NCBI RefSeq assembly: GCF_900890425.1
Contig: NZ_CAAHFG010000001.1
Span: 2,790,001 to 2,854,000 of the forward strand
From: Pontiella desulfatans
Lineage (GTDB): Bacteria > Verrucomicrobiota > Kiritimatiellia > Kiritimatiellales > Pontiellaceae
Direction of reading: 5' to 3'
DNA length: 64,000 nucleotides
Shown here: piece after piece, positions 1 through 64,000 of the stretch
How positions within the stretch are numbered: position 1 is the stretch's first letter
Layout of the letters: every line of letters begins with the position of its first letter
Program-made: the position numbers and the translations under genes
Notes under the pieces: model-generated
Databases searched by the model: none
Told to the model about the DNA's origin: nothing
Seen by the model: only the letters and a program-made list of their open reading frames with translations

Positions 1-1145
1 GCAACTTTATGACTCAGTAACAAGCGGACATTCAACGGTGAGTCGACCAGGATGTCGCCGTCTTGAATTCTATTGCCGGGAACGACCCTAACCGGTTTTT
101 GCCAGGAATCGCCAAGCCACCTGATGTAACGAACGTGACCGTCATCGTGCCTGAAGAAAAGGTGAGGATTACCATTTTCGTCTACGCGGCATGTGCCATG
201 GTTCGCCCGCTCTTTATTGGTATCGACGATCATGGTGCTTTTATCAGCGACCTCCTTTGTTACGGGAATATCCAATTTCTGGCCCTGGATATTCTGCCAT
301 GAACCATCGTCCGTATTCATCATCATGTAATAATAATTGTAACGGGCATTTGTATGACGGCCCGCACCCGACTTGTCACACAAGTGATAAACATAAGAGG
401 CCGTTATTGTATTATCCTTGCCGGGGGCGAACCATACATACCATGCATCATGCGGGCCCTCATAGCCGGTGTGGGGTTTTGACTTTAGAACGGATTTCGG
501 GGAGGTGAATGTTCTGCCTGCATCCGTAGACTTCTGGTAAACCCAGTCGCTTTGGTGAGAACCGTGACGGAAAAATAAATACAAATCGCCATTCGGCATT
601 TTTACCCATTGGCTGTAGGTACCAAAAGGCGAGATATTCTCGAGTTCCTCCCACTCGGTGATATCGCGGGGACGCTTAGAGACCACGTGGGTCTGTTTGC
701 CTCGGCCCTGAGCACCCTGTGAATTTTCACCTAAAGAAGGAACACCTCCATGACCGCCAAAAGCAAGATGGATATAGCCCTTTGCATCAATAATCATCGA
801 CGGTCTGCCGTGATTATCGACCTTGCCTTCGCGGGTAATCGCATCATATTCCTGCCCCATAAGATTTACACCGGCTTGGTAGGGCCCTGCCCATTTCTTC
901 GCTGAATGCTCATAGGAACACACATAAGGGTCCTCGTGAGGACCCTGGTAGGCTACATAAGTAGTTCCCTCAAAATATTCACCGCTGGGGTGCTGCATGG
1001 TGGCAGTTGGATTGCCATAGCCGTTATCCGTGAAGTACTCCACGTCAGACTCTGCAGCCAGACTAGAACCGGGCTGTGTGATAAATAGGCCTACTGCAAT
1101 TACTGAAAAAATATTAAAACGTACAAATCTCTGTTTCCTGACCAT
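1..1145 (-). CDS. BNR-4 family beta-propeller protein, partial (runs off left edge); candidate polysaccharide lyase
   Basis: The minus-strand frame is open from an ATG at 1145 to the window edge, about 381 codons without a stop. An N-terminal hydrophobic segment ending near residue 30 (LAAES) looks like a signal peptide. The protein matches the propeller half of the gene at 15862-19347 block for block: DNHGRP at about 111, FGGHGG at about 129, RHGSHQSDW, and an aromatic WYVWF block. This is the pattern of BNR-4 (PF15892-type) propellers. The conserved His, Arg and Tyr blocks resemble those used by PL24/PL25 ulvan lyases, which I recall as seven-bladed propellers with paired catalytic His; that assignment is inference. 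A GGGG stretch lies upstream of the ATG. The gene is separated from its neighbour by a terminator, so it is probably its own unit. The reading frame and homology are seen directly. Confidence 0.85.
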   Translation of the reverse strand, partial: MVRKQRFVRFNIFSVIAVGLFITQPGSSLAAESDVEYFTDNGYGNPTATMQHPSGEYFEGTTYVAYQGPHEDPYVCSYEHSAKKWAGPYQAGVNLMGQEYDAITREGKVDNHGRPSMIIDAKGYIHLAFGGHGGVPSLGENSQGAQGRGKQTHVVSKRPRDITEWEELENISPFGTYSQWVKMPNGDLYLFFRHGSHQSDWVYQKSTDAGRTFTSPKSVLKSKPHTGYEGPHDAWYVWFAPGKDNTITASYVYHLCDKSGAGRHTNARYNYYYMMMNTDDGSWQNIQGQKLDIPVTKEVADKSTMIVDTNKERANHGTCRVDENGNPHLFFRHDDGHVRYIRWLGDSWQKPVRVVPGNRIQDGDILVDSPLNVRLLLSHKV

Positions 1146-1227
1146 ATTTATAACCCCATGTATCTAATAAAAAAATAACAGCAATGATTTTCGGTATTTT
1201 GCCGTTGGTGCTCTCGCGCCATCATTA

Positions 1228-1256
1228 TAAAAAAGGGGATCCGAGGATCCCCTTTC
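1228..1256 (-). terminator. Rho-independent terminator
   Basis: A perfect palindrome at 1235-1252 (GGGGATCC...GGATCCCC) is followed, on the minus strand, by a run of T (the A-run at 1228-1234). It lies just past the stop of the secreted-protein gene at 1341. A second GC-rich hairpin (GCGCCTC/GAGGCGC, 1298-1317) sits between the stop and this terminator. Confidence 0.85.
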
Positions 1257-1340
1257 AACTTTTCATGCCTATCGCGTATTCGTGTGTTAAGGGAGAAGCG
1301 CCTCTTGAGGGAGGCGCCTCTTCGGCTCAATCAGGCCGAT

Positions 1341-3434
1341 CTACTCCCCAACAACTCCAGTCTGCAATGACACACCATAGAAGACCTGATCGCCTGCCGG
1401 GACGTCCGCGGCAGGAATGGTGATGACCCCAGACTCAGCTAAGTACACGCCATTTGTGGTCCAGTCCTCGTTAACCAAATCCGTTGTTGCGATAACCGTA
1501 TACAACGCGTCAACCACGCCCGTGCCGCTACTGAGCGTCAACAGATTGTCATCGGAGCCATCGACCGCAACATCCGCTACGGCGAAAGCATATCCGTCGG
1601 GTAGGACACTCGTGGTTGACAGCACCAGATTGCTGATCGTGTAACTGCCCGAAGTCTGTGGAAAGAATGGCGAGTCCCCGGCTGACGCCTCAAAGCCGAT
1701 GCCATTCAAGCTCGTGAATCCTCCCGTGGGCCTAAACGCATCTATACCCCCCATGGCATCCTTTGAGTTAACGTTTGCCCACCAATCCTCGCGGAGTGTA
1801 AATGAAGCGCCCCCCGACACCGTGTTCGATGCGCTGTCTCCCCATGCGATCTCCAAAACGAGCTTATTCGTCTCGATTCTGCTGATGCTTGCCGAATAAT
1901 GGACGACAACAGTGCTATCCGAGATGCCGAAAAAGTCAGCAGCATTGTCGCCGCTCAAGCCAGCATAGAGTGATTCGGCATTACCTGAAGAAGTTACTTT
2001 AGGAATAGCTCTACCAAAGAAGTCGCCCTGTAGGAAGTTGGTATATACGTTTCCCGAGCCGAGATAATCCGTGGCGTGGACATTGGCGTTGGAGAGTTGT
2101 GAATCGCTGGCCATTATTTGGCCGATCCTGATTTGAAAACTCTTGCTTGTATCGGCAGGTCCCCAGGTAGACCGAAAGCCGATTTCGTAGTTGGTGTTGG
2201 TATCGTAGACGTACATATTCCACGAGTTGTTGGATTGCTCGGAGATGTCATCCACAATCATATCAAAATCAAAACTGAACGACTGCCCAATCTGAGAAAT
2301 GTCACTATCGGCGAACGCTTGCAGAACAATGGGATGGCCCGCAGCCTCGCTGGGGTTGATGTCTGGGAGGAACGCGGTGAACCCCGATTCTGACTGGTTC
2401 GAGAGGACAGCTATATTAGTAAGAGATGGGTTGATCAACGTCCAGGTGTCGGTCAACGGCTGTATGCTGGGCGCGACGGAGGTCAGCATCGGAGGACGGG
2501 GGTTGAAGTCGAAGGTCTCGATCTTTAAGTTATCGAAGCCAGCGCCATTTGGGTCGACGGCACCGCGGGTGCCGAAGGCGAGGTAGCACTCGTCGTGATT
2601 CAACACGCGAGTATTACTGATTTCAGCGGCATACGATCCATCGATGTAAACGAAGTAGGTGCACACTGTACCGTTAGCGACGGGACCATCGAAGAAAAAG
2701 TCAACCGTCAGCGTGGATTCGCCATTGACTATTCCCATATACGGAGTCTCAACTTTGCCTACTCCGTTGAAATAGGCCGCGAGGTGGGGGGAGTTCCTGG
2801 CGCCAACACTATTATTCCCCCCGAACGCCGGTCTAATGTCGAAGTACATTGCCCCGGGAGCACCCGTGGAGTTACGGGCGGCTGTAGTGGTATCATAGCC
2901 CGGACGCAGTCCCTTGAGGTTATTAGCAGCGCCAGTAACACCCCAGTTCACCATGCTTCCTGCAGCGATCGAGTTAGATTGATAACAAATACCGAAGCCG
3001 ATAGCTCGATCGAAGACATCGTTCGCAGCGAGGCCGGTCGTATAATGAAACTTGTCGTATGAAACCCGCATGTGGTATTGCCCCGCGAATTCGCCGGAAG
3101 CAACCGTCTCAAGATCGGCCTCGGTAAAGTCATAGTTGAGCCCCGTGGCCACCCAGCCTTGCTCGCAGGCGAAGGTGCCGTTGGTGGTGATCACCGGTTT
3201 GCCCCCCGTTGCCTCTAAGTAGGTGTTCGAGCTTTGGTAGATGGTGCCGAACAACGTACCGGACATGCCGCCGCTCGATTCATCCAGACTAAACGCTTCG
3301 GTGCCGTTGCCGGTGCCGTTGGCTGCGCGTTCGAACGTGTCGTGCCACAATACCGTGGCCTGCCCAGCAAGCGGGAAGGTGATGACCGTCAACATGGCCA
3401 AACACTGTTTGATGATTCTTGTCACTTTACTCAT
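1341..3434 (-). CDS. Secreted LamG/concanavalin-like two-domain protein
   Basis: A 697-residue protein with a clear signal peptide (cleavage near GQA, residue 26). Residues about 28-320 form one lectin-like unit starting WHDTFERA and ending in an ADFFFD-like strand plus GAGFDNLKIE; residues about 330-610 look like a second jelly-roll. The first unit is recognisably related to the N-terminal domain of the sulfatase at 20630-23422, so it is probably a glycan-binding module used by several secreted proteins here. The last 85 residues are a short tail of the kind found on other Kiritimatiellota secreted proteins. The start is supported by AGGAGGAG just upstream. No catalytic motif was recognised. 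The gene lies downstream of one of the conserved TTTAGGTGACATGAC sites. Confidence 0.75.
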   Translation of the reverse strand: MSKVTRIIKQCLAMLTVITFPLAGQATVLWHDTFERAANGTGNGTEAFSLDESSGGMSGTLFGTIYQSSNTYLEATGGKPVITTNGTFACEQGWVATGLNYDFTEADLETVASGEFAGQYHMRVSYDKFHYTTGLAANDVFDRAIGFGICYQSNSIAAGSMVNWGVTGAANNLKGLRPGYDTTTAARNSTGAPGAMYFDIRPAFGGNNSVGARNSPHLAAYFNGVGKVETPYMGIVNGESTLTVDFFFDGPVANGTVCTYFVYIDGSYAAEISNTRVLNHDECYLAFGTRGAVDPNGAGFDNLKIETFDFNPRPPMLTSVAPSIQPLTDTWTLINPSLTNIAVLSNQSESGFTAFLPDINPSEAAGHPIVLQAFADSDISQIGQSFSFDFDMIVDDISEQSNNSWNMYVYDTNTNYEIGFRSTWGPADTSKSFQIRIGQIMASDSQLSNANVHATDYLGSGNVYTNFLQGDFFGRAIPKVTSSGNAESLYAGLSGDNAADFFGISDSTVVVHYSASISRIETNKLVLEIAWGDSASNTVSGGASFTLREDWWANVNSKDAMGGIDAFRPTGGFTSLNGIGFEASAGDSPFFPQTSGSYTISNLVLSTTSVLPDGYAFAVADVAVDGSDDNLLTLSSGTGVVDALYTVIATTDLVNEDWTTNGVYLAESGVITIPAADVPAGDQVFYGVSLQTGVVGE

Positions 3435-3527
3435 TCTGTACTCCTCCTGTTATGGTTTACTATGCGTGCTTCAGTGGGAATCCTTTCCCCACGTTCTGAA
3501 GAGACAGTAACAGCGGACGCCGTCTAT

Positions 3528-3595
3528 GTCATGTCACCTAAACAGATTACACCGCGCACCCATATGTAATTTCGGCTTTTTGACCGAATAACCGG
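3528..3595 (-). promoter_or_regulatory. Conserved upstream element (TTTAGGTGACATGAC motif plus hairpin)
   Basis: On the minus strand the motif TTTAGGTGACATGAC (3542-3528) lies 94 bp upstream of the ATG at 3434. It is preceded by GCGCGGTGTAAT and a small hairpin (TTCGGTC AAAAA GCCGAA). The same order of elements recurs at 6764-6830, and the part downstream of the motif recurs at 25561-25633. Role as promoter or operator is inferred from position and repetition. Confidence 0.6.
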
Positions 3596-3960
3596 CTCTT
3601 CTCGGATGTGCGTTTTTTGAGTAGATACATACAGCGACAGAAAACACCTTATGTCCTGTTCCGCTCCCCTTTATTTCCCGCCGTACGGAACGCGGATCGG
3701 AATATACAGAGGCCAGCCGACGCGGAAGCTCTATAGCAAATGTCTGAGTCTCGACTTTGCTTCAAAATGCTGTAGAACGTGCCTCTCCGCAAAGCGGTGG
3801 GCGCGTGTCCTGCCGAAGAGAACTCGCAGAGGTTTGTCATCCCAAAAACGCACATCCGTGAAGAGCCCGAAAAACCAAGCAGGATAAAGCCTGAAGCAGC
3901 CCGTGGCACATAAAGAGCGGTATCTCTGGCACACCGCAATATGCGAAAAGCGACGTTACA
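3596..3960. other. Intergenic region, no gene recognised
   Basis: About 365 bp between the upstream element and the epimerase stop. The minus strand carries a short open frame (3934-3731) with no start context and no family I recognise; it may be the tail of a decayed gene. No hairpin with a T-run was seen. Confidence 0.4.
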
Positions 3961-5061
3961 TCACTTTGCGCTGAACCTGTAAATAGTCATGGTTTTGTAT
4001 TCTTCGCCTGGATTCAGAATGGTGCTTGGGAAGTTTTTCTGATTGGGGCTGTCGGGATAGTGCTGGGTTTCGAGGCAGAAGCCGCCGCGATTCACATAGG
4101 TTTTACCCGCCTTGCCCTTCAGATTGCCCGCAAGGAAGTTTCCGCAATAGAATTGTATGCCCGGCTCTTGGGTAAAGACTTCCATAAAGCGGCCGGTGGT
4201 TGGTTCGTAGACGGTTGCGGCCAAGGTCATCTTTCCATCCTTATCGCCTTTATCCAGCACCCAGTTATGGTCGTAGCCTAGGCCGTATTCCAATTGCTGA
4301 TCTTTTTTTCCAATATCGCGACCTATGGCCTTGGCCGTAGTGAAGTCGAACGGAGTTCCAGCTACCGGAAGAATCTTACCGGTGGGAATCAAACCGCTAT
4401 CGACGGGCGTGGTCGCCTTGGCATTGATCATCAGTTCGTGATCCAGAATGGTTCCTTCCCCTTCGCCCTTGAGGTTAAAGTAGGTGTGATTGGTCAGGTT
4501 CACCGGCGTCTTTTTATCGGTCGTTGCTACATAGTCGATCTTCAGCTCGTTGTCTTCGGTCAGCGTGTACGTGACCGCGATCTGAAGGTTTCCAGGATAC
4601 CCTTCTTCCCCGTCTTTCGCCAGATAAGAAAGTTTGAGCGCATGGGCTCCGATCACTTCCGCATCCCACACCACCTTATCAAAACCGATGACCCCGCCGT
4701 GCAGGTGATTGGCGTTATTGTTGGTGGCCAGTTCGTACTCTTCGCCATCGATGCTGAATCTACCCAGCGCGATGCGGTTGCCATAGCGGCCGACAATGGA
4801 TCCAAAGTAGGGCTTGTCCACGGCGTTCATATAACCGGAGACATCATTGTAACCCAAGGCGATGTCGGCCATTTGCCCCTCGCGGTCGGTCGTGACGATG
4901 GAAGTCACTGTTGCGCCATAGTTCGTGATTTTGACCGTGGTACCTGCTTTGTTCTTGAGGGTGTAGAGTTTGATGTCATCAAAGTCGGCCGTCTTGACCG
5001 AGGCGCATCCGGCCAGGATTCCGACCAACCCGAGCATTCCAACCCATAGATTTCTCTTCAT
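3961..5061 (-). CDS. galM: Aldose 1-epimerase (mutarotase), lipoprotein
   Basis: Aldose 1-epimerase interconverts alpha and beta anomers of free sugars such as galactose. The 366-residue length is usual for the family. The motifs are present: ITNYGATV near the N-terminus, HLHGG, NLTNHTYFNL and, near the C-terminus, FCLETQHYPDSPN containing the expected Glu base. The N-terminus is a lipoprotein signal with lipobox LAGC (Cys 19), so the enzyme should be membrane-anchored outside the cytoplasm, suited to sugars released by extracellular enzymes. GGAGAG lies just upstream of the ATG. Only 15 bp separate it from the sulfatase upstream (5077-6567), so the two are probably co-transcribed. Confidence 0.9.
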   Translation of the reverse strand: MKRNLWVGMLGLVGILAGCASVKTADFDDIKLYTLKNKAGTTVKITNYGATVTSIVTTDREGQMADIALGYNDVSGYMNAVDKPYFGSIVGRYGNRIALGRFSIDGEEYELATNNNANHLHGGVIGFDKVVWDAEVIGAHALKLSYLAKDGEEGYPGNLQIAVTYTLTEDNELKIDYVATTDKKTPVNLTNHTYFNLKGEGEGTILDHELMINAKATTPVDSGLIPTGKILPVAGTPFDFTTAKAIGRDIGKKDQQLEYGLGYDHNWVLDKGDKDGKMTLAATVYEPTTGRFMEVFTQEPGIQFYCGNFLAGNLKGKAGKTYVNRGGFCLETQHYPDSPNQKNFPSTILNPGEEYKTMTIYRFSAK

Positions 5062-5076
5062 TTCATTCTCTCCTGC

Positions 5077-6567
5077 TTATTTTTTATTCTTCGACTTCTT
5101 TCCATTGTCCGAAGCCTTGGCTTCCGGGTGTGTTGCCAGAATGGCCTTCATGTCAAAAAGTACTTCAGGGCTTGATTGCGCAATATTTTTCTTTTCAAGC
5201 GTATCCATTTTATAATCATACAGTTCATACTCGGCCTCGGTTTCCGGAGCGCCGGGGCGCTTCCATTCCACCATGCGGTAGCGATCGGTGCGGATGGCGC
5301 GGCCGATACGCGGCCCGCGATTGAAGGCATGATAGGCATGATTCCTCACCGAAGCATTCGGATTCTTAAGCACCGGAACCAGACTCATGCCGTCCAGCCC
5401 CTGCGAAACCTTCGGCGTCGGCAAGCCGGCCAGCTCAGCCAGCGTCGGATAGATATCCACCGTTTCCGCATAAGCCATGGTGCTTGATCCCGGCGTCGCA
5501 ACCCCAGGGGCCACGAACATCAGTGGGATGCGGTTGTCCTGCTCATAGTTTGTATGCTTAGTCCACGACCCATGATCTCCAAAGTGCCAACCATGATCGC
5601 CCCACAGCATGACAATGGTATCGTCTGCCATGTCCAGACGATCCAACTCTGCAAGTACTCGTCCAACCTGCGCATCCATATAGCTGAGCGAGGCAAAGTA
5701 GCCATGGATCAGCGTACGCTGCATGTCGTTCGGAATATGTCCCCCATCCTTCGGCACCGGCTTATAGGCGGTCATCTCATGCGCCTTCGGTTTTCCCGCA
5801 TACGAAGGCGCTCCATCCGGAGGCGTATCGCGTTCGGTCAGGGAAAACTGCTCGCTTTGGTAAAGATCCCAATATTTCGTCGGCGCGCAAAACGGAAGAT
5901 GCGGTTTGGTGAAGCCCAGCGCCAAGAAGAACGGCTCTCCGCTTTCCTTGAATTTTTTCAACCGCCTGATGCCTTCCAGCGCAATGCGTCCGTCGGCATA
6001 GGCATCGTCCTTCACATCCGCCTTTTCCCAGGCGGCTCCGCGCTGCAGGTTCCCGATGTTTCCTAGTTGCTCGTTCGCGAAAAGAGCTTCCTCGCGGGTA
6101 AGCTGCCCATCCGTACTTTCTTCGAGGACATAATCAACAACTTTATCGGGATGGAAGGGACTGCTCCACGACGCGGCATCGCCATAATTGCCGTGGCCAA
6201 TGTGAAAAACCTTGCCCACTCCCTCAGCGGTGTATCCGTTCTGCATGAAATATTGCGTCAGCGTGACGGCATCCGGCACCACTTTGCGGAAGCCCTGACC
6301 GAGGCCATACAGGCCGGTTGAGGTCGACCGTAGTCCGACCATCAGGTTATTGCGCGATGGCGCACAAACAGCCTGGTTGCAATAGGCCCGATCAAACCGC
6401 ATACCCCTGGAAGCCAACTGGTCCAAGTTTGGGGAATGTACAAAATCTGATCCATAGGTGCCCAATTCCGGCTTCAGGTCGTCTACCAGAATCATGAGCA
6501 CATTTTTTTTGGCCTGAACTCCCGCCGCCAATACGACGATCGCCATGGCTAAAATCAGTTTTTTCAT
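5077..6567 (-). CDS. Sulfatase, iduronate-2-sulfatase-like
   Basis: A 496-residue formylglycine-type sulfatase (family S1). The start chosen is the ATG at 6567, giving a typical signal peptide (cleavage near VQA, residue 19); an in-frame start at 6618 would bury it. Metal-binding LVDD is near residue 29 and the FGly signature CAPSR begins at Cys 68. HGWHFGDHG in the C-terminal half and the length match the iduronate-2-sulfatase-like group. It should remove sulfate esters from a polysaccharide or oligosaccharide in the periplasm or outside; the substrate cannot be told. It heads a two-gene unit with the epimerase. A conserved motif copy (6764-6778) lies about 195 bp upstream. Confidence 0.9.
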   Translation of the reverse strand: MKKLILAMAIVVLAAGVQAKKNVLMILVDDLKPELGTYGSDFVHSPNLDQLASRGMRFDRAYCNQAVCAPSRNNLMVGLRSTSTGLYGLGQGFRKVVPDAVTLTQYFMQNGYTAEGVGKVFHIGHGNYGDAASWSSPFHPDKVVDYVLEESTDGQLTREEALFANEQLGNIGNLQRGAAWEKADVKDDAYADGRIALEGIRRLKKFKESGEPFFLALGFTKPHLPFCAPTKYWDLYQSEQFSLTERDTPPDGAPSYAGKPKAHEMTAYKPVPKDGGHIPNDMQRTLIHGYFASLSYMDAQVGRVLAELDRLDMADDTIVMLWGDHGWHFGDHGSWTKHTNYEQDNRIPLMFVAPGVATPGSSTMAYAETVDIYPTLAELAGLPTPKVSQGLDGMSLVPVLKNPNASVRNHAYHAFNRGPRIGRAIRTDRYRMVEWKRPGAPETEAEYELYDYKMDTLEKKNIAQSSPEVLFDMKAILATHPEAKASDNGKKSKNKK

Positions 6568-6763
6568 TTTGTCGCCCCTACCCCTCACCGTTTTTTCTCT
6601 CACACCAGTGCCGCTCACCCATGAGCGGCACTCCTAATAAATCCGTCCGATGCTTGTTCTCTAACCTGAATAACCAGCACATCATTCGTCCTTCTTGAGA
6701 ACGAAATGCGTATATCACCCAAGTCCTTAGTAAATGGATAAGATAACGGTCGGATTTCTTTTT

Positions 6764-6829
6764 GTCATGCCACCTAAATGCATTACACCGCGCACCCCTA
6801 AGTAATTTCGGCTTTTTGGCCGAAAGCAC
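6764..6829 (-). promoter_or_regulatory. Conserved upstream element, second copy
   Basis: On the minus strand TTTAGGTGGCATGAC (6778-6764), preceded by GCGCGGTGTAAT and the hairpin TTCGGCC AAAAA GCCGAA (6808-6827). The arrangement is almost identical to 3528-3595. It lies between the response-regulator stop and the sulfatase at 6567, so it probably drives the sulfatase-epimerase unit. Confidence 0.6.
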
Positions 6830-7474
6830 CTACTCAATGCCGGTAAATTTGGCGACGGCCTCGGCGCGGGAGTGAACCTGGAGTTTTTCATAGATACGGC
6901 GAAGGTAGGTGTTTACCGTGTTCACTGAAATATCCAGTTCATCGGCGATTTCTTTACATAAACGACCGCGCGCCAGACGTGACAGAACTTCCATTTCCCG
7001 ACCAGACAGCGTACTGAACTCATCGCTTTGGGAGGTTTCATTTCCCCCACGTGTGAAGGACTGCACCACTTTCCGGGCGATGTCGCTATCCATCGGGGAG
7101 CCCCCGGCGGCAACTTCTTCCAGGGATGGAATGAGCTCAGAGACAATCGATCGTTTGAGCAGATAACCCACCGCGCCGGAGGACAGCGCCTTAAAGATAT
7201 AGTCGGTCTGGTCGTATGCAGTCAGAATCACAAAATCGGTATCCGGCATAAGCGGTTTAAGCTCCTGCACGCATTCGATCCCGTTCTTTCCGGGCAAGTT
7301 GATATCCATCAGCACAATGGAAGGCTTGAGGTTCGGCAGTCCCTTGATGGCAGCATCGAAATCGGGAAATAAACCAACACATTCAAACCGCGATTCATCA
7401 CGGACCAGGTCTGCGATCAGTTCCCGCGTGCTTTTATGGTCGTCCACAATGGCAATCGTTACAGCTTCACTCAT
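6830..7474 (-). CDS. Two-component response regulator, NarL/LuxR family
   Basis: A 214-residue regulator with an N-terminal receiver domain (acidic pair at residues 11-12, phospho-acceptor Asp 57 in VLMDINLPG, Lys in YLLKRS) and a C-terminal LuxR-type HTH ([15 protein letters not shown], then [21 protein letters not shown]). It should bind DNA when phosphorylated by the kinase encoded directly upstream. The ATG at 7474 overlaps the kinase stop by one base, so the pair is translationally coupled. Its likely targets are the neighbouring sulfatase genes (inference). A remnant of a second copy of this gene's 3' end lies at 30424-30507. Confidence 0.92.
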
Positions 7475-10356
7475 CACTCAGCATCCTCTTTTATGGGTAC
7501 CATAAACTCCACGGTGGCCCCGCCCTCTTCATTGTTGTGTATATCAAATGTTCCGCCGACCAGCTTCATGCGTCGACGCATACTGCGCAGCCCGCGATGG
7601 AACCGCTCGGCCTCTTGGGATTGGACCCCTTTTCCGTTATCATGAAGGGCTAGTTTAAGCACCTGACCCTCAGCGAAAACAGTAAAGCTGATCTGGGTTG
7701 CCTCGGCATGTTTGACCGCATTGTTGAGCGCTTCTTTGAGGGCAAGAAACAGGTTGTGGCGAACCGGGCTCGGTACCGGCAGGTTGGGCAGATTCAGCGG
7801 CACATTGAGATCGCATGAAATGTTTGTTGCACGGAGATATTGCGCCACATATTTCGACAGATAGCCCACTAGGTTATCCATATTATCGTTGCTGGGACTG
7901 ACCACCCATACTGTTTCATCGAATGCCTGGACGAGTTTATCGGTGACGTGATTAATCTCCACCACCGTGTCCTGCCCCGCTTCGTTTCCTGATTTATTGA
8001 ATAGCATGGAGACACGGTGACACAGGAGTTGAAGGCGGGTCAGCTCGCCGCCGATTTCATCATGGATGTCCATGGAAATACGCGTGCGTTCTTCTTCCAC
8101 CGCGCGGCGTTGCTCCGAGCGGATGAGTTTCTTTCGGTTGACCCGGTCGGCGATGGCCAGCGATATGAACGTGGCAAGTACGACAATCAAAAGATACAGC
8201 ACCGTCTTGAACCACCACGTTTCCCTGATATACGGATTCACAACCACATTCAAAACAATCGGCGAATGGTTCCAGATTCCATCCCGGTTGGCTGCAGTAA
8301 GTTCGAACCGATAGTTTCCCGGCGGAATGCGTTGATAGCTCGCAACACGACGCGTATCCAGTTCGGTCCACTCCTCTCCAAGTCCCACCATACGACAGCG
8401 AAAACGCATCCGATTGGGCGAAACAAAACTGAGCGCGGAAAAGCGGATATCCAACCGATGCACGCCCGGATCAAGAATCATCGAATCCGTGTTCTGGAGA
8501 GGTATGACCCTGTCATTGACCCGTACCGTGTTGAGCACGAGCGGAACCGGGTTGGTCCACAACTGAATTTCCGATGGCTGAAAAACGGATAACTGCCGAT
8601 CGGATGCGTACCAGAAACGCCCGTCCGGGGTACGGCAGGCGGTCGAGAGCCCCGCGCTGATGTCGATGGCCGGATTCAAGCCATCTTCCTTGTCATAAAG
8701 CGCATAGGTTTCAATCGGCTGACCGGTGGAGAATGACCGTTCCACTTCACTTTTTTCTATAATCGCAATGCCGTGTTCTCCGACCACCCAAAGGCGTCCC
8801 TCGCCATCGTCCGTGATATGCGAAATCATTTCCTGAGCAAACGGCACGGGCAGAAACACCCCATCCCGGAAGAGTGCCAGGCCGCTTCCGTAGAAACCGA
8901 TCCACAAGGAATCATCATCTTTATCAACACAGAGAGCCGTCACATGCGCGTTGGGCAGATCTTCAGCAAGGATCCCGCGAACCAATTGATCGTTCTTCCA
9001 CGAGGCAAGGCCACCGGACTCCATGCCGACCCAGAGCGTTCCGTCAGGCCCCGAAGTCAGGCACTGTACATCGGTAATCCCTTCCCTTCGCCCCACCTTC
9101 AGATTCCAACCCTTATTATCGGGATTACTCCATATTCCTTCCCGCCCACCGGCCCAGAGCCCTCCGTCAGCGGCTTGGTGCAAGGTCCATATTTTATCCA
9201 CGCCTCGTCTTTCCGTTTTTACCTCATGAAACTCATTTCCGTCCTTACGCAGAAGGAATCCACCGTTGTTGTTGGCCCAAACGGTTCCTTCCGGTGTTTC
9301 CAGAACGGCCCTGCGACTCGTTTCGGATTTTTCTAAATTCGGAACTCTTTTCAATCCCTTTCCATCAGAGGAGTACAAATAGCCTTTACTTGTTCCCAGC
9401 CAGACTCCGCCTGCGAGCCTGGGAGTAATCGAACGAAATGCCCGAAACTGCCACCCTACAGAACGAAAGAGCGCGTCCGGCACCGAGGTGTAGCCCATGG
9501 CCCGGATGGATTGGAGTCCGGCTGCTGTACCGACCCACAAGGTTTGTTCGGCATCTTCGGCAAGGCAAAGCACTTCGATTGAAGCCAACCCATCATTCAC
9601 GGTGATTTGGGTCACGTTGCTCGATCCGCCATGCATGATAAAAATGCCGCCGTACGTGGAGCCGGCTACCAGATCCCCATTTCTGCGCTCCAGCAGTTCA
9701 ATTTCCTGCTCCTTAATCAGCCATGGCCTCGGAACTATATTTTCTTCCACCCCATCGACATTCAGTTTAATGACCCGATTATTATCCACGCGCCATCCGC
9801 TCAACGTTTTCTCGAAAGATCCCACACCTTCATTAGAGGCGAGGGGATCGGAAAGTGGGAGGAAAGTACCGTTAACGTTCTCCGCCCAGACCGAGCCATC
9901 CGGTTTTTCATGAAAATCGACCACTTCCGCGCCCAGCCAGTCCTTCGGACCATCCAATCCGATGATTCCGGATTCAGAAAAAACGGAGATATGCCCGGTC
10001 TCATGGCCCATAAATAGGTTTCCTGAAGCATCCTCGAACAACTTGGTAATCCGATTGTTCGCCAATTCGGGTGCGGAGCGGACCGAATAATGAACAAATT
10101 CGATACCGTCAAACCGGGCGGCACCGTTCAAAGTCGCCACCCAGATAAAACCGTCGCGGGTCTGTAGCACATCGCGCACCTGGTTGGACGGCAGGCCCTC
10201 ACCCACCTGCCAGGTGCGGATCTGGAACATTTGATCGCCCAACGACACGATTTCCGATTCCACCGCATCAGACGTTATGGCCGCGCAGATGAACAACAGA
10301 CCGATCAGGCAAAATCTACTGAAACGTAAAAAAATCATGATAATTAGTCGTAGCAA
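7474..10356 (-). CDS. Histidine kinase with two-component propeller sensor and Y_Y_Y domain
   Basis: A ~960-residue membrane sensor. Order: signal peptide; about 650 residues of Reg_prop repeats (motifs such as [17 protein letters not shown]) forming a periplasmic double propeller; a Y_Y_Y-type beta domain ([18 protein letters not shown]); one transmembrane helix near 720-745; a HisKA_3 dimerisation domain with phospho-His 765 (MDIHDEIGG); and an HATPase domain ([19 protein letters not shown]). Such sensors respond to oligosaccharides in polysaccharide-utilisation loci, but here they feed a LuxR-type regulator. The first codon is probably TTG at 10356, which has AGGGAA at good spacing; an ATG at 10338 is the alternative. 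It overlaps the regulator gene by one base. Confidence 0.9.
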
Positions 10357-10513
10357 AATAAGTTCCCTTTACCCAGTTCAATACCTATTTTTGACGCTCC
10401 TGTTTTCAACGCGCGCAAACCAGATCTTATATTGAAAAAACCCGGGATCGGCGGCATTACAAAACCGCCGGTAATTTCAGAAGGTTGCATCCATGTGACC
10501 GGTTCGCCCAGAT

Positions 10514-10687
10514 TTACGGCCTTGCCCGGATTTTATTTGCTTTCTTTCCGTCCGGTATAACCGTCAGCGGCAGCAGCTTTTCCCCCATGCCCATATTATC
10601 CGCAAGGAGCACTATGATATGGGGTGGAATAGTTGCGCTGGCTGAGTTCAAGACGGCCGGCAGGCAGAGAGTTAGGGCTGTTTTCAT
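10514..10687 (-). pseudogene. Sulfatase N-terminal remnant
   Basis: A 57-codon frame with its own AGG-type ribosome site begins with a signal-peptide-like stretch and then the sulfatase metal-site block IIVLLADNMGMG, after which it loses similarity and stops. It is the 5' end of a decayed sulfatase joined to other sequence. It fills most of the 400 bp gap between the kinase and the arylsulfatase. Confidence 0.6.
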
Positions 10688-10760
10688 GGCATCCTTTTCA
10701 TACTTCTTAATTCGTGATTCGCAACTCCACTACCGGAAATTACGCAGTACCCGCTATGCA

Positions 10761-12392
10761 TTACTTCTTCTTTTTCTTTTTCGAAGCGGGTTTGGGATAA
10801 ACCTTGTCTTCGTCGGCCCACGCCTTCCAGGCCTTTGCCATGTTCGCAACGCGCCCGGGTTGTGAGCCTGCGAGGTTGTTGAGTTCGGTGCGGTCGGCCT
10901 CGAGATCGTAAAGTTCCCAACGCTCCTTATTCGGTCCCGCAGGCTCGGCCACACCCCGGCCGACCAGCTTCCATTTTCCATCCATGATAAACGCATTATT
11001 TTCATGCTCGGAAAACATCGGGGCGGAACGGGAAATTGGCACACCATCGAATGCAGGTGCAAGCGAAACGCCGCGCAAGGGATGAATGGTATTCCCATGG
11101 AAATTATTTGGATAGTCCGCATCGGCCAGTTCAAGTAACGTCGGCATGATATCGATCAACTGTGTGGGCGCTTCATACCATTGTTCCACGGGTTGGATGC
11201 GCGCTGGCCAATGCATTAAAAAGGGCGTGGCCGCCCCGCCCTCGTGCGTGTAGTGTTTATAAAGTCGAAAGGGTGTGCTGGATGCATTCGCCCAGGCTTC
11301 GCCATAATTATTTGCATGTTCCTGATTCCGCTTTTCGGGATTCATGATCTTGCCGCGTCCGAGTACCGCGCCTTCAGCACAGGCCCCGTTATCCGAAAGA
11401 AACAGCACCAGCGTGTTTTCGGCTTTACCCTGCCCGTCCAACGCCTTCATCAGTTTGCCGACATTCTGGTCCACCCGATCGATCATGGCCGCATAAACCG
11501 CCATGCGCAGGTCCATTTCCTTCTGCTTCGCCGCAGTGAGCGTATCCCAGGCCGGAACCTTTTCCGCGCGTGGCGAAAGTGCCCACTTGGGATCAATCAG
11601 GCCCAATTCAATCTGGCGTTGATAGCGTTGTTCCCGGAGTTTATCCCAGCCGATCATGTATTTGCCGCGGTATTTATCGATATCCTGCTCGTGTGCCTGA
11701 TGCGGCCAGTGCGGCGCGGTGTAGGCGAGATAGAGAAAGAACGGGCGGTCTTGTCCCTGCTGTTCTTCCTGGATGAAGCGGATCGCATGATCCGTGAACG
11801 CGTCCGTGGTGTAGAATGGACGATCCGTGGTGCTCTTCATCTCGGTATCGGTTTCATTGCCCGAAGTCATTTGACGCGGTTCTTCCGGATGAAAGAAGCG
11901 CGTTGCACCGGCGATGCAGCCATAAAACTTTTCGAAGCCACGTTGCAGCGGCCAGCGGTCCTGATTATTTTGTCCAAGATGCCATTTACCAGCCATCAGC
12001 GTCGCATAGCCCGCGGGTTTCAACGCTTCCGCAATCGTCACACATTCACGATTCATAAAACCTTGGTAATTCGGAACCTCCTCACCCGCGTTGTTTTTTA
12101 TCACATTCGGCGACTCGGTCATATGGCCGATGCCCGTCAAGTGCGAGTGCAGACCGGTCATCAAGCTGGCGCGGGTCGGGCAACAGCGGGAACCGTTGTA
12201 GAACCGCGAGAAGCGGACGCCGCTTTTGGCCAACGCATCAATATTCGGCGTATGGATTTCACTGCCATAACAGCCGATGTCGGAATAGCCCATATCATCG
12301 ACCATGATCAGAACAATATTCGGTTTATCAGCGATCGATGAGATTCCCAATAACGCAACAAAACCTCCCAGCATTATTATTTTTCCAACCAT
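10761..12392 (-). CDS. Arylsulfatase (S1 family)
   Basis: A 543-residue sulfatase with signal peptide, metal site VDDMGYSD, and FGly signature CCPTR with the modified Cys at 70 (C-C-P-T-R-A-S-L-M-T-G). GKWHLG, FLSDNG and HEGG blocks place it with classical arylsulfatases. Secreted or periplasmic removal of sulfate groups is expected. The lysine-rich C-terminus (about eight Lys) is odd but repeated in milder form on sister sulfatases. It is the third gene of a three-sulfatase operon: it follows the gene at 12404 by 11 bp. No terminator was seen after it. Confidence 0.92.
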   Translation of the reverse strand: MVGKIIMLGGFVALLGISSIADKPNIVLIMVDDMGYSDIGCYGSEIHTPNIDALAKSGVRFSRFYNGSRCCPTRASLMTGLHSHLTGIGHMTESPNVIKNNAGEEVPNYQGFMNRECVTIAEALKPAGYATLMAGKWHLGQNNQDRWPLQRGFEKFYGCIAGATRFFHPEEPRQMTSGNETDTEMKSTTDRPFYTTDAFTDHAIRFIQEEQQGQDRPFFLYLAYTAPHWPHQAHEQDIDKYRGKYMIGWDKLREQRYQRQIELGLIDPKWALSPRAEKVPAWDTLTAAKQKEMDLRMAVYAAMIDRVDQNVGKLMKALDGQGKAENTLVLFLSDNGACAEGAVLGRGKIMNPEKRNQEHANNYGEAWANASSTPFRLYKHYTHEGGAATPFLMHWPARIQPVEQWYEAPTQLIDIMPTLLELADADYPNNFHGNTIHPLRGVSLAPAFDGVPISRSAPMFSEHENNAFIMDGKWKLVGRGVAEPAGPNKERWELYDLEADRTELNNLAGSQPGRVANMAKAWKAWADEDKVYPKPASKKKKKK

Positions 12393-12403
12393 TAAAATAG
12401 TCC

Positions 12404-13771
12404 TTATTTATTTTTCTTGGAGGTTTTCTGATTTACCTTTTTTTCCATGCGTTCAAGCGCTTTCATTTCAGTCTCCTGTCCTTCATCGCCACAATGCGCC
12501 ATCCACCGCTCCAGTTCCGCGCGCAGTTCGGCCATAACCGTTTTGTGTTCGGGATTGCCGGCCAAATTGTTCATTTCGAGCGGATCGTTGCCGATGTCAT
12601 ACAGTTCGACCTCCGGACGGAACGTATAGGCCTGAACCAACTTCTTCGCCCGCTCATCACCTGCGTCGGCTCTGGCTTCCCAACTCCGGAATTCCTTCGA
12701 TACGGTGCATACGTTTTTGAATTCGGCCTCTGGCGTAAAGTTCCAGATATATTTAAAGCGCTCCGACCGCACCGAGCGGATGCCAAAGTATTTGGAGCCC
12801 CTATTGATGCCGCGGGTGGTCATTTCGCCATAGACATACTTCTTATGCTCCTGCTTCCCCTCGAAGACCGGCAGCAGGCTTTCGCCATCCAGCACCGGAG
12901 CGGGCTCACCGCCCGCAACTTCGATAAAGGTCGGCAGGATATCAACATATTCGATCATGGCCGGATTCACAGAGCCGGGCTTAATCTTACCCGGCCAGCG
13001 GGCGATAAAAGCCGACTGCAACCCGTTGTCGTAGCAGGTCCATTTGGCAAACGGCATCGAACTGCCCTGCTCACTGACCACAATCAGCAGAGTGTTATTT
13101 GCGAGTCCATTCTTTTCCAATAGTTGGACCGCTTCACCCACTTGCGAATCGTAGTAGGTGACTTCGGCCAGATAGCGCGACATTCCTTCACGCGTTTCCG
13201 GCGTATCCACGAAATACGGCGGCAGCTTGATCTTCTCAGGCGGATAGCGAGAGGCATCGCCCTTATTCCAAGGAGTATGCGGCTCATTCGAACAAAGGAG
13301 CAGACAGAACGGTTCTGACTTAGATTTGCAGTCGGCCATGAATGCATCGACTTTATCGAACTCCGGATTTTTGCCACCCGGTATTTTTTCCCAGGCAAAA
13401 ACGGAGTTGGGTGCCACATGGGTCTTGCCGCTCTGCGCTACCCGGTAACCTAAGTCTCTCAGATATTGGACGATGCTCGGGGTTCCGGCATCCACATACG
13501 TGTGATTCGGATAGGCGCCGCTTTTAACGGGATACTGCCCCGTATAAATAGTATGGCGCGTCGGCGAACACATCGGCGCCGTCTGGAAGCAGTGGGTAAA
13601 CCGCATACCCTCTTGTGCCACCGCATCAATATGGGGGGTGTAAGCCTGTCCCCCATAGCAACCGATGTCACGGTGCGTGCAGTCGTCGGCAATCATAAAG
13701 ACCAGATTCGGCTTTTGAGCGGCTTGTGCGAGTACGGCACAAAAACCGATAATGAGTATTAAAACCTTCAT
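12404..13771 (-). CDS. Sulfatase, N-sulfoglucosamine sulfohydrolase-like
   Basis: A 455-residue S1 sulfatase with signal peptide, metal site IADDCTHRD and FGly signature CSPTR at Cys 68. The overall layout (short protein, SGKTHV block, SEQGSSMPFAKW) resembles the heparan N-sulfatase-like group. It sits in the middle of the three-sulfatase operon, starting 3 bp after the upstream sulfatase ends. A Lys-rich C-terminus is present. Three different sulfatases in one transcript suggest sequential desulfation of one glycan (inference). Confidence 0.9.
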   Translation of the reverse strand: MKVLILIIGFCAVLAQAAQKPNLVFMIADDCTHRDIGCYGGQAYTPHIDAVAQEGMRFTHCFQTAPMCSPTRHTIYTGQYPVKSGAYPNHTYVDAGTPSIVQYLRDLGYRVAQSGKTHVAPNSVFAWEKIPGGKNPEFDKVDAFMADCKSKSEPFCLLLCSNEPHTPWNKGDASRYPPEKIKLPPYFVDTPETREGMSRYLAEVTYYDSQVGEAVQLLEKNGLANNTLLIVVSEQGSSMPFAKWTCYDNGLQSAFIARWPGKIKPGSVNPAMIEYVDILPTFIEVAGGEPAPVLDGESLLPVFEGKQEHKKYVYGEMTTRGINRGSKYFGIRSVRSERFKYIWNFTPEAEFKNVCTVSKEFRSWEARADAGDERAKKLVQAYTFRPEVELYDIGNDPLEMNNLAGNPEHKTVMAELRAELERWMAHCGDEGQETEMKALERMEKKVNQKTSKKNK

Positions 13772-13774
13772 CGC

Positions 13775-15157
13775 TTATTTCCTATTTTGAGTTTTTTGCT
13801 GAACCTCATGCGGAGTCGGGCCGCTCAGGGGATAAGGATCGCGCTGCATTTGTACGGTATCGCCCTGTTTCTTCATCCATTCATCCACCCTACCCGCCAT
13901 TTTTTCGATCTGTTTTTTATACTCCGGATTGCCCGCCAGATTCACCTGTTCATTAGGATCTTTTTCAAGATCAAAGAATTCAATAGCCGGACGCTGGTAA
14001 TATTTGGCGATGATGGCCTTGGCCTTAGGATCTTTCTTTGCGGCTGCGTCCCACGAGTCCCAGTAGCCCCCCGCCCTGTCCTTACGGAGAATATCAGAAT
14101 GGTTGGAGTGGTAACAATCCGCATTGATGTTGCGGATGTATTTGAACCGCTCCGTGCGCACGCTGCGGATCGGATAGACGTTCATGGCCCCATCGGCGGT
14201 CGTCGTGGTGTAGATCAGATCACGATGGTGGTCCGACTTGCCCAGCAGCACATCGGCGAACGATTTGCCATCGATGCCGTCGGGCGCCGTTCCGCCGACC
14301 AGATCGAGGAGCGTCGGGAAAATATCGATCCAGCTAACCATGGCCTCCGTTCGTGCTCCTGCAGACACATGCCCTGGCCAACGGATAATCAGTGGAACCT
14401 GGGTGCCGTGGTCGTAGAGGTTCCATTTCCCGAACGGCCATTGCCCTCCGTGGTCTGCGGTGTAGATAAACAGGCAGTCATTATTGCCAAAATGATTGCG
14501 CACCACCGCATCGACCTTTTCCATTTCAGCGTCCATTCCGGTGATATCGGTCAAATAGCGCGCCCAATGCTCGCGAGTTTCCGGCGTATCTATAAACCAG
14601 GAAGGTAAAGTAAGTTTAGCTGGATCATAGTCCATCTGCCTGGTCCACGGCACATGCGGTCGTCGATCACCCACCATCAGACAAAGCGGCTTGTCGGATT
14701 TCCGTTGGTGGAGGAATTTATCAACGTTTTCAGCCAGCCCGATCTTTTTTGAAATGTTAGCGTCGAAGCCCACCATCGATGCATAGTCGTTGTGGGCCAC
14801 CTTTCCGAAGGCCGCTACTTCATACCCTGCAGCTTTCAGCTGCTTGACCATAATCTGTGTTTCCGGCCGTGGCTTTTGGTGGTTTTCCTCGGCTCCGTTG
14901 CGGGCTGGCATCAGGCCACTCAGCAGGGCCGATCGGCTCGGCCCGCAGGCGGGCGATGCCACAAACGCGTTGTCGAACACCAAACCGTCCTTCGCCAAAG
15001 ACGCCATCATCGGCGTCCGAACATCGGAACTTCCATAAACGGAAGATTCCGCCCGCCCATGATCATCCGCCAGATAAATAACAATGTTGGGCTTATCCGC
15101 TCCGAATGCCGACGAGACATACACTAGTGCAAAAAGAATTTTGGTATACATACGCAT
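13775..15157 (-). CDS. Sulfatase, N-sulfoglucosamine sulfohydrolase-like
   Basis: A 460-residue S1 sulfatase; signal peptide ends near AFG (19), metal site LADDHGR, FGly signature CGPSR at Cys 71. The ATG at 15157 is chosen because AAGG sits at proper spacing; the upstream ATG at 15166 overlaps it. It is the first gene of the operon 15157-10761. A variant of the conserved motif (GTCACATAAAC on the plus strand, 15238-15248) lies about 80 bp upstream. The first 90 codons and the upstream region are duplicated at 23556-23928. Confidence 0.9.
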   Translation of the reverse strand: MRMYTKILFALVYVSSAFGADKPNIVIYLADDHGRAESSVYGSSDVRTPMMASLAKDGLVFDNAFVASPACGPSRSALLSGLMPARNGAEENHQKPRPETQIMVKQLKAAGYEVAAFGKVAHNDYASMVGFDANISKKIGLAENVDKFLHQRKSDKPLCLMVGDRRPHVPWTRQMDYDPAKLTLPSWFIDTPETREHWARYLTDITGMDAEMEKVDAVVRNHFGNNDCLFIYTADHGGQWPFGKWNLYDHGTQVPLIIRWPGHVSAGARTEAMVSWIDIFPTLLDLVGGTAPDGIDGKSFADVLLGKSDHHRDLIYTTTTADGAMNVYPIRSVRTERFKYIRNINADCYHSNHSDILRKDRAGGYWDSWDAAAKKDPKAKAIIAKYYQRPAIEFFDLEKDPNEQVNLAGNPEYKKQIEKMAGRVDEWMKKQGDTVQMQRDPYPLSGPTPHEVQQKTQNRK

Positions 15158-15278
15158 GAGAGTCATCCTTCATTCCTTTTTGAATTGAAACACCAACTAA
15201 AAGAACAGAGCGTAACATACAATTTGGTGTAAATCTTGTCACATAAACTAACGACAAGCCACCACGGCTGTTCACCTG
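14905..15278. repeat. Dispersed direct repeat R1, copy 1
   Basis: About 374 bp spanning the 5' end and upstream region of the sulfatase at 15157, repeated with few mismatches at 23556-23928 in the same orientation. Both copies end at the same point (...GGCTGTTCACCTG), next to IS91-like debris here. Confidence 0.9.
15233..15248 (-). promoter_or_regulatory. Variant of conserved upstream motif
   Basis: Minus strand reads GTTTATGTGACAAGA, a looser match to TTTAGGTGACATGAC, about 80 bp upstream of the sulfatase operon start at 15157. Spacing agrees with the other copies. Confidence 0.4.
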
Positions 15279-15709
15279 CCTGCTTGCTGCGTTTGCCGCG
15301 CATTTTGGTGGAGTACCACCCGTAGTAGCGCACGAGCTGGAAGAGATTGCGGTCTGCTGGTGCAATCATGTCGGGAATGTGCTGGGTGATGGCGGCGAGA
15401 AGCCGACCGAAGGGAGACAGCCTGCACGAATGTGCAGGAGAGAGCGTAGCGAACGGCAAAGTCGCAGGGGGTAAAGATCTCAAAGTTGCGTCGGATCTTG
15501 GGGTTCATGCCAGAGCGGTAGATGATGGAATGACTGGCCGGTATGACGAGCTCTTCGAGAATTCTGCGGACAGCACGTTTCTGCTTTGCCGACATCTCAT
15601 TATCACTATGCGCATTCATCATGCCGGCAAGGAGGTATGACCGCAGGGTGCACTGCTCGGGACCTCGCTGTATGCCGCCCTCCTCCCCAGAATCCTGAAT
15701 GGACTCCAC
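15279..15709 (-). pseudogene. IS91-like transposase remnant (internal part)
   Basis: On the minus strand one frame reads IIYRSGMNPKIRRNFEIFTP and a second, shifted frame continues LLAAITQHIP, then LVRYYGWYSTKMRGKRSKQA. Together these are the internal block that precedes the zinc-binding C-terminus of IS91/IS801-type transposases. The frame break and lost ends show decay. The missing C-terminal part of the same kind of transposase appears at 25921-26355. The rest of the 695 bp gap (15158-15861) holds repeat R1 and the promoter region of the next gene. Confidence 0.6.
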
Positions 15710-15754
15710 ACCGATACCCCACTAAAACAAAAGACCTTAAGGTTCGCGGCGTCG

Positions 15755-15800
15755 TGTATTTAGGTGACATGACCTAGGCGTCGTCCTCTGTTAGTTTTTT
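15755..15800 (+). promoter_or_regulatory. Conserved upstream motif, plus strand
   Basis: TTTAGGTGACATGAC at 15759-15773, followed by a GCGTCGTCCTCTGTTA block shared with 3528-3500 and 25619-25595 on the minus strand. It lies 88 bp before the ATG at 15862, the same spacing as at 3434 (94) and 25528 (90). Confidence 0.65.
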
Positions 15801-15861
15801 TAAACAAGTGAACACAGATGCTTTGGAATGAATCCAAAGCTTCTAATTAAGGAGAGGTATT

Positions 15862-18800
15862 ATGTGTAAAAAGTTTTTATTGTTTTTGTTTATGCTGGTG
15901 CTTTTTACCGGCGGCACTGTCCAGGCTGTTGATATTTCCTGGAACAATACCAGTGGAGATAAGAACTGGTTTAATCCAGCTAACTGGAGCCTTGGCGTAT
16001 TTCCTACTACTAACCATACTGCTTATATCAACATGATACCAGGTCCTGTCATCACCGCAGCAGGTGCTACAGCCAAGCAGGTAATTGTTGGCTCAGACGA
16101 TTCAACCGGTGCTCTGACAGTTGACGGCGGCATTCTATACACTACCGAGGACATTTCTCTGGCTGAGGGTACTACAGGTGCTGCAAATGCAACCCTTACT
16201 ATTGAAAACGGTACCGTGACAGTCCAGGGATCGCTGTTTGCAGGAAACGCAGCTGGGGGCGGTACATCTACTATTAACCTCAATGGCGGAACGCTGGATA
16301 TTGTCGATGGTAAGTATTACATCGGTTATCTCGCCAACAACGACGCAACGATTAATATGACCGGTGGTACTATAAATGGTAGAGCGATCTGGCTTGGAAA
16401 TGCTGCTAATGGAAGCGGTAACCTCAACTTGACCGGCGGCACCATTGATTGTGGTGGTATCATAATGAGGAAGAATGGCGCTGACGCCGATTGGTCCTAC
16501 ACTGGTGGTATTGCAAAGTTCCGTAATAATCATAAAGTCAAGATCCAGGATTACATTAGAGATGAATGGATCACAACCGATGCATCTAATCAACTGGTAG
16601 TGGATTTCAATGTCACAAATCCCAGCTATACAACGGTTGTTCTTACAGACATAACAGGCACATATAACTACTGGAACAATACCAGTGGAGATCAGAACTG
16701 GCATACAGATTCGAACTGGAGCCTTGGCGAAGTTCCTACTACTGCCCATACTGCTTATATCAACATGACACCAGGTCCTGTTATCACCGCAGCAGGCGCT
16801 ACAGCCAAGCGGGTAATTGTTGGCTCAGGTGACTCAACCGGTGCTGTGACAGTTGTCAGCGGCACTCTATACACTACCGAGTATATTTCTCTGGCTGAGG
16901 GTACCTCAGGCGCTGCAAATGCAACCCTTACTATTGATGACGGTACTGTGACAGTTCAGGAAGCGCTGTTTGCAGGAAACGCAGCTGGGGGCGGTACAGT
17001 TACTATTAACCTCAATGGCGGAACGCTGGATGTTGTTGATGTAAAGTATTACATAGGTAATCTCGCCACCAACGACGTGACATTTAACATGACAGGCGGA
17101 ACGCTGACGGGTAGAGGCCTTTGGATTGGTATGACTGCTGGCGGAGATGTTGATTTCAATATGACCGGCGGTACGATCGACAGTGGCGGTATAACGATGA
17201 GACAGGGCGGCTCTACAGCTAATTGGGCGTTCCTGGACGGCACAGTAATATTCAACGGTAATATAGAAGACAAGATGCAGGGATACATTGACGATGGATG
17301 GATTACTACTGGTCTTGATGAAATGGTTTTCGTTTCGTATAGCAGAATATTACTCAAAACCATATTGGAAGTAGGACCATATGCATTTACTCCAACTCCT
17401 GCAGATGGGTCAAGTGCTGCCTATACTACCAGCCAGCTTCAATGGTCATTACCGTCTCCGCTCGAAGGTGGCGCAACAGTAACCTGTGATGTATTCTTTG
17501 GTACTGGCGCTACACCAACCACCCAGGTTGTCAACAAGCAGAGCGTTACCTCCGTATCGATATCTCCATCAACTGATACAGATTACAATTGGTACATCAA
17601 GGTTTACGACAGCAGTATTAGCACAACAGTTCCGTATATCACGTCTGACGTATTCTCATTCTATGTACAAGACGTCGGAGATGATTATTTTGACACGTCT
17701 GGTTTTAACAGGCCGCTGACATTAACTCCTCAGCATCCGCCGGCCCACTATTTCAATGGTAAGACCTATATTGTTTACCAGGGCATGAATAGTATGGATC
17801 CGGTTATCTGCAGTTACAACCATTCTACAAAACAGTGGAAAGGCCCCGTAAAGGTCGGTACAAATCCGCTGTCTGACAATGACAACCATGGCAGACCTGT
17901 ACTGGTCGTTAGTGACGACGGTCATATCCATGTAATGTTTGGTGGTCATGGTGGTACATCAGCTCTTGCCGGCAGCAACAGTTATGGCGGTTACAGCTCT
18001 GGTGAGAATATCCATGTCAGATCTAATCTGTCTGAAGATATTGGTAGCAGCAGTGATTGGACACGGGTGAACCCGGCACCAGGCGGTGACAATACAGGTG
18101 ACATTTCTGTATATGGCACCTATTCGCAGCCTGTCAAAGTTGCTAATGGTGACATCTACTTCTTTAACAGGCACGGTTCGCATGTAAGTGACTGGACTTA
18201 CCAGATGTCTACCAATAACGGTGTTACATGGGACTCGGAAGTTAGAATTTTGGCTCATACGAGTGTCGAAACATGGTATGCCTACTTTGCAAAGAGAAGA
18301 CACAGCGATACTATCATTGACTGTCAGTACAACTACCATCCAGGCGGATCCGGTGGCGACAAGCAGAATCTTTACTATATGTCTTTCGATACCTCTGATG
18401 GCCAATGGAGAAATGCTGCAGGCGTTAATTTGAACTCGATGATGCCGTTGAATAAAGCAGATTCAGACGCTTATACATTGGTCTTTGACTCTAACCCGGA
18501 TGATCTTGATGAAAGTGACCCTAATTACACTCAGGTCAGTGTGGGCATTGTCAGGACTTCCCCAGCGGGTAATCCGCATATGGTAGCCCAGTTCGGCAAC
18601 AAATCACAGTGTTGGAGCTGGACTGGTTCAAGCTGGACAGACCAGTGGTTTTTCACCGGTGGCTGGAATGGCGGTGAGAATGAGATGGACTTTATTTGCC
18701 TGTCAGATACCAGATTCAAGGCCGTAGTCAGCGGAAGATACGGTGCGGAAGTTGCTATATGGGACATTGACACAGTTGCAGGCACTCAGATTAAGACCGA

Positions 18801-19347
18801 TATCTTAGGGTATAACGCGGAATACGAGTACTTTAACGGCTCGATCCCGACAGATTATCACGATGACGCCTGGGTGCTTTTCTATGAAAATACTGATCCA
18901 GTTGGAAGCGATCAGCAAACGCGTAAGATGTTCCTATGGGGCGATCACGGATTTATCGTAAGGCCGGTGCCCGACTACGGGTTTGCTGCCTGGTCCAACA
19001 GCCATGTTTTAGCTGAAGGGGCGTTGGGCGACGACGATAAAGACGGGCTCTCGAACCTTTATGAATACGGCATGGGAGGCGACCCAACGAACGGATTCGT
19101 CGACGGAAACCTTCCCGTATTGGGATTCGTCGGGTCTGGACTTGTGTATAGTTATGCACAGCGCACAGACGACTCCAATCTGGTTTACTATATCGAAACC
19201 AAAGAAGATCTGGTCGACGGGCCGGGCTGGACCAACGCAGGCTACGCGGTCGTGTCTACCAACGTCACCGGGAGCGTATTCGATGTTGTCACAAATTCCA
19301 TTCCGACCACCGCGACACAACAGTTCATTCGGCTGATCATTGAGTAG
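15862..19347 (+). CDS. Large secreted BNR-4 propeller protein with tandem N-terminal repeats; candidate polysaccharide lyase
   Basis: A 1161-residue secreted protein. After the signal peptide come two ~235-residue repeats, each starting YWNNTSGD/SWNNTSGD and rich in GGT/NLNGGTL strands (PEP-CTERM/autotransporter-type beta-helix repeats). A fibronectin-like linker follows (about 510-600), then a BNR-4 propeller (about 610-1030) with DNHGRP, FGGHGG, RHGSHVSDW and WYAYF, the same blocks as in the partial gene at 1-1145. The C-terminus (from about 1040) carries DDDKDGLSNLYEYG, a calcium-binding-type tail. The propeller's paired His and Arg/Tyr blocks recall PL24/PL25 ulvan lyases (inference). The coding sequence up to about 18960 is AT-richer, with different codon choice, than the GC-rich tail, as if a foreign enzyme had been joined to a host-type tail. 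GGAGAGG precedes the ATG. Confidence 0.85.
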   Translation: MCKKFLLFLFMLVLFTGGTVQAVDISWNNTSGDKNWFNPANWSLGVFPTTNHTAYINMIPGPVITAAGATAKQVIVGSDDSTGALTVDGGILYTTEDISLAEGTTGAANATLTIENGTVTVQGSLFAGNAAGGGTSTINLNGGTLDIVDGKYYIGYLANNDATINMTGGTINGRAIWLGNAANGSGNLNLTGGTIDCGGIIMRKNGADADWSYTGGIAKFRNNHKVKIQDYIRDEWITTDASNQLVVDFNVTNPSYTTVVLTDITGTYNYWNNTSGDQNWHTDSNWSLGEVPTTAHTAYINMTPGPVITAAGATAKRVIVGSGDSTGAVTVVSGTLYTTEYISLAEGTSGAANATLTIDDGTVTVQEALFAGNAAGGGTVTINLNGGTLDVVDVKYYIGNLATNDVTFNMTGGTLTGRGLWIGMTAGGDVDFNMTGGTIDSGGITMRQGGSTANWAFLDGTVIFNGNIEDKMQGYIDDGWITTGLDEMVFVSYSRILLKTILEVGPYAFTPTPADGSSAAYTTSQLQWSLPSPLEGGATVTCDVFFGTGATPTTQVVNKQSVTSVSISPSTDTDYNWYIKVYDSSISTTVPYITSDVFSFYVQDVGDDYFDTSGFNRPLTLTPQHPPAHYFNGKTYIVYQGMNSMDPVICSYNHSTKQWKGPVKVGTNPLSDNDNHGRPVLVVSDDGHIHVMFGGHGGTSALAGSNSYGGYSSGENIHVRSNLSEDIGSSSDWTRVNPAPGGDNTGDISVYGTYSQPVKVANGDIYFFNRHGSHVSDWTYQMSTNNGVTWDSEVRILAHTSVETWYAYFAKRRHSDTIIDCQYNYHPGGSGGDKQNLYYMSFDTSDGQWRNAAGVNLNSMMPLNKADSDAYTLVFDSNPDDLDESDPNYTQVSVGIVRTSPAGNPHMVAQFGNKSQCWSWTGSSWTDQWFFTGGWNGGENEMDFICLSDTRFKAVVSGRYGAEVAIWDIDTVAGTQIKTDILGYNAEYEYFNGSIPTDYHDDAWVLFYENTDPVGSDQQTRKMFLWGDHGFIVRPVPDYGFAAWSNSHVLAEGALGDDDKDGLSNLYEYGMGGDPTNGFVDGNLPVLGFVGSGLVYSYAQRTDDSNLVYYIETKEDLVDGPGWTNAGYAVVSTNVTGSVFDVVTNSIPTTATQQFIRLIIE

Positions 19348-19398
19348 ATCCGAGGCGCTGGCGGTACCAGTTCTAAATTTTACCCATTATTGGAAACG

Positions 19399-19428
19399 AA
19401 AAGGGATCGACAAGGCGATCCCTTTTTT
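19399..19428 (+). terminator. Rho-independent terminator
   Basis: AAAAGGGATCG ACAAG CGATCCCTTTTTT-type hairpin with a T-run, 50 bp after the stop of the BNR-4 gene. Confidence 0.9.
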
Positions 19429-19518
19429 CATGCGGCGATCTAATCACACGCTATTGCACTTTAGATTTTTGACTACCCACTCCATCCACGCCGACTTCGA
19501 CGATATCCCCTATAAAAA

Positions 19519-20622
19519 GGTGTCAGTGAGCACATCCGTACATTTATTGATGACAAGAACGTGTTGATGGTGTTTTGATCTTGTTCATGGGAAGGAAACC
19601 GCGAATTGAATATGCCGGAGCGACATACCATGTGATGTGCCGGGGGAACGCCGGGAGGATATTTTTGAGAACGACGGCGACAGGAAAATCTTTCTGAAGA
19701 CTCTTGGGGAGGTATGCGAGCGGACGGGCTGGAAGGTATGCGCGTACGTTTTGATGCCCAACCATATTCATATGGTGCTGGAGACGCCGGAAGCAAACCT
19801 GGTTGGCGGGGATGAAATGGTTTCAGGGTACGTACACGAAGCGGTACAACGCGCAAAATAAGAAGTGGGGCCATTTATTTCAAGGTCGCTACAAATCGGT
19901 TGTGATTGATCCTGAAGAGGCCGGGTATTTTCGCATCGCCTGCGATTATGTGCATTTGAATCCGCCCCGGGCGCATTTAACGGGCGGGGCCGGCTGGCCA
20001 GGTTTGAAGGATTTCAAATGGTCGAGCAGCTGGTATCTGGGACGGCCTGCTCGCGGCGATCCACCCTGGTTGAAACTCGGAAGGATTGTGGAGGAGCAGA
20101 CGCGGCGGATGCATGGCCATTCGGCTCGGAAGTAATATTTGAGGTCTCTGGAGGAGCGTGTAGCCGAGGAAGGCGATCCGGTTGACGGAGCGGCCCGCGC
20201 GGAACGGTATAGACATTTGCAGCGGGGCTGGTGTTTCGGAACCGATGAGTTTAAAACGGAACTGCGCGATGAACTGGATGCGAGTCTTGAAAAACTGAAC
20301 CGGGAATCGATGACCGGCGAGCCGCGACGAATGCATGATGAAAGCGAAGCCGTTCGGTTGCTCCGGCAGGCTAGTGCGGTTGTTGGGCTGGATCTCGGGG
20401 AAAAAGAGCGGTTGAAAAAGAAGGATCCGCGCAAGGAGGTTGTTGCGTGGTTCCTTCGGAAAAAGACCCCAATGGGACTTGAATGGATTGCAGGGGAGCT
20501 TGATATGGGCAGTCGCGCGAATGTCAGCCGTGCGTTTCGAAACGTTGAAGACACGAAAGACGTCACGGTAAGGAAGTGGAAACGCGAGCTTCAGAAAATG
20601 TACGGATGTCCTCACTGACACC
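19519..20622 (+). mobile_element. RAYT (REP-associated Y1 transposase) element with terminal inverted repeats
   Basis: A 26-bp sequence at 19519-19544 (GGTGTCAGTGAG...) recurs inverted at 20597-20622 with one mismatch. The two copies enclose a single decayed transposase gene. The right end stops 8 bp short of the stop codon of the sulfatase at 20630, so insertion was at that gene's 3' edge. Confidence 0.85.
19587..20618 (+). pseudogene. Y1 (IS200/RAYT-type) transposase, broken
   Basis: The gene starts MGRKPRIEYAGATYHVMCRG at 19587. A one-base deletion near 19650 shifts it to the frame carrying the HUH-type block VLMPNHIHMVLE; a one-base insertion near 19815 shifts it again into GHLFQGRYKS and YVHLNPPRA; an in-frame TAA at 20133 then interrupts the helical C-terminal domain, which continues to 20618. 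Restoring these three lesions gives one full-length RAYT. RAYTs nick and join single-stranded DNA at REP hairpins. As it stands the gene cannot make an active protein. Confidence 0.85.
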
Positions 20623-20629
20623 TTTTTTT

Positions 20630-23422
20630 TTAATCAAGTACTCTTCTTTTTACACGAAAGAAGGCTTTGTCCGTGGAAGTAGGGAGATTAACTTCGGCAT
20701 CGAAGCCATCATCCGTGTAGACAATCTGGTCGGCCACCCATGCCCCGGATATCAGGTTCGTGGTTTTCTCCACGATGAAGGATTCCCCCGGCACACCAAA
20801 CCAGGACAGCCGAAGCGTGCCGTTGGCGGGATGCAGATCGCGATCAATGGTGATGGATTCCGGCATAAGCGGATCGGTGCCGTTCGCCTGCTCCTCAGCG
20901 TTGGTAAAACCGTCCTGATCTGTGTCTGCAGTACCATCCAGTGCGAAGGTCAGCAACTCGCTTGCTTCCCACTCATCGGGGAGGCCGTCGTTGTCGACGT
21001 CAGCGTCTTGAACGCCGTCGCTGCCCGGCCAATTGTCGGCATCGGGCAATGCATAGAGGGCGTTGTTGGCTTTCATATAGTCGCGCAATCGGAGCCACAG
21101 CTCCCACTTCTTGCCAACGTCGATGGCAGAAATATCGTCATCCTCCTCGATGCGGTCTTCCAGGTTGTAGAGCTCGATGGCACCGGTCTCGAACTGGACG
21201 ACCAGCTTGTAGTCGCCGTCGTGGATCACGGCGCGCGGACGCTGGTCCTTAGGATCCGAAAGCACAACATAGTGCGGCGCATAAATAACCATTTCCCCTG
21301 GGCGCTCAATCATTGGGAATGGCTGATTCCCAGCGTTTATCCGGTTGATGGTTTCCACCCAGCTTGCGCCGTCGATATTGGCCGGAAGGCCTGCAACGGA
21401 ACCGGTCGCCCACTCCCAGATGGTGGGCAGAATATCGATTCCCATCACCGGAACATCGCACTGGGATTCCGCCGGAATTCCGGGACCGCGTGCGAAGGAG
21501 GGCACGCGTGTTCCCCCTTCCCATTGTTCCGGTTTATAGCCGCGCAAAGGTGTATTGTCGGAAAGCTTCGCAGGCGCACCGTTGTCGGCTTGGTAGATCA
21601 CATAGGTGCTGTTGCGGATGCCCAGTTCGTCGATCTTTTCGAGCACCAGCCCGATACCATTGTCCATATCGGTGACCATGGCCGCATAGGTACGTGAACT
21701 GTGGCGTGTGCCAAGTGGAATTCCTTCATAGACATCGTAGGCCGCTTGCGAGTACTGGATGTCGCTATGCACCGCGTAGTGCGACACCTGCAGGTGGAAC
21801 GGGACCCGGTCTCCAACCGTGCTTTCCATCCAGGCCGTGCTGCGACCGGTCATGCTGTAGATCAACTTTGGATCTCCCACCGCCACGTTGTCCGGCCCCG
21901 CGCTCCCTTCCGCGTTGCCCGTTGCGCCGTCATGGGCATCGTATCCGTGAGCGCCTGGCCCTCCGCCATTTAAATGCCATTTGCCGAAATGCGCAGCGGC
22001 ATATCCGGCCGCGGAAATAGTTTTCAGCAGCTCGGCAATGGTGGTTTCCTCCGATTGGATTTCCGTGACATTTTTTCCGGGGGAAATGAGCAGATAGCCT
22101 GTATTCGGCGTCGGATCGTTGTTCCGGTTTGTGATGTCCGTAAACCCGAGATGCGTGCAGGTTTTTCCGGTCTGCACCGCGTAGCGCGACGGCGAGCAAT
22201 TCGGGGCTGGCGAATAGGCGCGCGAAAAGCGCATGCCCTCGGCCGCCAGTCTTTCGATATTTGGCGTAAGGTGATAATCGCTCTTCGAATAGAGTCGGTT
22301 GGTATCGGTCATGGTCGAAAGCGACGTCCAGCCTTGGTCATCGGTGTAGATCAGCACAAAGTTGGGATATTCGCGGACATCCACCACAACCTCCCAGGAG
22401 CTGGTTGCCGAAGTACCGTCCACCGTTGTATAACGAAATCCGTCCAGACCGGAAAAACCCCCGTTCGGGGTATAGACCACGCTGTCACCTCCCACAAAGG
22501 CAGAGCCGTTGGTCGGCATCGTGATCGAGAGCAACGTTAATCCATCGCCTTCATCGTTCCGCAAGATGTCGAGCGAATTCGATGCGGAACCGGCAAGCAC
22601 CTGGAAATAGTCGGCACCATCAATGACCGGTCGATTATCAATGACCGGTCGATCGCCAATCGGCGAAGCGATGGATAGATTGTCGACCGCGATGCCCGAA
22701 CCGTTCTGGCGGCCGCTCAAGGCTACGAAATTTTCCATGGTGCCATTCCATGAAAGTTGGGTCTGGGAAATCTCAGCGCCATCAAAATAGACCACCGCCA
22801 AAACCTCCGCACCGGAGGTGAATTCATCAAAGAAAAAATCAGCCTGGAGCAAACCTCCAGCTGGAGCGGTAACCGGGTGGGATACTCCGCCTGCTGTCCC
22901 GGATGTAAATATCTGGATGCTTCCGCCGATTGCTGGAGACCAGCCCACAAAAAAATCGGCTACGCCCGCAGTGCTTCCAGAATACTTTCCACGCGGTCCG
23001 TTGTTGCCGCTGAAATCGAGATCCAGAAGCTCCATTTCGGAGAAGGAAAGACCGATACCGAATCCACACCAACGATCAGTGTCGGTTTCGGTTCCGTTGT
23101 CGGTAATGTTCATGGAGATGCTAAAGCCGCCTTCGGCCAATATCGCAGCGTTCGTGAAATTATAGGAGGTCAGCCCTACCACGCTGGCGCTGGTGCCATC
23201 GGCTAATTTTAGTTCATTTCCAAACACACGCGTGATCGCGTCGCTCCCCGCGCTATCCGTCTCGCTATAGGTCATCGGCGCAGCCAGGCCACCCATGCCA
23301 TTGACGAGCGCGTCGATATCGTTGTCGTCCGCTCGGTCGAAATCGTCCTGAAAACTCACTTCCGCGCGTGACAGCATCGCCATTGTAATCAAAACCAACA
23401 CACTGGACCATCGAAAGAACAT
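20630..23422 (-). CDS. Multidomain secreted sulfatase
   Basis: About 930 residues. Signal peptide; a LamG-like domain (25-255, starting FQDDFDRAD and ending IAVDNLS) related to the protein at 1341-3434; a cadherin-like/Big_9-type domain (270-350); an S1 sulfatase domain from EYPNFVLIYTDDQGW with FGly signature CSPSR at Cys 409; then a calcium-type tail (DNDGLPDEWE, DTDQDGFTNAEEQ) and a C-terminal beta module. The start at 23422 is favoured because AGGTG precedes it; 23446 is the other choice. Domain order suggests a glycan-targeted sulfatase displayed outside the cell. Its upstream region was overwritten by duplicated sulfatase sequence (R1 copy 2), so its promoter may be borrowed. Confidence 0.88.
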   Translation of the reverse strand: MFFRWSSVLVLITMAMLSRAEVSFQDDFDRADDNDIDALVNGMGGLAAPMTYSETDSAGSDAITRVFGNELKLADGTSASVVGLTSYNFTNAAILAEGGFSISMNITDNGTETDTDRWCGFGIGLSFSEMELLDLDFSGNNGPRGKYSGSTAGVADFFVGWSPAIGGSIQIFTSGTAGGVSHPVTAPAGGLLQADFFFDEFTSGAEVLAVVYFDGAEISQTQLSWNGTMENFVALSGRQNGSGIAVDNLSIASPIGDRPVIDNRPVIDGADYFQVLAGSASNSLDILRNDEGDGLTLLSITMPTNGSAFVGGDSVVYTPNGGFSGLDGFRYTTVDGTSATSSWEVVVDVREYPNFVLIYTDDQGWTSLSTMTDTNRLYSKSDYHLTPNIERLAAEGMRFSRAYSPAPNCSPSRYAVQTGKTCTHLGFTDITNRNNDPTPNTGYLLISPGKNVTEIQSEETTIAELLKTISAAGYAAAHFGKWHLNGGGPGAHGYDAHDGATGNAEGSAGPDNVAVGDPKLIYSMTGRSTAWMESTVGDRVPFHLQVSHYAVHSDIQYSQAAYDVYEGIPLGTRHSSRTYAAMVTDMDNGIGLVLEKIDELGIRNSTYVIYQADNGAPAKLSDNTPLRGYKPEQWEGGTRVPSFARGPGIPAESQCDVPVMGIDILPTIWEWATGSVAGLPANIDGASWVETINRINAGNQPFPMIERPGEMVIYAPHYVVLSDPKDQRPRAVIHDGDYKLVVQFETGAIELYNLEDRIEEDDDISAIDVGKKWELWLRLRDYMKANNALYALPDADNWPGSDGVQDADVDNDGLPDEWEASELLTFALDGTADTDQDGFTNAEEQANGTDPLMPESITIDRDLHPANGTLRLSWFGVPGESFIVEKTTNLISGAWVADQIVYTDDGFDAEVNLPTSTDKAFFRVKRRVLD

Positions 23423-23442
23423 AACACACCTCGTTTGTTTTA

Positions 23443-23808
23443 TCATATTGATAGGAAATCGCTTTTTAGGTGATTCGGAGACACCCCCGAAAAGGTCGGT
23501 TTCATGTGAAAATTATAGTGAAAGATGTAGTGGGAGACTTGTTTTTTTGTCAAGACTGGCATCAGACCACTCAGCAAGGCCGATCGGCTCGGCCCGCAGG
23601 CGGGCGATGCCACAAACGCGTTGTCGAACACCAAACCGTCCTTCGCCAAAGACGCCATCATCGGCGTCCGAACCTCGGAACTTCCATAAACGGAAGATTC
23701 CGCCCGCCCATGATCATCTGCCAGATAATTAACGATGTTGGGCTTATCCGCTCCGAATGCCGACGAGACATACCATAGTGAAAAAAGAATTTTGGTATAC
23801 ATACGCAT
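23443..23808 (-). pseudogene. Truncated copy of the sulfatase at 13775-15157
   Basis: The first ~90 residues, including the whole signal peptide, metal site and CGPSR signature, copy the gene at 15157 with a handful of substitutions. At the repeat boundary (23556) the frame runs into unrelated sequence and stops after about 35 more residues. The catalytic domain is absent, so this is a dead 5' fragment that keeps its upstream region. Confidence 0.9.
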
Positions 23809-23928
23809 GAGAGTCATCCTTCATTCCTGTTTGAATTGAAACACCAACGAAAGAACGGAGCGTAACATACAATTTGGTGTAAATCATGTCACTCAAACTA
23901 AGTACAAGCCACCACGGCTGTTCACCTG
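23556..23928. repeat. Dispersed direct repeat R1, copy 2
   Basis: Same orientation as 14905-15278 and about 373 bp long. It carries the sulfatase 5' end and the upstream motif variant GAGTGACATGAT (minus strand, 23897-23883). Confidence 0.9.
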
Positions 23929-23931
23929 ATC

Positions 23932-24258
23932 AAGCAGAGAATTAATGGCCTTCCGGACTTCGGGTGAGTTGACGAGGTTGTTCTTTTCGCCAGGATCACG
24001 ATCGAGGCGGTAGAAGGCATGCGGTTTGCAGGAACCATCAGACTGATCAACCGCAATCAGCTTGTTACCTTCGCGATCAAGCACCCCGTTGTTACGCATA
24101 AAATAACGACTCGGCTGACAAACACCGCCAACGCAGTGACCGTTGGTAAAGAGCGTCCCCTCACCCTCCAGTTTCTGAATGTTCGGGGTCTGTAACCGAT
24201 GTGCTCCAGCTGGATATCGAAAAAACGAAGATACGGCTGGTCGTCGCCAATCTAACGG
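23932..24258 (-). pseudogene. Decayed sulfatase, fragment copy 1
   Basis: Minus strand encodes GGVCQPSRYFM (an FGly-type signature C-Q-P-S-R) followed almost at once by a sulfatase C-terminus (YRLDRDPGEKNNLV). Several hundred internal codons are missing. The block recurs at 26345-26672 (repeat R3) and its N-terminal part at 28138-28440. Confidence 0.75.
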
Positions 24259-24355
24259 TCACGCATCAAACACCGATGATTGATCGGTGGGGCGGTTGGT
24301 ACGTTACTGGTCGAACGGGTAATGATGATCATCAAGGCAATCTACCCGACGATGA

Positions 24356-24557
24356 CGCAGTACGAACGGATGCCCGTTTTCCACAATCGTCGCGTCAGAC
24401 AGACCCGATCCATCGAACCAATGTACTGCGGGATCGTTTTGAAGATATTGCGAACCTGATGGCGTCAGCACGACCGAGACCGGCTTGATGATCGTATTCG
24501 CTGAAGCAATAGCCGCAATCAAACCCACGAAGAACAATATGCATACTTTTTTTTCAT
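24356..24557 (-). pseudogene. Truncated paralogue of the PEP-CTERM protein at 24866-25528
   Basis: From an ATG at 24557 the sequence matches the start of the neighbouring PEP-CTERM gene (ASANTIIKPVSVVLT; GSGLSDATIVENG). A run of eight A directly after the ATG puts the start one base out of frame, and similarity ends after about 65 residues. It is a frameshifted, 3'-truncated duplicate. Confidence 0.75.
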
Positions 24558-24817
24558 ACCTGTTTCCTAATTTACACCGAATCAGCACAATACCAGAGAC
24601 CACTGCCTACCCTATTCGCTCAATAAAATTCCTGCTAATGTAGCACGATGAAGGGATTGAGCATATACTGCCTTTATTCAACCCGTTGACCGGCCCTCCA
24701 CGCACCACCGACCATTCAACTGGAGAGTCGCGCTCCGCGCGACCGGGCAGACAGCGTCGGCCCCTCCACGCACCGCGAAAATAAACCGGGATATCTCCCG
24801 ACCGAAAACAAAAAAAC

Positions 24818-24841
24818 ACACCGGCTCAAATGAACCGGTGT
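24818..24841 (-). terminator. Rho-independent terminator
   Basis: ACACCGG CTCAAATGAA CCGGTGT hairpin followed on the minus strand by a T-run (24816-24811), 25 bp after the PEP-CTERM stop. Confidence 0.85.
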
Positions 24842-24865
24842 TGTCATCATATTCTTAGAATACGA

Positions 24866-25528
24866 TTAGATCATTAAACGGCGACGGATGAATAAAATTG
24901 CACCGCCAAATGCTCCAAGCAGACCGAGTGTAGCCGGTTCCGGAACGGCGACCATTCTGATTTCAGAAAATGCAACCTGAGTCTTCGCTGCATTAAAATT
25001 ATCGAGCGCCATACGGATATGAGTAACCCCGGGAAGGCTCGTGCCGAGCGTTTGTTCTTCACCAGCGATCGGTTGTTGTGTACCCGGGCCTTGCGCGAAC
25101 GTGAGCGTTTCAGCGGAAGTAAAGTTAATTCCATCCGAAGACCAGGAGATTGCTGCGTTTTCAACACCGCGATCTGAGTGGGTATCCAGTCCCAAGTTCC
25201 AAAGAATCACCCCGCCAACTTCATAGGTTCCACCAAGATCAAACGTGAGTTCTGCAAGGCCACCTGTCGCAAAACGAACCCTGGCCATACGAGTAAAGTT
25301 TTCCCCATAGCCATGCGTTGGTAAAACAGCGGGGACTGTATCTCCGTTTTCAACAATCGTCGCGTCAGACAGACCCGATCCATTAAACCAAGCGTCTCCG
25401 CCGGCGTTTTCAATGAGATTGCCATCTCCATTATCCGTAAGTACCACGGAAGTTGGAGTGATGATCGTATCCGCCAAAGCGGCACCGGCCACCAAGCCTG
25501 CCGCGAGTATCATGATGTATCTTTTCAT
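24866..25528 (-). CDS. PEP-CTERM sorting-domain protein
   Basis: A 220-residue secreted protein: signal peptide (to ALA, residue 19), a discoidin/F5-8-type beta domain (about 30-190, with LIENAGGDAWFNGSGLSD and VGGVILWNLG), and a C-terminal PEP-CTERM anchor VPEPATLGLLG, hydrophobic segment, RRR. Such proteins are processed by exosortase; no exosortase gene is in this window. The beta domain may bind carbohydrate (inference). AGGAGAAA precedes the ATG. A copy of the conserved motif sits 90 bp upstream. Confidence 0.85.
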   Translation of the reverse strand: MKRYIMILAAGLVAGAALADTIITPTSVVLTDNGDGNLIENAGGDAWFNGSGLSDATIVENGDTVPAVLPTHGYGENFTRMARVRFATGGLAELTFDLGGTYEVGGVILWNLGLDTHSDRGVENAAISWSSDGINFTSAETLTFAQGPGTQQPIAGEEQTLGTSLPGVTHIRMALDNFNAAKTQVAFSEIRMVAVPEPATLGLLGAFGGAILFIRRRLMI

Positions 25529-25560
25529 TTATTTCTCCTTATTTAGGTTTACTATACCTG

Positions 25561-25650
25561 CTTCATGAGACCCCTTCCCTCATGTTCTGAAGAAACAGTA
25601 ACTGAGGACGACGTCTTTGTCATGTCACCTAAACACATTACACCGCTGGT
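25561..25650 (-). promoter_or_regulatory. Conserved upstream element, third copy
   Basis: TTTAGGTGACATGAC on the minus strand at 25633-25619, preceded by CGGTGTAAT and followed by the same AGACG-CGTCC-C-GTTACTGT block and TTCAGAAC leader as at 3434. It is 90 bp upstream of the PEP-CTERM ATG. Confidence 0.65.
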
Positions 25651-25748
25651 AGACTGTAAATCTAACTGTCCGAAATTGGAGAATGAAGAGCCTCATGCCA
25701 AAATGAACCTTTTCTCCATCTACCAAAACAAAGGAAAGGGACATCGGT

Positions 25749-25919
25749 ATGAGGCAAACTAAAGACATCAACCAGACACGGAAGAACAAGCATTTGAATT
25801 GGGAAGAGCGCATTCAGAGAGAGATACGTCAGCGAGTAGGGCTCTCCACAGCTCAAGTCGGAATGCGTATTGGCCGTCCCGCTCGTACCATCCACCGCGA
25901 GATCCGGCGCGGCGGGTGA
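25749..25919 (+). pseudogene. IS30-like transposase N-terminal fragment
   Basis: A 56-residue frame with LNWEERIQREIRQ and a helix-turn-helix ending RPARTIHREIRRG, the N-terminal HTH pattern of IS30 transposases (EER...I...GRS.STI.REI.R). The DDE domain is missing. Confidence 0.5.
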
Positions 25920-25920
25920 C

Positions 25921-26355
25921 TAGCAAATCGGTCTCGTTTCAGACAAACCACCCCTGCCGCGAAACCTCAGGCGTTCGCGCAAAGGTCGTAGTCCATAACC
26001 GGTTCCATGCTGCCACGTGACGACAGTGGTCGCGAGATAGTCTGGAAATGGATCTTCGGGAAACAACTCCATCATCCACTCGCCCGTCGGCGGGGCACGG
26101 GCGGGATTCAGGCGGGTACCCTCTTCCCACAGGCTCAGGTAACGCAGGATGCGTTCAATGACCTCGCGTTCGTCGATGAGGGCGACGATGCGCATTTCGC
26201 ACGAACATTTGGGGCATAGCATGGATCGGCCTCCCTCACTTTCTTGATGAGCTCGCGCCATTTTGGGGAAGGCGCGCGGCGGTGCTCGGAGACATCGATG
26301 ATTTCGCTCGCCTTGTCCGGAGGCTCCCCTGCCCCGTTTTCTGCCTCGGCAGCAG
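25921..26355 (-). pseudogene. IS91-like transposase C-terminal fragment
   Basis: Minus strand reads SEIIDVSEHRRAPSPKWREL, then, after a one-base shift at about 26225, MLCPKCSCEMRIVALIDERE and VIERILRYLSLW. This is the zinc-finger C-terminus of IS91-type transposases. It complements the internal fragment at 15279-15709. Confidence 0.65.
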
Positions 26356-26801
26356 AGCATTAATGGCCTTCCGGAATTCGGGTGAGTTGACGAGGTTGTT
26401 CTTTTCGCCAGGATCACGATCGAGGCGCTAGAAGGCATGCGGTTTGTAGGAACCGTCAGACTGATCAACCGCAATCAGCTTGTTGCCTTTGCGATCAAGC
26501 ACCCCGTTGTAACGCATAAAATAAACGACTCGGCTGACAAACCCCGCCAGCGCAGTGACCGTTGGTAAAGAGCGTCCCCCTCATCCTCCAGTTTCTGAAT
26601 GTTCGGGGTCTGTAACCGATGTGCTCCAGCTTAATATCGAAAAAACGAAGATACGGCGGGTCGTCGCCAATCCCTGCATCGTCCGCCAGCAGGACGATGA
26701 TGTTCGGGTGGGTGGAAGCACCTGCAGAAAGGGCTGCTCCATAGCCAGTGAAACAGGAAATAAAAATGCAGGTTATCGACCAAATATATTCTTTTCTTCA
26801 T
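26345..26801 (-). pseudogene. Decayed sulfatase, fragment copy 2
   Basis: Starts ATG at 26801 with a damaged signal peptide, then HPNIIVLLADDAGIGDD, GTLFTNGH and a C-Q-P-S-R signature, then jumps to the C-terminal DPGEKNNLVNS block, with frame breaks. It is the same decayed gene as copies at 23932 and 28138. Confidence 0.75.
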
Positions 26802-26832
26802 GCTTTAGAACCTATCGTCGAAACAGAAAAAA

Positions 26833-26885
26833 TGTCATATCACCCAAACTAATGACAAGCGCTGTAGTTACTTTAAGTGACATGA
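26833..26885. promoter_or_regulatory. Divergent pair of conserved motifs, left copy
   Basis: Minus-strand TTTGGGTGATATGAC (26847-26833) and plus-strand TTTAAGTGACATGAC (26871-26885), 23 bp apart, face away from each other towards the decayed sulfatase and the GH2 remnant. A near-identical arrangement is at 28473-28525. Confidence 0.55.
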
Positions 26886-26942
26886 CAGGCGGGACATTAC
26901 CTGCTTAACTACGCTTTTAAATAATGAATGGAGATATCAACC

Positions 26943-27072
26943 ACGCACCGTATTGCCTCGATTTTATTACTCTTGGCCACAACTACATTTGCCGGTTCCA
27001 AGGATTGGAAACCGGCGGCAAATACCATGCTCACCCGTGGGGTGAGAAACTGGACCCAGACCATGTCTGGCA
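26943..27072 (+). pseudogene. GH2 enzyme 5' fragment
   Basis: Copy of the first ~43 codons of the GH2 gene at 28582. The start codon is ACG instead of ATG, one C is lost in the run before GTGGGG (frameshift), and similarity stops at the repeat boundary. Confidence 0.85.
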
Positions 27073-27177
27073 TGAAGTTACCCGGCCTGCCGCTTCACAC
27101 ATTAATCACATATTAAATTGAACACTTTCTCACCTTTAACATCTCACCTACCAACATCAACAAAGCAAAGGGTTATT

Positions 27178-27741
27178 ATGAATAGAATACTTACTGGATT
27201 ACTCGGACTCGCCTTGGCAACTGGGGCACACTCGGAAACTTTTACGGTCGATAGCGGCCATGCTGAAATCGGCTTTTCTGTTAAACACATGATGGTGAGT
27301 AATACGAAAGGAACCTTCAATACCTTCGAAGGAACGCTCGACTATGACGTCAAAACCAAAACCCTAAAGTCGGCCGAGGGCTCAATTGAAATCGGTAGCA
27401 TTGATACCAATAACGGCAAACGCGATGCCCACCTTAAAAATGCAGATTATTTCGATGTGGAAAAATTTCCGAAGATGACCTTTAAAAGCACCTCGATTAA
27501 AAAAACTGGCGAAGGAGAATTTGATGTTTCCGGGAACTTGAATGTGCTCGGCATTGACCGCGCGGTTGTGCTGCCAATCATCATTAATGGCCCAGTCGAA
27601 GGAAAACGCGGCGCAACGCTAATCGGCATCGAGTGCAATACCGTGCTAAACCGCCGCGACCTTGGAATCGACCACGGCAAACCTGCCATGATTGCGGACG
27701 AGGTAAAAATCAGCATCGAAGCCGAGGCCACCTTTAAATAG
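27178..27741 (+). CDS. YceI family periplasmic protein
   Basis: A 187-residue protein: signal peptide (to HSE, about 20), then the YceI lipocalin-like barrel with VDSGHAEIGFSVKHMMVS, GTFNTFEG, KNADYFDVEKFPKMTFKST and a C-terminal IEAEATFK strand. YceI proteins bind isoprenoid-type lipids in the periplasm; the exact role varies. The ATG at 27178 has AGGG upstream. It is the only intact gene on the segment flanked by the R2 repeats, and faces a truncated peroxiredoxin gene across a shared terminator. Confidence 0.9.
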   Translation: MNRILTGLLGLALATGAHSETFTVDSGHAEIGFSVKHMMVSNTKGTFNTFEGTLDYDVKTKTLKSAEGSIEIGSIDTNNGKRDAHLKNADYFDVEKFPKMTFKSTSIKKTGEGEFDVSGNLNVLGIDRAVVLPIIINGPVEGKRGATLIGIECNTVLNRRDLGIDHGKPAMIADEVKISIEAEATFK

Positions 27742-27762
27742 ATTTTTTCCCCTGAACACCTA

Positions 27763-27804
27763 AGCGTCCGCCCGTTTCCCTCTTCTCGGGCGGGCGCTTT
27801 TTTA
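27763..27804. terminator. Bidirectional terminator between convergent genes
   Basis: GCGTCCGCCCG (27764-27774) pairs with CGGGCGGGCGC (27787-27797), followed by TTTTTTA. It serves the YceI gene and possibly the convergent peroxiredoxin remnant. Confidence 0.85.
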
Positions 27805-27818
27805 TTTCAAGAGGAAGT

Positions 27819-28137
27819 CTACTCGGAGGCTTCGCCTATAAATTCGAGAATATTCCCAAGATCGGCTGTGGCGTTAACTTTGTCATCGCGGTAAACGATC
27901 TTACCCTGCGAGTTGATCACAAACGTCCAACGGGAAGCTGTACTGGCTCGGGTTAGTATCACTTCTTTTCCATCGACGGTACGAGTGATGGATTTTACAC
28001 CGTCACGCACTGGCACTCCAAAAGCTTTGGCAAGGGCTCCGTCCGGATCGGAAAGCAGGGTAAAGTTAAGCTGCTCGGCCTGTTGGAAGTATTTCAACGT
28101 CTCTACCGAATCGCCACTGATGCCCACAATGTCAAAG
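27819..28137 (-). pseudogene. Peroxiredoxin (AhpC/TSA, BCP-like), N-terminally truncated
   Basis: About 106 residues of a thiol peroxidase C-terminal half: FDIVGISGDSVETLKYFQQ, FTLLSDPDGALAKAFGVP, and STASRWTFVINSQGKIVYRD. The N-terminal part with the peroxidatic Cys is missing; the frame enters repeat R2 at 28138. It was cut by the rearrangement that created the repeats. Confidence 0.8.
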
Positions 28138-28440
28138 AGCACCCCGTTGTAACGCATAAAATAAACGACTCGGCTGACAAACCCCGCCAGCGCAGTGACC
28201 GTTGGTAAAGAGCGTCCCCCTCATCCTCCAGTTTCTGAATGTTCGGGGTCTGTAACCGATGTGCTCCAGCTTAATATCGAAAAAACGAAGATACGGCGGG
28301 TCGTCGCCAATCCCTGCATCGTCCGCCAGCAGGACGATGATGTTCGGGTGGGTGGAAGCACCTGCAGAAAGGGCTGCTCCATAGCCAGTGAAACCGTAAA
28401 CAAAATGCAGGTTATCGACCAAATATGTTCTTTTCTTCAT
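28138..28440 (-). pseudogene. Decayed sulfatase, fragment copy 3
   Basis: From ATG 28440: signal-like stretch, HPNIIVLLADDAGIGDD, NGHCAGGVCQPSR, then the frame runs out at the repeat boundary. No catalytic core is left. Confidence 0.8.
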
Positions 28441-28472
28441 GCTTTAGAAGCTATCGTCGAAACAGAAAATAT

Positions 28473-28525
28473 GTCATGTCACCCAAACTAACAATAAGCG
28501 CTGTAGTTACTTTAGGTGACGTGAC
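28473..28525. promoter_or_regulatory. Divergent pair of conserved motifs, right copy
   Basis: Minus-strand TTTGGGTGACATGAC (28487-28473) and plus-strand TTTAGGTGACGTGAC (28511-28525). The plus copy ends 57 bp before the GH2 ATG at 28582; the minus copy faces the decayed sulfatase. Confidence 0.6.
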
Positions 28526-28581
28526 AGGCGGGATATTACCTGCTTAACTACGCTTTTAAATAATGAATGGAGATATCAACC

Positions 28582-30420
28582 ATGCACCGTATTGCCTCGA
28601 TTTTATTACTATTGGCCACAACTACATTTGCCGGCTCCAAGGATTGGAAACCGGCGGAAAACACCATGCTCACCCCGTGGGGCGAGAAACTGGACCCTGA
28701 CCATGTCTGGCAGGAATATCCCCGCCCACAGATGGAACGGGTTAACTGGAAAAACCTGAATGGTTTCTGGAATTATGCCGTTGTAGAAAAGGACGCATCC
28801 CAACCTGCTGCATGGGATGGCGATATTCTTGTACCTTTTGCTCTGGAAGCGCCCCTCTCCGGAGTGGGCCGCAAACTTCAGGCGTCCGAAGCTCTTTGGT
28901 ATAAGCGCTTGTTTACACACAACGTCTCTAAAAACAGCCGACTGCTGCTTCATTTCGAGGCGGTCGATTATAAGACTGAAGCCTGGGTGAATGGTGAGAA
29001 AGTCGGAGAACATATTGGCGGCAGTCTGCCCTTCAGTTTCGACATTTCCGATGCGGTAACATCCGGCAACAACACCCTCATCGTCAAAGTGCTCGATGCC
29101 ACCGATCAGCTCGGCACCTATCAGCTACGCGGCAAACAGGTACAGAAGAACCGAAGCATCTGGTACACCCCCGTCTCCGGAATCTGGCAAACAGTATGGC
29201 TTGAAACAGTTCCGCAGCGTTATATACAGTCCCTAAAAATCGACACCAAAATATCCGGAAACATCTCCATTAAACCGACTATTTCAGGTAAAGGGACCAT
29301 TAAAACCACCGCTTACCTAGACGGGAAGGAAGTTATCACAGGAACAGAAACCCTGAACATTAAATCTCCACAGCTCTGGTCTCCCGGATCTCCGACACTC
29401 TATGACCTTAAGGTTGAATTGGTCGATGACACGGGTAAGACCTTGGATGTGGTTACATCCTATTTCGGCATTCGCGAAGTCGGCAAACAGAAGGATGCAA
29501 ACGGCAACTGGCGCCTGACGCTGAACGGCAAAGAAATTTTCCACTTGGGTCCGCTCGACCAGGGTTGGTGGCCCGATGGATTGCTGACGCCACCCTCGGA
29601 AGAAGCCATGCTGTTTGATATGAAATATCTCCAGGAAGCCGGATTCAACATGATCCGCAAACACATCAAGGTTGAACCCCGCCGCTATTACTATCATTGC
29701 GATAAAATGGGCATGCTGGTCTGGCAGGATCAGATTTCCGGTGGAGCCCAAGGTGGTGGCAAAAATAATAAAGCTGAATGGCCGAAATGGAAACGACTCA
29801 CCCAACCCAACTCTCCGATCAAGAAGCTTGATCAGGAGTGGCCGGACTGGGCCCATGAACAATGGATGGCTGAGCTCAAAGGGATGATTGATCAGCTCTA
29901 TAACCACCCCTCCATTGTCGTATGGGTTCCGTTTAACGAACGTTGGGGACAACACCGTACGATGGAAGTTGGTGAATGGATCGAAGCCTATGACCCAACC
30001 CGCACGATCAATATTGCCAGTGGCGGAAACTTTTTCCCGGTGGGTGATATTGCTGACCATCATGAGTATCCCCATCCGATATTCCCGATGGATAATCCGG
30101 AATTCGATGACTACATTAAAGTGGTCGGCGAGTTTGGCGGACACGGCTGGCCAGTCGAAGGGCACCTGTGGAATATCCAGACCCGTAACTGGGGCTATGG
30201 CGGCCTGCCGAAAACGATCGATGAATACAAGGAGCGCTACGCGAAGTCCATCCGCATGCTGGGCAAGCTGAAAGAACAAGGCGTTGGCGCCGGAGTCTAC
30301 ACGCAGACCACCGACGTCGAAGGGGAAATCAATGGCCTCATAACCTACGACCGCAAAGTCATCAAGATTCCAGCAACAGGCCTAAAAGCCATCCATGCCC
30401 AAAACAGGCTGCTTGACTAG
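28582..30420 (+). CDS. Glycoside hydrolase family 2 enzyme (beta-galactosidase/glucuronidase-like)
   Basis: A 612-residue secreted enzyme. Signal peptide (to FAG, about 15); sugar-binding jelly-roll (80-200, with LLLHFEAVDYKTEAWVNG); immunoglobulin-like middle domain (GTYQLRGKQ..., ending in SYFGIREV); and a TIM barrel. The acid/base Glu 453 lies in VPFNERWG and the likely nucleophile Glu 517 in VVGEFGG. It should release a terminal beta-linked sugar from oligosaccharides. It starts at the ATG after GGAGATATCAACC; an in-frame ATG 15 bases earlier is less likely. The upstream motif pair and the duplicated 5' copy at 26943 mark it as part of the sulfated-glycan locus. Confidence 0.9.
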   Translation: MHRIASILLLLATTTFAGSKDWKPAENTMLTPWGEKLDPDHVWQEYPRPQMERVNWKNLNGFWNYAVVEKDASQPAAWDGDILVPFALEAPLSGVGRKLQASEALWYKRLFTHNVSKNSRLLLHFEAVDYKTEAWVNGEKVGEHIGGSLPFSFDISDAVTSGNNTLIVKVLDATDQLGTYQLRGKQVQKNRSIWYTPVSGIWQTVWLETVPQRYIQSLKIDTKISGNISIKPTISGKGTIKTTAYLDGKEVITGTETLNIKSPQLWSPGSPTLYDLKVELVDDTGKTLDVVTSYFGIREVGKQKDANGNWRLTLNGKEIFHLGPLDQGWWPDGLLTPPSEEAMLFDMKYLQEAGFNMIRKHIKVEPRRYYYHCDKMGMLVWQDQISGGAQGGGKNNKAEWPKWKRLTQPNSPIKKLDQEWPDWAHEQWMAELKGMIDQLYNHPSIVVWVPFNERWGQHRTMEVGEWIEAYDPTRTINIASGGNFFPVGDIADHHEYPHPIFPMDNPEFDDYIKVVGEFGGHGWPVEGHLWNIQTRNWGYGGLPKTIDEYKERYAKSIRMLGKLKEQGVGAGVYTQTTDVEGEINGLITYDRKVIKIPATGLKAIHAQNRLLD

Positions 30421-30423
30421 CCG

Positions 30424-30507
30424 CTATTTAAACCCTGTGAACTTGGCGACCGCTTCGGAGCGGTAATGAACATGGAACTTTTCGTAGATGCGCCGGAAGT
30501 AGGCGTG
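30424..30507 (-). pseudogene. LuxR-type response regulator, 3' remnant
   Basis: The last 27 codons (YFRRIYEKFHVHYRSEAVAK) match the C-terminus of the regulator at 6830-7474. Upstream sequence is unrelated. It ends 3 bp from the GH2 stop. Confidence 0.8.
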
Positions 30508-30662
30508 TAGGCAGAAGCGGCCTCGGTTTCTAAACCCGTCAACAGTCCTATATAAGACTAAAGATCGTAAACGGGTAGATGTGTCGGATAAACGGCTCAG
30601 TCTAGAGATACTATTTAACAAATGGAGTTCACCGTGAATAGAGCCGAGATGCCCCAAATAAA

Positions 30663-30791
30663 AAAGTGGACGATAAAGTCGTGCTGGAGGTTGTCGTACC
30701 GCCCAACACCACAGCCACCATCGAATTTCCGAACGATCGTAAATCAGAAACCGTAGTGGCGGGATCCTATCAGTTTGAGTTGGAGAGGTAG
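30663..30791 (+). pseudogene. Alpha-L-rhamnosidase (GH78-like) C-terminal remnant
   Basis: The plus frame reads VVLEVVVPPNTTATIEFPND and ends VVAGSYQFELER-stop. The pattern (VPPNTTATIxxP ... GSYxFE) is the usual C-terminal end of bacterial GH78 rhamnosidases. Nothing of the catalytic domain remains. If right, it points to a rhamnose-containing substrate. Confidence 0.5.
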
Positions 30792-30863
30792 CCATTCGAA
30801 ATTCGACGGGATATTTTGACGGAAGTTTTTTAGTGCAACGATAGGCTACTCAATGAGGTTGTT

Positions 30864-32216
30864 ATGAGTTGGAATAAATGGATGGGTTCGATGTCAGCTG
30901 TTTTGCTGTTTGGGGTATGTGCTGCACCGGCCGCCGAGCGACCGAATATCCTGCTCATCCTCAGTGATGATCAGTCTTGGACCGACTATTCATTCATGGG
31001 ACATCCGGACATCAAGACGCCTCACATCGATAAACTGGCCGAAGGCGGTGTGCTTTTTCGTCGGGGGTATGTCGCGACACCGCTGTGCCGCCCGTCCTTG
31101 ATGAATCTTGTCACCGGGCACTACGGTCACCGTAACGGGATTACCGGGAATGATCCTTCAAAGGAGCGCTACAACACATCGCCGGAAGCCTATAGAAAGG
31201 CGAAGGCTTCCCTGATATCCAAGATCGACGAATTCGATACGCTGCCTGAGCTGCTGGTTCGCCAAGGGTACCTGACGCATCAAAGCGGAAAGTGGTGGGA
31301 AGGCAATTACAGGCGCGGCGGTTTTACCCACGGCATGACCCGCGGATTCCCGCAAAAAGGGGGGCGTCATGGCGACGACGGACTGAAGATCGGCCGTGAA
31401 GGAATCCAGGAGTGCACCGACTTTATCGATATGGCTTTGGCCGAAGAAAAGCCCTTCTTTATGTGGTATGCACCCTTTATGCCGCACTCGCCGCACACGC
31501 CGCCTGAACGACTGCTGAAGAAATACAAAGCTGAGCACCCGTTACCCGTAGCCAAATACTACGCTATGTGCGAATGGTTCGACGAAACCTGCGGCGAACT
31601 GCTCAGCTATTTTGAGCAAAAGGGCATTCTGGAAAACACCCTGGTCGTCTATCTCAGCGACAACGGCTGGGTTCAGCGCACGGACAGCAATGGCTATGCG
31701 CCACGCTCCAAACGCACACCCTACGAAGCCGGTGCCCGTCAACCCACCATTTTCAGCTGGCCAGCTAAACTCAAGCCGCAGGATCGCCCGGAGCCGATTA
31801 TCAGCCTCGATATTTTTCCCACGATCCTCGCTGCGGCCGGTGCCGACTCGCCTGCCATTCCTGTTCCAGGATTGAACCTGCTACCTGAAATGGAAAAACA
31901 GAAGCCTATTAAACGTAAAGCAATCTTTGGAGAATGCTTTGCTCATGATATTGCGGATATTAAAAACCCCGAAGCTTCGCTACTGTATCGCTGGGTCATT
32001 GAAGGTGACTGGAAACTGATGCTTACCTACGATGGCAAAAGTCGGGACAACCGTAATCACAAGACCAATATGCTTGGCCCGCAACTCTTCAACCTTAAGA
32101 ACGATCCAAACGAAAAAAATAATCTAGCCCGTGGTAACTCGGAAAAAGTCAGCCATCTCTCCACGCTTATTGAAGGCTGGTATCCGCTCAAAGAACGGAG
32201 GGTGAATTCATGGTAA
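30864..32216 (+). CDS. Sulfatase (S1) with unusual CRPSL signature
   Basis: A 450-residue secreted sulfatase; signal peptide to about residue 24, metal site LSDDQSW, and at Cys 75 the sequence CRPSLMNLVTG. The usual FGly signature needs Arg two residues after Pro (C-x-P-x-R); here Leu stands there. I recall a planctomycete/PVC sulfatase subgroup with CRPSL, so this is more likely a subfamily feature than damage. GNDP, KWWEG and YLSDNGW blocks are intact. It begins a co-directional operon running to at least 35210: the next ATG overlaps its end by 7 bp. Confidence 0.85.
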   Translation: MSWNKWMGSMSAVLLFGVCAAPAAERPNILLILSDDQSWTDYSFMGHPDIKTPHIDKLAEGGVLFRRGYVATPLCRPSLMNLVTGHYGHRNGITGNDPSKERYNTSPEAYRKAKASLISKIDEFDTLPELLVRQGYLTHQSGKWWEGNYRRGGFTHGMTRGFPQKGGRHGDDGLKIGREGIQECTDFIDMALAEEKPFFMWYAPFMPHSPHTPPERLLKKYKAEHPLPVAKYYAMCEWFDETCGELLSYFEQKGILENTLVVYLSDNGWVQRTDSNGYAPRSKRTPYEAGARQPTIFSWPAKLKPQDRPEPIISLDIFPTILAAAGADSPAIPVPGLNLLPEMEKQKPIKRKAIFGECFAHDIADIKNPEASLLYRWVIEGDWKLMLTYDGKSRDNRNHKTNMLGPQLFNLKNDPNEKNNLARGNSEKVSHLSTLIEGWYPLKERRVNSW

Positions 32217-33631
32217 AACGCTTCATTGCTGTCTTGATTGCTTTGTTGCTTATCGGTGTAGCTCAGGCAAAGCAACCGTCCAATGTAGTGCTGATTGCGA
32301 TCGATGATCTTAACGATTGGATTGGTTGCATGGGCGGGCATCCGCAGGTGAAGACGCCCAATATCGACCGACTGGCGAAGCGGGGCGTGCTATTCACCAA
32401 CGCGCACTGCCAGTCGCCGGTATGCAATCCGTCGCGCGCCAGCATGATGAGCGGGCTATATCCCGAAACCTCCGGCATCTATTTTCTGAATCCGCCTCCC
32501 GCGGAATCGCCGGTCATTATGAAAAGCACATTGATGCCGCAGCGTTTTCTGGACGAGGGCTATCATGTGACGGGAGCCGGGAAGCTGTTTCACAGCGGCA
32601 GACAGAACGAGGCCTACATCCCGAACTATGGCGGTGGTTTCGGCGGTTTCGGGCCACTGCCGGAAAAGAAGCTCAGCCCCTTTATTGGTAGTCCGCTCTG
32701 GGACTGGGGTGCCTTTCCCGCGCGCGACGAGCAGATGCCTGACCATCAGATTGCGAACTGGGCCGAAGCGCAGCTGAAGCAGGAACATAATGAACCGTTT
32801 TGGCTGGGGGTCGGGTTTTATCGTCCCCATGTGCCGCAGTATGCGCCGCAAAAATGGTTCGATCTCTATCCGCTCGAAACCGTACAACTGCCCGCAGTGC
32901 GTGAAAACGATCTGGAGGATGTGCCTGAGTATGGCATCAACCTGACTCGACTGAAACACATTGCCCCAACCCTGGAATGGGCGAAAGAAAACAACCAATG
33001 GAAACCGCTGGTACAGAGCTATCTGGCATGCGTTAGCTTTGTGGATCATCAGGTCGGGCGGGTACTCGATGCGCTGGACGCCAGCCCCTATGCCGACAAC
33101 ACCATCGTCGTGCTCTATACCGATCACGGATTTCATCTGGGTGAGAAGGAGCGTTTTGCCAAACGAACCCTTTGGCAGGACGGCGCGGGTGTGCCGCTTA
33201 TCATAGCCGGCCCGGGAATGGCTAAAGCTAAAATCTGCGACAAGGCCGTACAACTGCTTGATATCTACCCGACGCTGCTCGATTTGACCGGGTTGAGATC
33301 CGATCCGAAACTTGAGGGGCATTCGCTGAAACCTTTACTGAAAAACCCGGCGACCGACTGGCCGCATGTGGCTCGCAGTAGTTTCGGGCCCGGCAATGTA
33401 GCCATCGTTTCCGAGCGGTATCGCCATATTCATTACAATGATGGATCCGAAGAACTCTACGATCGACTGGCCGATCCGAACGAATGGAATAACCTAGCCG
33501 GTAATCCGGAAAGGAAAAATGTGCTGGAGCAACATCGTGCTGCGATACCGATCACCTTTCACCCGATTCTCGGGAAAAATTCGACTGGACACAAGGCGTA
33601 CACGGCGACTGAAAAGAGGAGTCAACCATGA
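32210..33631 (+). CDS. Sulfatase, iduronate-2-sulfatase-like
   Basis: A 473-residue S1 sulfatase: signal peptide (to AQA, 20), metal site AIDDLNDW, FGly signature CNPSR at Cys 72, and TDHGFHLGE near 310, typical of the iduronate-2-sulfatase-like group. GGAGGGTG precedes the ATG, which lies inside the end of the upstream sulfatase. Its stop overlaps the start of the permease gene (ATGA). Confidence 0.92.
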   Translation: MVKRFIAVLIALLLIGVAQAKQPSNVVLIAIDDLNDWIGCMGGHPQVKTPNIDRLAKRGVLFTNAHCQSPVCNPSRASMMSGLYPETSGIYFLNPPPAESPVIMKSTLMPQRFLDEGYHVTGAGKLFHSGRQNEAYIPNYGGGFGGFGPLPEKKLSPFIGSPLWDWGAFPARDEQMPDHQIANWAEAQLKQEHNEPFWLGVGFYRPHVPQYAPQKWFDLYPLETVQLPAVRENDLEDVPEYGINLTRLKHIAPTLEWAKENNQWKPLVQSYLACVSFVDHQVGRVLDALDASPYADNTIVVLYTDHGFHLGEKERFAKRTLWQDGAGVPLIIAGPGMAKAKICDKAVQLLDIYPTLLDLTGLRSDPKLEGHSLKPLLKNPATDWPHVARSSFGPGNVAIVSERYRHIHYNDGSEELYDRLADPNEWNNLAGNPERKNVLEQHRAAIPITFHPILGKNSTGHKAYTATEKRSQP

Positions 33632-35034
33632 CGGAAGAAAAGCAGGAAAAACATGGTGAGTTCGAGCGCGAGCCGGTGCCTGAATCGAAGACGCGGGGGC
33701 TGAAGGCCTTTGTCGGTATGTATGCCGGTGAACACTGCGCCGGAACGGAACTCATGATCGGTCCGTTGTTCGTCGCGGCGGGCGTGAGTGCATTCGACGT
33801 GCTGGGCGGATTATTTCTGGGCAATCTGCTGGCCGTACTGAGCTGGATGTTCCTCTGTGCCCCGATCGCGATGCGCTGCCGGTTGACGCTCTATTATCAA
33901 CTCGAAAAGATCTGCGGACGCAACTTGGTCACACTCTATAATCTGGCCAACGGGATTATGTTCTGTTTCCTCGCGGGTTCGATGATCACGGTGTCGGCCA
34001 CGGCTCTGGGCGTCTGGTTTAATTTTCCGATGCCGGGACTGAACGATTTGCTGCCCAATAGTGTGGGCTGGGTGCTGGCCGTGCTCGGCATTGGGACGAT
34101 CATCTCCGTGGTTGCTGCCGCGGGGTACGATACGGTTTCGAAGGTCGCCAATATCGCCGCACCCTGGATGGTGCTGGTATTCCTTGGGTTTGGGTTTATC
34201 GGCTTGCGTCAATTCATTGAAGTGACCGGAGCGGAAGTAAACTCGCTTTCCAGCCTTTGGGAACTCTGCACGACCTCGATCTGGAAGGGCGGCGATCCGC
34301 TGCCGGGTCAGATTAAGTTTACGTTCTGGCACGTCACCTTCTTTGCCTGGTTCTGCAACATGGCGATGCATGTCGGCATGTCCGACCTCTCGGTGCTGCG
34401 CTTTGCTAAAAAATCATGGCACGGCGTCGCCTCTGCCTCGGGCATGTATGTCGGCCATTTCATGGCGTGGCTTGCCGCGTCAATCCTGTATGCGCTGCAG
34501 TTGCATATGGATCCAACGAACACCAACGTATTGCCCGGTCCGCTGGCCTATCGCGCTGCGGGCGTCGCTGGGCTTATCTGCGTGATTATTGCGGGCTGGA
34601 CGACGGCCAACCCAACGATCTACCGCGCGGGGCTCGCGTTCCAGGCGATCATGCCGAACAAGTCGCGCTTCGCCGTCACGATCGGTACCGGGCTGCTGGC
34701 CACGCTGGCGGGCATGTTTCCGGCCATCGCCATGCGGTTGCTCGGATTCGTGGCGCTCTATGGTCTAATTCTCATGCCGATGGGCGCGGTGGTTTTCGCC
34801 GATTTCTGGATTTTGCCGAAATTGGGTCTCAAGCAATATTACGCAGAGCACCGGAAGCTCTCTATCAACTGGGCGGCGGGCATCGCCTGGATTGCCACGC
34901 TAGCGATCTGCGTCGGGTTGGTTCTGACCGGGAAACCGCAATTCCAGATTTACTTTGTTTCGCTGCCGGGCTGGTTCATCGCCACCGCGCTCTACATCGG
35001 TCTAAGCAAGCTTCAGCAAAAGGGAGAGGCCTAA
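33628..35034 (+). CDS. NCS1-type permease (nucleobase/cation symporter-like)
   Basis: A 468-residue integral membrane protein with about 12 hydrophobic segments, starting after a charged 25-residue N-terminus. The segment ANGIMFCFLAGSMITVSA and the GWTTANPTIYRAGL block with conserved Asn/Pro resemble NCS1 purine/cytosine permeases. Its position between sulfatases is unusual for a nucleobase carrier; it may import a small product of glycan breakdown (inference). It overlaps the upstream stop by four bases (ATGA) and the downstream small gene by one (TAATG). Confidence 0.75.
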   Translation: MTEEKQEKHGEFEREPVPESKTRGLKAFVGMYAGEHCAGTELMIGPLFVAAGVSAFDVLGGLFLGNLLAVLSWMFLCAPIAMRCRLTLYYQLEKICGRNLVTLYNLANGIMFCFLAGSMITVSATALGVWFNFPMPGLNDLLPNSVGWVLAVLGIGTIISVVAAAGYDTVSKVANIAAPWMVLVFLGFGFIGLRQFIEVTGAEVNSLSSLWELCTTSIWKGGDPLPGQIKFTFWHVTFFAWFCNMAMHVGMSDLSVLRFAKKSWHGVASASGMYVGHFMAWLAASILYALQLHMDPTNTNVLPGPLAYRAAGVAGLICVIIAGWTTANPTIYRAGLAFQAIMPNKSRFAVTIGTGLLATLAGMFPAIAMRLLGFVALYGLILMPMGAVVFADFWILPKLGLKQYYAEHRKLSINWAAGIAWIATLAICVGLVLTGKPQFQIYFVSLPGWFIATALYIGLSKLQQKGEA

Positions 35035-35210
35035 TGAAAAAAATAATGGAAATTATCTCTTACCTAGCGCTTGTGCTGCTCGTGGTCGCGCCGCTTCTTT
35101 TCTATGCGGAAAAGATCACGCTTGAATTGAACAAAACGCTGATGCTCGTCGCGACCATCGCCTGGTTCGCCAGTGCGCTCTGTTGGATGGGGCGGAAGAG
35201 CGAAAGCTGA
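35034..35210 (+). CDS. Small two-helix membrane protein, partner of the permease
   Basis: A 58-residue protein beginning MKKIMEIISYLALVLLVV, with two transmembrane helices and a short charged loop (YAEKITLELNK). Its ATG overlaps the permease TAA, and GGGAGAGG lies upstream, so it is translated with the permease. Small companion subunits of this size occur with some sodium symporters; that role is inferred from position only. Confidence 0.75.
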   Translation: MKKIMEIISYLALVLLVVAPLLFYAEKITLELNKTLMLVATIAWFASALCWMGRKSES

Positions 35211-35246
35211 AATGATTAATTAAGAAGATAAAAAAAGGAAAAAAAC

Positions 35247-36566
35247 ATGACCAAAATACACTTAATTAAAACTGTGATTTTATCAACGACGATGTTATTC
35301 GCCGCTTCCTGTAGGGCCTTAAGCAATCGTGTTGCTGAAAAGCCAAACGTTATCATCATCTTTACTGATGATCAGGGCTCTGTTGATATGAACATCTACG
35401 GCGCCAAGGATCTGGTTACGCCATATATGGATTCGTTGGCGAAACGCGGCGTGCGATTTACGCAATTCTACGCCGCAGCCCCGGTCTGCTCTCCTTCGCG
35501 TGTCGGGCTCCTGACCGGTCGCACACCGCAGCACGGCGGACTGAACGGCAACGTCGATCTCAACAGCGTTGGCATGCCGTCATCCCAAGTAACGATCGCG
35601 GAAGAACTCAAGAAAGCCGGCTATGCGACGGCACATATTGGCAAATGGCATCTCGGGCATTCGGAGCAGACCATCCCCAACGGCCAGGGCTTCGATTACT
35701 CCTTCGGACATCTGGTCGGGTGCATCGACAACTACTCCCACTTCTTCTACTGGAGCGGACCAAACAAACACGATCTATGGCGCAACGGCAAAGAAGTGTT
35801 TCACAATGGAGAGTTCTTCCCGGACCTCATGGTCAAAGAAGCCGGCGAGTTCATCGACAAAAACAAGGACAAACCATTCTTTATCTACTTCGCTATGAAC
35901 ACGCCCCACTACCCCTACCAGGGATCACCTGAATGGCTGGAATACTATAAAGATCTTCCTTATCCGCGCAATCTCTATGCGGCGTTTCTCTCAACTACCG
36001 ACGAGCGAATCGGCGCGTTACTCAAGAAAGTTGATGATCTGGGACTCACGAAGGATACCATTGTGATATTCCAGTCCGATCACGGAGCATCTAAGGAGGT
36101 TCGCGCCCACGGTGGCGGCGGAAGCTCCGGTCCGCATCGCGGTGAAAAATTAAGCCTTTACGAAGGCGGACTGCGCATTCCGGCCATCATCTCATGGCCC
36201 GGACATCTGCCCAAAAACCAGGTTCGCAACCAAGTGGCTACGGGTTGCGACTGGTATCCGACGATCCTGGAGCTGTGCAAACTCCCACCTGCAGACCACA
36301 AAATTGATGGCAAGAGTCTGATGCCAATCATCAAGTCTGCGGATGCGCCCTCCGCTCACAAGAGTTTTAACTGGAAATCACGAAAGGCCTGGGCCGTCCG
36401 CGAAGGGAAATGGAAGCTGGTTGTAACAGGCAAGAAGACTGAACTCTACGATATTCCTAACGATCTGGGTGAGGCAAAGAATCTGGTAGGAGAATACCCT
36501 GAAGTCGTTGCTCATCTCAAGAAGGTGAGTCAGCAATATTGGAAGAGTGTTACCCAGAAGAAATAA
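35247..36566 (+). CDS. Sulfatase lipoprotein (S1)
   Basis: A 439-residue sulfatase anchored by a lipobox (FAASC, Cys 22). Metal site FTDDQGS, FGly signature CSPSR at Cys 81, GKWHLGH and FQSDHGA follow. It resembles the N-acetylgalactosamine/arylsulfatase-like group. AAAAGG precedes the ATG. It lies 36 bp after the small membrane-protein gene and 28 bp before another sulfatase whose leader is nearly the same. Confidence 0.92.
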   Translation: MTKIHLIKTVILSTTMLFAASCRALSNRVAEKPNVIIIFTDDQGSVDMNIYGAKDLVTPYMDSLAKRGVRFTQFYAAAPVCSPSRVGLLTGRTPQHGGLNGNVDLNSVGMPSSQVTIAEELKKAGYATAHIGKWHLGHSEQTIPNGQGFDYSFGHLVGCIDNYSHFFYWSGPNKHDLWRNGKEVFHNGEFFPDLMVKEAGEFIDKNKDKPFFIYFAMNTPHYPYQGSPEWLEYYKDLPYPRNLYAAFLSTTDERIGALLKKVDDLGLTKDTIVIFQSDHGASKEVRAHGGGGSSGPHRGEKLSLYEGGLRIPAIISWPGHLPKNQVRNQVATGCDWYPTILELCKLPPADHKIDGKSLMPIIKSADAPSAHKSFNWKSRKAWAVREGKWKLVVTGKKTELYDIPNDLGEAKNLVGEYPEVVAHLKKVSQQYWKSVTQKK

Positions 36567-36594
36567 TGCACCTTATTAAATAATCGGAAAAAAC

Positions 36595-38148
36595 ATGAAC
36601 AAAATACACTTAATTAAAACTGTGATTTTTTCAACTACGATATTATTTACCGCGTCCTGTATGGCCTTAAACAATCGTGCTGCTAAAAAACCGAACATTA
36701 TTTTCATTCTAACCGATGATCAGGGTTGGACACACACTTCGCACCGAGCTGACCCCAATATCCCGGAGTCGAAAAGCGATTATTTCGAAACGCCAAACAT
36801 GGATAAACTGGCTAAGTCAGGAGTATTGTTTACGAGCGGTTATGCACCGAATCCAATCTGTTCGCCTAGTAGAAACAGTTTAATGTTCGGGCAAAATGCG
36901 GCAAGGCATATCTACAATAAAGATTCCGATTGGCACAAAAAAACAGCGGACTGGTTAACGATTCCACGAGCCATTAAAAAAGCTGATTCCAATTATAAAA
37001 CGGCTCATTTTGGGAAATGGCACATTGCCATGCATCCCAAAGATGCCGGTTTTGATTACGACGATGGAATGACAGCTAACAGCGGTGGCGAGATTTTCGG
37101 TGATGGATTTTTGAATGTTAGAGAGTATACGAAAGCTGCCGATGAATACATGAAGGAGAACCATATTGGAAATCCGTCAAAGAGTAAAAGAGGGAGTAAG
37201 CCCAGTGGGCATTGGGACGATAAAAATGCCAAGGATATTTTTGGTATTACAAGCCGCGCAAAATATTTTATGAAAGAGAGTATTGCTGAAGGGAAACCCT
37301 TTTACGTTCAGCTTTCGCATTACGCTGCACACCTTTCTTTGGTTTCACGAAAAGAAACTTACGAGTATTTCAAAAACAAAAAACAGGGTGAACGACATAC
37401 CAATCCTGAATTTGCAGCCATGCTTAAAGATTTGGATACCGGGGTTGGAATGATTATGGATTTTGTAAAAGATCAGGGGATAGAAAATGATACTTATATA
37501 TTTTTAATGGGGGACAATGGAGGAAGGTTATCGTTAAACCAAATTGCAGTAATCGACGAAAATAAAAAATTGGTTGAAGCTTATTATTCAACTCAGCATA
37601 ACCGGAACATTCCTCTGCGTGACGGAAAACACTCCTTTTATGAAGGTGGTTTGCGGGTTCCGTTTATGGCTGCCGGCCCAGGAATTAAAGAAAATAGAGT
37701 AAGCAGAATACCAGTGTCTGGGTTAGACCTCCTGCCAACATTTACCGAACTGGCAGGCGGAAAGGTTGAAATGACAGAAGTAATTGATGGCGGTAGTATG
37801 GTTCCATTACTTCTGGATGAAAGTATTGAAAAAGTAGAACGAAATAGCGAGTACTTCATTTATCACCAATCATCGCATCGATTACCCCGAAGTGCTATTC
37901 GCAAGGGAGATTTTAAATTAATTAAATACTGGTCGAAAGAAACAAAATATAAAAACACACCTAAAGTAGAGCTGTTCAATATTGCTGATGATTTGGGCGA
38001 AACTACCGATGTTATAAAGGACAATCCTGAGATTGCAAAAGAATTGGAAACTGAACTAGATAATTTTCTTAAAGACGTAAATGCTGAAACAGGGATAAGA
38101 AATATCGAAGGACCATTCATTCGTTTAGTGGATGACTTAGCGAAGTAA
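36595..38148 (+). CDS. Sulfatase lipoprotein (S1), AT-rich, chimeric leader
   Basis: A 517-residue sulfatase: lipobox FTASC (Cys 22), metal site LTDDQGW, FGly signature CSPSR at Cys 89, GKWHIAMHPKDAGFD, LMGDNGG. The first ~44 codons are about 80% identical in DNA to the leader of the upstream sulfatase (35247), but beyond that the proteins differ strongly and the DNA becomes clearly AT-rich with A/T-ending codons, Bacteroidetes-like. A transferred sulfatase that acquired a resident leader by recombination is the simplest reading (inference). Confidence 0.9.
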   Translation: MNKIHLIKTVIFSTTILFTASCMALNNRAAKKPNIIFILTDDQGWTHTSHRADPNIPESKSDYFETPNMDKLAKSGVLFTSGYAPNPICSPSRNSLMFGQNAARHIYNKDSDWHKKTADWLTIPRAIKKADSNYKTAHFGKWHIAMHPKDAGFDYDDGMTANSGGEIFGDGFLNVREYTKAADEYMKENHIGNPSKSKRGSKPSGHWDDKNAKDIFGITSRAKYFMKESIAEGKPFYVQLSHYAAHLSLVSRKETYEYFKNKKQGERHTNPEFAAMLKDLDTGVGMIMDFVKDQGIENDTYIFLMGDNGGRLSLNQIAVIDENKKLVEAYYSTQHNRNIPLRDGKHSFYEGGLRVPFMAAGPGIKENRVSRIPVSGLDLLPTFTELAGGKVEMTEVIDGGSMVPLLLDESIEKVERNSEYFIYHQSSHRLPRSAIRKGDFKLIKYWSKETKYKNTPKVELFNIADDLGETTDVIKDNPEIAKELETELDNFLKDVNAETGIRNIEGPFIRLVDDLAK

Positions 38149-38197
38149 GAGTAGGCATTCACCGGAAATAACCTCACAAAGTATTCAGGTCTCAATA

Positions 38198-39469
38198 GTG
38201 GCAAAGTATATGAACAAACAAGGCATTATAAAATCGATTAGTACCTTATTCCCAACGGAGTGGCTTGGCGCGTTAAAGTTTGGGGTGACCCGGATTTTGA
38301 TTTCAATTGCCCTGTCCTTTTTTTGTGGGGTAACCGCATCTGCAAATTCAGAACCTACTCCAACTCCCACCCCCACTTTTAAAAGTGTCATAAGGGGTGC
38401 AATGCCGGTAGAGATATTTGTTTCTGACACCGCACAAAAAGAGACGCCATTGGTATTTTATTTAAAAGGCTTGCCTCATCACAGTGGTGAATACAACAAA
38501 GAGATAATAACCTTGCTGACCGAGGGGGGCTGTCATGTTGCAGTCGTTGATTACCAAGAGGACCAGCGCGCCGAGGTACCCACTATCAATAAAGATGTTC
38601 TTGCTCTACGTCATTTTGTAAACACACTGCAAAAAACCTACGTGTTTAATATCGATAGAGTATTTGTGATACCGGAGGGCTATACTATTGCTTTTAATAT
38701 AGAATATTATAAAAATGAGACCGGCAGCCACGCAATGGATATTTGGTATCCCTACAAGAGCAAGGTGGCCGTGCCATTGGTGATGCAATCATCACACAGC
38801 AAAGCTATAAGGATGTCCAATGAGCAATCCACCAAATTTGATGACGCACTGATAGAAGGTTTTGCAATCCATGGATACGCTGCGGCAAAAATAGATCATC
38901 CCGCCCCGGAGAATGATGTAATGCCCTCAGCAAAGATAAAATCCGCAGTGAGAGTGTTGCGTCATAATGCCCACCAGTACCATATCGACAAGGATAAGAT
39001 AGGCGCCTTTGGTTTTTCCAAAGGGAGTTCTTCTGTTTCATTTTTAGCCTTTGATCATCAAAAAGCCACGGACAAGGGGGGGTATTACTATGAAGAAAAT
39101 GAGAGTATACAAGTTGCTTTGCTTTTCGCCTCTCGCTTTGACTTGGTGCAAGCAGTAAGAGATCCGCTTACACGTAAAAAATACAAAGACAGTCTGATAG
39201 AAAATTTCGGTGACTATACGCAAGATCCCACGTTGTATTTAAGATTTTCGTCCATAAGCTACGTCACGCCACAAGCTCCCCCCATCTTTTTATCAACCGG
39301 AGCGGCAGATGCTGACCGGGTAGAGCAGGTAAGAGCACTGTCACGAAAACTCAAAGAGAACAGCGTTCCCTTTATCTATACCCAAGAACCGTTTGACGAA
39401 CATCAGACAACGTCTAATCCACACACATTAAAAGCGATATATAATTTTTTTGATGAGTATTTGAAATAA
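38198..39469 (+). CDS. Secreted alpha/beta hydrolase (esterase-like)
   Basis: About 420 residues. A long N-terminal region with one hydrophobic helix ends at GVTASANS (about 50), followed by a PTPTPTPT linker. The C-terminal half is an alpha/beta-hydrolase: nucleophile elbow GFSKGSSS, an Asp in STGAADADRVEQ, and His in FDEHQTT. Similar enzymes remove acetyl groups from polysaccharides. It is AT-rich like its two neighbours. Start: GTG at 38198 with AGG upstream, or ATG at 38210; both keep the signal. Confidence 0.75.
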   Translation: MAKYMNKQGIIKSISTLFPTEWLGALKFGVTRILISIALSFFCGVTASANSEPTPTPTPTFKSVIRGAMPVEIFVSDTAQKETPLVFYLKGLPHHSGEYNKEIITLLTEGGCHVAVVDYQEDQRAEVPTINKDVLALRHFVNTLQKTYVFNIDRVFVIPEGYTIAFNIEYYKNETGSHAMDIWYPYKSKVAVPLVMQSSHSKAIRMSNEQSTKFDDALIEGFAIHGYAAAKIDHPAPENDVMPSAKIKSAVRVLRHNAHQYHIDKDKIGAFGFSKGSSSVSFLAFDHQKATDKGGYYYEENESIQVALLFASRFDLVQAVRDPLTRKKYKDSLIENFGDYTQDPTLYLRFSSISYVTPQAPPIFLSTGAADADRVEQVRALSRKLKENSVPFIYTQEPFDEHQTTSNPHTLKAIYNFFDEYLK

Positions 39470-39522
39470 CAAACTCGAGCGGTAGCACTCGGCTAGCGCC
39501 CTCTATGGGATGACACTGGAAT

Positions 39523-40833
39523 ATGTATGTGAATTATTATCTAAATATCATGAATAAAAAAATTAAAAGTAAATTTTACGCAAGGGCATTACCTATTATC
39601 GTTCTCATTATCTGTTGTGGTAATGTCTATTCGGCAGGCAACAAAATGTATCCCACATACAAAGGGTTGATTATGGCAGGTTATCAGGGGTGGTTTAATT
39701 GCGAAGGTGACGGAAGTGGCGAAAGCTGGAATCACTATTCGACTGAAGAACGTATTAAAGAAGGGTATATAAGCATTGATAGTTGGCCATACACCGCTGA
39801 GTATAAAAAGAAGTATAAAACCAACTTTGTTTATCCCAATGGCGAACCCGCCTATCTTTTCAGTTCGTATGATAAAAGTACTGTCATGACTCACTTTCGT
39901 TGGATGAAAGAGTATGGCATTGATGGGGTATTTATACAACGATTTGTAGATCATCTTCGAAGAAGAGAAGATGCGATAGACACTGTTCTTAACCATGCCA
40001 TGAAAGCCTCAAAAAAGTATGACAGAGCTATCTGTTTGATGTATGACATGAGTAGGTTTAAATCTGAAGGACAAGAGTTGTACGACGCACTTATAACTGA
40101 CTTTGAAGGAATCAACAAAAAGTACGATTTTCGAAATACTAAGAACTACCTGCACCATAACGGAAAACCATTGATAGGGCTATGGGGAGTAGGGAACAAA
40201 TCCAGAAGTGGCCACTACTCTTTAGAGGAGACAGAAAGAATCATTGATTACTTTAAAGCAAATAACTTTTCTGTTTTAGTGGGAACCTCTCCCACATGGC
40301 GAACATTAGACCAGCGTTCTATTTCTGACCCTCATTTACATGAAGTCTTTAAAAAAGTGGACATTGTTTTTCCATGGATGGGAGGTGATGTTACTATTGA
40401 GGAGGTAGAAACGAAAAAAAAACAGCGCATTACAGCCGATATGGAATGGTGTAAAAAAAATGGTATAGACTTTGTTCCTGTAGCAAATCCCGGTTTTAGC
40501 TGGCACAACATGCAGCCCACCAAAGAATTTAATGAAGTTCCGAGAGAAAAGGGAAGGTACTTTTGGGCTAATTTGACAGTAAACATCGAAGTAGGAGCAG
40601 AGATGATTTATGTGGCAATGTTCGATGAGGTTGATGAGGCTACGGCGATATTTAAGTGCGTACAAGTCGTGCCCCTCAAGCCCAAAGGGTCTAAGGCGCG
40701 CACTCGCTTTGTGCCCTACGAGGTGCCACCCGATCACTACCTTTGGTTAACAGGGATGGCAGGAAAAATGTTGCGAAACGAGATTCCATTCTCTAAAAAA
40801 ATGCCCGAAAGGGATATGAAAAAAGTAAAATAG
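39523..40833 (+). CDS. GH99/GH71-like glycoside hydrolase
   Basis: A secreted protein of about 430 residues with signal segment to NVYSAG (about 39). The core has MAGYQGWFNCEGDGSG, MKEYGIDGVFIQRFV, DGVF and PVANPGFSWHNMQ blocks, as in the GH99/GH71-like families found beside sulfatases in Bacteroidetes loci. The exact bond cut is unknown. It is strongly AT-rich and so part of the transferred block 36.6-40.8 kb. Start 39523 or 39550 (MNKKIKSK). It is followed directly by an IS4-like end, so the block may have moved with insertion sequences. Confidence 0.7.
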   Translation: MYVNYYLNIMNKKIKSKFYARALPIIVLIICCGNVYSAGNKMYPTYKGLIMAGYQGWFNCEGDGSGESWNHYSTEERIKEGYISIDSWPYTAEYKKKYKTNFVYPNGEPAYLFSSYDKSTVMTHFRWMKEYGIDGVFIQRFVDHLRRREDAIDTVLNHAMKASKKYDRAICLMYDMSRFKSEGQELYDALITDFEGINKKYDFRNTKNYLHHNGKPLIGLWGVGNKSRSGHYSLEETERIIDYFKANNFSVLVGTSPTWRTLDQRSISDPHLHEVFKKVDIVFPWMGGDVTIEEVETKKKQRITADMEWCKKNGIDFVPVANPGFSWHNMQPTKEFNEVPREKGRYFWANLTVNIEVGAEMIYVAMFDEVDEATAIFKCVQVVPLKPKGSKARTRFVPYEVPPDHYLWLTGMAGKMLRNEIPFSKKMPERDMKKVK

Positions 40834-40863
40834 AGGTGGTTATAATTCTATCCTTTTTATCAC

Positions 40864-41370
40864 TAGTGTCCCAGTATTAGTCGAACAGCTGCAACTGGTT
40901 GAAAAAGTCGCCCCCGTTGTTCTTGCATTCCCCGTCCTGAAACGCCTGTAAAAGCGGCATTTTCTCGAAAACGGACACGCTCAATATCTGTAGAATTGTG
41001 TAGAGCGACTGTTCGATTTTCAGCCGCTTCTTCGTAATGGCGATGAGCAGATAAACACAGACGGCGATCCAAATCTGCGTCTTGACGGCGTTGGCACTCG
41101 TGCCGAAGAAGGCCTTGATGCGCAGGTGTTGCTTTATCCATTTGAAGAATAGTTCGATCTGCCACCGAGCCTTGTAGAGTTCGGCTATCGTCAGGGCAGG
41201 CAGTGAAAAATCGTTGGTCAGAAACACCAGCACCCGCCCTTCGGGGTCGCGGTATTTTATTCTGCGCAGTGCTTCGGGATAACGCTGCTTCGGGTAGAAC
41301 CCGGTGAGCATTACGGTCTGGTTGCTCCAATCAGAATACCGAACATAGGCTCCACAACTCCTATCCGGTT
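40864..41370 (-). mobile_element. IS4-like insertion sequence remnant
   Basis: The left end has an IS4-type terminus (CTAGTGTCCCAGTA, 40864-40877). The transposase tail occupies 40877-41366 on the minus strand: RYSDWSNQTVMLTGFYP, FLTNDF, and YKARWQIELFFKWIKQHLRI, the YREK-type block of the DDE domain. An in-frame TAG near 41370 and the missing N-terminal two thirds show 5' truncation. Confidence 0.8.
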
Positions 41371-41795
41371 TCTATAAAACGCCGCTGACGGGCGTTGAAC
41401 CCTGAATTCCACCGACAGGGAGTCAGCCATTTAAATCGGCAGTCCTCCCTCTATAGTGGTGATAAAAAATGTCAACTAGAGGATTAATTGGATTCAGGTG
41501 CAACGACACCGACAAGCTCATTTACAACCACGCAGACTCTCATCCGGATACACTCGGGCTAAAGGTATTAAGAATTTCGAGAATTACAGGTTGAGAGTCA
41601 TAGTGGGCTCTCCCTTTCGGGGAGAACCATATGATTAAAGAAATCCGCCCTCGCCCCGTATTTGCTGGAGAGCCCGCTCTGATGTATTTCAGATGTACTT
41701 CAGGAGGTTTGACAGTTGGATCTGTTAGTAACAAAAGCGATCTATTTACAACATCGAATCAGGAAACAAACCAACGATAACAGCATATAAGGTAA
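41371..41795. other. Intergenic junction region between IS remnant and att site
   Basis: About 425 bp. The minus strand has a 64-residue open frame (41734-41540, with SPKGRAHYDSQPVI) that I cannot assign. An inverted repeat CTCTCCC-TTTC-GGGGAGA lies at 41610-41627. No convincing gene. Confidence 0.4.
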
Positions 41796-41873
41796 TGGTA
41801 CCGAGGAAAGGACTCTAACCCACATATCCCAAAGTGCGGGATTTTGAATCCCGTGCCGAACTACATGCAACCC
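41796..41873 (-). other. Displaced tRNA-Leu(CAA) 3' fragment: attachment site of the mobile element
   Basis: Minus strand reads as the 3' part of a tRNA: anticodon stem-loop CGGGA-TTCAAAA-TCCCG (anticodon CAA, Leu), a long variable region, a degenerate T arm (GTGGGTTAGAGTCC) and acceptor end CCTCGGTACCA. The 5' half is absent. The orientation fits an element lying to the right, inserted in the tRNA 3' end and restoring an intact tRNA at its far side, outside this window. Confidence 0.7.
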
Positions 41874-41997
41874 TTTATTTATAGCATTATTTAATTATAT
41901 AGTGGTATTTCCGTGGTATTTCAATTGATTAGAATCGTCTTTCTACATACTGTTTGGATCACATATAAACAGAACGTAACAATGGAGGAGGTTCAGC

Positions 41998-43434
41998 ATG
42001 AAAAAGGCTTCCACAAAAAAGAAGGCCACCTACAGCGAACGCGGAACCGGGCGACTATACAAGCGCGGTAAAGACGGAAAGGAATACTCCGCCGGCGATC
42101 CGCACTCAGGGATATACTACCTTGAGTATCGTGTAAACGGGAAACGCACCCGCCAACGGCTAGTTGACGAAAACGGTGAACCCATCACCGACAAAGATAA
42201 AGCCGAAAAGGAACGGTCAAGGATTACAGCACCGTTCATCACGTCCAACAAGACAGACCAACTCCACGCCGTCAAAGCAAAACTTGAGGCAGCAGAGCGG
42301 GAACATGCACAAGCCGTCGAGGATGTAAACCCACCACTGACCATCACCGACGCATGGGATGCTTACACATCCAGCCCTGAACGACTCGATAGCGGAGATG
42401 ATCTTCTAAGGCGTTATTGCGGATACTGGAAAAATTTCGCCAAGTGGGTTCAGGCGCACAAATCTGAAGTTAAATATCTGCGCGACATTCCTGCCAAGGT
42501 GGCCCTTGACTACGCTAGCCATCTCTCTCGGAAAAAGATTAGCCCAAATACCTACAATAAACACACATGCTTTTTGAAGTTGTTTTTCAATACATTAAAA
42601 GACCCCGCCCTACTCGAATCCAATCCGTTCGAAAAAATAAAAAGTAAAAAACTAAAGACCGAAGCCCGCCGCGAACTAAGCCTAGAGGAGCTACAGACCG
42701 TTCTCAACGCGGCCACTGGCGAACTGAAAACCCTACTTTACATTGGGACATTTACTGGCTTGAGGTTAGGCGATTGCTCAACCTTGAAATGGGGTGAAGT
42801 TGATCTAAACCGTGGCATTATTCGCCGTGTACCAAACAAGATCAAGAGCCACAAGGCCGCGCCCGTTACCATCGGAATAGCAGCTGTCCTACACAGTCGA
42901 CTTTCGAGGACGCCCAAAAGTAAGCGCAAGGGCTATGTCGTGCCGAAATATGCAGAACTCTATACGTACCATAATGCGGACGGGCAATGCATCCGCAGAT
43001 CGATCATTTTCCGCGAAACCCAAAGGCACTTCGAGGCGCAGGGCATTCAAACCCACAAGGATGGCACCGGCTACCGACTAGAACCAAATCCAGACAAACC
43101 CGGAGAATACATCCGGGTATCGACTGGCAAACGCGCTGTGGTGGAAGTCGGCTTCCACTCGCTTCGCCATACCTTCGTGTCATTGCAGGCCGAACGAGGG
43201 ACGCCACAGGCAGTCGTACAGGCTATTGTTGGCCATGGCAATCCAGCCATGACCGCGCACTATACGCACATCGGCGAAAAGGCCGCCAAGCAAGCGGCCC
43301 TCGCGATGCCTTCAGACATCGGCGATGCTGAGTTTGAAGAGCTCCCCTCTCCCATCCCAAAATGGGCAAAGGAGAAACTAAAGGCGATGACGGCGGAGAA
43401 CTGGGAGCAGATCCGGGAGGAACTGGCTCAATGA
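41998..43434 (+). CDS. int: Tyrosine recombinase (integrase)
   Basis: A 478-residue site-specific recombinase. An N-terminal arm-binding-type region (about 1-110), a SAM-like core-binding domain (115-215) and the catalytic domain follow. The catalytic residues are visible: Arg 256 (TGLRLGD), Lys around 281-286, His 387/Arg 390 (HSLRH), His 413 (VGHGN) and Tyr 422 (AHYTH). It should integrate the element at the tRNA-Leu site 125 bp upstream. The ATG has a strong GGAGGAGG site. An insert of about 35 residues before HSLRH is longer than usual. It points away from att and towards the convergent operon. Confidence 0.93.
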   Translation: MKKASTKKKATYSERGTGRLYKRGKDGKEYSAGDPHSGIYYLEYRVNGKRTRQRLVDENGEPITDKDKAEKERSRITAPFITSNKTDQLHAVKAKLEAAEREHAQAVEDVNPPLTITDAWDAYTSSPERLDSGDDLLRRYCGYWKNFAKWVQAHKSEVKYLRDIPAKVALDYASHLSRKKISPNTYNKHTCFLKLFFNTLKDPALLESNPFEKIKSKKLKTEARRELSLEELQTVLNAATGELKTLLYIGTFTGLRLGDCSTLKWGEVDLNRGIIRRVPNKIKSHKAAPVTIGIAAVLHSRLSRTPKSKRKGYVVPKYAELYTYHNADGQCIRRSIIFRETQRHFEAQGIQTHKDGTGYRLEPNPDKPGEYIRVSTGKRAVVEVGFHSLRHTFVSLQAERGTPQAVVQAIVGHGNPAMTAHYTHIGEKAAKQAALAMPSDIGDAEFEELPSPIPKWAKEKLKAMTAENWEQIREELAQ

Positions 43435-43648
43435 CTTCATCATCACTTAACGAGAGAAACGTACAGCTACCAAATCCATCCCCCACCACCATCTTTTACC
43501 TAAACTCCTGGATTCCAGATATTGTTTAACACCAGGCTCTCCACCTAAGCAACGGGGGCGAGGGCGGTTTTCATTAACCTCACAGCACGATAACTCGTAT
43601 TCTGTATTTCCAAAAATTCTTACCCCAAAACATTGATCCGTCTTTAAG

Positions 43649-43933
43649 CTAATCAATCCCGGCTTGAGCCAGATGCTCCACCTCATTCAGGTTATAGCGT
43701 ACTTTGCGGGCGGAAAGGCGGATTGTGCTTAAAAGTCCGGCCTTGGCATAACGCCGGACGGTAACCGGATGTACATCAAGGATTCTTGCCGCCTCTTTAA
43801 TGGTGCCAGGCCGCGGCTTTTGTTCCCCATTGACCGCTGCCAGTTGCTTCAACACTTTCTGTGCGTCTGTCGGCAATACCGTATCATCGGTGGACAGGAC
43901 ATTCTTTATGAGTTCAATCGTTGCCGGTTTCAT
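43649..43933 (-). CDS. Excisionase-like HTH protein
   Basis: A 94-residue protein with a MerR/HTH_17-type helix-turn-helix in its C-terminal half (IKEAARILDVHPVTVRRYAK, then AGLLSTIRLSARKVRY). This winged-helix type is usual for recombination directionality factors. It is the last gene of the long operon and its ATG overlaps the primase stop (ATGA). Position next to the integrase supports a role in excision or in regulating it; both are inferred. Confidence 0.8.
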   Translation of the reverse strand: MKPATIELIKNVLSTDDTVLPTDAQKVLKQLAAVNGEQKPRPGTIKEAARILDVHPVTVRRYAKAGLLSTIRLSARKVRYNLNEVEHLAQAGID

Positions 43934-44925
43934 CGTGTGCTCCCCTCAATGGAATGGCCTAATTTGAGCTGGCACGACAAATCGCAGAACGGCATGACGG
44001 CAGGGTCTTCGCATCCCATGCCGCGATAGTTTCCCTTATACGCACAACGTGCCTGGGTTTGAATTTCAGATTCTCGGATAATAGACTTGTCCGAATTGGG
44101 ACGATTGCGGCTGGCCCAACTGCTCAGGATCGCAAGAGTCTGGTTGTAAGCATAACCGGCCAGTTTTAGCTGAATCGCCAGGCGGAAACAGGCAACGCGC
44201 TGGTAGTCAGAGACTCCTTCGGCAAGCATCCTTTCCGCGCAGGGCTTCAGGCCGTATTTCCTGCCATTGGTCGTGGCCTTGTGGTTGGCAGATGCGGCGT
44301 GACCGGAATTGGATGACTCTTCCTTTGCGACGCGGAGCAGATTATTTCGTGACACCGTCTCAATCCCCGCCAGCATCGACCATTGGTCATCGAAAGGCTT
44401 CATCTGTTCATTCAGGAATACCGTGCGTCCTATCGATGCATGCTGCCCAAAGAGAGGCAGGTTGATGAAGTTGCCGTACTGTTTCCGTGTAAAAAGGCGA
44501 TCCTGCTTGGGAAACACTTCCGTTGATGGAGCGCCGATTTGTTTCAGCAAGGCTTGCATGGTGCGGCGCACCAGTCGGGCCTCCACACCGCCACGTTCGA
44601 CGAACCACCAGCAATGATATCCCTTGGACTTGCTGCACTCAATATACGTACAAATGCCGGCATCCTTGGAGAGGGAACGAAAGGCTAACGGCAGCGCTGC
44701 GTCGTGGGAATCAAAATCCACCACAGCAAAAGACACTTTATCGCCGACCAGAGGATAAACTCCTAACGGCTGAACACCGGCAAGGTGACGGCAGACAACA
44801 TCAACGGTCACCGGTTGCTTTACCTGCCAGCTTCGCCCGCTTTTGAAGTCATACGTACCGTACACATCCGTGCGACCGGCGAAACGACTGCGAAAAATTT
44901 CAATCTGTTTCTGCGTAGTGTGCAT
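43930..44925 (-). CDS. Archaeo-eukaryotic-type primase (TOTE-like AEP)
   Basis: A 331-residue protein. The N-terminal half begins FRSRFAGRTDVYGTYDF and contains the metal-binding pair D70/D72 (SFAVVDFDSHD), GVYPLV, and KGYHCWWFVE with His 104; these are AEP primase motifs of the type found in TOTE conflict systems and mobile elements. FTRKQYGNFINLPLF follows. The C-terminus has four Cys (294, 305, 314, 318), probably a zinc or Fe-S site. Making primers for element replication is the likely role. It overlaps the HTH gene downstream and lies 73 bp after the gene at 44999. Confidence 0.8.
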   Translation of the reverse strand: MHTTQKQIEIFRSRFAGRTDVYGTYDFKSGRSWQVKQPVTVDVVCRHLAGVQPLGVYPLVGDKVSFAVVDFDSHDAALPLAFRSLSKDAGICTYIECSKSKGYHCWWFVERGGVEARLVRRTMQALLKQIGAPSTEVFPKQDRLFTRKQYGNFINLPLFGQHASIGRTVFLNEQMKPFDDQWSMLAGIETVSRNNLLRVAKEESSNSGHAASANHKATTNGRKYGLKPCAERMLAEGVSDYQRVACFRLAIQLKLAGYAYNQTLAILSSWASRNRPNSDKSIIRESEIQTQARCAYKGNYRGMGCEDPAVMPFCDLSCQLKLGHSIEGSTR

Positions 44926-44998
44926 TCCTGAAACTATCCTTTCAATGTGAACACTGCTGAGGAGTTCAATCTCTTCACAAGGATAGCGGCAGATGCGA

Positions 44999-45601
44999 TC
45001 AGGTCATTTCAGATAGAGTCAACGCCCTCGGCATTTCTTCAGCCATCAAATGGCTATTCAGCAAGGTTGCGAGATGATTCGCGAGGGCATGCAGTTCCAG
45101 CCCGCCGAACACGGCGTCGTCGCCAAACCCGTATCGGGATTGGATCTCCTTCGCGAGATGCATTCTGGAATTCCAATCAAGTCCATGGAGAAAACAGTCC
45201 AGGACACATGACCTATGGAGGGCTAGCTCCTGCTCCTTCAATGCCTCCGCGAGCCATTGCAGAATCGTATCGATTTCGGCTGATCCGTCTTCGAGAACCT
45301 CAATGATTGCCGATGCATATCCTCCCATGGTTTTCTGGGAATAGGCGCGCTCCAGAGCTTCTACGCCGGCAACGTATGCCTCAGAATCCGAGATGCGGCG
45401 GGAAGGTGTCATCCCTCTCTCAAACAGGTGACGTGTGAAGCGGATGATCTCTGCTTCAAATTCAGCCAATGATGCCGGTGCGTCCGTGGCCGGCACGTAC
45501 TCGGCGGCGGCATCATCAAACCCGCACACGCAAGCCGCACCGGCCAGTTCAACTTCCAGACGGTGCAAAATTGAAGAGGGACTTCCATTAAAATTCTTCA
45601 T
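44999..45601 (-). CDS. Hypothetical helical protein, distant member of the shared element domain
   Basis: A 200-residue protein of unknown function. The ATG at 45601 (GAGG upstream) lies inside the end of the ATPase gene (14 bp overlap). It is predicted mostly helical. Its pattern (EALERAY..., then DTILQWLAEAL, then a helical tail) weakly echoes the domain shared by the proteins at 48113, 48703 and 49303. No signal peptide or membrane segment. Confidence 0.65.
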   Translation of the reverse strand: MKNFNGSPSSILHRLEVELAGAACVCGFDDAAAEYVPATDAPASLAEFEAEIIRFTRHLFERGMTPSRRISDSEAYVAGVEALERAYSQKTMGGYASAIIEVLEDGSAEIDTILQWLAEALKEQELALHRSCVLDCFLHGLDWNSRMHLAKEIQSRYGFGDDAVFGGLELHALANHLATLLNSHLMAEEMPRALTLSEMT

Positions 45602-48056
45602 AGGCCAAATCCTCTTCCGTAAAGCTCCATCCCATCTCATCGGCGGACAGGTCACGGAACGGCGAGTTCCATCGTTCGGACCGCCGGGCCAGGCCTTTCC
45701 GGACCGCATCGACCGGCATGCAGTAGTTTTGGTGCGTGTTTTCGAGAATCGCCCTCCAATCCCCGCTCTCGGCTTCAGGTGGCGGCCTTGTTTCCATTCG
45801 CACGACCTCTTTTCCAATCCGCACGATCATCTCATACTTTTCCAGCTTCATGATATCCTTCGGATCAACAAGATCCTGCATATCCTTTGCAAAGAATTGG
45901 CTATCGCGCTTATCGGCTTTCCCAAGAATCGTTGTCCCGGCGGTAGACAAGGCGTCCACCTGGCGCGTCCCGAACTGGGACAGATACTGGTGGGCCAGAC
46001 ATAGGTTGATCCCGAACTTACGCGCCTGGACAATGATGTTTTCCAGGGCATTCGCTGCAACAAACCGGTGTGCCTCATCCGCAAAGATCGAAAATCGTTT
46101 CCGCTGTTCAATCGGAGTGTCGCTGCGGCTCATGGCCGCGTTAAGAAACAGGGAGAGCATGAAGGCACCGAGAATCTCCCCAGCATCATTGCCCACGGAC
46201 GATAGATCGACGAGAAGAATCATGCCTTCATCCATAATCCGCCGGAAACTGATACGGTTTTCGGACTGGGAAAGCATGAGCGACACATTACCGGCGGACA
46301 CCAGCTTCGACAGCTTGTGCTTGGGGGCCTGCAGGTCGGTTTTACGATAGTCCTTCAAAAAATCGTGCTGCCAGAACTTTTTGACAGGTTCGTCCTGGGC
46401 CGCTTCCACGATCATCCGCCTCAATTCTTCGCTTTCCGAACTCCCCTGCCGAACCAGGCAGTAAAGATCAAGCAACGATGCGTGCTTCAGGTATGACAAC
46501 CCGATGAGTCCGTTTCGTATGACATGCTCCAAACGATCACCCCAGTCCGAGAACACCCGCCGTAGAGCTCCGACGATATCGTCTGCCCTCCGGTAAATAT
46601 TTTCTCCGGCGTCCAAGGTCAATGGATTCCACAGGGGCACCCAATCGGGATCGCCGGGATTGAAATAGATGGTGCGATGACGCAGCTCGTCCGGAATGAT
46701 TGTCAGGGCCTGTTTGACGGCATCCCCATGAATATCGATGAACACGGCCCCACCACCCTCTTCAATGTCTTGACGGAGCATGTTCAACAAAACCGTGCTC
46801 TTTCCCATTCCGGCGGCGGAAAGAATATGGGTGCTGCGGGAGCGGATATCTTCAGGGATGCAAACACGCTGCTTCTCACCGGCATACCGGCTGTCGCCAA
46901 TATACGTCCCGCTGTGGAGGGATTGATCCCTGACCGGCAATGTCTCCAATGCGGCAAGGGGGAGCCTGCGCTGCTCGACGAGTTTGGCGTGGAACAGATG
47001 GGCCAGGCCGACCAGTTCGCGGGAATTCACAAGAAAGCCCGGACGATAGACCGTCCCTCGCTGGATCATCCGGAGCATGTCCAAATCCGTGAATGCTTTC
47101 CGATACTCCCGGTCTCCAACATGGCGCAACGGGCGCCCTCCATGTTGATAAAGGTTCATGAAGGCCATTACGGCCAAAAGCGTTGGAGGCGGATGAGGCT
47201 TTCCGGTAATAACACCGATTCTGGCCGCCACATTGAAGAATGGCCGATCATTGTGGGCTTTCATTTCGACATCGCTTGCCATGCTCCGGAGATCGCCCGA
47301 CGGGGCCTGCTGCATGATGCGCCGCCCCAGACTGTAGAGCCCATGGAGATTGATTTCATATTCCAAATCCAGCAAACGTTTCACGTTGCGGTGCCAGTCA
47401 TTCGTCGCCGTAACGGGCTGGAATACACATTGGTAGAAGCCTATATCGGAGGCGGGAATTTGCGACAACGCCTGGATAAGGGACATAAACGTCGGAGAGT
47501 TCAGCTCCTCGTACGATGTCAGCAAATGGGAGTACGGCGGATCGGGATAGTAGTCGGCCAGATAGATGCGCGTATCCCGCCCCCTATCGACACATTCCAG
47601 CAACGGCTCCCGATCAACCGTAACTTCCGAGCATTCAAACAGCCCGCGAAATATTGTGGAAAGCACATAGGCGTCCGCTTTATGCACAAGCAGGCCAATA
47701 GTGATGGACTGCATATTTCCAGAGATCTCAAATGCGACACGATGGGTCAGGCTGGCCATGGACTTCAGCAGGATCTCAGACCTGTTCCAATCACATTTCT
47801 GCTCAGGCGACACCCAGATGCGCAGCCTGATCCACTCACCGGAAACAATGGGAACTTCCGGAATCGCCGTTGACTGTTCAGTATTATCCTCCACACCGAA
47901 CAGTGCATAGCACGGCTCCAACCGCACGGGTTCCACCTCTATCTTCGGCGAACAGCCTTTGGCTATTTCCATTGATAAAAGGGACATGAGCTTTTTCGCC
48001 GCCATCCTCGGGGCAGCGCGCTCAAGCCTCACCTGATCTATCGTAGCAATCTGCAT
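45588..48056 (-). CDS. VirD4/TraG-like coupling ATPase
   Basis: An 822-residue P-loop ATPase. The N-terminal 400 residues are not assigned. The motor has Walker A AAGMGKST (414-421), VFIDIHGD, GMILLVDLSS as Walker-B-like strand, and SIFADEAHRF (DEAH 660-663), followed by an HQYLSQF sensor block. This is the DUF87/TraG-type DNA-pumping family. No transmembrane helix was seen at the N-terminus, unlike classical VirD4. The start at 48056 is the first ATG after the upstream gene; its ribosome site is weak. It could move element DNA in conjugation or act in replication or defence. Confidence 0.8.
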   Translation of the reverse strand: MQIATIDQVRLERAAPRMAAKKLMSLLSMEIAKGCSPKIEVEPVRLEPCYALFGVEDNTEQSTAIPEVPIVSGEWIRLRIWVSPEQKCDWNRSEILLKSMASLTHRVAFEISGNMQSITIGLLVHKADAYVLSTIFRGLFECSEVTVDREPLLECVDRGRDTRIYLADYYPDPPYSHLLTSYEELNSPTFMSLIQALSQIPASDIGFYQCVFQPVTATNDWHRNVKRLLDLEYEINLHGLYSLGRRIMQQAPSGDLRSMASDVEMKAHNDRPFFNVAARIGVITGKPHPPPTLLAVMAFMNLYQHGGRPLRHVGDREYRKAFTDLDMLRMIQRGTVYRPGFLVNSRELVGLAHLFHAKLVEQRRLPLAALETLPVRDQSLHSGTYIGDSRYAGEKQRVCIPEDIRSRSTHILSAAGMGKSTVLLNMLRQDIEEGGGAVFIDIHGDAVKQALTIIPDELRHRTIYFNPGDPDWVPLWNPLTLDAGENIYRRADDIVGALRRVFSDWGDRLEHVIRNGLIGLSYLKHASLLDLYCLVRQGSSESEELRRMIVEAAQDEPVKKFWQHDFLKDYRKTDLQAPKHKLSKLVSAGNVSLMLSQSENRISFRRIMDEGMILLVDLSSVGNDAGEILGAFMLSLFLNAAMSRSDTPIEQRKRFSIFADEAHRFVAANALENIIVQARKFGINLCLAHQYLSQFGTRQVDALSTAGTTILGKADKRDSQFFAKDMQDLVDPKDIMKLEKYEMIVRIGKEVVRMETRPPPEAESGDWRAILENTHQNYCMPVDAVRKGLARRSERWNSPFRDLSADEMGWSFTEEDLAYEEF

Positions 48057-48112
48057 ATCTGTTATAAGATAGCGGCAGCGCAGGGAGAGCTGTTGCAACC
48101 TGCACGGCCTTT

Positions 48113-48688
48113 TTAACGCATAGGTGTTCTGCGCAACCGACGCATTAGATCCGGATGTTGCTTGAGGGCCTTGCGGAAATTGGAATGGATGCGCGCCCCG
48201 GATCCTTCCGAGATCTCTGATGGCAGGATCCGGCGGTATGCCGCTATGTATTCTTCCGCGTCGGCGATCAACTGCTCGACGCTTCGATGAGAACAATACG
48301 ATTCCACCGTGACGGATATCAGATTGCGCGAGTATTCCGCACCATACTCCAATGCCAGAGTGCGCAATACACCGCGCAGCCCTCCGCCGCTTCCAGTTCT
48401 TACCTCTTCAAAAGCCGCCTGCGCCGCGCTGTCCCCATATTTCCGTTTCAACAAATGCCAACACCGACCGGAACAGAACTGGACATCAACGGGGCCCGGC
48501 TTGATTCCCAGCAAGGAAGCCTCCACATGGGTCAGGCAGCGGGCAAGGCATTCACAATACGAATCCCAGTCCGTGAGAATGGCGAACTTCGCGGTGAAGC
48601 CATTCAGCGCCGCATCAACCTTTTGATCGATGCGGTCGGGAATACCCTCGATGTTGGCCAACAGGCGCTGGAGTCTGCTTGTTGTCAT
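48113..48688 (-). CDS. Hypothetical protein with shared element domain
   Basis: A 191-residue protein starting MTTSRLQRLLANIEG, with GAGGGCGGGG upstream. Residues about 70-170 contain LLKRKYGD...GGGLRGVLRTLALEYGAEY, the core pattern (Y...GG.R.vL..lA.eY) also found in the two upstream proteins. No enzymatic motif. It is cytosolic, mostly helical, and 14 bp after the gene at 48703. Confidence 0.7.
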   Translation of the reverse strand: MTTSRLQRLLANIEGIPDRIDQKVDAALNGFTAKFAILTDWDSYCECLARCLTHVEASLLGIKPGPVDVQFCSGRCWHLLKRKYGDSAAQAAFEEVRTGSGGGLRGVLRTLALEYGAEYSRNLISVTVESYCSHRSVEQLIADAEEYIAAYRRILPSEISEGSGARIHSNFRKALKQHPDLMRRLRRTPMR

Positions 48689-48702
48689 AGCCCCGCCCTC
48701 AT

Positions 48703-49287
48703 TTAAAGCCGCCGAAACATCGATGATGTCTTGCGCAGTCCCTGGACAAAGGCGTCGATGAGATCGCGGTAGTTTTGTGCATATCGCTCCGGCTGATCCC
48801 TGCGTACGCTTGAAGGAATGCTGGCATCGAAGTGCTGCATGAACTGCCGGATAATCTCCACTTTGTCCTCCCATGAATTAGGAGCGACGTAGCTGTCGAA
48901 TACAGACCGCACGTAGTGCTGGACCGCCTCCGCTTTGCAGGCATCGGCAATGATGTCGAGGATCCTGCGCATACCGCCATTCGTGCCATCATGGGCATCA
49001 TTGTAGGCAGAGACGATGTCGCCACCATTGTTGTTGCGATATTCACGCTCAATCATTTCCTTCGCTCTGCTCTGGGCCTGTCCGGTCGACATGCGCCCTC
49101 CGTTCGTAACGCAGGTTGCCGTGTGATGGTTGAGGTAATCGCCTGTCACCATGGCAAACGCCTCGAACGAACCTACCGTGTTGCTCGACAAGGGATACCG
49201 CATGCGTGCCTCGTCATGCGGAATACCAATATTGCGAGCAATGCTCCGCTCTTCCAGAGCATCCATTATCTGCTGTATTGTCGTCAT
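48703..49287 (-). CDS. Hypothetical protein with shared element domain
   Basis: A 194-residue protein that aligns along its whole length with the C-terminal 190 residues of the protein at 49303: IGIPHDEARMRYPL versus IGLPIDRARAGYAL, AYNDAHDGTNGGMRRILD versus AYAEARDATRGGLRHVLD, and PERYAQNYRDLIDAFV versus PERFADRYDVIIRSFV. It is a stand-alone version of that domain. GGAGACAAAA precedes the ATG. Function unknown. Confidence 0.75.
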   Translation of the reverse strand: MTTIQQIMDALEERSIARNIGIPHDEARMRYPLSSNTVGSFEAFAMVTGDYLNHHTATCVTNGGRMSTGQAQSRAKEMIEREYRNNNGGDIVSAYNDAHDGTNGGMRRILDIIADACKAEAVQHYVRSVFDSYVAPNSWEDKVEIIRQFMQHFDASIPSSVRRDQPERYAQNYRDLIDAFVQGLRKTSSMFRRL

Positions 49288-49302
49288 TTTTTGTCTCCTA
49301 TT

Positions 49303-50967
49303 CTATAGAGTGCCAATCACTCGTTTTACTTGTTCCATCGAATCTACAAATGACCGGATGATCACATCATACCGGTCAGCGAACCGTTCCGGCGGCTCGG
49401 AGGCAAGGTGCGGCGGTAGCGCCTCCGGGTGCGCCTTCAGAAAATCTTCCATGAATGCAACCCTCGCCCGGTAGTCTTCTCGATCGAAAGCCGTGGCGAG
49501 GATAAACTGGATATACTCCTCCTGCCTTCGCTTCTTATACTCATCAGCCATACGGTCCAACACGTGTCTCAGCCCACCGCGCGTGGCATCCCTAGCCTCA
49601 GCATAGGCGGCAACTCCTCCACCTTCGCGTGCAAAGGCTTCCCCCATCAATGCATGGGCCTCAGGCATGACCTCTTCCGCAGTCACATGCTCTCCGGTTC
49701 GGCCCGTAGCCTGGGTCATATGGAGATAAAAGGCCGCCGCCACACCCAGTGTCTCGGCCTGGGACTCCGATGTGACACTGTAAAGTGCGTAACCGGCGCG
49801 TGCCCTGTCGATAGGAAGGCCGATTCTTTCCGCCAGGTTTTCCGGCTGCAATTCGGCCGTGACTATCGCAAGCGTGCTGGACACCGGGCCATCGTCCGCA
49901 GACGGATGAAGATGTGCGTAGTGTGTCGACCGGCGGCGTGTTGCCGCATCATATAGCGCGACGACATCGTCGCCATCGTCAGCGGTGGCGTATTGACTGA
50001 GGCGTATGCACGTACTGACCGGAACCAGGGGATACTCAAGTCCCCTCTGGGTCTCCAGGGGAATTACACTCAGAAGTTTCCGGAGGCGGGTGCCGAATCC
50101 ATGCGGATAAAGGCTGCGCCGCAGATATGAATCCGACCACTCGGATAGGAGAGGTTTCAGCTCCCTGGAATCGCCCGAGGCGACCGTGTTTTTAAGAACC
50201 ACATGGAACCGCTCAGGAATCTGGCCTCCCAGTTTTTGGATTGTGCGCATAACCGGATCATCCCCTGCGGAATCGATGTCATCCGGCAGTCCGAATCCAG
50301 TTCTTAAGGCTGATCGTACAATGTCCTCTTCCAGGAAAACCGCAGAGATAATCCCTTCAATCGTACGTACCGCCGTAATACGTATGTGCCGCCGTGCTTT
50401 TTGGATAGCTGCAACCAGGATTTTGCGCTCTTCAGCCGGGAGGAAACGGTTGGAGCTGTCCGCATCAACATCAGGATAGAGAAACCCTTCGATATCGGCA
50501 TCGTCGATCGCGGCCTGAATCTTTGCAGGGATATGCCGCACCAGACGGATATCGCCGGAAACCGATGCCATGTGCCCCGTCAGAACGACATCCTGAACCA
50601 AGGGAATATTAAGGGCGGCCGACAGCATGGCCGCGAAAACGGGCGCGTCAGCGGAAAAGCCGGAGACATCTATTCCAACATCGGCGTTGGATGCCGCGGA
50701 CAGGTTAACGCCGGACAGTTCAAATCCGAACGGGCCTATGCCAAGACCGGCGCATATTGAATCCACAACTGGCAGCACATTCTCCTCGATATGCCGGAGA
50801 GTAGCCAGATCAAACCGCAGCGTGCCGGCAATGGTGAGTCGATCCGGTTTATCACACTCCTGCGCCTTTGCGATCACGGCGGTGACCACAGCCTTGGGCG
50901 CACTACCGTTCTCGAATACCAGCACGGTCTTCGCACGGCCGATTACAGATGGAGGGTTACGTTTCAT
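49303..50967 (-). CDS. Lon-like (S16) protease-domain protein with shared element domain
   Basis: A 554-residue two-part protein. Residues about 85-215 follow the Lon proteolytic domain: SGFSADAPVFAAMLSAAL, VVLTGHMASVSGDIRLV, then IPAKIQAAI and GFLYPD. Ser 105 and Lys 149 are 44 apart, close to the 43 between the Lon dyad residues, though the GPSAG context is degraded to GFSADA. There is no AAA domain. The C-terminal third (375-554) is the domain repeated in the next two genes. It could be an ATP-independent peptidase or a dead scaffold. Its ATG overlaps the upstream stop (ATGA). Confidence 0.65.
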   Translation of the reverse strand: MKRNPPSVIGRAKTVLVFENGSAPKAVVTAVIAKAQECDKPDRLTIAGTLRFDLATLRHIEENVLPVVDSICAGLGIGPFGFELSGVNLSAASNADVGIDVSGFSADAPVFAAMLSAALNIPLVQDVVLTGHMASVSGDIRLVRHIPAKIQAAIDDADIEGFLYPDVDADSSNRFLPAEERKILVAAIQKARRHIRITAVRTIEGIISAVFLEEDIVRSALRTGFGLPDDIDSAGDDPVMRTIQKLGGQIPERFHVVLKNTVASGDSRELKPLLSEWSDSYLRRSLYPHGFGTRLRKLLSVIPLETQRGLEYPLVPVSTCIRLSQYATADDGDDVVALYDAATRRRSTHYAHLHPSADDGPVSSTLAIVTAELQPENLAERIGLPIDRARAGYALYSVTSESQAETLGVAAAFYLHMTQATGRTGEHVTAEEVMPEAHALMGEAFAREGGGVAAYAEARDATRGGLRHVLDRMADEYKKRRQEEYIQFILATAFDREDYRARVAFMEDFLKAHPEALPPHLASEPPERFADRYDVIIRSFVDSMEQVKRVIGTL

Positions 50968-51479
50968 GGCGCGATCCTGATTGAAATGGTTCCGGAATGG
51001 AGCCCCGGGAAAACCCGCACCGTGATAGCTCCATCCATGACCGTATCCTCAATGGATGGGACGGGCTCTTCATCGCCGGAGGTTGCCGCAAGCCGCATTG
51101 GAGCGGAGGGAAAGGCCGAGAACCAAAGTAGGTCACGGGCCTCCAGCCCTTGGATCCATATGACCCGACCGATTGACAAGGAAAGACGATAATGCCCTGG
51201 CAACAAGTCGGAGATTAGTATCTCCTCGCCTATTGAGTAGTTTGCTATACGAGCCACCAACTCCCCGTCACATTCGAGCAGCAGACCTGGAAACGAGGAT
51301 GGTCTGGCTGCCGCGATGAATTGCAGAAACAGACGATGACCGGCATGGTACCCGGGCAAGGCACCCATGGCATCTATACTGGAGAGTGCGTCCCGGTAGG
51401 CGTCCCGTCGATCAACCTGTTTGGTGGCGTCATCCAGAATCGGGATAAAGTAAAGCTGTTCATAGCTATTCATGGCCAT
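50964..51479 (-). CDS. Hypothetical beta-rich protein
   Basis: A 171-residue cytosolic protein of unknown function. The middle and C-terminal parts are rich in beta strands (GLLLECDGELVARI, LLPGHYRLSLSIGRVIW, GAITVRVFPGLHSGTISI), suggesting a small sandwich domain. It overlaps the genes on both sides (14 bp upstream, 4 bp downstream), so it is tightly coupled to them. Confidence 0.65.
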   Translation of the reverse strand: MAMNSYEQLYFIPILDDATKQVDRRDAYRDALSSIDAMGALPGYHAGHRLFLQFIAAARPSSFPGLLLECDGELVARIANYSIGEEILISDLLPGHYRLSLSIGRVIWIQGLEARDLLWFSAFPSAPMRLAATSGDEEPVPSIEDTVMDGAITVRVFPGLHSGTISIRIAP

Positions 51480-52599
51480 CCTCCTTCCGTTGGTTTCCAG
51501 ACCTGGAGTCCAGGCGTTTCAGGTAGCAGTCAGCGGCTTCCGCGAATTCGGGGTCGCTGGACAACACTTTCGCCGTATTGAGCCAAAGATCCGGCATCCG
51601 ATCCTGCGGAGAGCCGTCATGATTGCCCCACCCTGTCCCGGCGAAACGCGATAGCGATGATTTTGAAAGGCCATATTCGCGGGCAAGTTCAGACGGACGG
51701 TAGTCGCCCTCCGACAAACCGTTGAAGATTTTCCTTATGAGTGATGCCAGCTCACTCCTTCCAAGCTTTTGAATAGCCGGCCTAAGCCTGTAGATCCCCT
51801 GCGTCTTCTCTTCAACAACAGCCTCGGCGAGCCCCGCAGCCGTCAGCCCCAGATGGTCTTCTCCCGGGATGGGCGGCATATGCACTCCATAGGACGGATC
51901 CGTCATCATTGTTTCCTCATGAATGTCCCCGATCAGGAGACCCGACAGACGATCATCGATAAGCATTTGAATGCGCTCCCGTTCCCCAGGTTTCCCTGGA
52001 TCGACTGTTCCTGCATTTTCAGCAATCCATTTACGGCGTGCGGCGCCGGCGATTTGCTTAGGCATCAAAACGGTAATGGATTTCCCATTGGCGCGGATAA
52101 CGTACCGGCTGGAGCGACCGTTTCGCCGCGCTTCGCGCAGGGACAACTCGTAATGATGCCGAACCAGACGCTGCAGGGCGCGTGCCTCGAATTGCTCTTG
52201 GGCAAGAGGATGCATAGTCCGGAGTATTTCCTGCTTCTTCTCGATGAATGAAAGGTACGCACCGAAGTACCGGGTACAATCCACTCCATTGCGCTCACCC
52301 GGCGTTGCAGAAGGAAGTTTGGCAAACTTGTCGATGGTCATGTCGTATGCGCGGTCGATAAACGAATACCCTGCGTTCTCCGCTTCGTCGTTCAAGTAGG
52401 ACAGGAAGTCGATGATCCTTCCATTGCTGCATCCGGCAAAACGGCAGAACGGCCGCTCATGAATGCATGCCAGCGCATCGCGCTTACGTTTTCTGCATAT
52501 TTTGCGGGCAAGATCCGGCAGCGACGATTCGTCGCAGGGAATCTCCTTCCGCCCCGTGCTTCGGTCGCAATATGAATCTACTGGATATGATATTTTCAT
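51466..52599 (-). CDS. HTH-containing hypothetical protein
   Basis: A 377-residue protein. The N-terminal 60 residues hold seven Cys (ICRKRKRDALACIHERPFCR), possibly a zinc site. The C-terminal region has a helix-turn-helix (YRPSELAREYGLSKSSLSRF) followed by LWLNTAKVLSSDPEF, as in XRE-type proteins. It may be a DNA-binding regulator of the operon. The ATG overlaps the kinase stop (ATGA). Confidence 0.65.
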   Translation of the reverse strand: MKISYPVDSYCDRSTGRKEIPCDESSLPDLARKICRKRKRDALACIHERPFCRFAGCSNGRIIDFLSYLNDEAENAGYSFIDRAYDMTIDKFAKLPSATPGERNGVDCTRYFGAYLSFIEKKQEILRTMHPLAQEQFEARALQRLVRHHYELSLREARRNGRSSRYVIRANGKSITVLMPKQIAGAARRKWIAENAGTVDPGKPGERERIQMLIDDRLSGLLIGDIHEETMMTDPSYGVHMPPIPGEDHLGLTAAGLAEAVVEEKTQGIYRLRPAIQKLGRSELASLIRKIFNGLSEGDYRPSELAREYGLSKSSLSRFAGTGWGNHDGSPQDRMPDLWLNTAKVLSSDPEFAEAADCYLKRLDSRSGNQRKEDGHE

Positions 52600-54041
52600 G
52601 ACTTCACTCCTGGTTCCGGCAATTCACAAACGTTGAATTCCAGATCGTCCAGAGCTTCGGCGCATTTGAGCGCCTGCTCGAAATCCCGTTTTTCAAGAGC
52701 CCCCAGAAGGTCGGCTTCAATCACTTTTGGCTCCAAATATCCAATGAGTTTTTTAGCTGGCACCGACTCGGGATTAATATTGGCTGCGTCCTTGGCATGC
52801 TGTAACGCTCTGGAGAGATTCCCTGACGCCATTGCTTCGGCACATGAATTGATACTCTTGCTGAATGCCCGGACACGGCGCCCAAGCCGGAGGCTGGCCA
52901 GACGTCCCTCGGGATGCGAGGGGTAGATGTTCTCCGCTTCGGCCAGCAGTTCAAGCATCTCCTCAATTTCTCCGGTCGACGCTGACTGATTAAGCTCGCG
53001 ATATATTGCATCGGCTTCCGCCTTGGCTTCGACGCTCGGCTCCTGATCGCAAACGCACGGCTCGTTCGTTTCGGCAATCTCCTGCTCCATTGCGTCAAGA
53101 TCCGGCAGCAGTTCATCAATGGACTGGTACCGCTGGCCCGGATCCTTTTGAAGGCATCTGGAAATAATCCGGGTTACCGCCGCCCCCATCGTAGATCCTT
53201 GAAGAGGATCCTTTCTCAGATGGCCGTCACGAATATACTGAGCCGATCCCGTCCAGGGAGGTCGTCCCGAGCCGCCGACAAGCTCATAGAGCATGATTCC
53301 CAGGGAATAAATGTCCGCTGCCGGACCGAGTTCCGCGACACGTTGAACCACGAACCGCTCCGGTGCCATATAGGCCTTTGTCCCCTTTCGGATCTCTAAT
53401 CCATCCCCTTGATCGTCGCCCGGGTGAGCGTCCGTTGAGCCGAGAATGACCGAGGATTCGAAATCGGCAAGTTTGCCCGTTTTTCCAAACAGCAGGATGT
53501 TTTCCGGCTTAAGATCGAGATGAAGAACTCCCTTGTTATGCAAATGCGAAAGGCCGGCACATACTTGGCGGATAACAGCAAAAATATCTTCAATGGATGT
53601 ACTGTCGGCATTTCGCTCGTAGAGGTTTCTGAGTGACCCTTCAGGAGCCGCTTCCGTGACAAGGGCCAGCAAGGTGTCGCCCCGAACGCTTCGCAGGTGG
53701 TCTATGCTATAGTATGTCAGAACATTGGGATGATGCCCTGCGTGCTCGGCGATGCGAGCTTCGTTTCTTAATCCGGAAGCAGAATCCCCTTCCGCACTTT
53801 TTGCTTCGCGGCATATCTTCAGAACCACTTCGCGTCCTGACACATTTTCCCGGGCCCGACACACCAGATGCCGCGGCGCGCCCGCAATGGCATTCCCTAT
53901 TTCATAGCGGCCGGATATGACTTCGCCCGGATCGATTCGTTCGGACGAAAGCATCACCCTGGGAGAATCGGATGCATATCCGACTACAGCATTATCTCGG
54001 TTCGGCATAACGTCCTTCTCTTGCATCTTCTGTTTGCTCAT
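52596..54041 (-). CDS. Hanks-type Ser/Thr protein kinase
   Basis: A 481-residue cytosolic kinase. Beta-3 Lys 75 (VVLKI), alpha-C Glu 94, catalytic loop HLDLKPEN (Asp 176, Asn 181) and APE (226-228) are present. The metal-binding DFG is DFE (193-195), and the glycine loop is poor (GNAIAGAPRH), but the remaining residues suggest activity. The C-terminal ~170 residues are helical, TPR-like. No transmembrane segment, unlike PknB receptors. The ATG at 54041 overlaps the propeller gene's stop (ATGA), so the two proteins are probably partners. Substrates are unknown; neighbours in the operon are the obvious candidates. Confidence 0.88.
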   Translation of the reverse strand: MSKQKMQEKDVMPNRDNAVVGYASDSPRVMLSSERIDPGEVISGRYEIGNAIAGAPRHLVCRARENVSGREVVLKICREAKSAEGDSASGLRNEARIAEHAGHHPNVLTYYSIDHLRSVRGDTLLALVTEAAPEGSLRNLYERNADSTSIEDIFAVIRQVCAGLSHLHNKGVLHLDLKPENILLFGKTGKLADFESSVILGSTDAHPGDDQGDGLEIRKGTKAYMAPERFVVQRVAELGPAADIYSLGIMLYELVGGSGRPPWTGSAQYIRDGHLRKDPLQGSTMGAAVTRIISRCLQKDPGQRYQSIDELLPDLDAMEQEIAETNEPCVCDQEPSVEAKAEADAIYRELNQSASTGEIEEMLELLAEAENIYPSHPEGRLASLRLGRRVRAFSKSINSCAEAMASGNLSRALQHAKDAANINPESVPAKKLIGYLEPKVIEADLLGALEKRDFEQALKCAEALDDLEFNVCELPEPGVKS

Positions 54042-55870
54042 TTGACTTCCCCCTTCCGGAAACATAGGGACCGTGACTCTGTAATGATGCGGCGGAGAAC
54101 ATGCGTGCTCGTGCGAATCAACTCCGCCAGCCGCGCTTTGGTTGCATCAGAACCCATTAGATGATGATAATCTGCAAGCATCTGGACGTTGCGCCCGGCA
54201 ACACTTGTACCGTCAGAAACCGGCACCGGACTGAATACGACGATAGGCTCGACAGCCGAAAAGCCGCCCTTCGACTCGAAGCCCAAGATCAGGCTGATGG
54301 AACTCCCCTGCTCCATCGGGAATAAAACCGCCTGGCGAACGGAGGACGGGGACGTGTTGCCAAGGCGCATGGTTGCCGGGCACGCCATTGGCGCCCTCCC
54401 GACATCGTTGTATTTTGCAGCAAACCGGGTCGGCGCTACTTGAGTGCCTCCACAATTTATCGCCGAAAGGGACTTGATGTGCCAGCAACCCGTAACAGGG
54501 ATGCCGGCAGCCGTTGCGCATTCGCAGAGGGTTTCCATCGTCCCGGGCATGGCCATGACCTCAAGATGCGGCGCATCCCGGTTTTGGGAACCGCATGGAT
54601 GCGCACCAGGCCCGTCTTGCCCGGAAAGAGGCAGAAGCCCCGCCTCGGAGAGAAGCCGGCGGTAGCGCTGTAGCGAACCTGCCGAGAAGGGATTGTCTGG
54701 CGGCAAGCTATCGACTTGCATGCGGGTAAGGCGGATTGCCTCAGCCAAATCGTTGTCTTTTTCCGCAACGCTGGCGCGGAGCGCATATGATACATGTCCG
54801 TATCCGGCTGCGTCCAGGGCATCCAAACTACGGCCCTCAACTTCGCCGCGCCCTATGGCACTCAGTGCCTCCTGGGCCACCTGCGTTGCTTCGGCATGAA
54901 TTCGCTGCTCATGCGCTGCCTGCCGAACCTTGCGTGGCCGCGCTGTGCACACGCGGTAGTCCGAACCGGGAAGCCGCGATACCACACGCGCCTTGTGCGC
55001 TGAAAGATCGAGCAGCAGAGCATTACCGGCTTTATCGACTGCCAGGGCACTATGTTGTTCAGTATCAAGGAGGACGCACTGAACCAGATCCCGAGGAAGG
55101 CCGCCAATGCGCCTGATGGCCTTAAAACCGCTATCCCAAAGGCGTGCGCTTCGGGTTCCCGCGTCAACCGCCAGCAAGAAGTTGTCATCGGCGGAGATGC
55201 AGTCCGTAGCGCATGTGTCCGGAGCATTGGAATGAGGCTCCATGCTGGCCGCGTCAAGCACAGAGAGCCGCCGGCCCGGCGAAACGTAGATGATCGCGCC
55301 AGCGGCACTCCAATGGATCGGCCGTGCATGCAGGTTGTTCCAGCAAGGGGGATTTCCGTGGAAACACTCTGGCGACTCCCATTCACCGTTTCGCCACGCA
55401 AGCAACGTGCCGTCTTCCGCAAAACCCAGGATTTCGTCCCCTTCCGTCCGGCAAAGGGCTGCAAGCCTTCGGCTGCCGGTCTCCATAAATGACATGAACG
55501 AGGCTTCGCTGTTGGGGTTGCAACACCAGCCAGCCCCGCTTTCGTTCAAGATGCATACCGCGTCCATTGATGTCCAAATGAGTTGGGTTACCCCCGCAAC
55601 CCTGTGAGGCAGCGCCTGCGCGCTCCATTCACCGGAGTACAAGGATGTCGGGTCGGCAAGACGCAGGGTATCGACATCACCGTTCCGGTTTCCAATCACC
55701 ATACCTGTACCATCGGGCGAATAATCAAAGGCATAGATGCTTCCATTGGCCGAAGGATACGTGCTCACCGCATGGGATAGATCCTCCGGCGAGTACAAAT
55801 CAACTCGCGGCTCCGCTCCTCCGACTCCTAGGCCGATCAGTTCCTTTGTGTTCCAGATCATTAGTTCCAA
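54038..55870 (-). CDS. WD40-like beta-propeller protein
   Basis: A 610-residue protein. Residues about 1-330 carry WD-type strands (YAFDYSPDGTGMVIGNRNGD, LLAVDAGTRSARLWDSGFKA, ALAVDKAGNALLLDLS). A helical section follows (330-420, VAQEALSAIGRGEVE and EKDNDLAEAIRL), then a mixed domain to the C-terminus. Probably a scaffold or sensor for the kinase it overlaps. No signal peptide. A Cys-rich composition in the propeller is unusual. Confidence 0.75.
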   Translation of the reverse strand: MELMIWNTKELIGLGVGGAEPRVDLYSPEDLSHAVSTYPSANGSIYAFDYSPDGTGMVIGNRNGDVDTLRLADPTSLYSGEWSAQALPHRVAGVTQLIWTSMDAVCILNESGAGWCCNPNSEASFMSFMETGSRRLAALCRTEGDEILGFAEDGTLLAWRNGEWESPECFHGNPPCWNNLHARPIHWSAAGAIIYVSPGRRLSVLDAASMEPHSNAPDTCATDCISADDNFLLAVDAGTRSARLWDSGFKAIRRIGGLPRDLVQCVLLDTEQHSALAVDKAGNALLLDLSAHKARVVSRLPGSDYRVCTARPRKVRQAAHEQRIHAEATQVAQEALSAIGRGEVEGRSLDALDAAGYGHVSYALRASVAEKDNDLAEAIRLTRMQVDSLPPDNPFSAGSLQRYRRLLSEAGLLPLSGQDGPGAHPCGSQNRDAPHLEVMAMPGTMETLCECATAAGIPVTGCWHIKSLSAINCGGTQVAPTRFAAKYNDVGRAPMACPATMRLGNTSPSSVRQAVLFPMEQGSSISLILGFESKGGFSAVEPIVVFSPVPVSDGTSVAGRNVQMLADYHHLMGSDATKARLAELIRTSTHVLRRIITESRSLCFRKGEVK

Positions 55871-55886
55871 TCCTTGCGAAGTTACT

Positions 55887-56519
55887 TTAGTTTCTCCCCC
55901 TCGGCCCCATCGACAGGAGGTCGTTCACCTCTTGCGTCAACTCATGGTTATCGTTGTCATCGGGATATGAACTCGCGGACATTTTCATCCCGCTACTGGG
56001 CATTTGCTCTTCTAACGGCAGGGGAAAACTCTTCTTGCGGGACGCGGCAAGCGTCGCATCCACCCGATGAAGAAGCTCCACGACCTCATCCTTCAGCCTG
56101 GAGGCCTCCACATACTCGCGTTCCTGACGCCCCAGTCCTTCGGCGTACTTCTCTTGCGCTGCACCGGTGCTGATTTTGGATGCATCAACAGAAATGCGTT
56201 GAAGGTTCCGCTTGCAACGTTCAACTTCGCGATCCAGTTCCGCCTTCATGTCACGGAGGGTGTTGGCTTTCTCCGAAACCTTTTTCTCCCGCTTCTGCTT
56301 CTCCCGATATATGTCCTCGGCGAATGGACACTCCGATGTTCCGCCGTCATCCACTTTCGGCATCATGGGATGGTAGTCCTCGAGATCCTTCAGCAGAGAC
56401 TCCATCTCACACATCACCCGATCAACCAAACGATGGGAATGAAGTGCGTCATAACTCTTCGTACGAGGTTCATAAATGTCCACAAACCTTTCATCCGGCC
56501 CCAATTGATACTCGATCAT
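55887..56519 (-). CDS. Coiled-coil protein
   Basis: A 210-residue charged protein with a long heptad-rich helix (about 65-165: KREKKVSEKANTLRDMKAEL, then VERCKRNLQRI). The C-terminal 40 residues are likely disordered. No family recognised. It lies between the acidic protein and the propeller gene (16 bp to the latter). Confidence 0.7.
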   Translation of the reverse strand: MIEYQLGPDERFVDIYEPRTKSYDALHSHRLVDRVMCEMESLLKDLEDYHPMMPKVDDGGTSECPFAEDIYREKQKREKKVSEKANTLRDMKAELDREVERCKRNLQRISVDASKISTGAAQEKYAEGLGRQEREYVEASRLKDEVVELLHRVDATLAASRKKSFPLPLEEQMPSSGMKMSASSYPDDNDNHELTQEVNDLLSMGPRGRN

Positions 56520-56520
56520 C

Positions 56521-57033
56521 TTATTGCCCTCCCGAATGTACGCTCTGTTTGTAGTCTTCCTGCGTGCGCTCGCTTTCGTCCCGAGCCGTTTGTGCGCGTT
56601 CGATCTGCTCCATCAGGAAATCGATGTCACGCAGCGCGGCTTCCTTGGCTTTCACCAATTCGCTGACAGTTTCATCCGTTTCCAACCTGCCACTGGCCTC
56701 GGAGACACGCTCGAGGTCGGATTGATCCGAGGCGGAATGATCCTCCAGCTCACTCTGGAACTCCTGGCTGCCCGACTGCATGTCATCCAGCTCGCCATCC
56801 TGCTGATCGAATACATCGACCGTTATGTTCTCGGCATCCGTTATCGATTGCTCGACCGCGTCCGCCCCCTCGGATGTCCCGCCGAATTCCAGACTGGCCA
56901 ACGTGTCACGGACCGTAGCGACATCCTGCTGAACCTTGTCCAGATCGCCCAGTTTCTCATCCATGTCCGAATTGGAGTGATCGACCGTCTCGGAGATTTC
57001 ACCACGGCCTTTGGTGTCTTTATTTCGTTTCAT
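56521..57033 (-). CDS. Acidic helical protein
   Basis: A 170-residue, strongly acidic protein (rich in Asp, Glu, Ser, Gln) with two predicted coiled-coil segments (MDEKLGDLDKVQQDVATVRD and KAKEAALRDIDFLMEQIERA). It overlaps the end of the ATPase gene by 14 bp. Possibly a partner or cargo of that ATPase; no family recognised. Confidence 0.7.
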   Translation of the reverse strand: MKRNKDTKGRGEISETVDHSNSDMDEKLGDLDKVQQDVATVRDTLASLEFGGTSEGADAVEQSITDAENITVDVFDQQDGELDDMQSGSQEFQSELEDHSASDQSDLERVSEASGRLETDETVSELVKAKEAALRDIDFLMEQIERAQTARDESERTQEDYKQSVHSGGQ

Positions 57034-59812
57034 TTTCGTGCCTTCCTTTCCGCGCTGAAGTCAGCGCTTTGATACGTTCCAACATTGAAACCAGATGCGT
57101 CAGGGCGGCCTTAACGTCCGGCTGCATAACCTCCCGCCACCGTCGCTCCAAGTGATCAATCCACGAGCGCAATTCCGAGCTGAGCGAATCCCGCTCGCAG
57201 TCATCCGGAAGCCATCTGGTGAGTTCAACGTTTTGAAAATACCGAAGCCTCGACTCGAGCCGCCGCCGTAACCCCTCGACTTGCCGGATCAACGCATCTT
57301 TTTCCTTGCGCATACGGGACGCACGTATTTGATGCTGAAACATAGGTAACCGGGCCATGGTGACTGCCACTTCCCGAAGAATGGCTACACGCATATCGTC
57401 AAAATCATCCATGGCACACTGCAGATGAGCTGCCTGATCTTCCATGCGCCGCTCGATCGCAATCAGGAACCAATCATCGTGCTTAATCAGGTCTCGAAGG
57501 GCGGAATCCGTGGGCGGCAATAGATCCAGGTGTTCGTGCAGGTTCACCGTACGGATGCGCTGAGGATAGTGGTAGCCGGGCGCAAACAGATATGCATGCC
57601 CCGGGCGCAGGCGAGCAATCTCCTCGTACTCCGAATCGCCGAAGAGCATCGCGGCGCCGATAGTGGCGCGGTCTTCACTATGGGTAAGCTGAAACGTCAC
57701 CTTCGTTCCGGGATGCTTGACGACTTCCGCCGCTACGGCTGAAGGCATCTGGTCGGCAATAATGATTCCAATACCCAGCGCCCGAAATTCCGCCAGCAAT
57801 CGCGACACGCACTCCGCCGCGTATGCCTTTGGATCCGGAAAATCTTCGGATGGTGCTGCGTCCGTGTTGGTTCCTACGATGTTGTGGGCTTCGTCAATAA
57901 TCAGTACATAGCGCAGGTCTCCATCCGCCGGTGGCATTGAACGTAGTTCCTGTCGGAGCCGCATAAGAATGAAAAGAGTGAGGAAACAGGCATGATCCTG
58001 AGACAGGCGCTCCAGTTCCAGAATGCCCGGAGATCTTAGCAGTTCTGTCATTGAAGGATTATCGCGCCTGCCTTGCAGCACACGCCCCATCGCGCCGCGT
58101 GTCAGACTGTTTAAACGCGTATCCATGGCTCCACGGAGGTCCGAATAGGTTGATGGAGCATAGCCCTTTGCCTGCAAGGCCGCCTCCGCTTCAGCAAGGA
58201 GATCTGTGATGCATGGAACGTCTTCCTCTTTACGGTTCCAGTATACGCGTTCCAAAGCCTCTCTCAGAATACCCGGAAGAGGCCCCGACATTGGCATGAT
58301 TGCCTGGAAACAGGACTCGAGCATGCTGATGTGTTCTTCAATGGAAATCCCTTCAGGAACCTGCAATGGGTTAATCTGAAACGGGGACAACGTGTTATTG
58401 CCTGGTGTGTATATGCGCAGATCCCGCGCCAGATCGGATGCACCCGGATACTCGATTTCTCCGAGCTGCTTGAGTGCCCGTGACTCCGTCTTGACCGGTT
58501 CGATGTGCAAAAAGGGAATCCGCTTCCGCCAGAGGGAAATCAGGAGCGACATCAACAGCACGGTCTTTCCATTGCCGCACATTCCCGACATGAAAAGATG
58601 CCGTGTCAACGTCTTCGGTGAAATACCTCGAACTACATCCCCATTTCTGGTCTCTCCGAGGTCGTCTACTCCGATCGGAATGGTATTGCCTTCCGGCTCA
58701 CACGGAGGATCGGTGTCCCGATTCGCACAGCAAAACGGCCCGGATGTAGCCATGGGCAGTCGAAATATCCCGCCGAGTTCGCTGACGGATGCCGTATTCA
58801 GAAGTTGGGCGAGTTTTTGATATTGCGGGGGTAGTCCCTGAAATCCGTCCGGCAACTCTTCCTCCTTGATAACTGAATTCGACTCAAGCCCGTTTTTTAC
58901 ATTCGTGACGGCGCAGCCGGCGGATCCCAACACCAGCTTGTAGGCGCCCTCTTCGAATGCACTTTCGGCGACCGTTGATGCCAGCAGATGGGCAGTGGCC
59001 GCATCATGTGCAAGTACAACTATGTGGAAGTTAAGCTGTGCGTTTCGAAGACCATCGTGAATCTTCTGATGCATCCGATATGTCTCGGCTGCGCTGGGGT
59101 CGGGATAGCGATGCGGAGCGAGAACCGGCGAATCCATCCGTGCGCGGGGATCATCGGACAATGGATCCATCCGAAAGGCAGGCTCCTCATGCGCATCCCA
59201 ATGGCGGTTGATTCGGGTGACATGTTCAAGATACTGCGTACTGCTGATTCGAAGTTGCTGGATGTCTGCTGGACAAACAGCAATATCCACCACAGCCGCT
59301 TCAGCAAAACCGTCCAGAACACGATCAAGGCCCGAGAAGTCGTTGTCGTCATTCGGTTCAAATGGATTGCAGACGAAATACTGGCCTGGGATGTCGGCAT
59401 TCAGATCGCATGGAATGAGCGGTTCGATAAAAGAATATGAACGTACGATCCGGCAGGCGGCTGAAAGAGAGTCATCCAGAGGTGGAAGCTGATCCTCGAC
59501 CAGAGTGAAGAATTTCGAAACGGAGCCTCGACGTAGAATCGAGGCCACCGCTTCCAATTCAGCACCATCCCCGCCTGAAATATATGGGTATACCTTCAGC
59601 CGATCCCGTACGCCGCCAGCCGTTTGCTCCGGGACATAGACATAGCGCAGCCCTGCCGTTATCGATCCCGGCTTTAGATCAGACACAAACCTTAGAATCT
59701 GTTTCAGGGCATCCCAGGCCGCCCGAACCGGATTTGCGGCCATGGCCCGGAGTCTGGCAGGCCTCGGATCCGGAATGTTTACAAGCAAAAATGCTTTGGC
59801 TTTAGCCAGCAT
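57020..59812 (-). CDS. HerA/VirB4-like ATPase
   Basis: A 930-residue ATPase. Residues 1-400 are a specific N-terminal region. The motor has Walker A GMCGNGKT (410-417), FLHIEPVKTESRALK, LRIYTPGNNTLSPFQINPLQ, and Walker B VLIIDEAH (637-643). These are hallmarks of the HerA/DUF87/VirB4-like pumping ATPases. A 140-residue helical tail ends in a heptad-rich stretch. Start at 59812 has GGAGAGG and overlaps the E1 gene by 11 bp. Being directly after E1 in the transcript, it may be a target or motor of the modification system (inference). Confidence 0.85.
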   Translation of the reverse strand: MLAKAKAFLLVNIPDPRPARLRAMAANPVRAAWDALKQILRFVSDLKPGSITAGLRYVYVPEQTAGGVRDRLKVYPYISGGDGAELEAVASILRRGSVSKFFTLVEDQLPPLDDSLSAACRIVRSYSFIEPLIPCDLNADIPGQYFVCNPFEPNDDNDFSGLDRVLDGFAEAAVVDIAVCPADIQQLRISSTQYLEHVTRINRHWDAHEEPAFRMDPLSDDPRARMDSPVLAPHRYPDPSAAETYRMHQKIHDGLRNAQLNFHIVVLAHDAATAHLLASTVAESAFEEGAYKLVLGSAGCAVTNVKNGLESNSVIKEEELPDGFQGLPPQYQKLAQLLNTASVSELGGIFRLPMATSGPFCCANRDTDPPCEPEGNTIPIGVDDLGETRNGDVVRGISPKTLTRHLFMSGMCGNGKTVLLMSLLISLWRKRIPFLHIEPVKTESRALKQLGEIEYPGASDLARDLRIYTPGNNTLSPFQINPLQVPEGISIEEHISMLESCFQAIMPMSGPLPGILREALERVYWNRKEEDVPCITDLLAEAEAALQAKGYAPSTYSDLRGAMDTRLNSLTRGAMGRVLQGRRDNPSMTELLRSPGILELERLSQDHACFLTLFILMRLRQELRSMPPADGDLRYVLIIDEAHNIVGTNTDAAPSEDFPDPKAYAAECVSRLLAEFRALGIGIIIADQMPSAVAAEVVKHPGTKVTFQLTHSEDRATIGAAMLFGDSEYEEIARLRPGHAYLFAPGYHYPQRIRTVNLHEHLDLLPPTDSALRDLIKHDDWFLIAIERRMEDQAAHLQCAMDDFDDMRVAILREVAVTMARLPMFQHQIRASRMRKEKDALIRQVEGLRRRLESRLRYFQNVELTRWLPDDCERDSLSSELRSWIDHLERRWREVMQPDVKAALTHLVSMLERIKALTSARKGRHENETK

Positions 59813-61124
59813 GATCCTCTCCATTTATTTCGCAATGGGAGAGAAGCTCGCGCACGCCGTCATCGGACAAATCGATATTGGCCTGCTCGGCAAGGTGCTG
59901 GACGAAGTCCCCGCAAACAGGACACGACGGTGCGGCCTCGAAGTTGATCCCGTACCACCGCATTACCCGCATGCCGTCGATTCCGTATCCCAACGGGTCC
60001 CATGATTCGTACTGCGATCCCTGCTCGCGGCGATTCAGCCACAGGTACCAGTTGGCCTCGAGATCCTCGTCCAGCGAGCGAAGGGTGGTGTCCTGGTCCT
60101 TCAACAACTCCTGGAGGGCGAGTTTGGCCGTCATCTGGGCGATAGGCTCGATATCGACCGACAGCCCCGGTTCAATAGGAACCGGTCGGTCCGAATACGC
60201 TATGGTTTCGGCTTCCGGATCGGTGTATGCGGATGCGTCCTTGGCAAGCATCTGCACGAAGCACTGGTAGCAGGCAGACCCCTCGGGTTTCACCCGAAGA
60301 ACCTGGCCCCCGTATGCCCGACGGAACGCTCCACTGATGATCAGAGGTGTTCCCTCCTCTCGGCACACCCGGTTCAGGAGAAGCTTCCCCTCCCGTTGGT
60401 CGCCCGTATCAATGCAGATGTCGGTCTGCCGCACCAGCTCGCGAACAAGATCGATATTTTTATCGCTTGCCTTTTCTTCATATGTCGTGATTTCAGCGTA
60501 CGGATTCTTGTTCCTTACAATGTCCGCCATCGCCTTCGTTTTGTAACGGCCAATGTCGGAGAGTCCGGCTTCGTGGCGGATAACGTTTGCCACCTCGAGA
60601 CGGTCCTGATCCATGAAGATAAACTTCTGAACCCCTGACTGTGCCAATAAACGAATTACCGTGGACCCCACCGATCCGACACCCTTGAAGAATACGGTTT
60701 TATCCGCCAAAACACTCGTCTCTATAAGTCCACGGGCGCGGGAATAGAGTTCTTTCCTAACCGGAACCACTTGAATCCGGCACGGTTGCTCCTTCCCTCG
60801 TTCATCAATAACGGTTCCACTAACCCGATATTTTACACCGTCAATATGTATAACCGCATCCAATTGATTTGATGAATGGTCCGGAGAGGTATCCAGTTGC
60901 ACACATAATTGGATTGGAGCCGTTCTTAAGCGGCTCTGCAAAGAGTCATCCCTGTCAACGAGCTGGATGACTCCTTCAATGGTACCCTCCGCGTGGGCAC
61001 GCGGCCCCAGCGAGGTGAAAACGATGCCATCCCGCACGGTGAACCATACAGGAATGGCATCCCGTTTCCGAACAGCGCGTTCCGCATCGGAACCGTCGAC
61101 AGTAGCGCAAAATTGTGATTTCAT
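59802..61124 (-). CDS. ThiF/E1-like ubiquitin-activating enzyme
   Basis: A 440-residue protein. Residues 1-140 are a beta-rich N-terminal domain. The adenylation domain follows: nucleotide loop GVGSVGS (148-154), FMDQD (170-174), NVIRHEAG, GRYKTKAM with Lys 195/197, and DTGDQREGK. Zinc-type Cys pairs are at 285/288 (CYQC) and 401/404 (CPVC). E1-like enzymes adenylate the C-terminus of a small modifier and pass it to a Cys. The start at 61124 overlaps the stop of the small-protein gene (ATGA). A truncated second copy of its 5' end lies at 61364-61492. Cys 254 (NRVCREE) is one candidate thioester residue. Confidence 0.9.
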   Translation of the reverse strand: MKSQFCATVDGSDAERAVRKRDAIPVWFTVRDGIVFTSLGPRAHAEGTIEGVIQLVDRDDSLQSRLRTAPIQLCVQLDTSPDHSSNQLDAVIHIDGVKYRVSGTVIDERGKEQPCRIQVVPVRKELYSRARGLIETSVLADKTVFFKGVGSVGSTVIRLLAQSGVQKFIFMDQDRLEVANVIRHEAGLSDIGRYKTKAMADIVRNKNPYAEITTYEEKASDKNIDLVRELVRQTDICIDTGDQREGKLLLNRVCREEGTPLIISGAFRRAYGGQVLRVKPEGSACYQCFVQMLAKDASAYTDPEAETIAYSDRPVPIEPGLSVDIEPIAQMTAKLALQELLKDQDTTLRSLDEDLEANWYLWLNRREQGSQYESWDPLGYGIDGMRVMRWYGINFEAAPSCPVCGDFVQHLAEQANIDLSDDGVRELLSHCEINGEDHAG

Positions 61125-61333
61125 TTTCCAGCCTCCTGCCACGAGACGGCACGTGAGTGGCTGACCTTCATGTCTTCAGGTACCACCCTCAGCATGTCTT
61201 TTTTGGCGGCATCGTCAGCCGATGCGACCTCCAAGCGTTTGGTTTCAGGGTTAAAAACCATCATCTGGCTGGCAGTTTCCTTGCCCTGGGCCATGTCACG
61301 CATCATCTGCTGGATTTTCTCTTTGTTGGTCAT
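61121..61333 (-). CDS. Small ~70-residue protein, copy C; candidate modifier or partner of E1
   Basis: A 70-residue protein of unknown family with AGGAGAAT upstream. N-terminal helix (MTNKEKIQQMMRDMAQG), a strand pair (MMVFNPETKRLEVAS), then KKDMLRVVPEDMKVSHS and a C-terminus ending EAGK. It has about 65% identity to copy B (61489-61697) and a weaker match to copy A. It overlaps the E1 start codon. Size and place suit a ubiquitin-like modifier, but I see neither a clear beta-grasp pattern nor a GG end, so the role is open. Confidence 0.7.
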   Translation of the reverse strand: MTNKEKIQQMMRDMAQGKETASQMMVFNPETKRLEVASADDAAKKDMLRVVPEDMKVSHSRAVSWQEAGK

Positions 61334-61363
61334 TTTATTCTCCTATGGTTGTTGTGGTAATTC

Positions 61364-61492
61364 TCAGGCTCCCATCTGAAGCGCCCCCTTTTTAGGCACC
61401 CGCATGGTGAACCATACAAGAAAGCTATCACGCTTCCGGATAGTGCGTTCCACATTGGCACCGTCAGCAGCCATGCAGTACTGTGTCTTCAT
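61364..61492 (-). pseudogene. E1 5' relic left by tandem duplication
   Basis: A 42-codon frame whose first 31 residues (MKTQYCMAADGANVERTIRK, ...VWFTMR) match the E1 start (MKSQFCATVDGSDAERAVRK). At residue 32 it jumps to VPKKGALQM, which matches the end of copy A (VPKDELLQM), and then stops. It starts with an ATGA overlap, exactly as the real E1 does. Confidence 0.85.
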
Positions 61493-61920
61493 TGTTCAGC
61501 CTCCTGCCAAGATGCGGCACATGAGTGGCTGAGCTTCATGTCTTCAGGTGTCACCCTCAATACGTCTTTTTTGGCGGCATCATCGGTCGATGTGACCTTC
61601 AGGCGTTCGGTTTTAAGGCCATAAATCACATGGTTGGAAGCCTGCTTGCCCTTGGCCATGTCGCGCATCATCTGCTGGATTCTCTCTTTGTTCGTCATTG
61701 TGTTCTCCTGTCGTTGTTGATGTGGCAATTCTCCGCGATCCATCTGAAGCAGCTCGTCTTTAGGCACCACCCTTAACATGTTCTTCTTGGTGGTACCGTC
61801 GACCGATGCGATTTCCAGGCGCCTGCTTTCAGGATTGAAGACCAGCCTCTGGCTGGCAGCCTGTATGCCTACCGCAGGACCGGCGCACATCATCTGCTGG
61901 ATTTTCTCTTTGTCAGTCAT
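61489..61920 (-). CDS. Fused copies A and B of the small ~70-residue protein
   Basis: A 143-residue protein made of two related units. Unit A (1-57, MTDKEKIQQMMC...) loses the usual C-terminal SHS...SWQEA part; the frame then reads through the spacer and the ribosome-binding sequence of unit B (RGELPHQQRQENT) into unit B's MTNKERIQQMM. Unit B can probably also be translated alone from its ATG at about 61698. The last residues are SWQEAEQ, and the stop overlaps the E1 relic. A natural two-unit fusion recalls poly-modifier genes, but may simply be an accident of duplication. Confidence 0.75.
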   Translation of the reverse strand: MTDKEKIQQMMCAGPAVGIQAASQRLVFNPESRRLEIASVDGTTKKNMLRVVPKDELLQMDRGELPHQQRQENTMTNKERIQQMMRDMAKGKQASNHVIYGLKTERLKVTSTDDAAKKDVLRVTPEDMKLSHSCAASWQEAEQ

Positions 61921-61962
61921 TGCTCTCTCCTATGTTTGCTGTTTAGCTTCTTTCTGTGTACA

Positions 61963-62412
61963 TCACATGAAGTAACCTGAAATCGAACTCCCGTCCTGCA
62001 TGTGTGCAGAGTGGGCGATGCACCACAAATTCCCTTTAAGAATTGGAAGAACATAAGTAACGCTCGCATCCCAGTCACTCGAGGCTGTGTGGCAGATCTG
62101 AACCCTCCCTTCGGGTCCATTACTTAATGTATGGTACGCGTGAGTTGCACCGACCTCGTTTATAGAGCCGCTGGGCATACGAGGCACAATCAGCGGGGCC
62201 CACACGTACAGTGCGGGGCACACCTCGGGAAGGAGGGGGTTGAAGTAAAGCCGCAATTGGTAATCGATGCTGTCCTGCTCACCGGCCACCCACCCCTCGA
62301 AGTAGGCCTCGTCTTCCTTCACCCTAACCATTTGAAAGTGGGGGAAGTGCAATTGCATCAAATACACTTGCATGGCTATTACCATATTAATGCTGTTGAT
62401 GATCGTACTCAT
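61963..62412 (-). CDS. E2-like ubiquitin-conjugating protein
   Basis: A 149-residue protein with the E2 layout: an N-terminal helix, strands (YFEGWVAGEQDSIDYQLRLY), a P-rich turn (FNPLLPEVCPALYV), His 91/His 94 (THAYHTL), then GRVQICHTASSDWDASVTYV with candidate catalytic Cys 107, and a helix containing Trp 130. E2 proteins accept the modifier from E1 on this Cys and transfer it to target lysines. Similar bacterial E2s occur in Bil and other ubiquitin-like operons. AAGGAAA lies upstream. It starts 5 bp after the basic-tail gene. Confidence 0.8.
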   Translation of the reverse strand: MSTIINSINMVIAMQVYLMQLHFPHFQMVRVKEDEAYFEGWVAGEQDSIDYQLRLYFNPLLPEVCPALYVWAPLIVPRMPSGSINEVGATHAYHTLSNGPEGRVQICHTASSDWDASVTYVLPILKGNLWCIAHSAHMQDGSSISGYFM

Positions 62413-62417
62413 GTTAC

Positions 62418-63095
62418 TTACCGTTTTCCTTTCTTGTGCTTGCGCCCCTTGGAGCGCTGTTTCGTTTTTCCTTTACCCCTGCGTGGGCGTGTGCGCCGGA
62501 CTTTCTTTTTGGCTGGGGTGCTTTTACCGGATCGTTTGCGGTCTCCACTGGAGCCTTTGCTGGATACAGCGGTCACCGCCTTACTCTTGCCAGTGTCATC
62601 AGCAGGAGATGAATTGCGTGCCGGAGAGGTTGACTCACCTCCCACGAACGAACACAACCGCGAATAGATTTGATCTAGCCTTAGATCCAATCCGCGGGGA
62701 TTGATCGTCCGGGAGACATCCATGGGTTCATCCTCAAGATCGGTTTGGCAGAGAACAACAGTTTTGCCATCGCCTAAGCTTTGGAAGAAGCCAATCCACG
62801 CAATCCCGCCTCCAGGTAAAGGTATTTCGATGGTAGCGTCACCATCCACTTCGCCAGGGAGAACCTTGACAGCGGAAGCCACCGGGTCAGGAAGCGAAGC
62901 AATTCCCTTGGCGAGCGATTTCAGTTGAGGGCAAGGATCTATGGAAGCCTCATTAAGGGTCGATGCGTCAGTATGCCCGGCATATTGGCACCCGTAGCCC
63001 TTATGAGGGGATAGCACCATGCTCCCTAACAATCGTTCGCGTATAGGGCTCATTTCCGAAAGCGGAACAAGTTCTACTGGTATAGGTTTCATCAT
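62418..63095 (-). CDS. Protein with Lys/Arg-rich C-terminal tail
   Basis: A 225-residue protein. The N-terminal 150 residues hold a compact domain with IEIPLPGGGIAWIGFFQSLG and KTVVLCQTDLEDE, unassigned. The last ~65 residues are low-complexity and very basic (TPAKKKVRRTRPRRGKGKTK, ending KGKR), resembling histone-like or nucleic-acid-binding tails. The start MMKP at 63095 is set by AGGAGGTTC. Lying between JAB and E2, it could be a modification target or an RNA/DNA-binding adaptor (inference). Confidence 0.75.
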   Translation of the reverse strand: MMKPIPVELVPLSEMSPIRERLLGSMVLSPHKGYGCQYAGHTDASTLNEASIDPCPQLKSLAKGIASLPDPVASAVKVLPGEVDGDATIEIPLPGGGIAWIGFFQSLGDGKTVVLCQTDLEDEPMDVSRTINPRGLDLRLDQIYSRLCSFVGGESTSPARNSSPADDTGKSKAVTAVSSKGSSGDRKRSGKSTPAKKKVRRTRPRRGKGKTKQRSKGRKHKKGKR

Positions 63096-63102
63096 GAACC
63101 TC

Positions 63103-63654
63103 CTATCTGTATATGTATGCGTTAATGGTGACATTGCCCTTTGAAGGGCTCATTGTGGTGATCAGCTCGACAAAGGTAGGGATGCAGTTTTTGGCCATAA
63201 TTGAGCTGGCAGACGCAATATCCCCCATACTTGGGCGACGAAGCCCCATGACGTGGTGCGAGTGCCATCGCCCGATAAAACAAAGTCCAAACCGCTTATA
63301 GATCTTTTCGCTGCAACGCCGAAAATAGTTGATATCCTGAATGAACGTTGCAGTGGAATGCACGGCTTGTGGACCAGGTGGCGTAGCCAGCATAACAATC
63401 GGCGTTCCGCTCCCAGTGTATGCCCCGTAAAGGTGTCCCCCGGTCTCGGTATCGCCCCACTCTAATGTATTGCAACGGATGGATTCGATTTCCGAGCGGT
63501 GAATTAGGATTCGCTCTTCCTGTTTAACCTCATCGCAGGCATAGTCACATTGCAGCGTCTTAATACCAACGAGAGCGGAGTCGTGCGTAGATTTTTTGCC
63601 CGGAAGCCCCTCGTTCGATGGCTTCCATAATCCCAGACTATTTTGTGTCTTCAT
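63103..63654 (-). CDS. JAMM/JAB (Mov34/MPN/PAD-1) isopeptidase-like protein
   Basis: A 183-residue protein. After a 45-residue leader the JAB domain begins ILIHRSEIE. The JAMM residues are Glu 70 (DTETGGHLYG), His 131 and His 133 (GRWHSHHVMGL), Ser 142 and Asp 145 (RRPSMGD). The His-to-Ser spacing is one residue longer than in Rpn11. JAB proteins cut isopeptide bonds or trim modifier C-termini using zinc. It is the first gene of the visible operon. The ATG at 63654 (AAGGGCAAGAG upstream) is favoured over an upstream extension to 63795 that lacks domain similarity. Confidence 0.88.
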   Translation of the reverse strand: MKTQNSLGLWKPSNEGLPGKKSTHDSALVGIKTLQCDYACDEVKQEERILIHRSEIESIRCNTLEWGDTETGGHLYGAYTGSGTPIVMLATPPGPQAVHSTATFIQDINYFRRCSEKIYKRFGLCFIGRWHSHHVMGLRRPSMGDIASASSIMAKNCIPTFVELITTMSPSKGNVTINAYIYR

Positions 63655-64000
63655 CTCTTGCCCTTTCTGCTTGCTAGTTTCGCTGAATCCGAACACCGCA
63701 GTGCGGAGCTCGATCACGTGAGCAAGAGTAAGGGGACAGAAGCGGCAGTTGTCGATTGTGGGTGCCAGTTGTAACTCCCCAAGGTAACTCCCCAAACCTC
63801 ACGGTGAAGGCCGGGGATCCACCTCTGGAGACTACGTCAGGGAGTCGCAGGCGCGGGAAAGCCGCAAGGGGATCTCAGCAAGAAACCGATTGTGCGAGTC
63901 ATCACCGGACTCAGATGGCCCAACACGGAAGGAGTGCACATAGCCATACAATTCCGGAAACTGTGGAGTCTCAACATAATCAACAAGGACGGACAGGACT
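63655..64000. other. Upstream region of the operon, no gene recognised
   Basis: About 345 bp at the window edge. A short tandem repeat (GTAACTCCCCAAG GTAACTCCCCAAA) is at 63767-63793. A plus-strand frame is open from about 63840 to the edge (KPIVRVITGLRWPNTEG) but matches nothing I know. The operon promoter may lie here. Confidence 0.35.

Follow-up and report, generated by a model that had tools for sequence, protein, structure and literature searches.

Background

Bacterial operons that combine JAB, E2-like and E1-like proteins have been described as groups 6a-6e of Iyer et al. 2006 and as Bil/Bub systems (PMC1779556, PMC11354881). In type II CBASS, Cap2 and Cap3 supply the E1-E2 and JAB parts, and the C-terminus of the CD-NTase is conjugated (PMC10097602). 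The window analysed here, a 64,000-nucleotide stretch of Pontiella desulfatans DNA, shares with the former the presence of all three proteins in one operon and with the latter their E1, E2 and JAB chemistry, as predicted from genes. Its small genes next to the E1 expose an undescribed candidate E1-partner domain that follows a single clade of E1 enzymes into three types of conjugation or defence operon in bacteria. In effect, the window is a natural experiment, in which the putative partner was copied and one copy alone appears to have stayed constrained after the last duplication. Its analysis further sets right an attractive but poorly supported claim, namely that the small genes encode modifiers.

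The operon and its island

Minus-strand genes follow the order JAB, JAB C-terminal part, E2-like, A-B, E1 stub, C, E1/ThiF and HerA/FtsK-like ATPase (Table 1). The ThiF/E1 domain retains its ATP-site and zinc cysteines, with adenylation core and zinc site intact. A comparison for a conserved catalytic cysteine besides the zinc ligands showed conservation only of Cys285, 288, 401 and 404; at another position 43 of 50 relatives have a Cys where the window E1 has Asp. The catalytic Cys of the E2 and the JAMM motif are both intact. Where relatives have one JAB protein, the window has two ORFs, which overlap at 63103-63134 and are read in different frames.

The operon belongs to an integrase-flanked island (41998-63834) with an AEP primase, TraD-like and HerA-like ATPases and a Ser/Thr kinase whose top PADLOC match is mad6. 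In its make-up it resembles a mobile island for conflict or defence. Essentially no further copies of the closest system were found in 780 genomes of two phyla and no relative among viral contigs; the sole good relative on plasmids was a CBASS-like locus of Bradyrhizobium.

Table 1. Positions of the operon genes, the small-domain copies and the duplicated units within the window
Feature	Position	Strand	Evidence or remark
Acidic coiled-coil protein, end GGQ; alternative modifier candidate	56521..57033	-	
HerA/FtsK-like ATPase, island member	57020..59824	-	Orthologs in L037 and L038
E1/ThiF-family adenylating enzyme, 440 aa	59802..61124	-	Pfam ThiF 8.6e-33
Duplicated unit, second copy	61030..61402	-	Self-comparison
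Copy C, small domain directly before E1, apparently the constrained copy	61121..61333	-	ATGA overlap with E1
E1 stub ORF, 42 codons, TGA at 61364	61364..61492	-	
Duplicated 373-bp unit, first copy	61403..61775	-	Self-comparison
Copy B, 3' half of the A-B ORF, with ribosome site and ATG of its own	61489..61698	-	
Copy A, small candidate E1-partner domain, older copy, no stop	61721..61920	-	HMM 4.6e-20; A/C dN/dS 0.23
E2-like protein	61963..62412	-	Cys107 invariant, 38/38 relatives
JAB protein C-terminal part as separate overlapping gene	62418..63134	-	Single gene in relatives L033 and L038
JAB/JAMM peptidase	63103..63795	-	Full motif E102, H178, H180, S189, D192

A 373-bp tandem duplication

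Self-comparison of the region detected a direct repeat, roughly 370 bp long and 78.8% identical; its E value of 5e-85 rules out a chance repeat. Gapped alignment of 61775-61403 with 61402-61030 gave 291 identical columns out of 368 and two 3-bp indels. The 373-bp tandem duplication is real: the copies lie adjacent and head to tail, and one junction links the unit ends. Each unit starts with the GTGCCTAAA (VPK) codons of copy A, continues through B and its ribosome site and ends at about E1 codon 31, with one break point within the 3' end of copy A and the other at E1/ThiF codon ~31. At the junction, ...TGGTTCACCATGCGG (also written ...TTCACCATGCGG) is followed directly by GTGCCTAAA..., joining E1 codon ~31 to A's VPK codons, and this linking of the unit ends produces the order A-B-E1 stub-C-E1. 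The sequence-only reading had described the scar well: the duplication of B with its ribosome site and ~31 E1 codons, the join between E1 codon 31 and the VPK codons, and the resulting gene order with a truncated E1 relic are all borne out by the repeat, its break points and the junction sequence, as one tandem event that also takes in A's tail.

DNA identity between the units differed by part, at 83% for the B/C coding region, 73% for the stub and the E1 5' end, and 75% for the A tail and ribosome site. At the protein level, B and C share 47 of 69 residues (68%) and stub and E1 17 of 31 (55%), so the earlier estimate of about 65% was fair. The accompanying statement that all frames remain open holds for B, the stub and C; it overlooked the absence of a stop in A, which reads on into B. 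The A-B ORF (61489-61920, 143 aa) begins with A at 61920, in frame with B. A GGA codon in A corresponds to a TGA in the copied tail 3' of the stub, which suggests that A may have lost its stop. Copy A is the older duplicate, with a DNA identity to C of about 75% and a dS of about 1.2.

Within the stub ORF, 61492-61403 corresponds to E1 codons 1-30/31 and 61402-61364 to the copied A tail. The junction between B and the stub retains exactly the ribosome site and ATGA overlap of the C-E1 junction, which could point to a job of its own for the peptide, for instance as a leader coupling C translation to B or as a decoy for the N-terminal domain of E1. We regard such a function as very improbable, since the stub encodes only the first strand-helix-strand of an E1 domain and its divergence resembles that of the untranslated tail.

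Selection on the copies

Comparison of A and C gave a significant dN/dS of 0.23 (p=3e-5); copy A was constrained over a longer period. The sequence-only reading had further proposed that selection keeps the extra copies, and for B this claim fails. Between B and C, dS is 0.32 and dN 0.20, and the resulting dN/dS of 0.62 does not fall significantly short of 1 (Fisher p=0.13); the stub/E1 ratio of 0.55 is not significant either. When B-C differences were polarised with A, a single distant outgroup with near-saturated synonymous sites, B carried 21 nonsynonymous and two synonymous changes and C one and five (Fisher p 0.001). The FNPET turn, a family motif, is kept in C and reads YGLKT in B, which has thus lost the FNP turn motif. 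Together with the 21:1 skew in nonsynonymous changes, this argues for constraint on C and for relaxation or diversification of B.

Selection on all copies as distinct paralogs, with B under diversifying selection, would fit the open frames, the in-frame indels, the low A/C ratio and the excess of nonsynonymous changes on B. However, two synonymous changes out of 23 on B are compatible with neutrality (p 0.09, binomial test). Neutral simulation gave a chance of about 0.2-0.5 for B and 0.5-0.7 for the stub of keeping an open frame without selection, so open frames are weak evidence of selection and chance alone likely preserves them. With one copy in most relatives as well, we consider selection on every copy improbable. 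Since the 373-bp duplication, clear constraint is suggested by these substitution patterns for C only, and B appears to be drifting or diversifying.

The small domain in related loci

Scanning bacterial genomes with an E1 alignment yielded 47 loci, with about 45 related loci encoding the small domain either directly 5' of E1 or as an N-terminal fusion to it. This arrangement holds across several phyla, and only one of the E1 loci examined departs from it. It is a separate gene in Bacteroidetes, Fibrobacter, Kiritimatiellae, Puniceicoccaceae and Phycisphaerae, and is fused in alphaproteobacteria, Acidobacteria, some planctomycetes and one Bacteroidales. The domain is ~57-85 aa long and falls into two sub-types that match each other profile to profile (E 4e-9). 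No family for it was found in Pfam, NCBIfam or PADLOC. The small domain is thus an undescribed family travelling with one E1 clade.

Most loci contain a single copy. L037 carries the domain both as a separate gene and fused to E1, the two pairing in the tree (0.86), and in L076 two small-domain genes lie in tandem; these independent gains show that the gene duplicates elsewhere too and that copy number changes repeatedly. The L037 locus (1-5932) has its E1 without JAB or E2 immediately upstream. Copies A, B and C of the window group together in a weakly supported clade (0.64), and their particular duplication was seen nowhere else among the loci examined. Related loci carry homologous, not unrelated, genes at the same place, so the independent origin named in advance as counter-evidence to the duplication did not appear.

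Ten loci of alpha-, acido- and cyanobacterial type have, after E1, a CD-NTase with the conserved end ...LFGxxFGQ/A, and a SAVED/Cap4-type nuclease close by; in L052, small domain, E1 and CD-NTase form a single protein. The CBASS-like loci (L040-L052 and L032) have separate JAB and E2 genes, the small domain at the E1 N-terminus and a CD-NTase ending in FGQ/A, with the SAVED/Cap4 nuclease. Because CBASS conjugates the CD-NTase C-terminus (PMC10097602), by analogy the CD-NTase is likely the substrate in these relatives and the small domain part of the enzyme.

Fold and the modifier question

The AF2 model of copy C (pLDDT 77, pTM 0.55) consists of a helix, a two-stranded hairpin, a short helix, a short strand and a helix, and contains no beta-grasp fold. 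Against solved folds it gave no Foldseek match at E<=0.001 and no VIA match at Z>=2; a ubiquitin-fold modifier was rejected for want of a structural match. PDB profile matches to designed Kelch repeats reflect a shared hairpin turn, not homology. No window copy has a C-terminal glycine and none is conserved: the copies end in AGK and AEQ, and A, reading through into B, lacks a C-terminus of its own.

The label of candidate modifier genes given to the small genes is therefore not supported, in view of the missing ubiquitin fold and C-terminal glycine and the fusion to E1 in many relatives. They could still be modifiers of another fold, whose C-terminus E1 would adenylate, E2 conjugate and JAB remove, with several copies representing several modifiers. 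Their position next to E1, the lack of another universal candidate gene and the CBASS precedent of a substrate without ubiquitin fold (PMC10097602) speak for this. In Bacteroidetes, moreover, the separate small protein ends in ...MTxEGFA plus 0-5 variable residues, and such a conserved GFA with a variable tail would also fit a processed modifier. Against it stand the N-terminal fusion in several lineages, the unconserved or read-through C-termini of the window group, and the conserved end that in CBASS relatives belongs to the CD-NTase instead. We judge such a modifier unlikely; the role is unproven and less likely than that of an E1 partner.

A hairpin motif, M-x-L-x-Y-N-x-x-T-G-x-F-E, opens several operon proteins downstream of E1, as it does the small pre-E1 protein. 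It is N-terminal in 14 other operon proteins from 11 loci (L057, L058, L061, L068, L069, L074, L075, L076, L078, L079 and L081). With the small proteins included, it occurs in 33 of the 376 ORFs that lie near E1 on the same strand, versus none of 343 others, a set that includes spurious ORFs. The recurring hairpin is an apparent shared N-terminal tag, and its recurrence, with the EGFA ends of Bacteroidetes, would be compatible with a role as tag or modifier. A rather doubtful extension is that the small proteins are a new non-ubiquitin-fold modifier class or a recognition tag, with the NPxTG hairpin marking Bacteroidetes operon proteins as members of the conjugation system. A second possible candidate for a conjugated protein is the acidic coiled-coil protein, which ends ...HSGGQ, with orthologs ending ...SAGGGQVT (L038) and ...AATRGK (L037), three sequences in all.

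A candidate E1 partner

On balance, we lean slightly towards the small domain being a partner of E1/ThiF in JAB-E2-E1 operons that was copied by chance, leaving C as the working copy, B drifting and the stub as a by-product. An older duplication gave copy A in the window lineage, and the 373-bp event then produced the present order. The domain may dock on E1 and help with uptake of a client or substrate or its hand-over to E2, a job probably done in the window by C, which adjoins E1. The A-B protein would be an older, partly decaying double-domain protein, with B drifting after loss of its hairpin turn motif, and the stub would be debris that at most carries ribosomes from B to C.

We count for this partner reading the position of the domain before or within E1 at all loci but one, the profile match between the two sub-types, the CBASS-like loci in which the domain is part of E1 and the CD-NTase has the conserved end, the repeat with its break points, the polarised changes, the window clade (0.64) and the gains in L037 and L076. 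Counted against it are the modest confidence of the small domain in the fused-E1 model (pLDDT about 50-72), the GFA end in Bacteroidetes and the single saturated outgroup.

Comparison with known systems

As in an ordinary tandem gene duplication, the window has a head-to-tail unit, one novel junction and diverged copies. It differs in that the break points fall within two adjoining genes, which created the E1 stub, and in that copy A additionally reads in frame into B. Unlike the Iyer groups 6a-6e and Bil/Bub (PMC1779556, PMC11354881), in the window no ubiquitin-fold protein was found, and its small gene has no Pfam, NCBIfam or PADLOC family. Compared with type II CBASS, E1 and E2 are separate proteins in the window, an extra small domain accompanies E1, and no CD-NTase was detected: the window proteins searched against Pfam or PADLOC gave no SMODS match. 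A CD-NTase is present in relatives such as L040 and L048, and in the same-clade loci L040-L052 it and a SAVED/Cap4 nuclease adjoin the E1 operon, as in type II CBASS.

Follow-up and report, generated by a model that had tools for sequence, protein, structure and literature searches.

A family of small proteins, hereafter the module, is found directly upstream of an E1-like enzyme in all 31 loci compared (31/31), as a separate gene in 26 of them and fused in frame to the E1 N terminus in the other 5 (L053, L056, L058, L059, and L068). Both the reality of this family and its association with E1 are firm. We put at about even the chance that these small proteins are a dedicated, JAB-trimmed modifier of the E1/E2/JAB operon that is not of the ubiquitin type. 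The proposal is built on the universal linkage to E1, the E1 fusions, a motif near the C terminus followed by variable tails, conserved catalytic motifs in both E1 and E2, and the prediction of a fold other than that of ubiquitin. At the locus in the window (the whole 64,000-nucleotide stretch of Pontiella desulfatans DNA that was analyzed), the modifier reading draws on homology, because both free-ended copies there lack the motif; the window copies are atypical members of the family.

The window operon

On the minus strand, the gene order is JAB, a basic-tailed protein, E2, a 143-aa protein, a 70-aa protein, E1, a HerA-type ATPase, and further genes. Profile searches back the identities of E2, JAB, and E1. 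The JAB/MPN metallopeptidase (63103 to 63654, minus strand; ETGG...HSHH...PS..D) was matched by PADLOC JAB (3.9e-16) and by Prok-JAB (E 0.001, under the curated cutoff). An open reading frame (ORF) for a protein with a strongly basic tail (62418 to 63095, minus strand) separates it from the E2-like enzyme (61963 to 62412, minus strand; PADLOC E2, 3.5e-6), whose conserved His and Cys (HTL...QICH) are seen in an alignment of 25 E2s. The E1-like adenylating enzyme (59802 to 61124, minus strand; 440 aa) has a ThiF domain and a CxxC...CxxC arrangement (Pfam ThiF, 8.6e-33; PADLOC E1-E2; alignments) and is followed by the HerA/FtsK-type ATPase (57020 to 59824, minus strand; PADLOC mad8, 4.6e-17; HerA, 2.6e-10).

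As the initial annotation had described, repeated proteins of about 70 residues are encoded between E2 and E1, where a modifier would be expected. Their ORFs are on the minus strand, and the stop of the last, copy C1, overlaps the ATG of E1 by 4 bases. The description of separate copies holds for C1 alone (61121 to 61333, minus strand; 70 aa, directly upstream of E1, ending EAGK). Because there is no stop between C3 (about 61709 to 61920) and C2 (about 61489 to 61698), these two copies are halves of one in-frame 143-aa protein (61489 to 61920, minus strand; ending EAEQ), as the ORF and the repeats indicate; the window thus holds three modules in two proteins. The DNA repeats of 230 nt (79%), 104 nt (72 to 78%), and 95 nt (61 to 84%), spaced by 365 to 368 and 216 to 222 nt, exceed chance. 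The repeat unit of ∼368 bases takes in the first ∼31 codons of E1, and an ORF at 61364 to 61492 (minus strand) copies the start of E1 and then stops, a truncated duplicate that, from the ORF and the DNA repeat, is a remnant of tandem duplication. The dN/dS ratio of C1 versus C3 is 0.21 (constrained, with differences mostly at silent sites). The ratios for C1-C2 and C2-C3 are 0.62 and 0.55, respectively; thus, C2 looks more relaxed. No module was found elsewhere in the genome (G000), all three copies being at the operon locus.

An integrase (Pfam), a TrwB-type ATPase, a kinase, a HerA-type ATPase, and a 1569-aa protein without a Pfam match are located nearby, in the window from 41998 to 64000 and at L034, which suggests that the operon is carried on a mobile element. 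No tRNA was found between 38000 and 64000 of the window. A protein at 49303 to 50967 contains a Lon-protease-like stretch (NCBIfam lon_rel, 2.7e-7), and an apparent counterpart, judged by eye, also lies 3' of E1 in L035 (14049 to 15629).

Linkage to E1 and distribution

Searching 387 genomes of its own phylum with the window E1 retrieved two close relatives (47% and 38% identity) and a third, more distant one (L037), at a locus with JAB and E1. At 1971 to 6985, L037 has a related E1, a JAB, and an AAA ATPase, with no small module seen. An alignment of three E1s was scanned over the contigs of species genomes, which gave the 31 loci, two of them repeats of L035 and L036. Because the scan used E1 only, the neighbors of E1 in these loci are independent evidence. 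The loci come from Bacteroidales, Kiritimatiellae, Actinobacteria, and Puniceicoccaceae, Caldiserica, Desulfovibrionaceae, and Clostridium MAGs. In L054, the module makes up the second half of a longer open frame; it was counted as separate from E1. In L041 and L043, where JAB and E2 lie downstream of E1, the module keeps its place immediately before E1. Fused and separate forms have undergone at least four changes on the E1 tree, which has 33 rows and two long branches, including the window; L035 was dropped from it by the motif filter. Alignment A4 omits L064 (E1 interrupted), L046 (start unclear), and L056 (repeat of L036).

Clustering of the ORFs lying up to 9 kb from E1 at 34 loci gave E1 (34), E2 (34), and JAB (33/34; the contig of L050 begins inside E2). 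After these and antisense shadows came a ClpB-like ATPase (17/34) and one further family (8 loci). Since no other gene occurs in more than 17 of the 34 loci, the module is the sole further component present throughout. A modifier elsewhere in the operon, including a shared beta-grasp modifier gene alongside, was rejected as a candidate, as besides the module no family within 9 kb of E1 was common to more than 17 of the loci. A common effector gene was likewise rejected: comparison of neighbor proteins (45 of 217) with known defense families gave only scattered matches (viperin-like, GmrSD, and SspE). The ClpB-like ATPase lies 3' of the operon in L042, L046, L049 to L055, L058 to L060, and L065 to L069.

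A profile of the module (A3) gave 33 matches in 30 whole genomes from among those with E1 loci, all within E1 loci; two weak matches were hairpin-tagged neighbor genes. The same profile had matches in 2 of the 393 Bacteroidales genomes, counting the center genome, in 4 of the 387 genomes from the window's phylum, and in 6 of the 297 from the Actinomadura order. One of the four, a weak match in G254 (E 9.8e-4) that falls within a 732-aa frame, is likely due to chance and was discounted. Occurrences of the system are rare and scattered. Plasmids of Bradyrhizobium barranii also carry it, with the module fused to E1. No viral relatives were found by E1, and a match on a phage-labeled fecal scaffold (L095) was set aside as a different E1 beside an FtsK/EssC-type ATPase, with no module seen. 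On this scaffold, the E1-like gene adjoins, by eye, an ATPase of 1423 aa (584 to 6308).

Predicted fold, C terminus, and enzymes

From the N terminus, the aligned modules show a short helix region, a hairpin ([LM]V[FY][ND]P.TG.F), a stretch of variable sequence, and a motif at the C terminus. Modeled with 34 homologues as input, C1 was predicted by AlphaFold to have a non-ubiquitin fold (H3-15, E23-28, E33-38, H39-44, H52-60, and a disordered tail; pLDDT 72.2, pTM 0.50). With moderate confidence, the model gives a helix, a hairpin, and two short helices, not a beta-grasp. Foldseek comparison of the C1 model with the PDB gave no match at E ≤ 0.001, and neither Pfam nor NCBIfam contains the family, each returning one weak chance match. 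A beta-grasp fold was rejected in view of the model and these searches, in agreement with the earlier impression that the window proteins have neither a GG end (EAGK and EAEQ) nor a beta-grasp pattern. Solved-structure matches to A3 were mostly designed proteins covering 11 to 24 profile positions, none of which is a match alone, and were discounted. For the natural fusion L059, AlphaFold predicts the ThiF domain confidently, the hairpin with a pLDDT of about 61, and a disordered tail with values below 50. An alignment of fusions and short rows (A5) had scattered C termini and was kept out of modeling.

The same hairpin occurs in the first 45 residues of 30 of 585 ORFs (13 being small modules or fusions) versus 7 of 2,680 internal windows; the hairpin-tagged other genes number 17 in 15 loci. 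Such hairpin-start genes are found beside E1 at L042 7035, L045 7462, L053 9949, L058 9951, L059 9960, L060 6313, L061 5019, and L062 9984, among others. Their starts are exemplified by MPYVYNERTGEFED and MTDYIFDPETGEFRE, and several look like small membrane proteins.

Of the 41 aligned modules, 37 have an aromatic residue at one column and 33 have A, G, S, or T at the column after it, beyond which the sequence varies. This aromatic-then-small motif (mostly GFA) falls within the last 8 residues of 32 of the 35 free-standing proteins; the background for the same motif and span is 2/25 in E2, 2/30 in E1, and 674/3,605 in mechanical ORFs. The exceptions are the two free ends of the window (PEDMKVSHSRAVSWQEAGK and PEDMKLSHSCAASWQEAEQ) and L035 (PEDLRVSLTT). 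Tails after the motif are variable, with 0 to 5 residues in most relatives; the near relatives L049 and L050 match closely up to GFAL and continue with QEVA and RLAA, respectively. Inside the fusions, the motif runs into E1 (QGFAAEL, GGFASES, KGFAAGE, and EGFANAG). A conserved end with a seemingly disposable tail is, by analogy, the pattern of ubiquitin-type precursors. The initial annotation had listed a new modifier, a JAB-trimmed precursor, and an adaptor as options; all are still live, and the comparison (31/31 loci, motif in 32/35) favors a conserved partner of the E1 family.

The last residue of the 35 free-standing modules is A in 19, G in 3, S in 2, K in 2, and E, L, V, T, P, I, R, D, or Q in one each. 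A C-terminal Gly or GG, the hallmark of ubiquitin-like modifiers, is therefore not characteristic of the module (G last in 3/35). The last residue is A, G, or S in 24/35 modules versus 18/55 E1 and E2 proteins (Fisher p 0.0012, for related sequences that are not independent). Because the terminal alanine is also encoded by GCC, GCG, or GCA before stops without an ATGA overlap, it is not forced by that overlap. Six actinobacterial members keep EDM[KR]AF, with A, A, R, G, D, and G as last residues. Two neighboring genes upstream of the fused module in L053 (5895 to 6218 and 6305 to 6970) end in FSA and SFA; the background of this pattern is 15/455 ORFs, and these ends may be due to chance.

The His and Cys of E2 are conserved in 25/25 aligned E2s. 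In 30 aligned E1s, the glycine loop and the Asp, Arg, and Lys adenylation positions are invariant, and we take these positions to be the MoeB catalytic residues. Among the cysteines of these E1s (L059 numbering), only C323 and C326 are invariant, while C446 and C449 are present in at least 90%; beyond these zinc-type CxxC pairs, no conserved thioester-type Cys was found in the 30 sequences.

Candidate roles and known systems

As a modifier, the module would be a tag of ∼60 residues with a short helix, a beta-hairpin, a flexible C-terminal tail, and no ubiquitin fold. It would be made as a precursor with a variable C-terminal extension (mostly 0 to 5 residues, longer in the window, and a whole E1 where fused), which JAB would trim to expose the small C-terminal residue after the aromatic one. 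E1 would adenylate the exposed end, and the E2 cysteine would accept the tag and pass it to a target, from which JAB may also remove it. Because E1 has no conserved cysteine besides the two CxxC pairs, the hand-over of the adenylate from E1 to E2 would be direct. The loci display the genetics of such a system, from which we infer trimming, adenylation, transfer, and a target. Somewhat short of even confidence is our broader proposal that short non-ubiquitin-like modifiers with their own E1, E2, and JAB carry an [FY]-[AGST] tail in place of GG, are made as trimmed precursors, are E1-fused in several lineages, and are often ClpB-coupled, which would make them a Pup-like tag handled by ubiquitin-type enzymes.

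The strongest rival, which we judge unlikely, makes the module part of E1, as a non-covalent subunit or an activating domain. Its hairpin and aromatic motif would bind E1 in cis or in trans and recruit E2 or the real substrate, the real modifier being another protein that is possibly locus specific. Such a subunit would explain why the module invariably lies immediately before E1 and, in 5/31 loci and in Bradyrhizobium, is fused to it, and why the motif is kept inside fusions, where no free end exists; the four or more fused/separate changes suit it equally. Also weighing against a modifier are the absence of the motif from the window free ends and L035, the mixed actinobacterial ends, and the L059 fusion model, in which the hairpin and tail are of too low confidence to show docking into E1. 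Against an E1 subunit stand the lack of any other gene common to more than 17/34 loci and a motif that lies at or a few residues from the C terminus in 32/35 free-standing proteins; moreover, tandem copies as in the window and the two copies in L065 are, from general knowledge, more usual for a modifier. The Bradyrhizobium locus L094 offers another candidate substrate: its module is inside E1, and the next gene (13054 to 13928) matches CBASS cyclases (PADLOC 1.5e-72), ends in STFGA, and is followed by a Cap4-type nuclease. This cyclase, with its TFGA end, could be the true E1 substrate, which would favor the subunit over the modifier; it may be broken, since its N-terminal part reads in a different frame. 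A cyclase model run over 12 genomes gave no match, but its positive controls also matched nowhere. Should the Bradyrhizobium E1 target the cyclase tail in the manner of Cap2, then either the fused module serves a different role or the tail is supplied in other loci by their free modules.

Two further readings concern the small protein itself. It is improbable, in our estimate, that the module is the chief target or an adaptor, with E1 and E2 conjugating another protein and the hairpin serving as a recognition tag common to neighbor N termini. The 17 other genes with the hairpin in their first 45 residues (15 loci) fit such a tag, yet the hairpin scan found no tagged other genes in actinobacterial loci, and the small protein is universal. 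We give still less credence to the view that the window genes are degenerate leftovers of a functional family, in which an E1-start piece was duplicated and the C-terminal motif lost. The motif-less window copies, the relaxed C2 (dN/dS 0.62 and 0.55), and the E1-start remnant at 61364 to 61492 would accord with decay, but C1-C3 has a dN/dS of 0.21, all frames are open, and the catalytic motifs of E1 and E2 are kept.

The initial annotation presumed a dedicated modifier protein for every E1/E2/JAB operon. This premise proved too strong, because type II CBASS conjugates the cyclase's own C terminus: Cap2 conjugates cGAS, which is not a beta-grasp protein, through a C-terminal Gly/Ala (PMC10097602). 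Type II CBASS (Cap2/Cap3) resembles the present loci in its E1, E2, and JAB, its non-beta-grasp substrate, and a conserved small C-terminal residue (Gly/Ala there, mostly Ala here), and one Bradyrhizobium member adjoins a cyclase and a Cap4-type nuclease. In contrast to type II CBASS, E1 and E2 are separate genes here, the candidate modifier is a ∼60-residue protein and not a cyclase, and no effector is common to all loci (ClpB-like ATPase, 17/34). BilABCD and other prokaryotic E1/E2/JAB operons share with the module loci the combination of E1, E2, JAB, and a small protein, as well as a sporadic distribution. BilA is trimmed by its JAB, BilC (PMC11354881), a step only proposed for the module. 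Iyer et al. 2006 list five E1/E2/JAB operon types (6a to 6e), of which two include beta-grasp proteins, and also describe E1s whose N termini are fused to ubiquitin-like domains (PMC1779556). The conjugation of cGAS, the trimming of BilA, and these N-terminal fusions are precedents for the modifier proposal. Bub operons are described in PMC13373217. The small proteins of BilABCD and types 6a to 6e, as far as they have been described, are beta-grasp proteins, unlike the module, which is not and generally lacks a C-terminal Gly. The accessible portions of the Cap2, BilA, and Iyer et al. 2006 sources (PMC10097602, PMC11354881, and PMC1779556) do not describe the module, and no paper on it was found in the open literature by title and start of abstract, with partial coverage of print.

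Ubiquitin-type enzymes are usually thought to act on beta-grasp proteins; CBASS is an exception, as there an enzyme is conjugated through its own tail. If the modifier proposal is true, a small dedicated modifier with a non-ubiquitin fold would demonstrate how loose the tie between E1/E2 chemistry and ubiquitin is, and so compact a system (56 to 70 residues, about four genes) would make the rules of E1 recognition testable by a few C-terminal changes. The natural E1 fusions are ready constructs for structural work. Pup, a tag read by a ring ATPase, is like the module in having about 60 residues and being largely flexible; unlike the module, it is attached by PafA rather than by E1/E2 and has GGQ or GGE at its end. 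MccB, which is among the structural neighbors of the E1 model, is an E1-like enzyme that acts on a short peptide (it adenylates MccA); it has no E2 or JAB and makes an antibiotic. Finally, the JABs of some relatives (L047, 7203 to 8138; L049, 6928 to 8070) carry at the C terminus a domain of FP..P-type pattern that, by eye, resembles an inactive E2/RWD domain.
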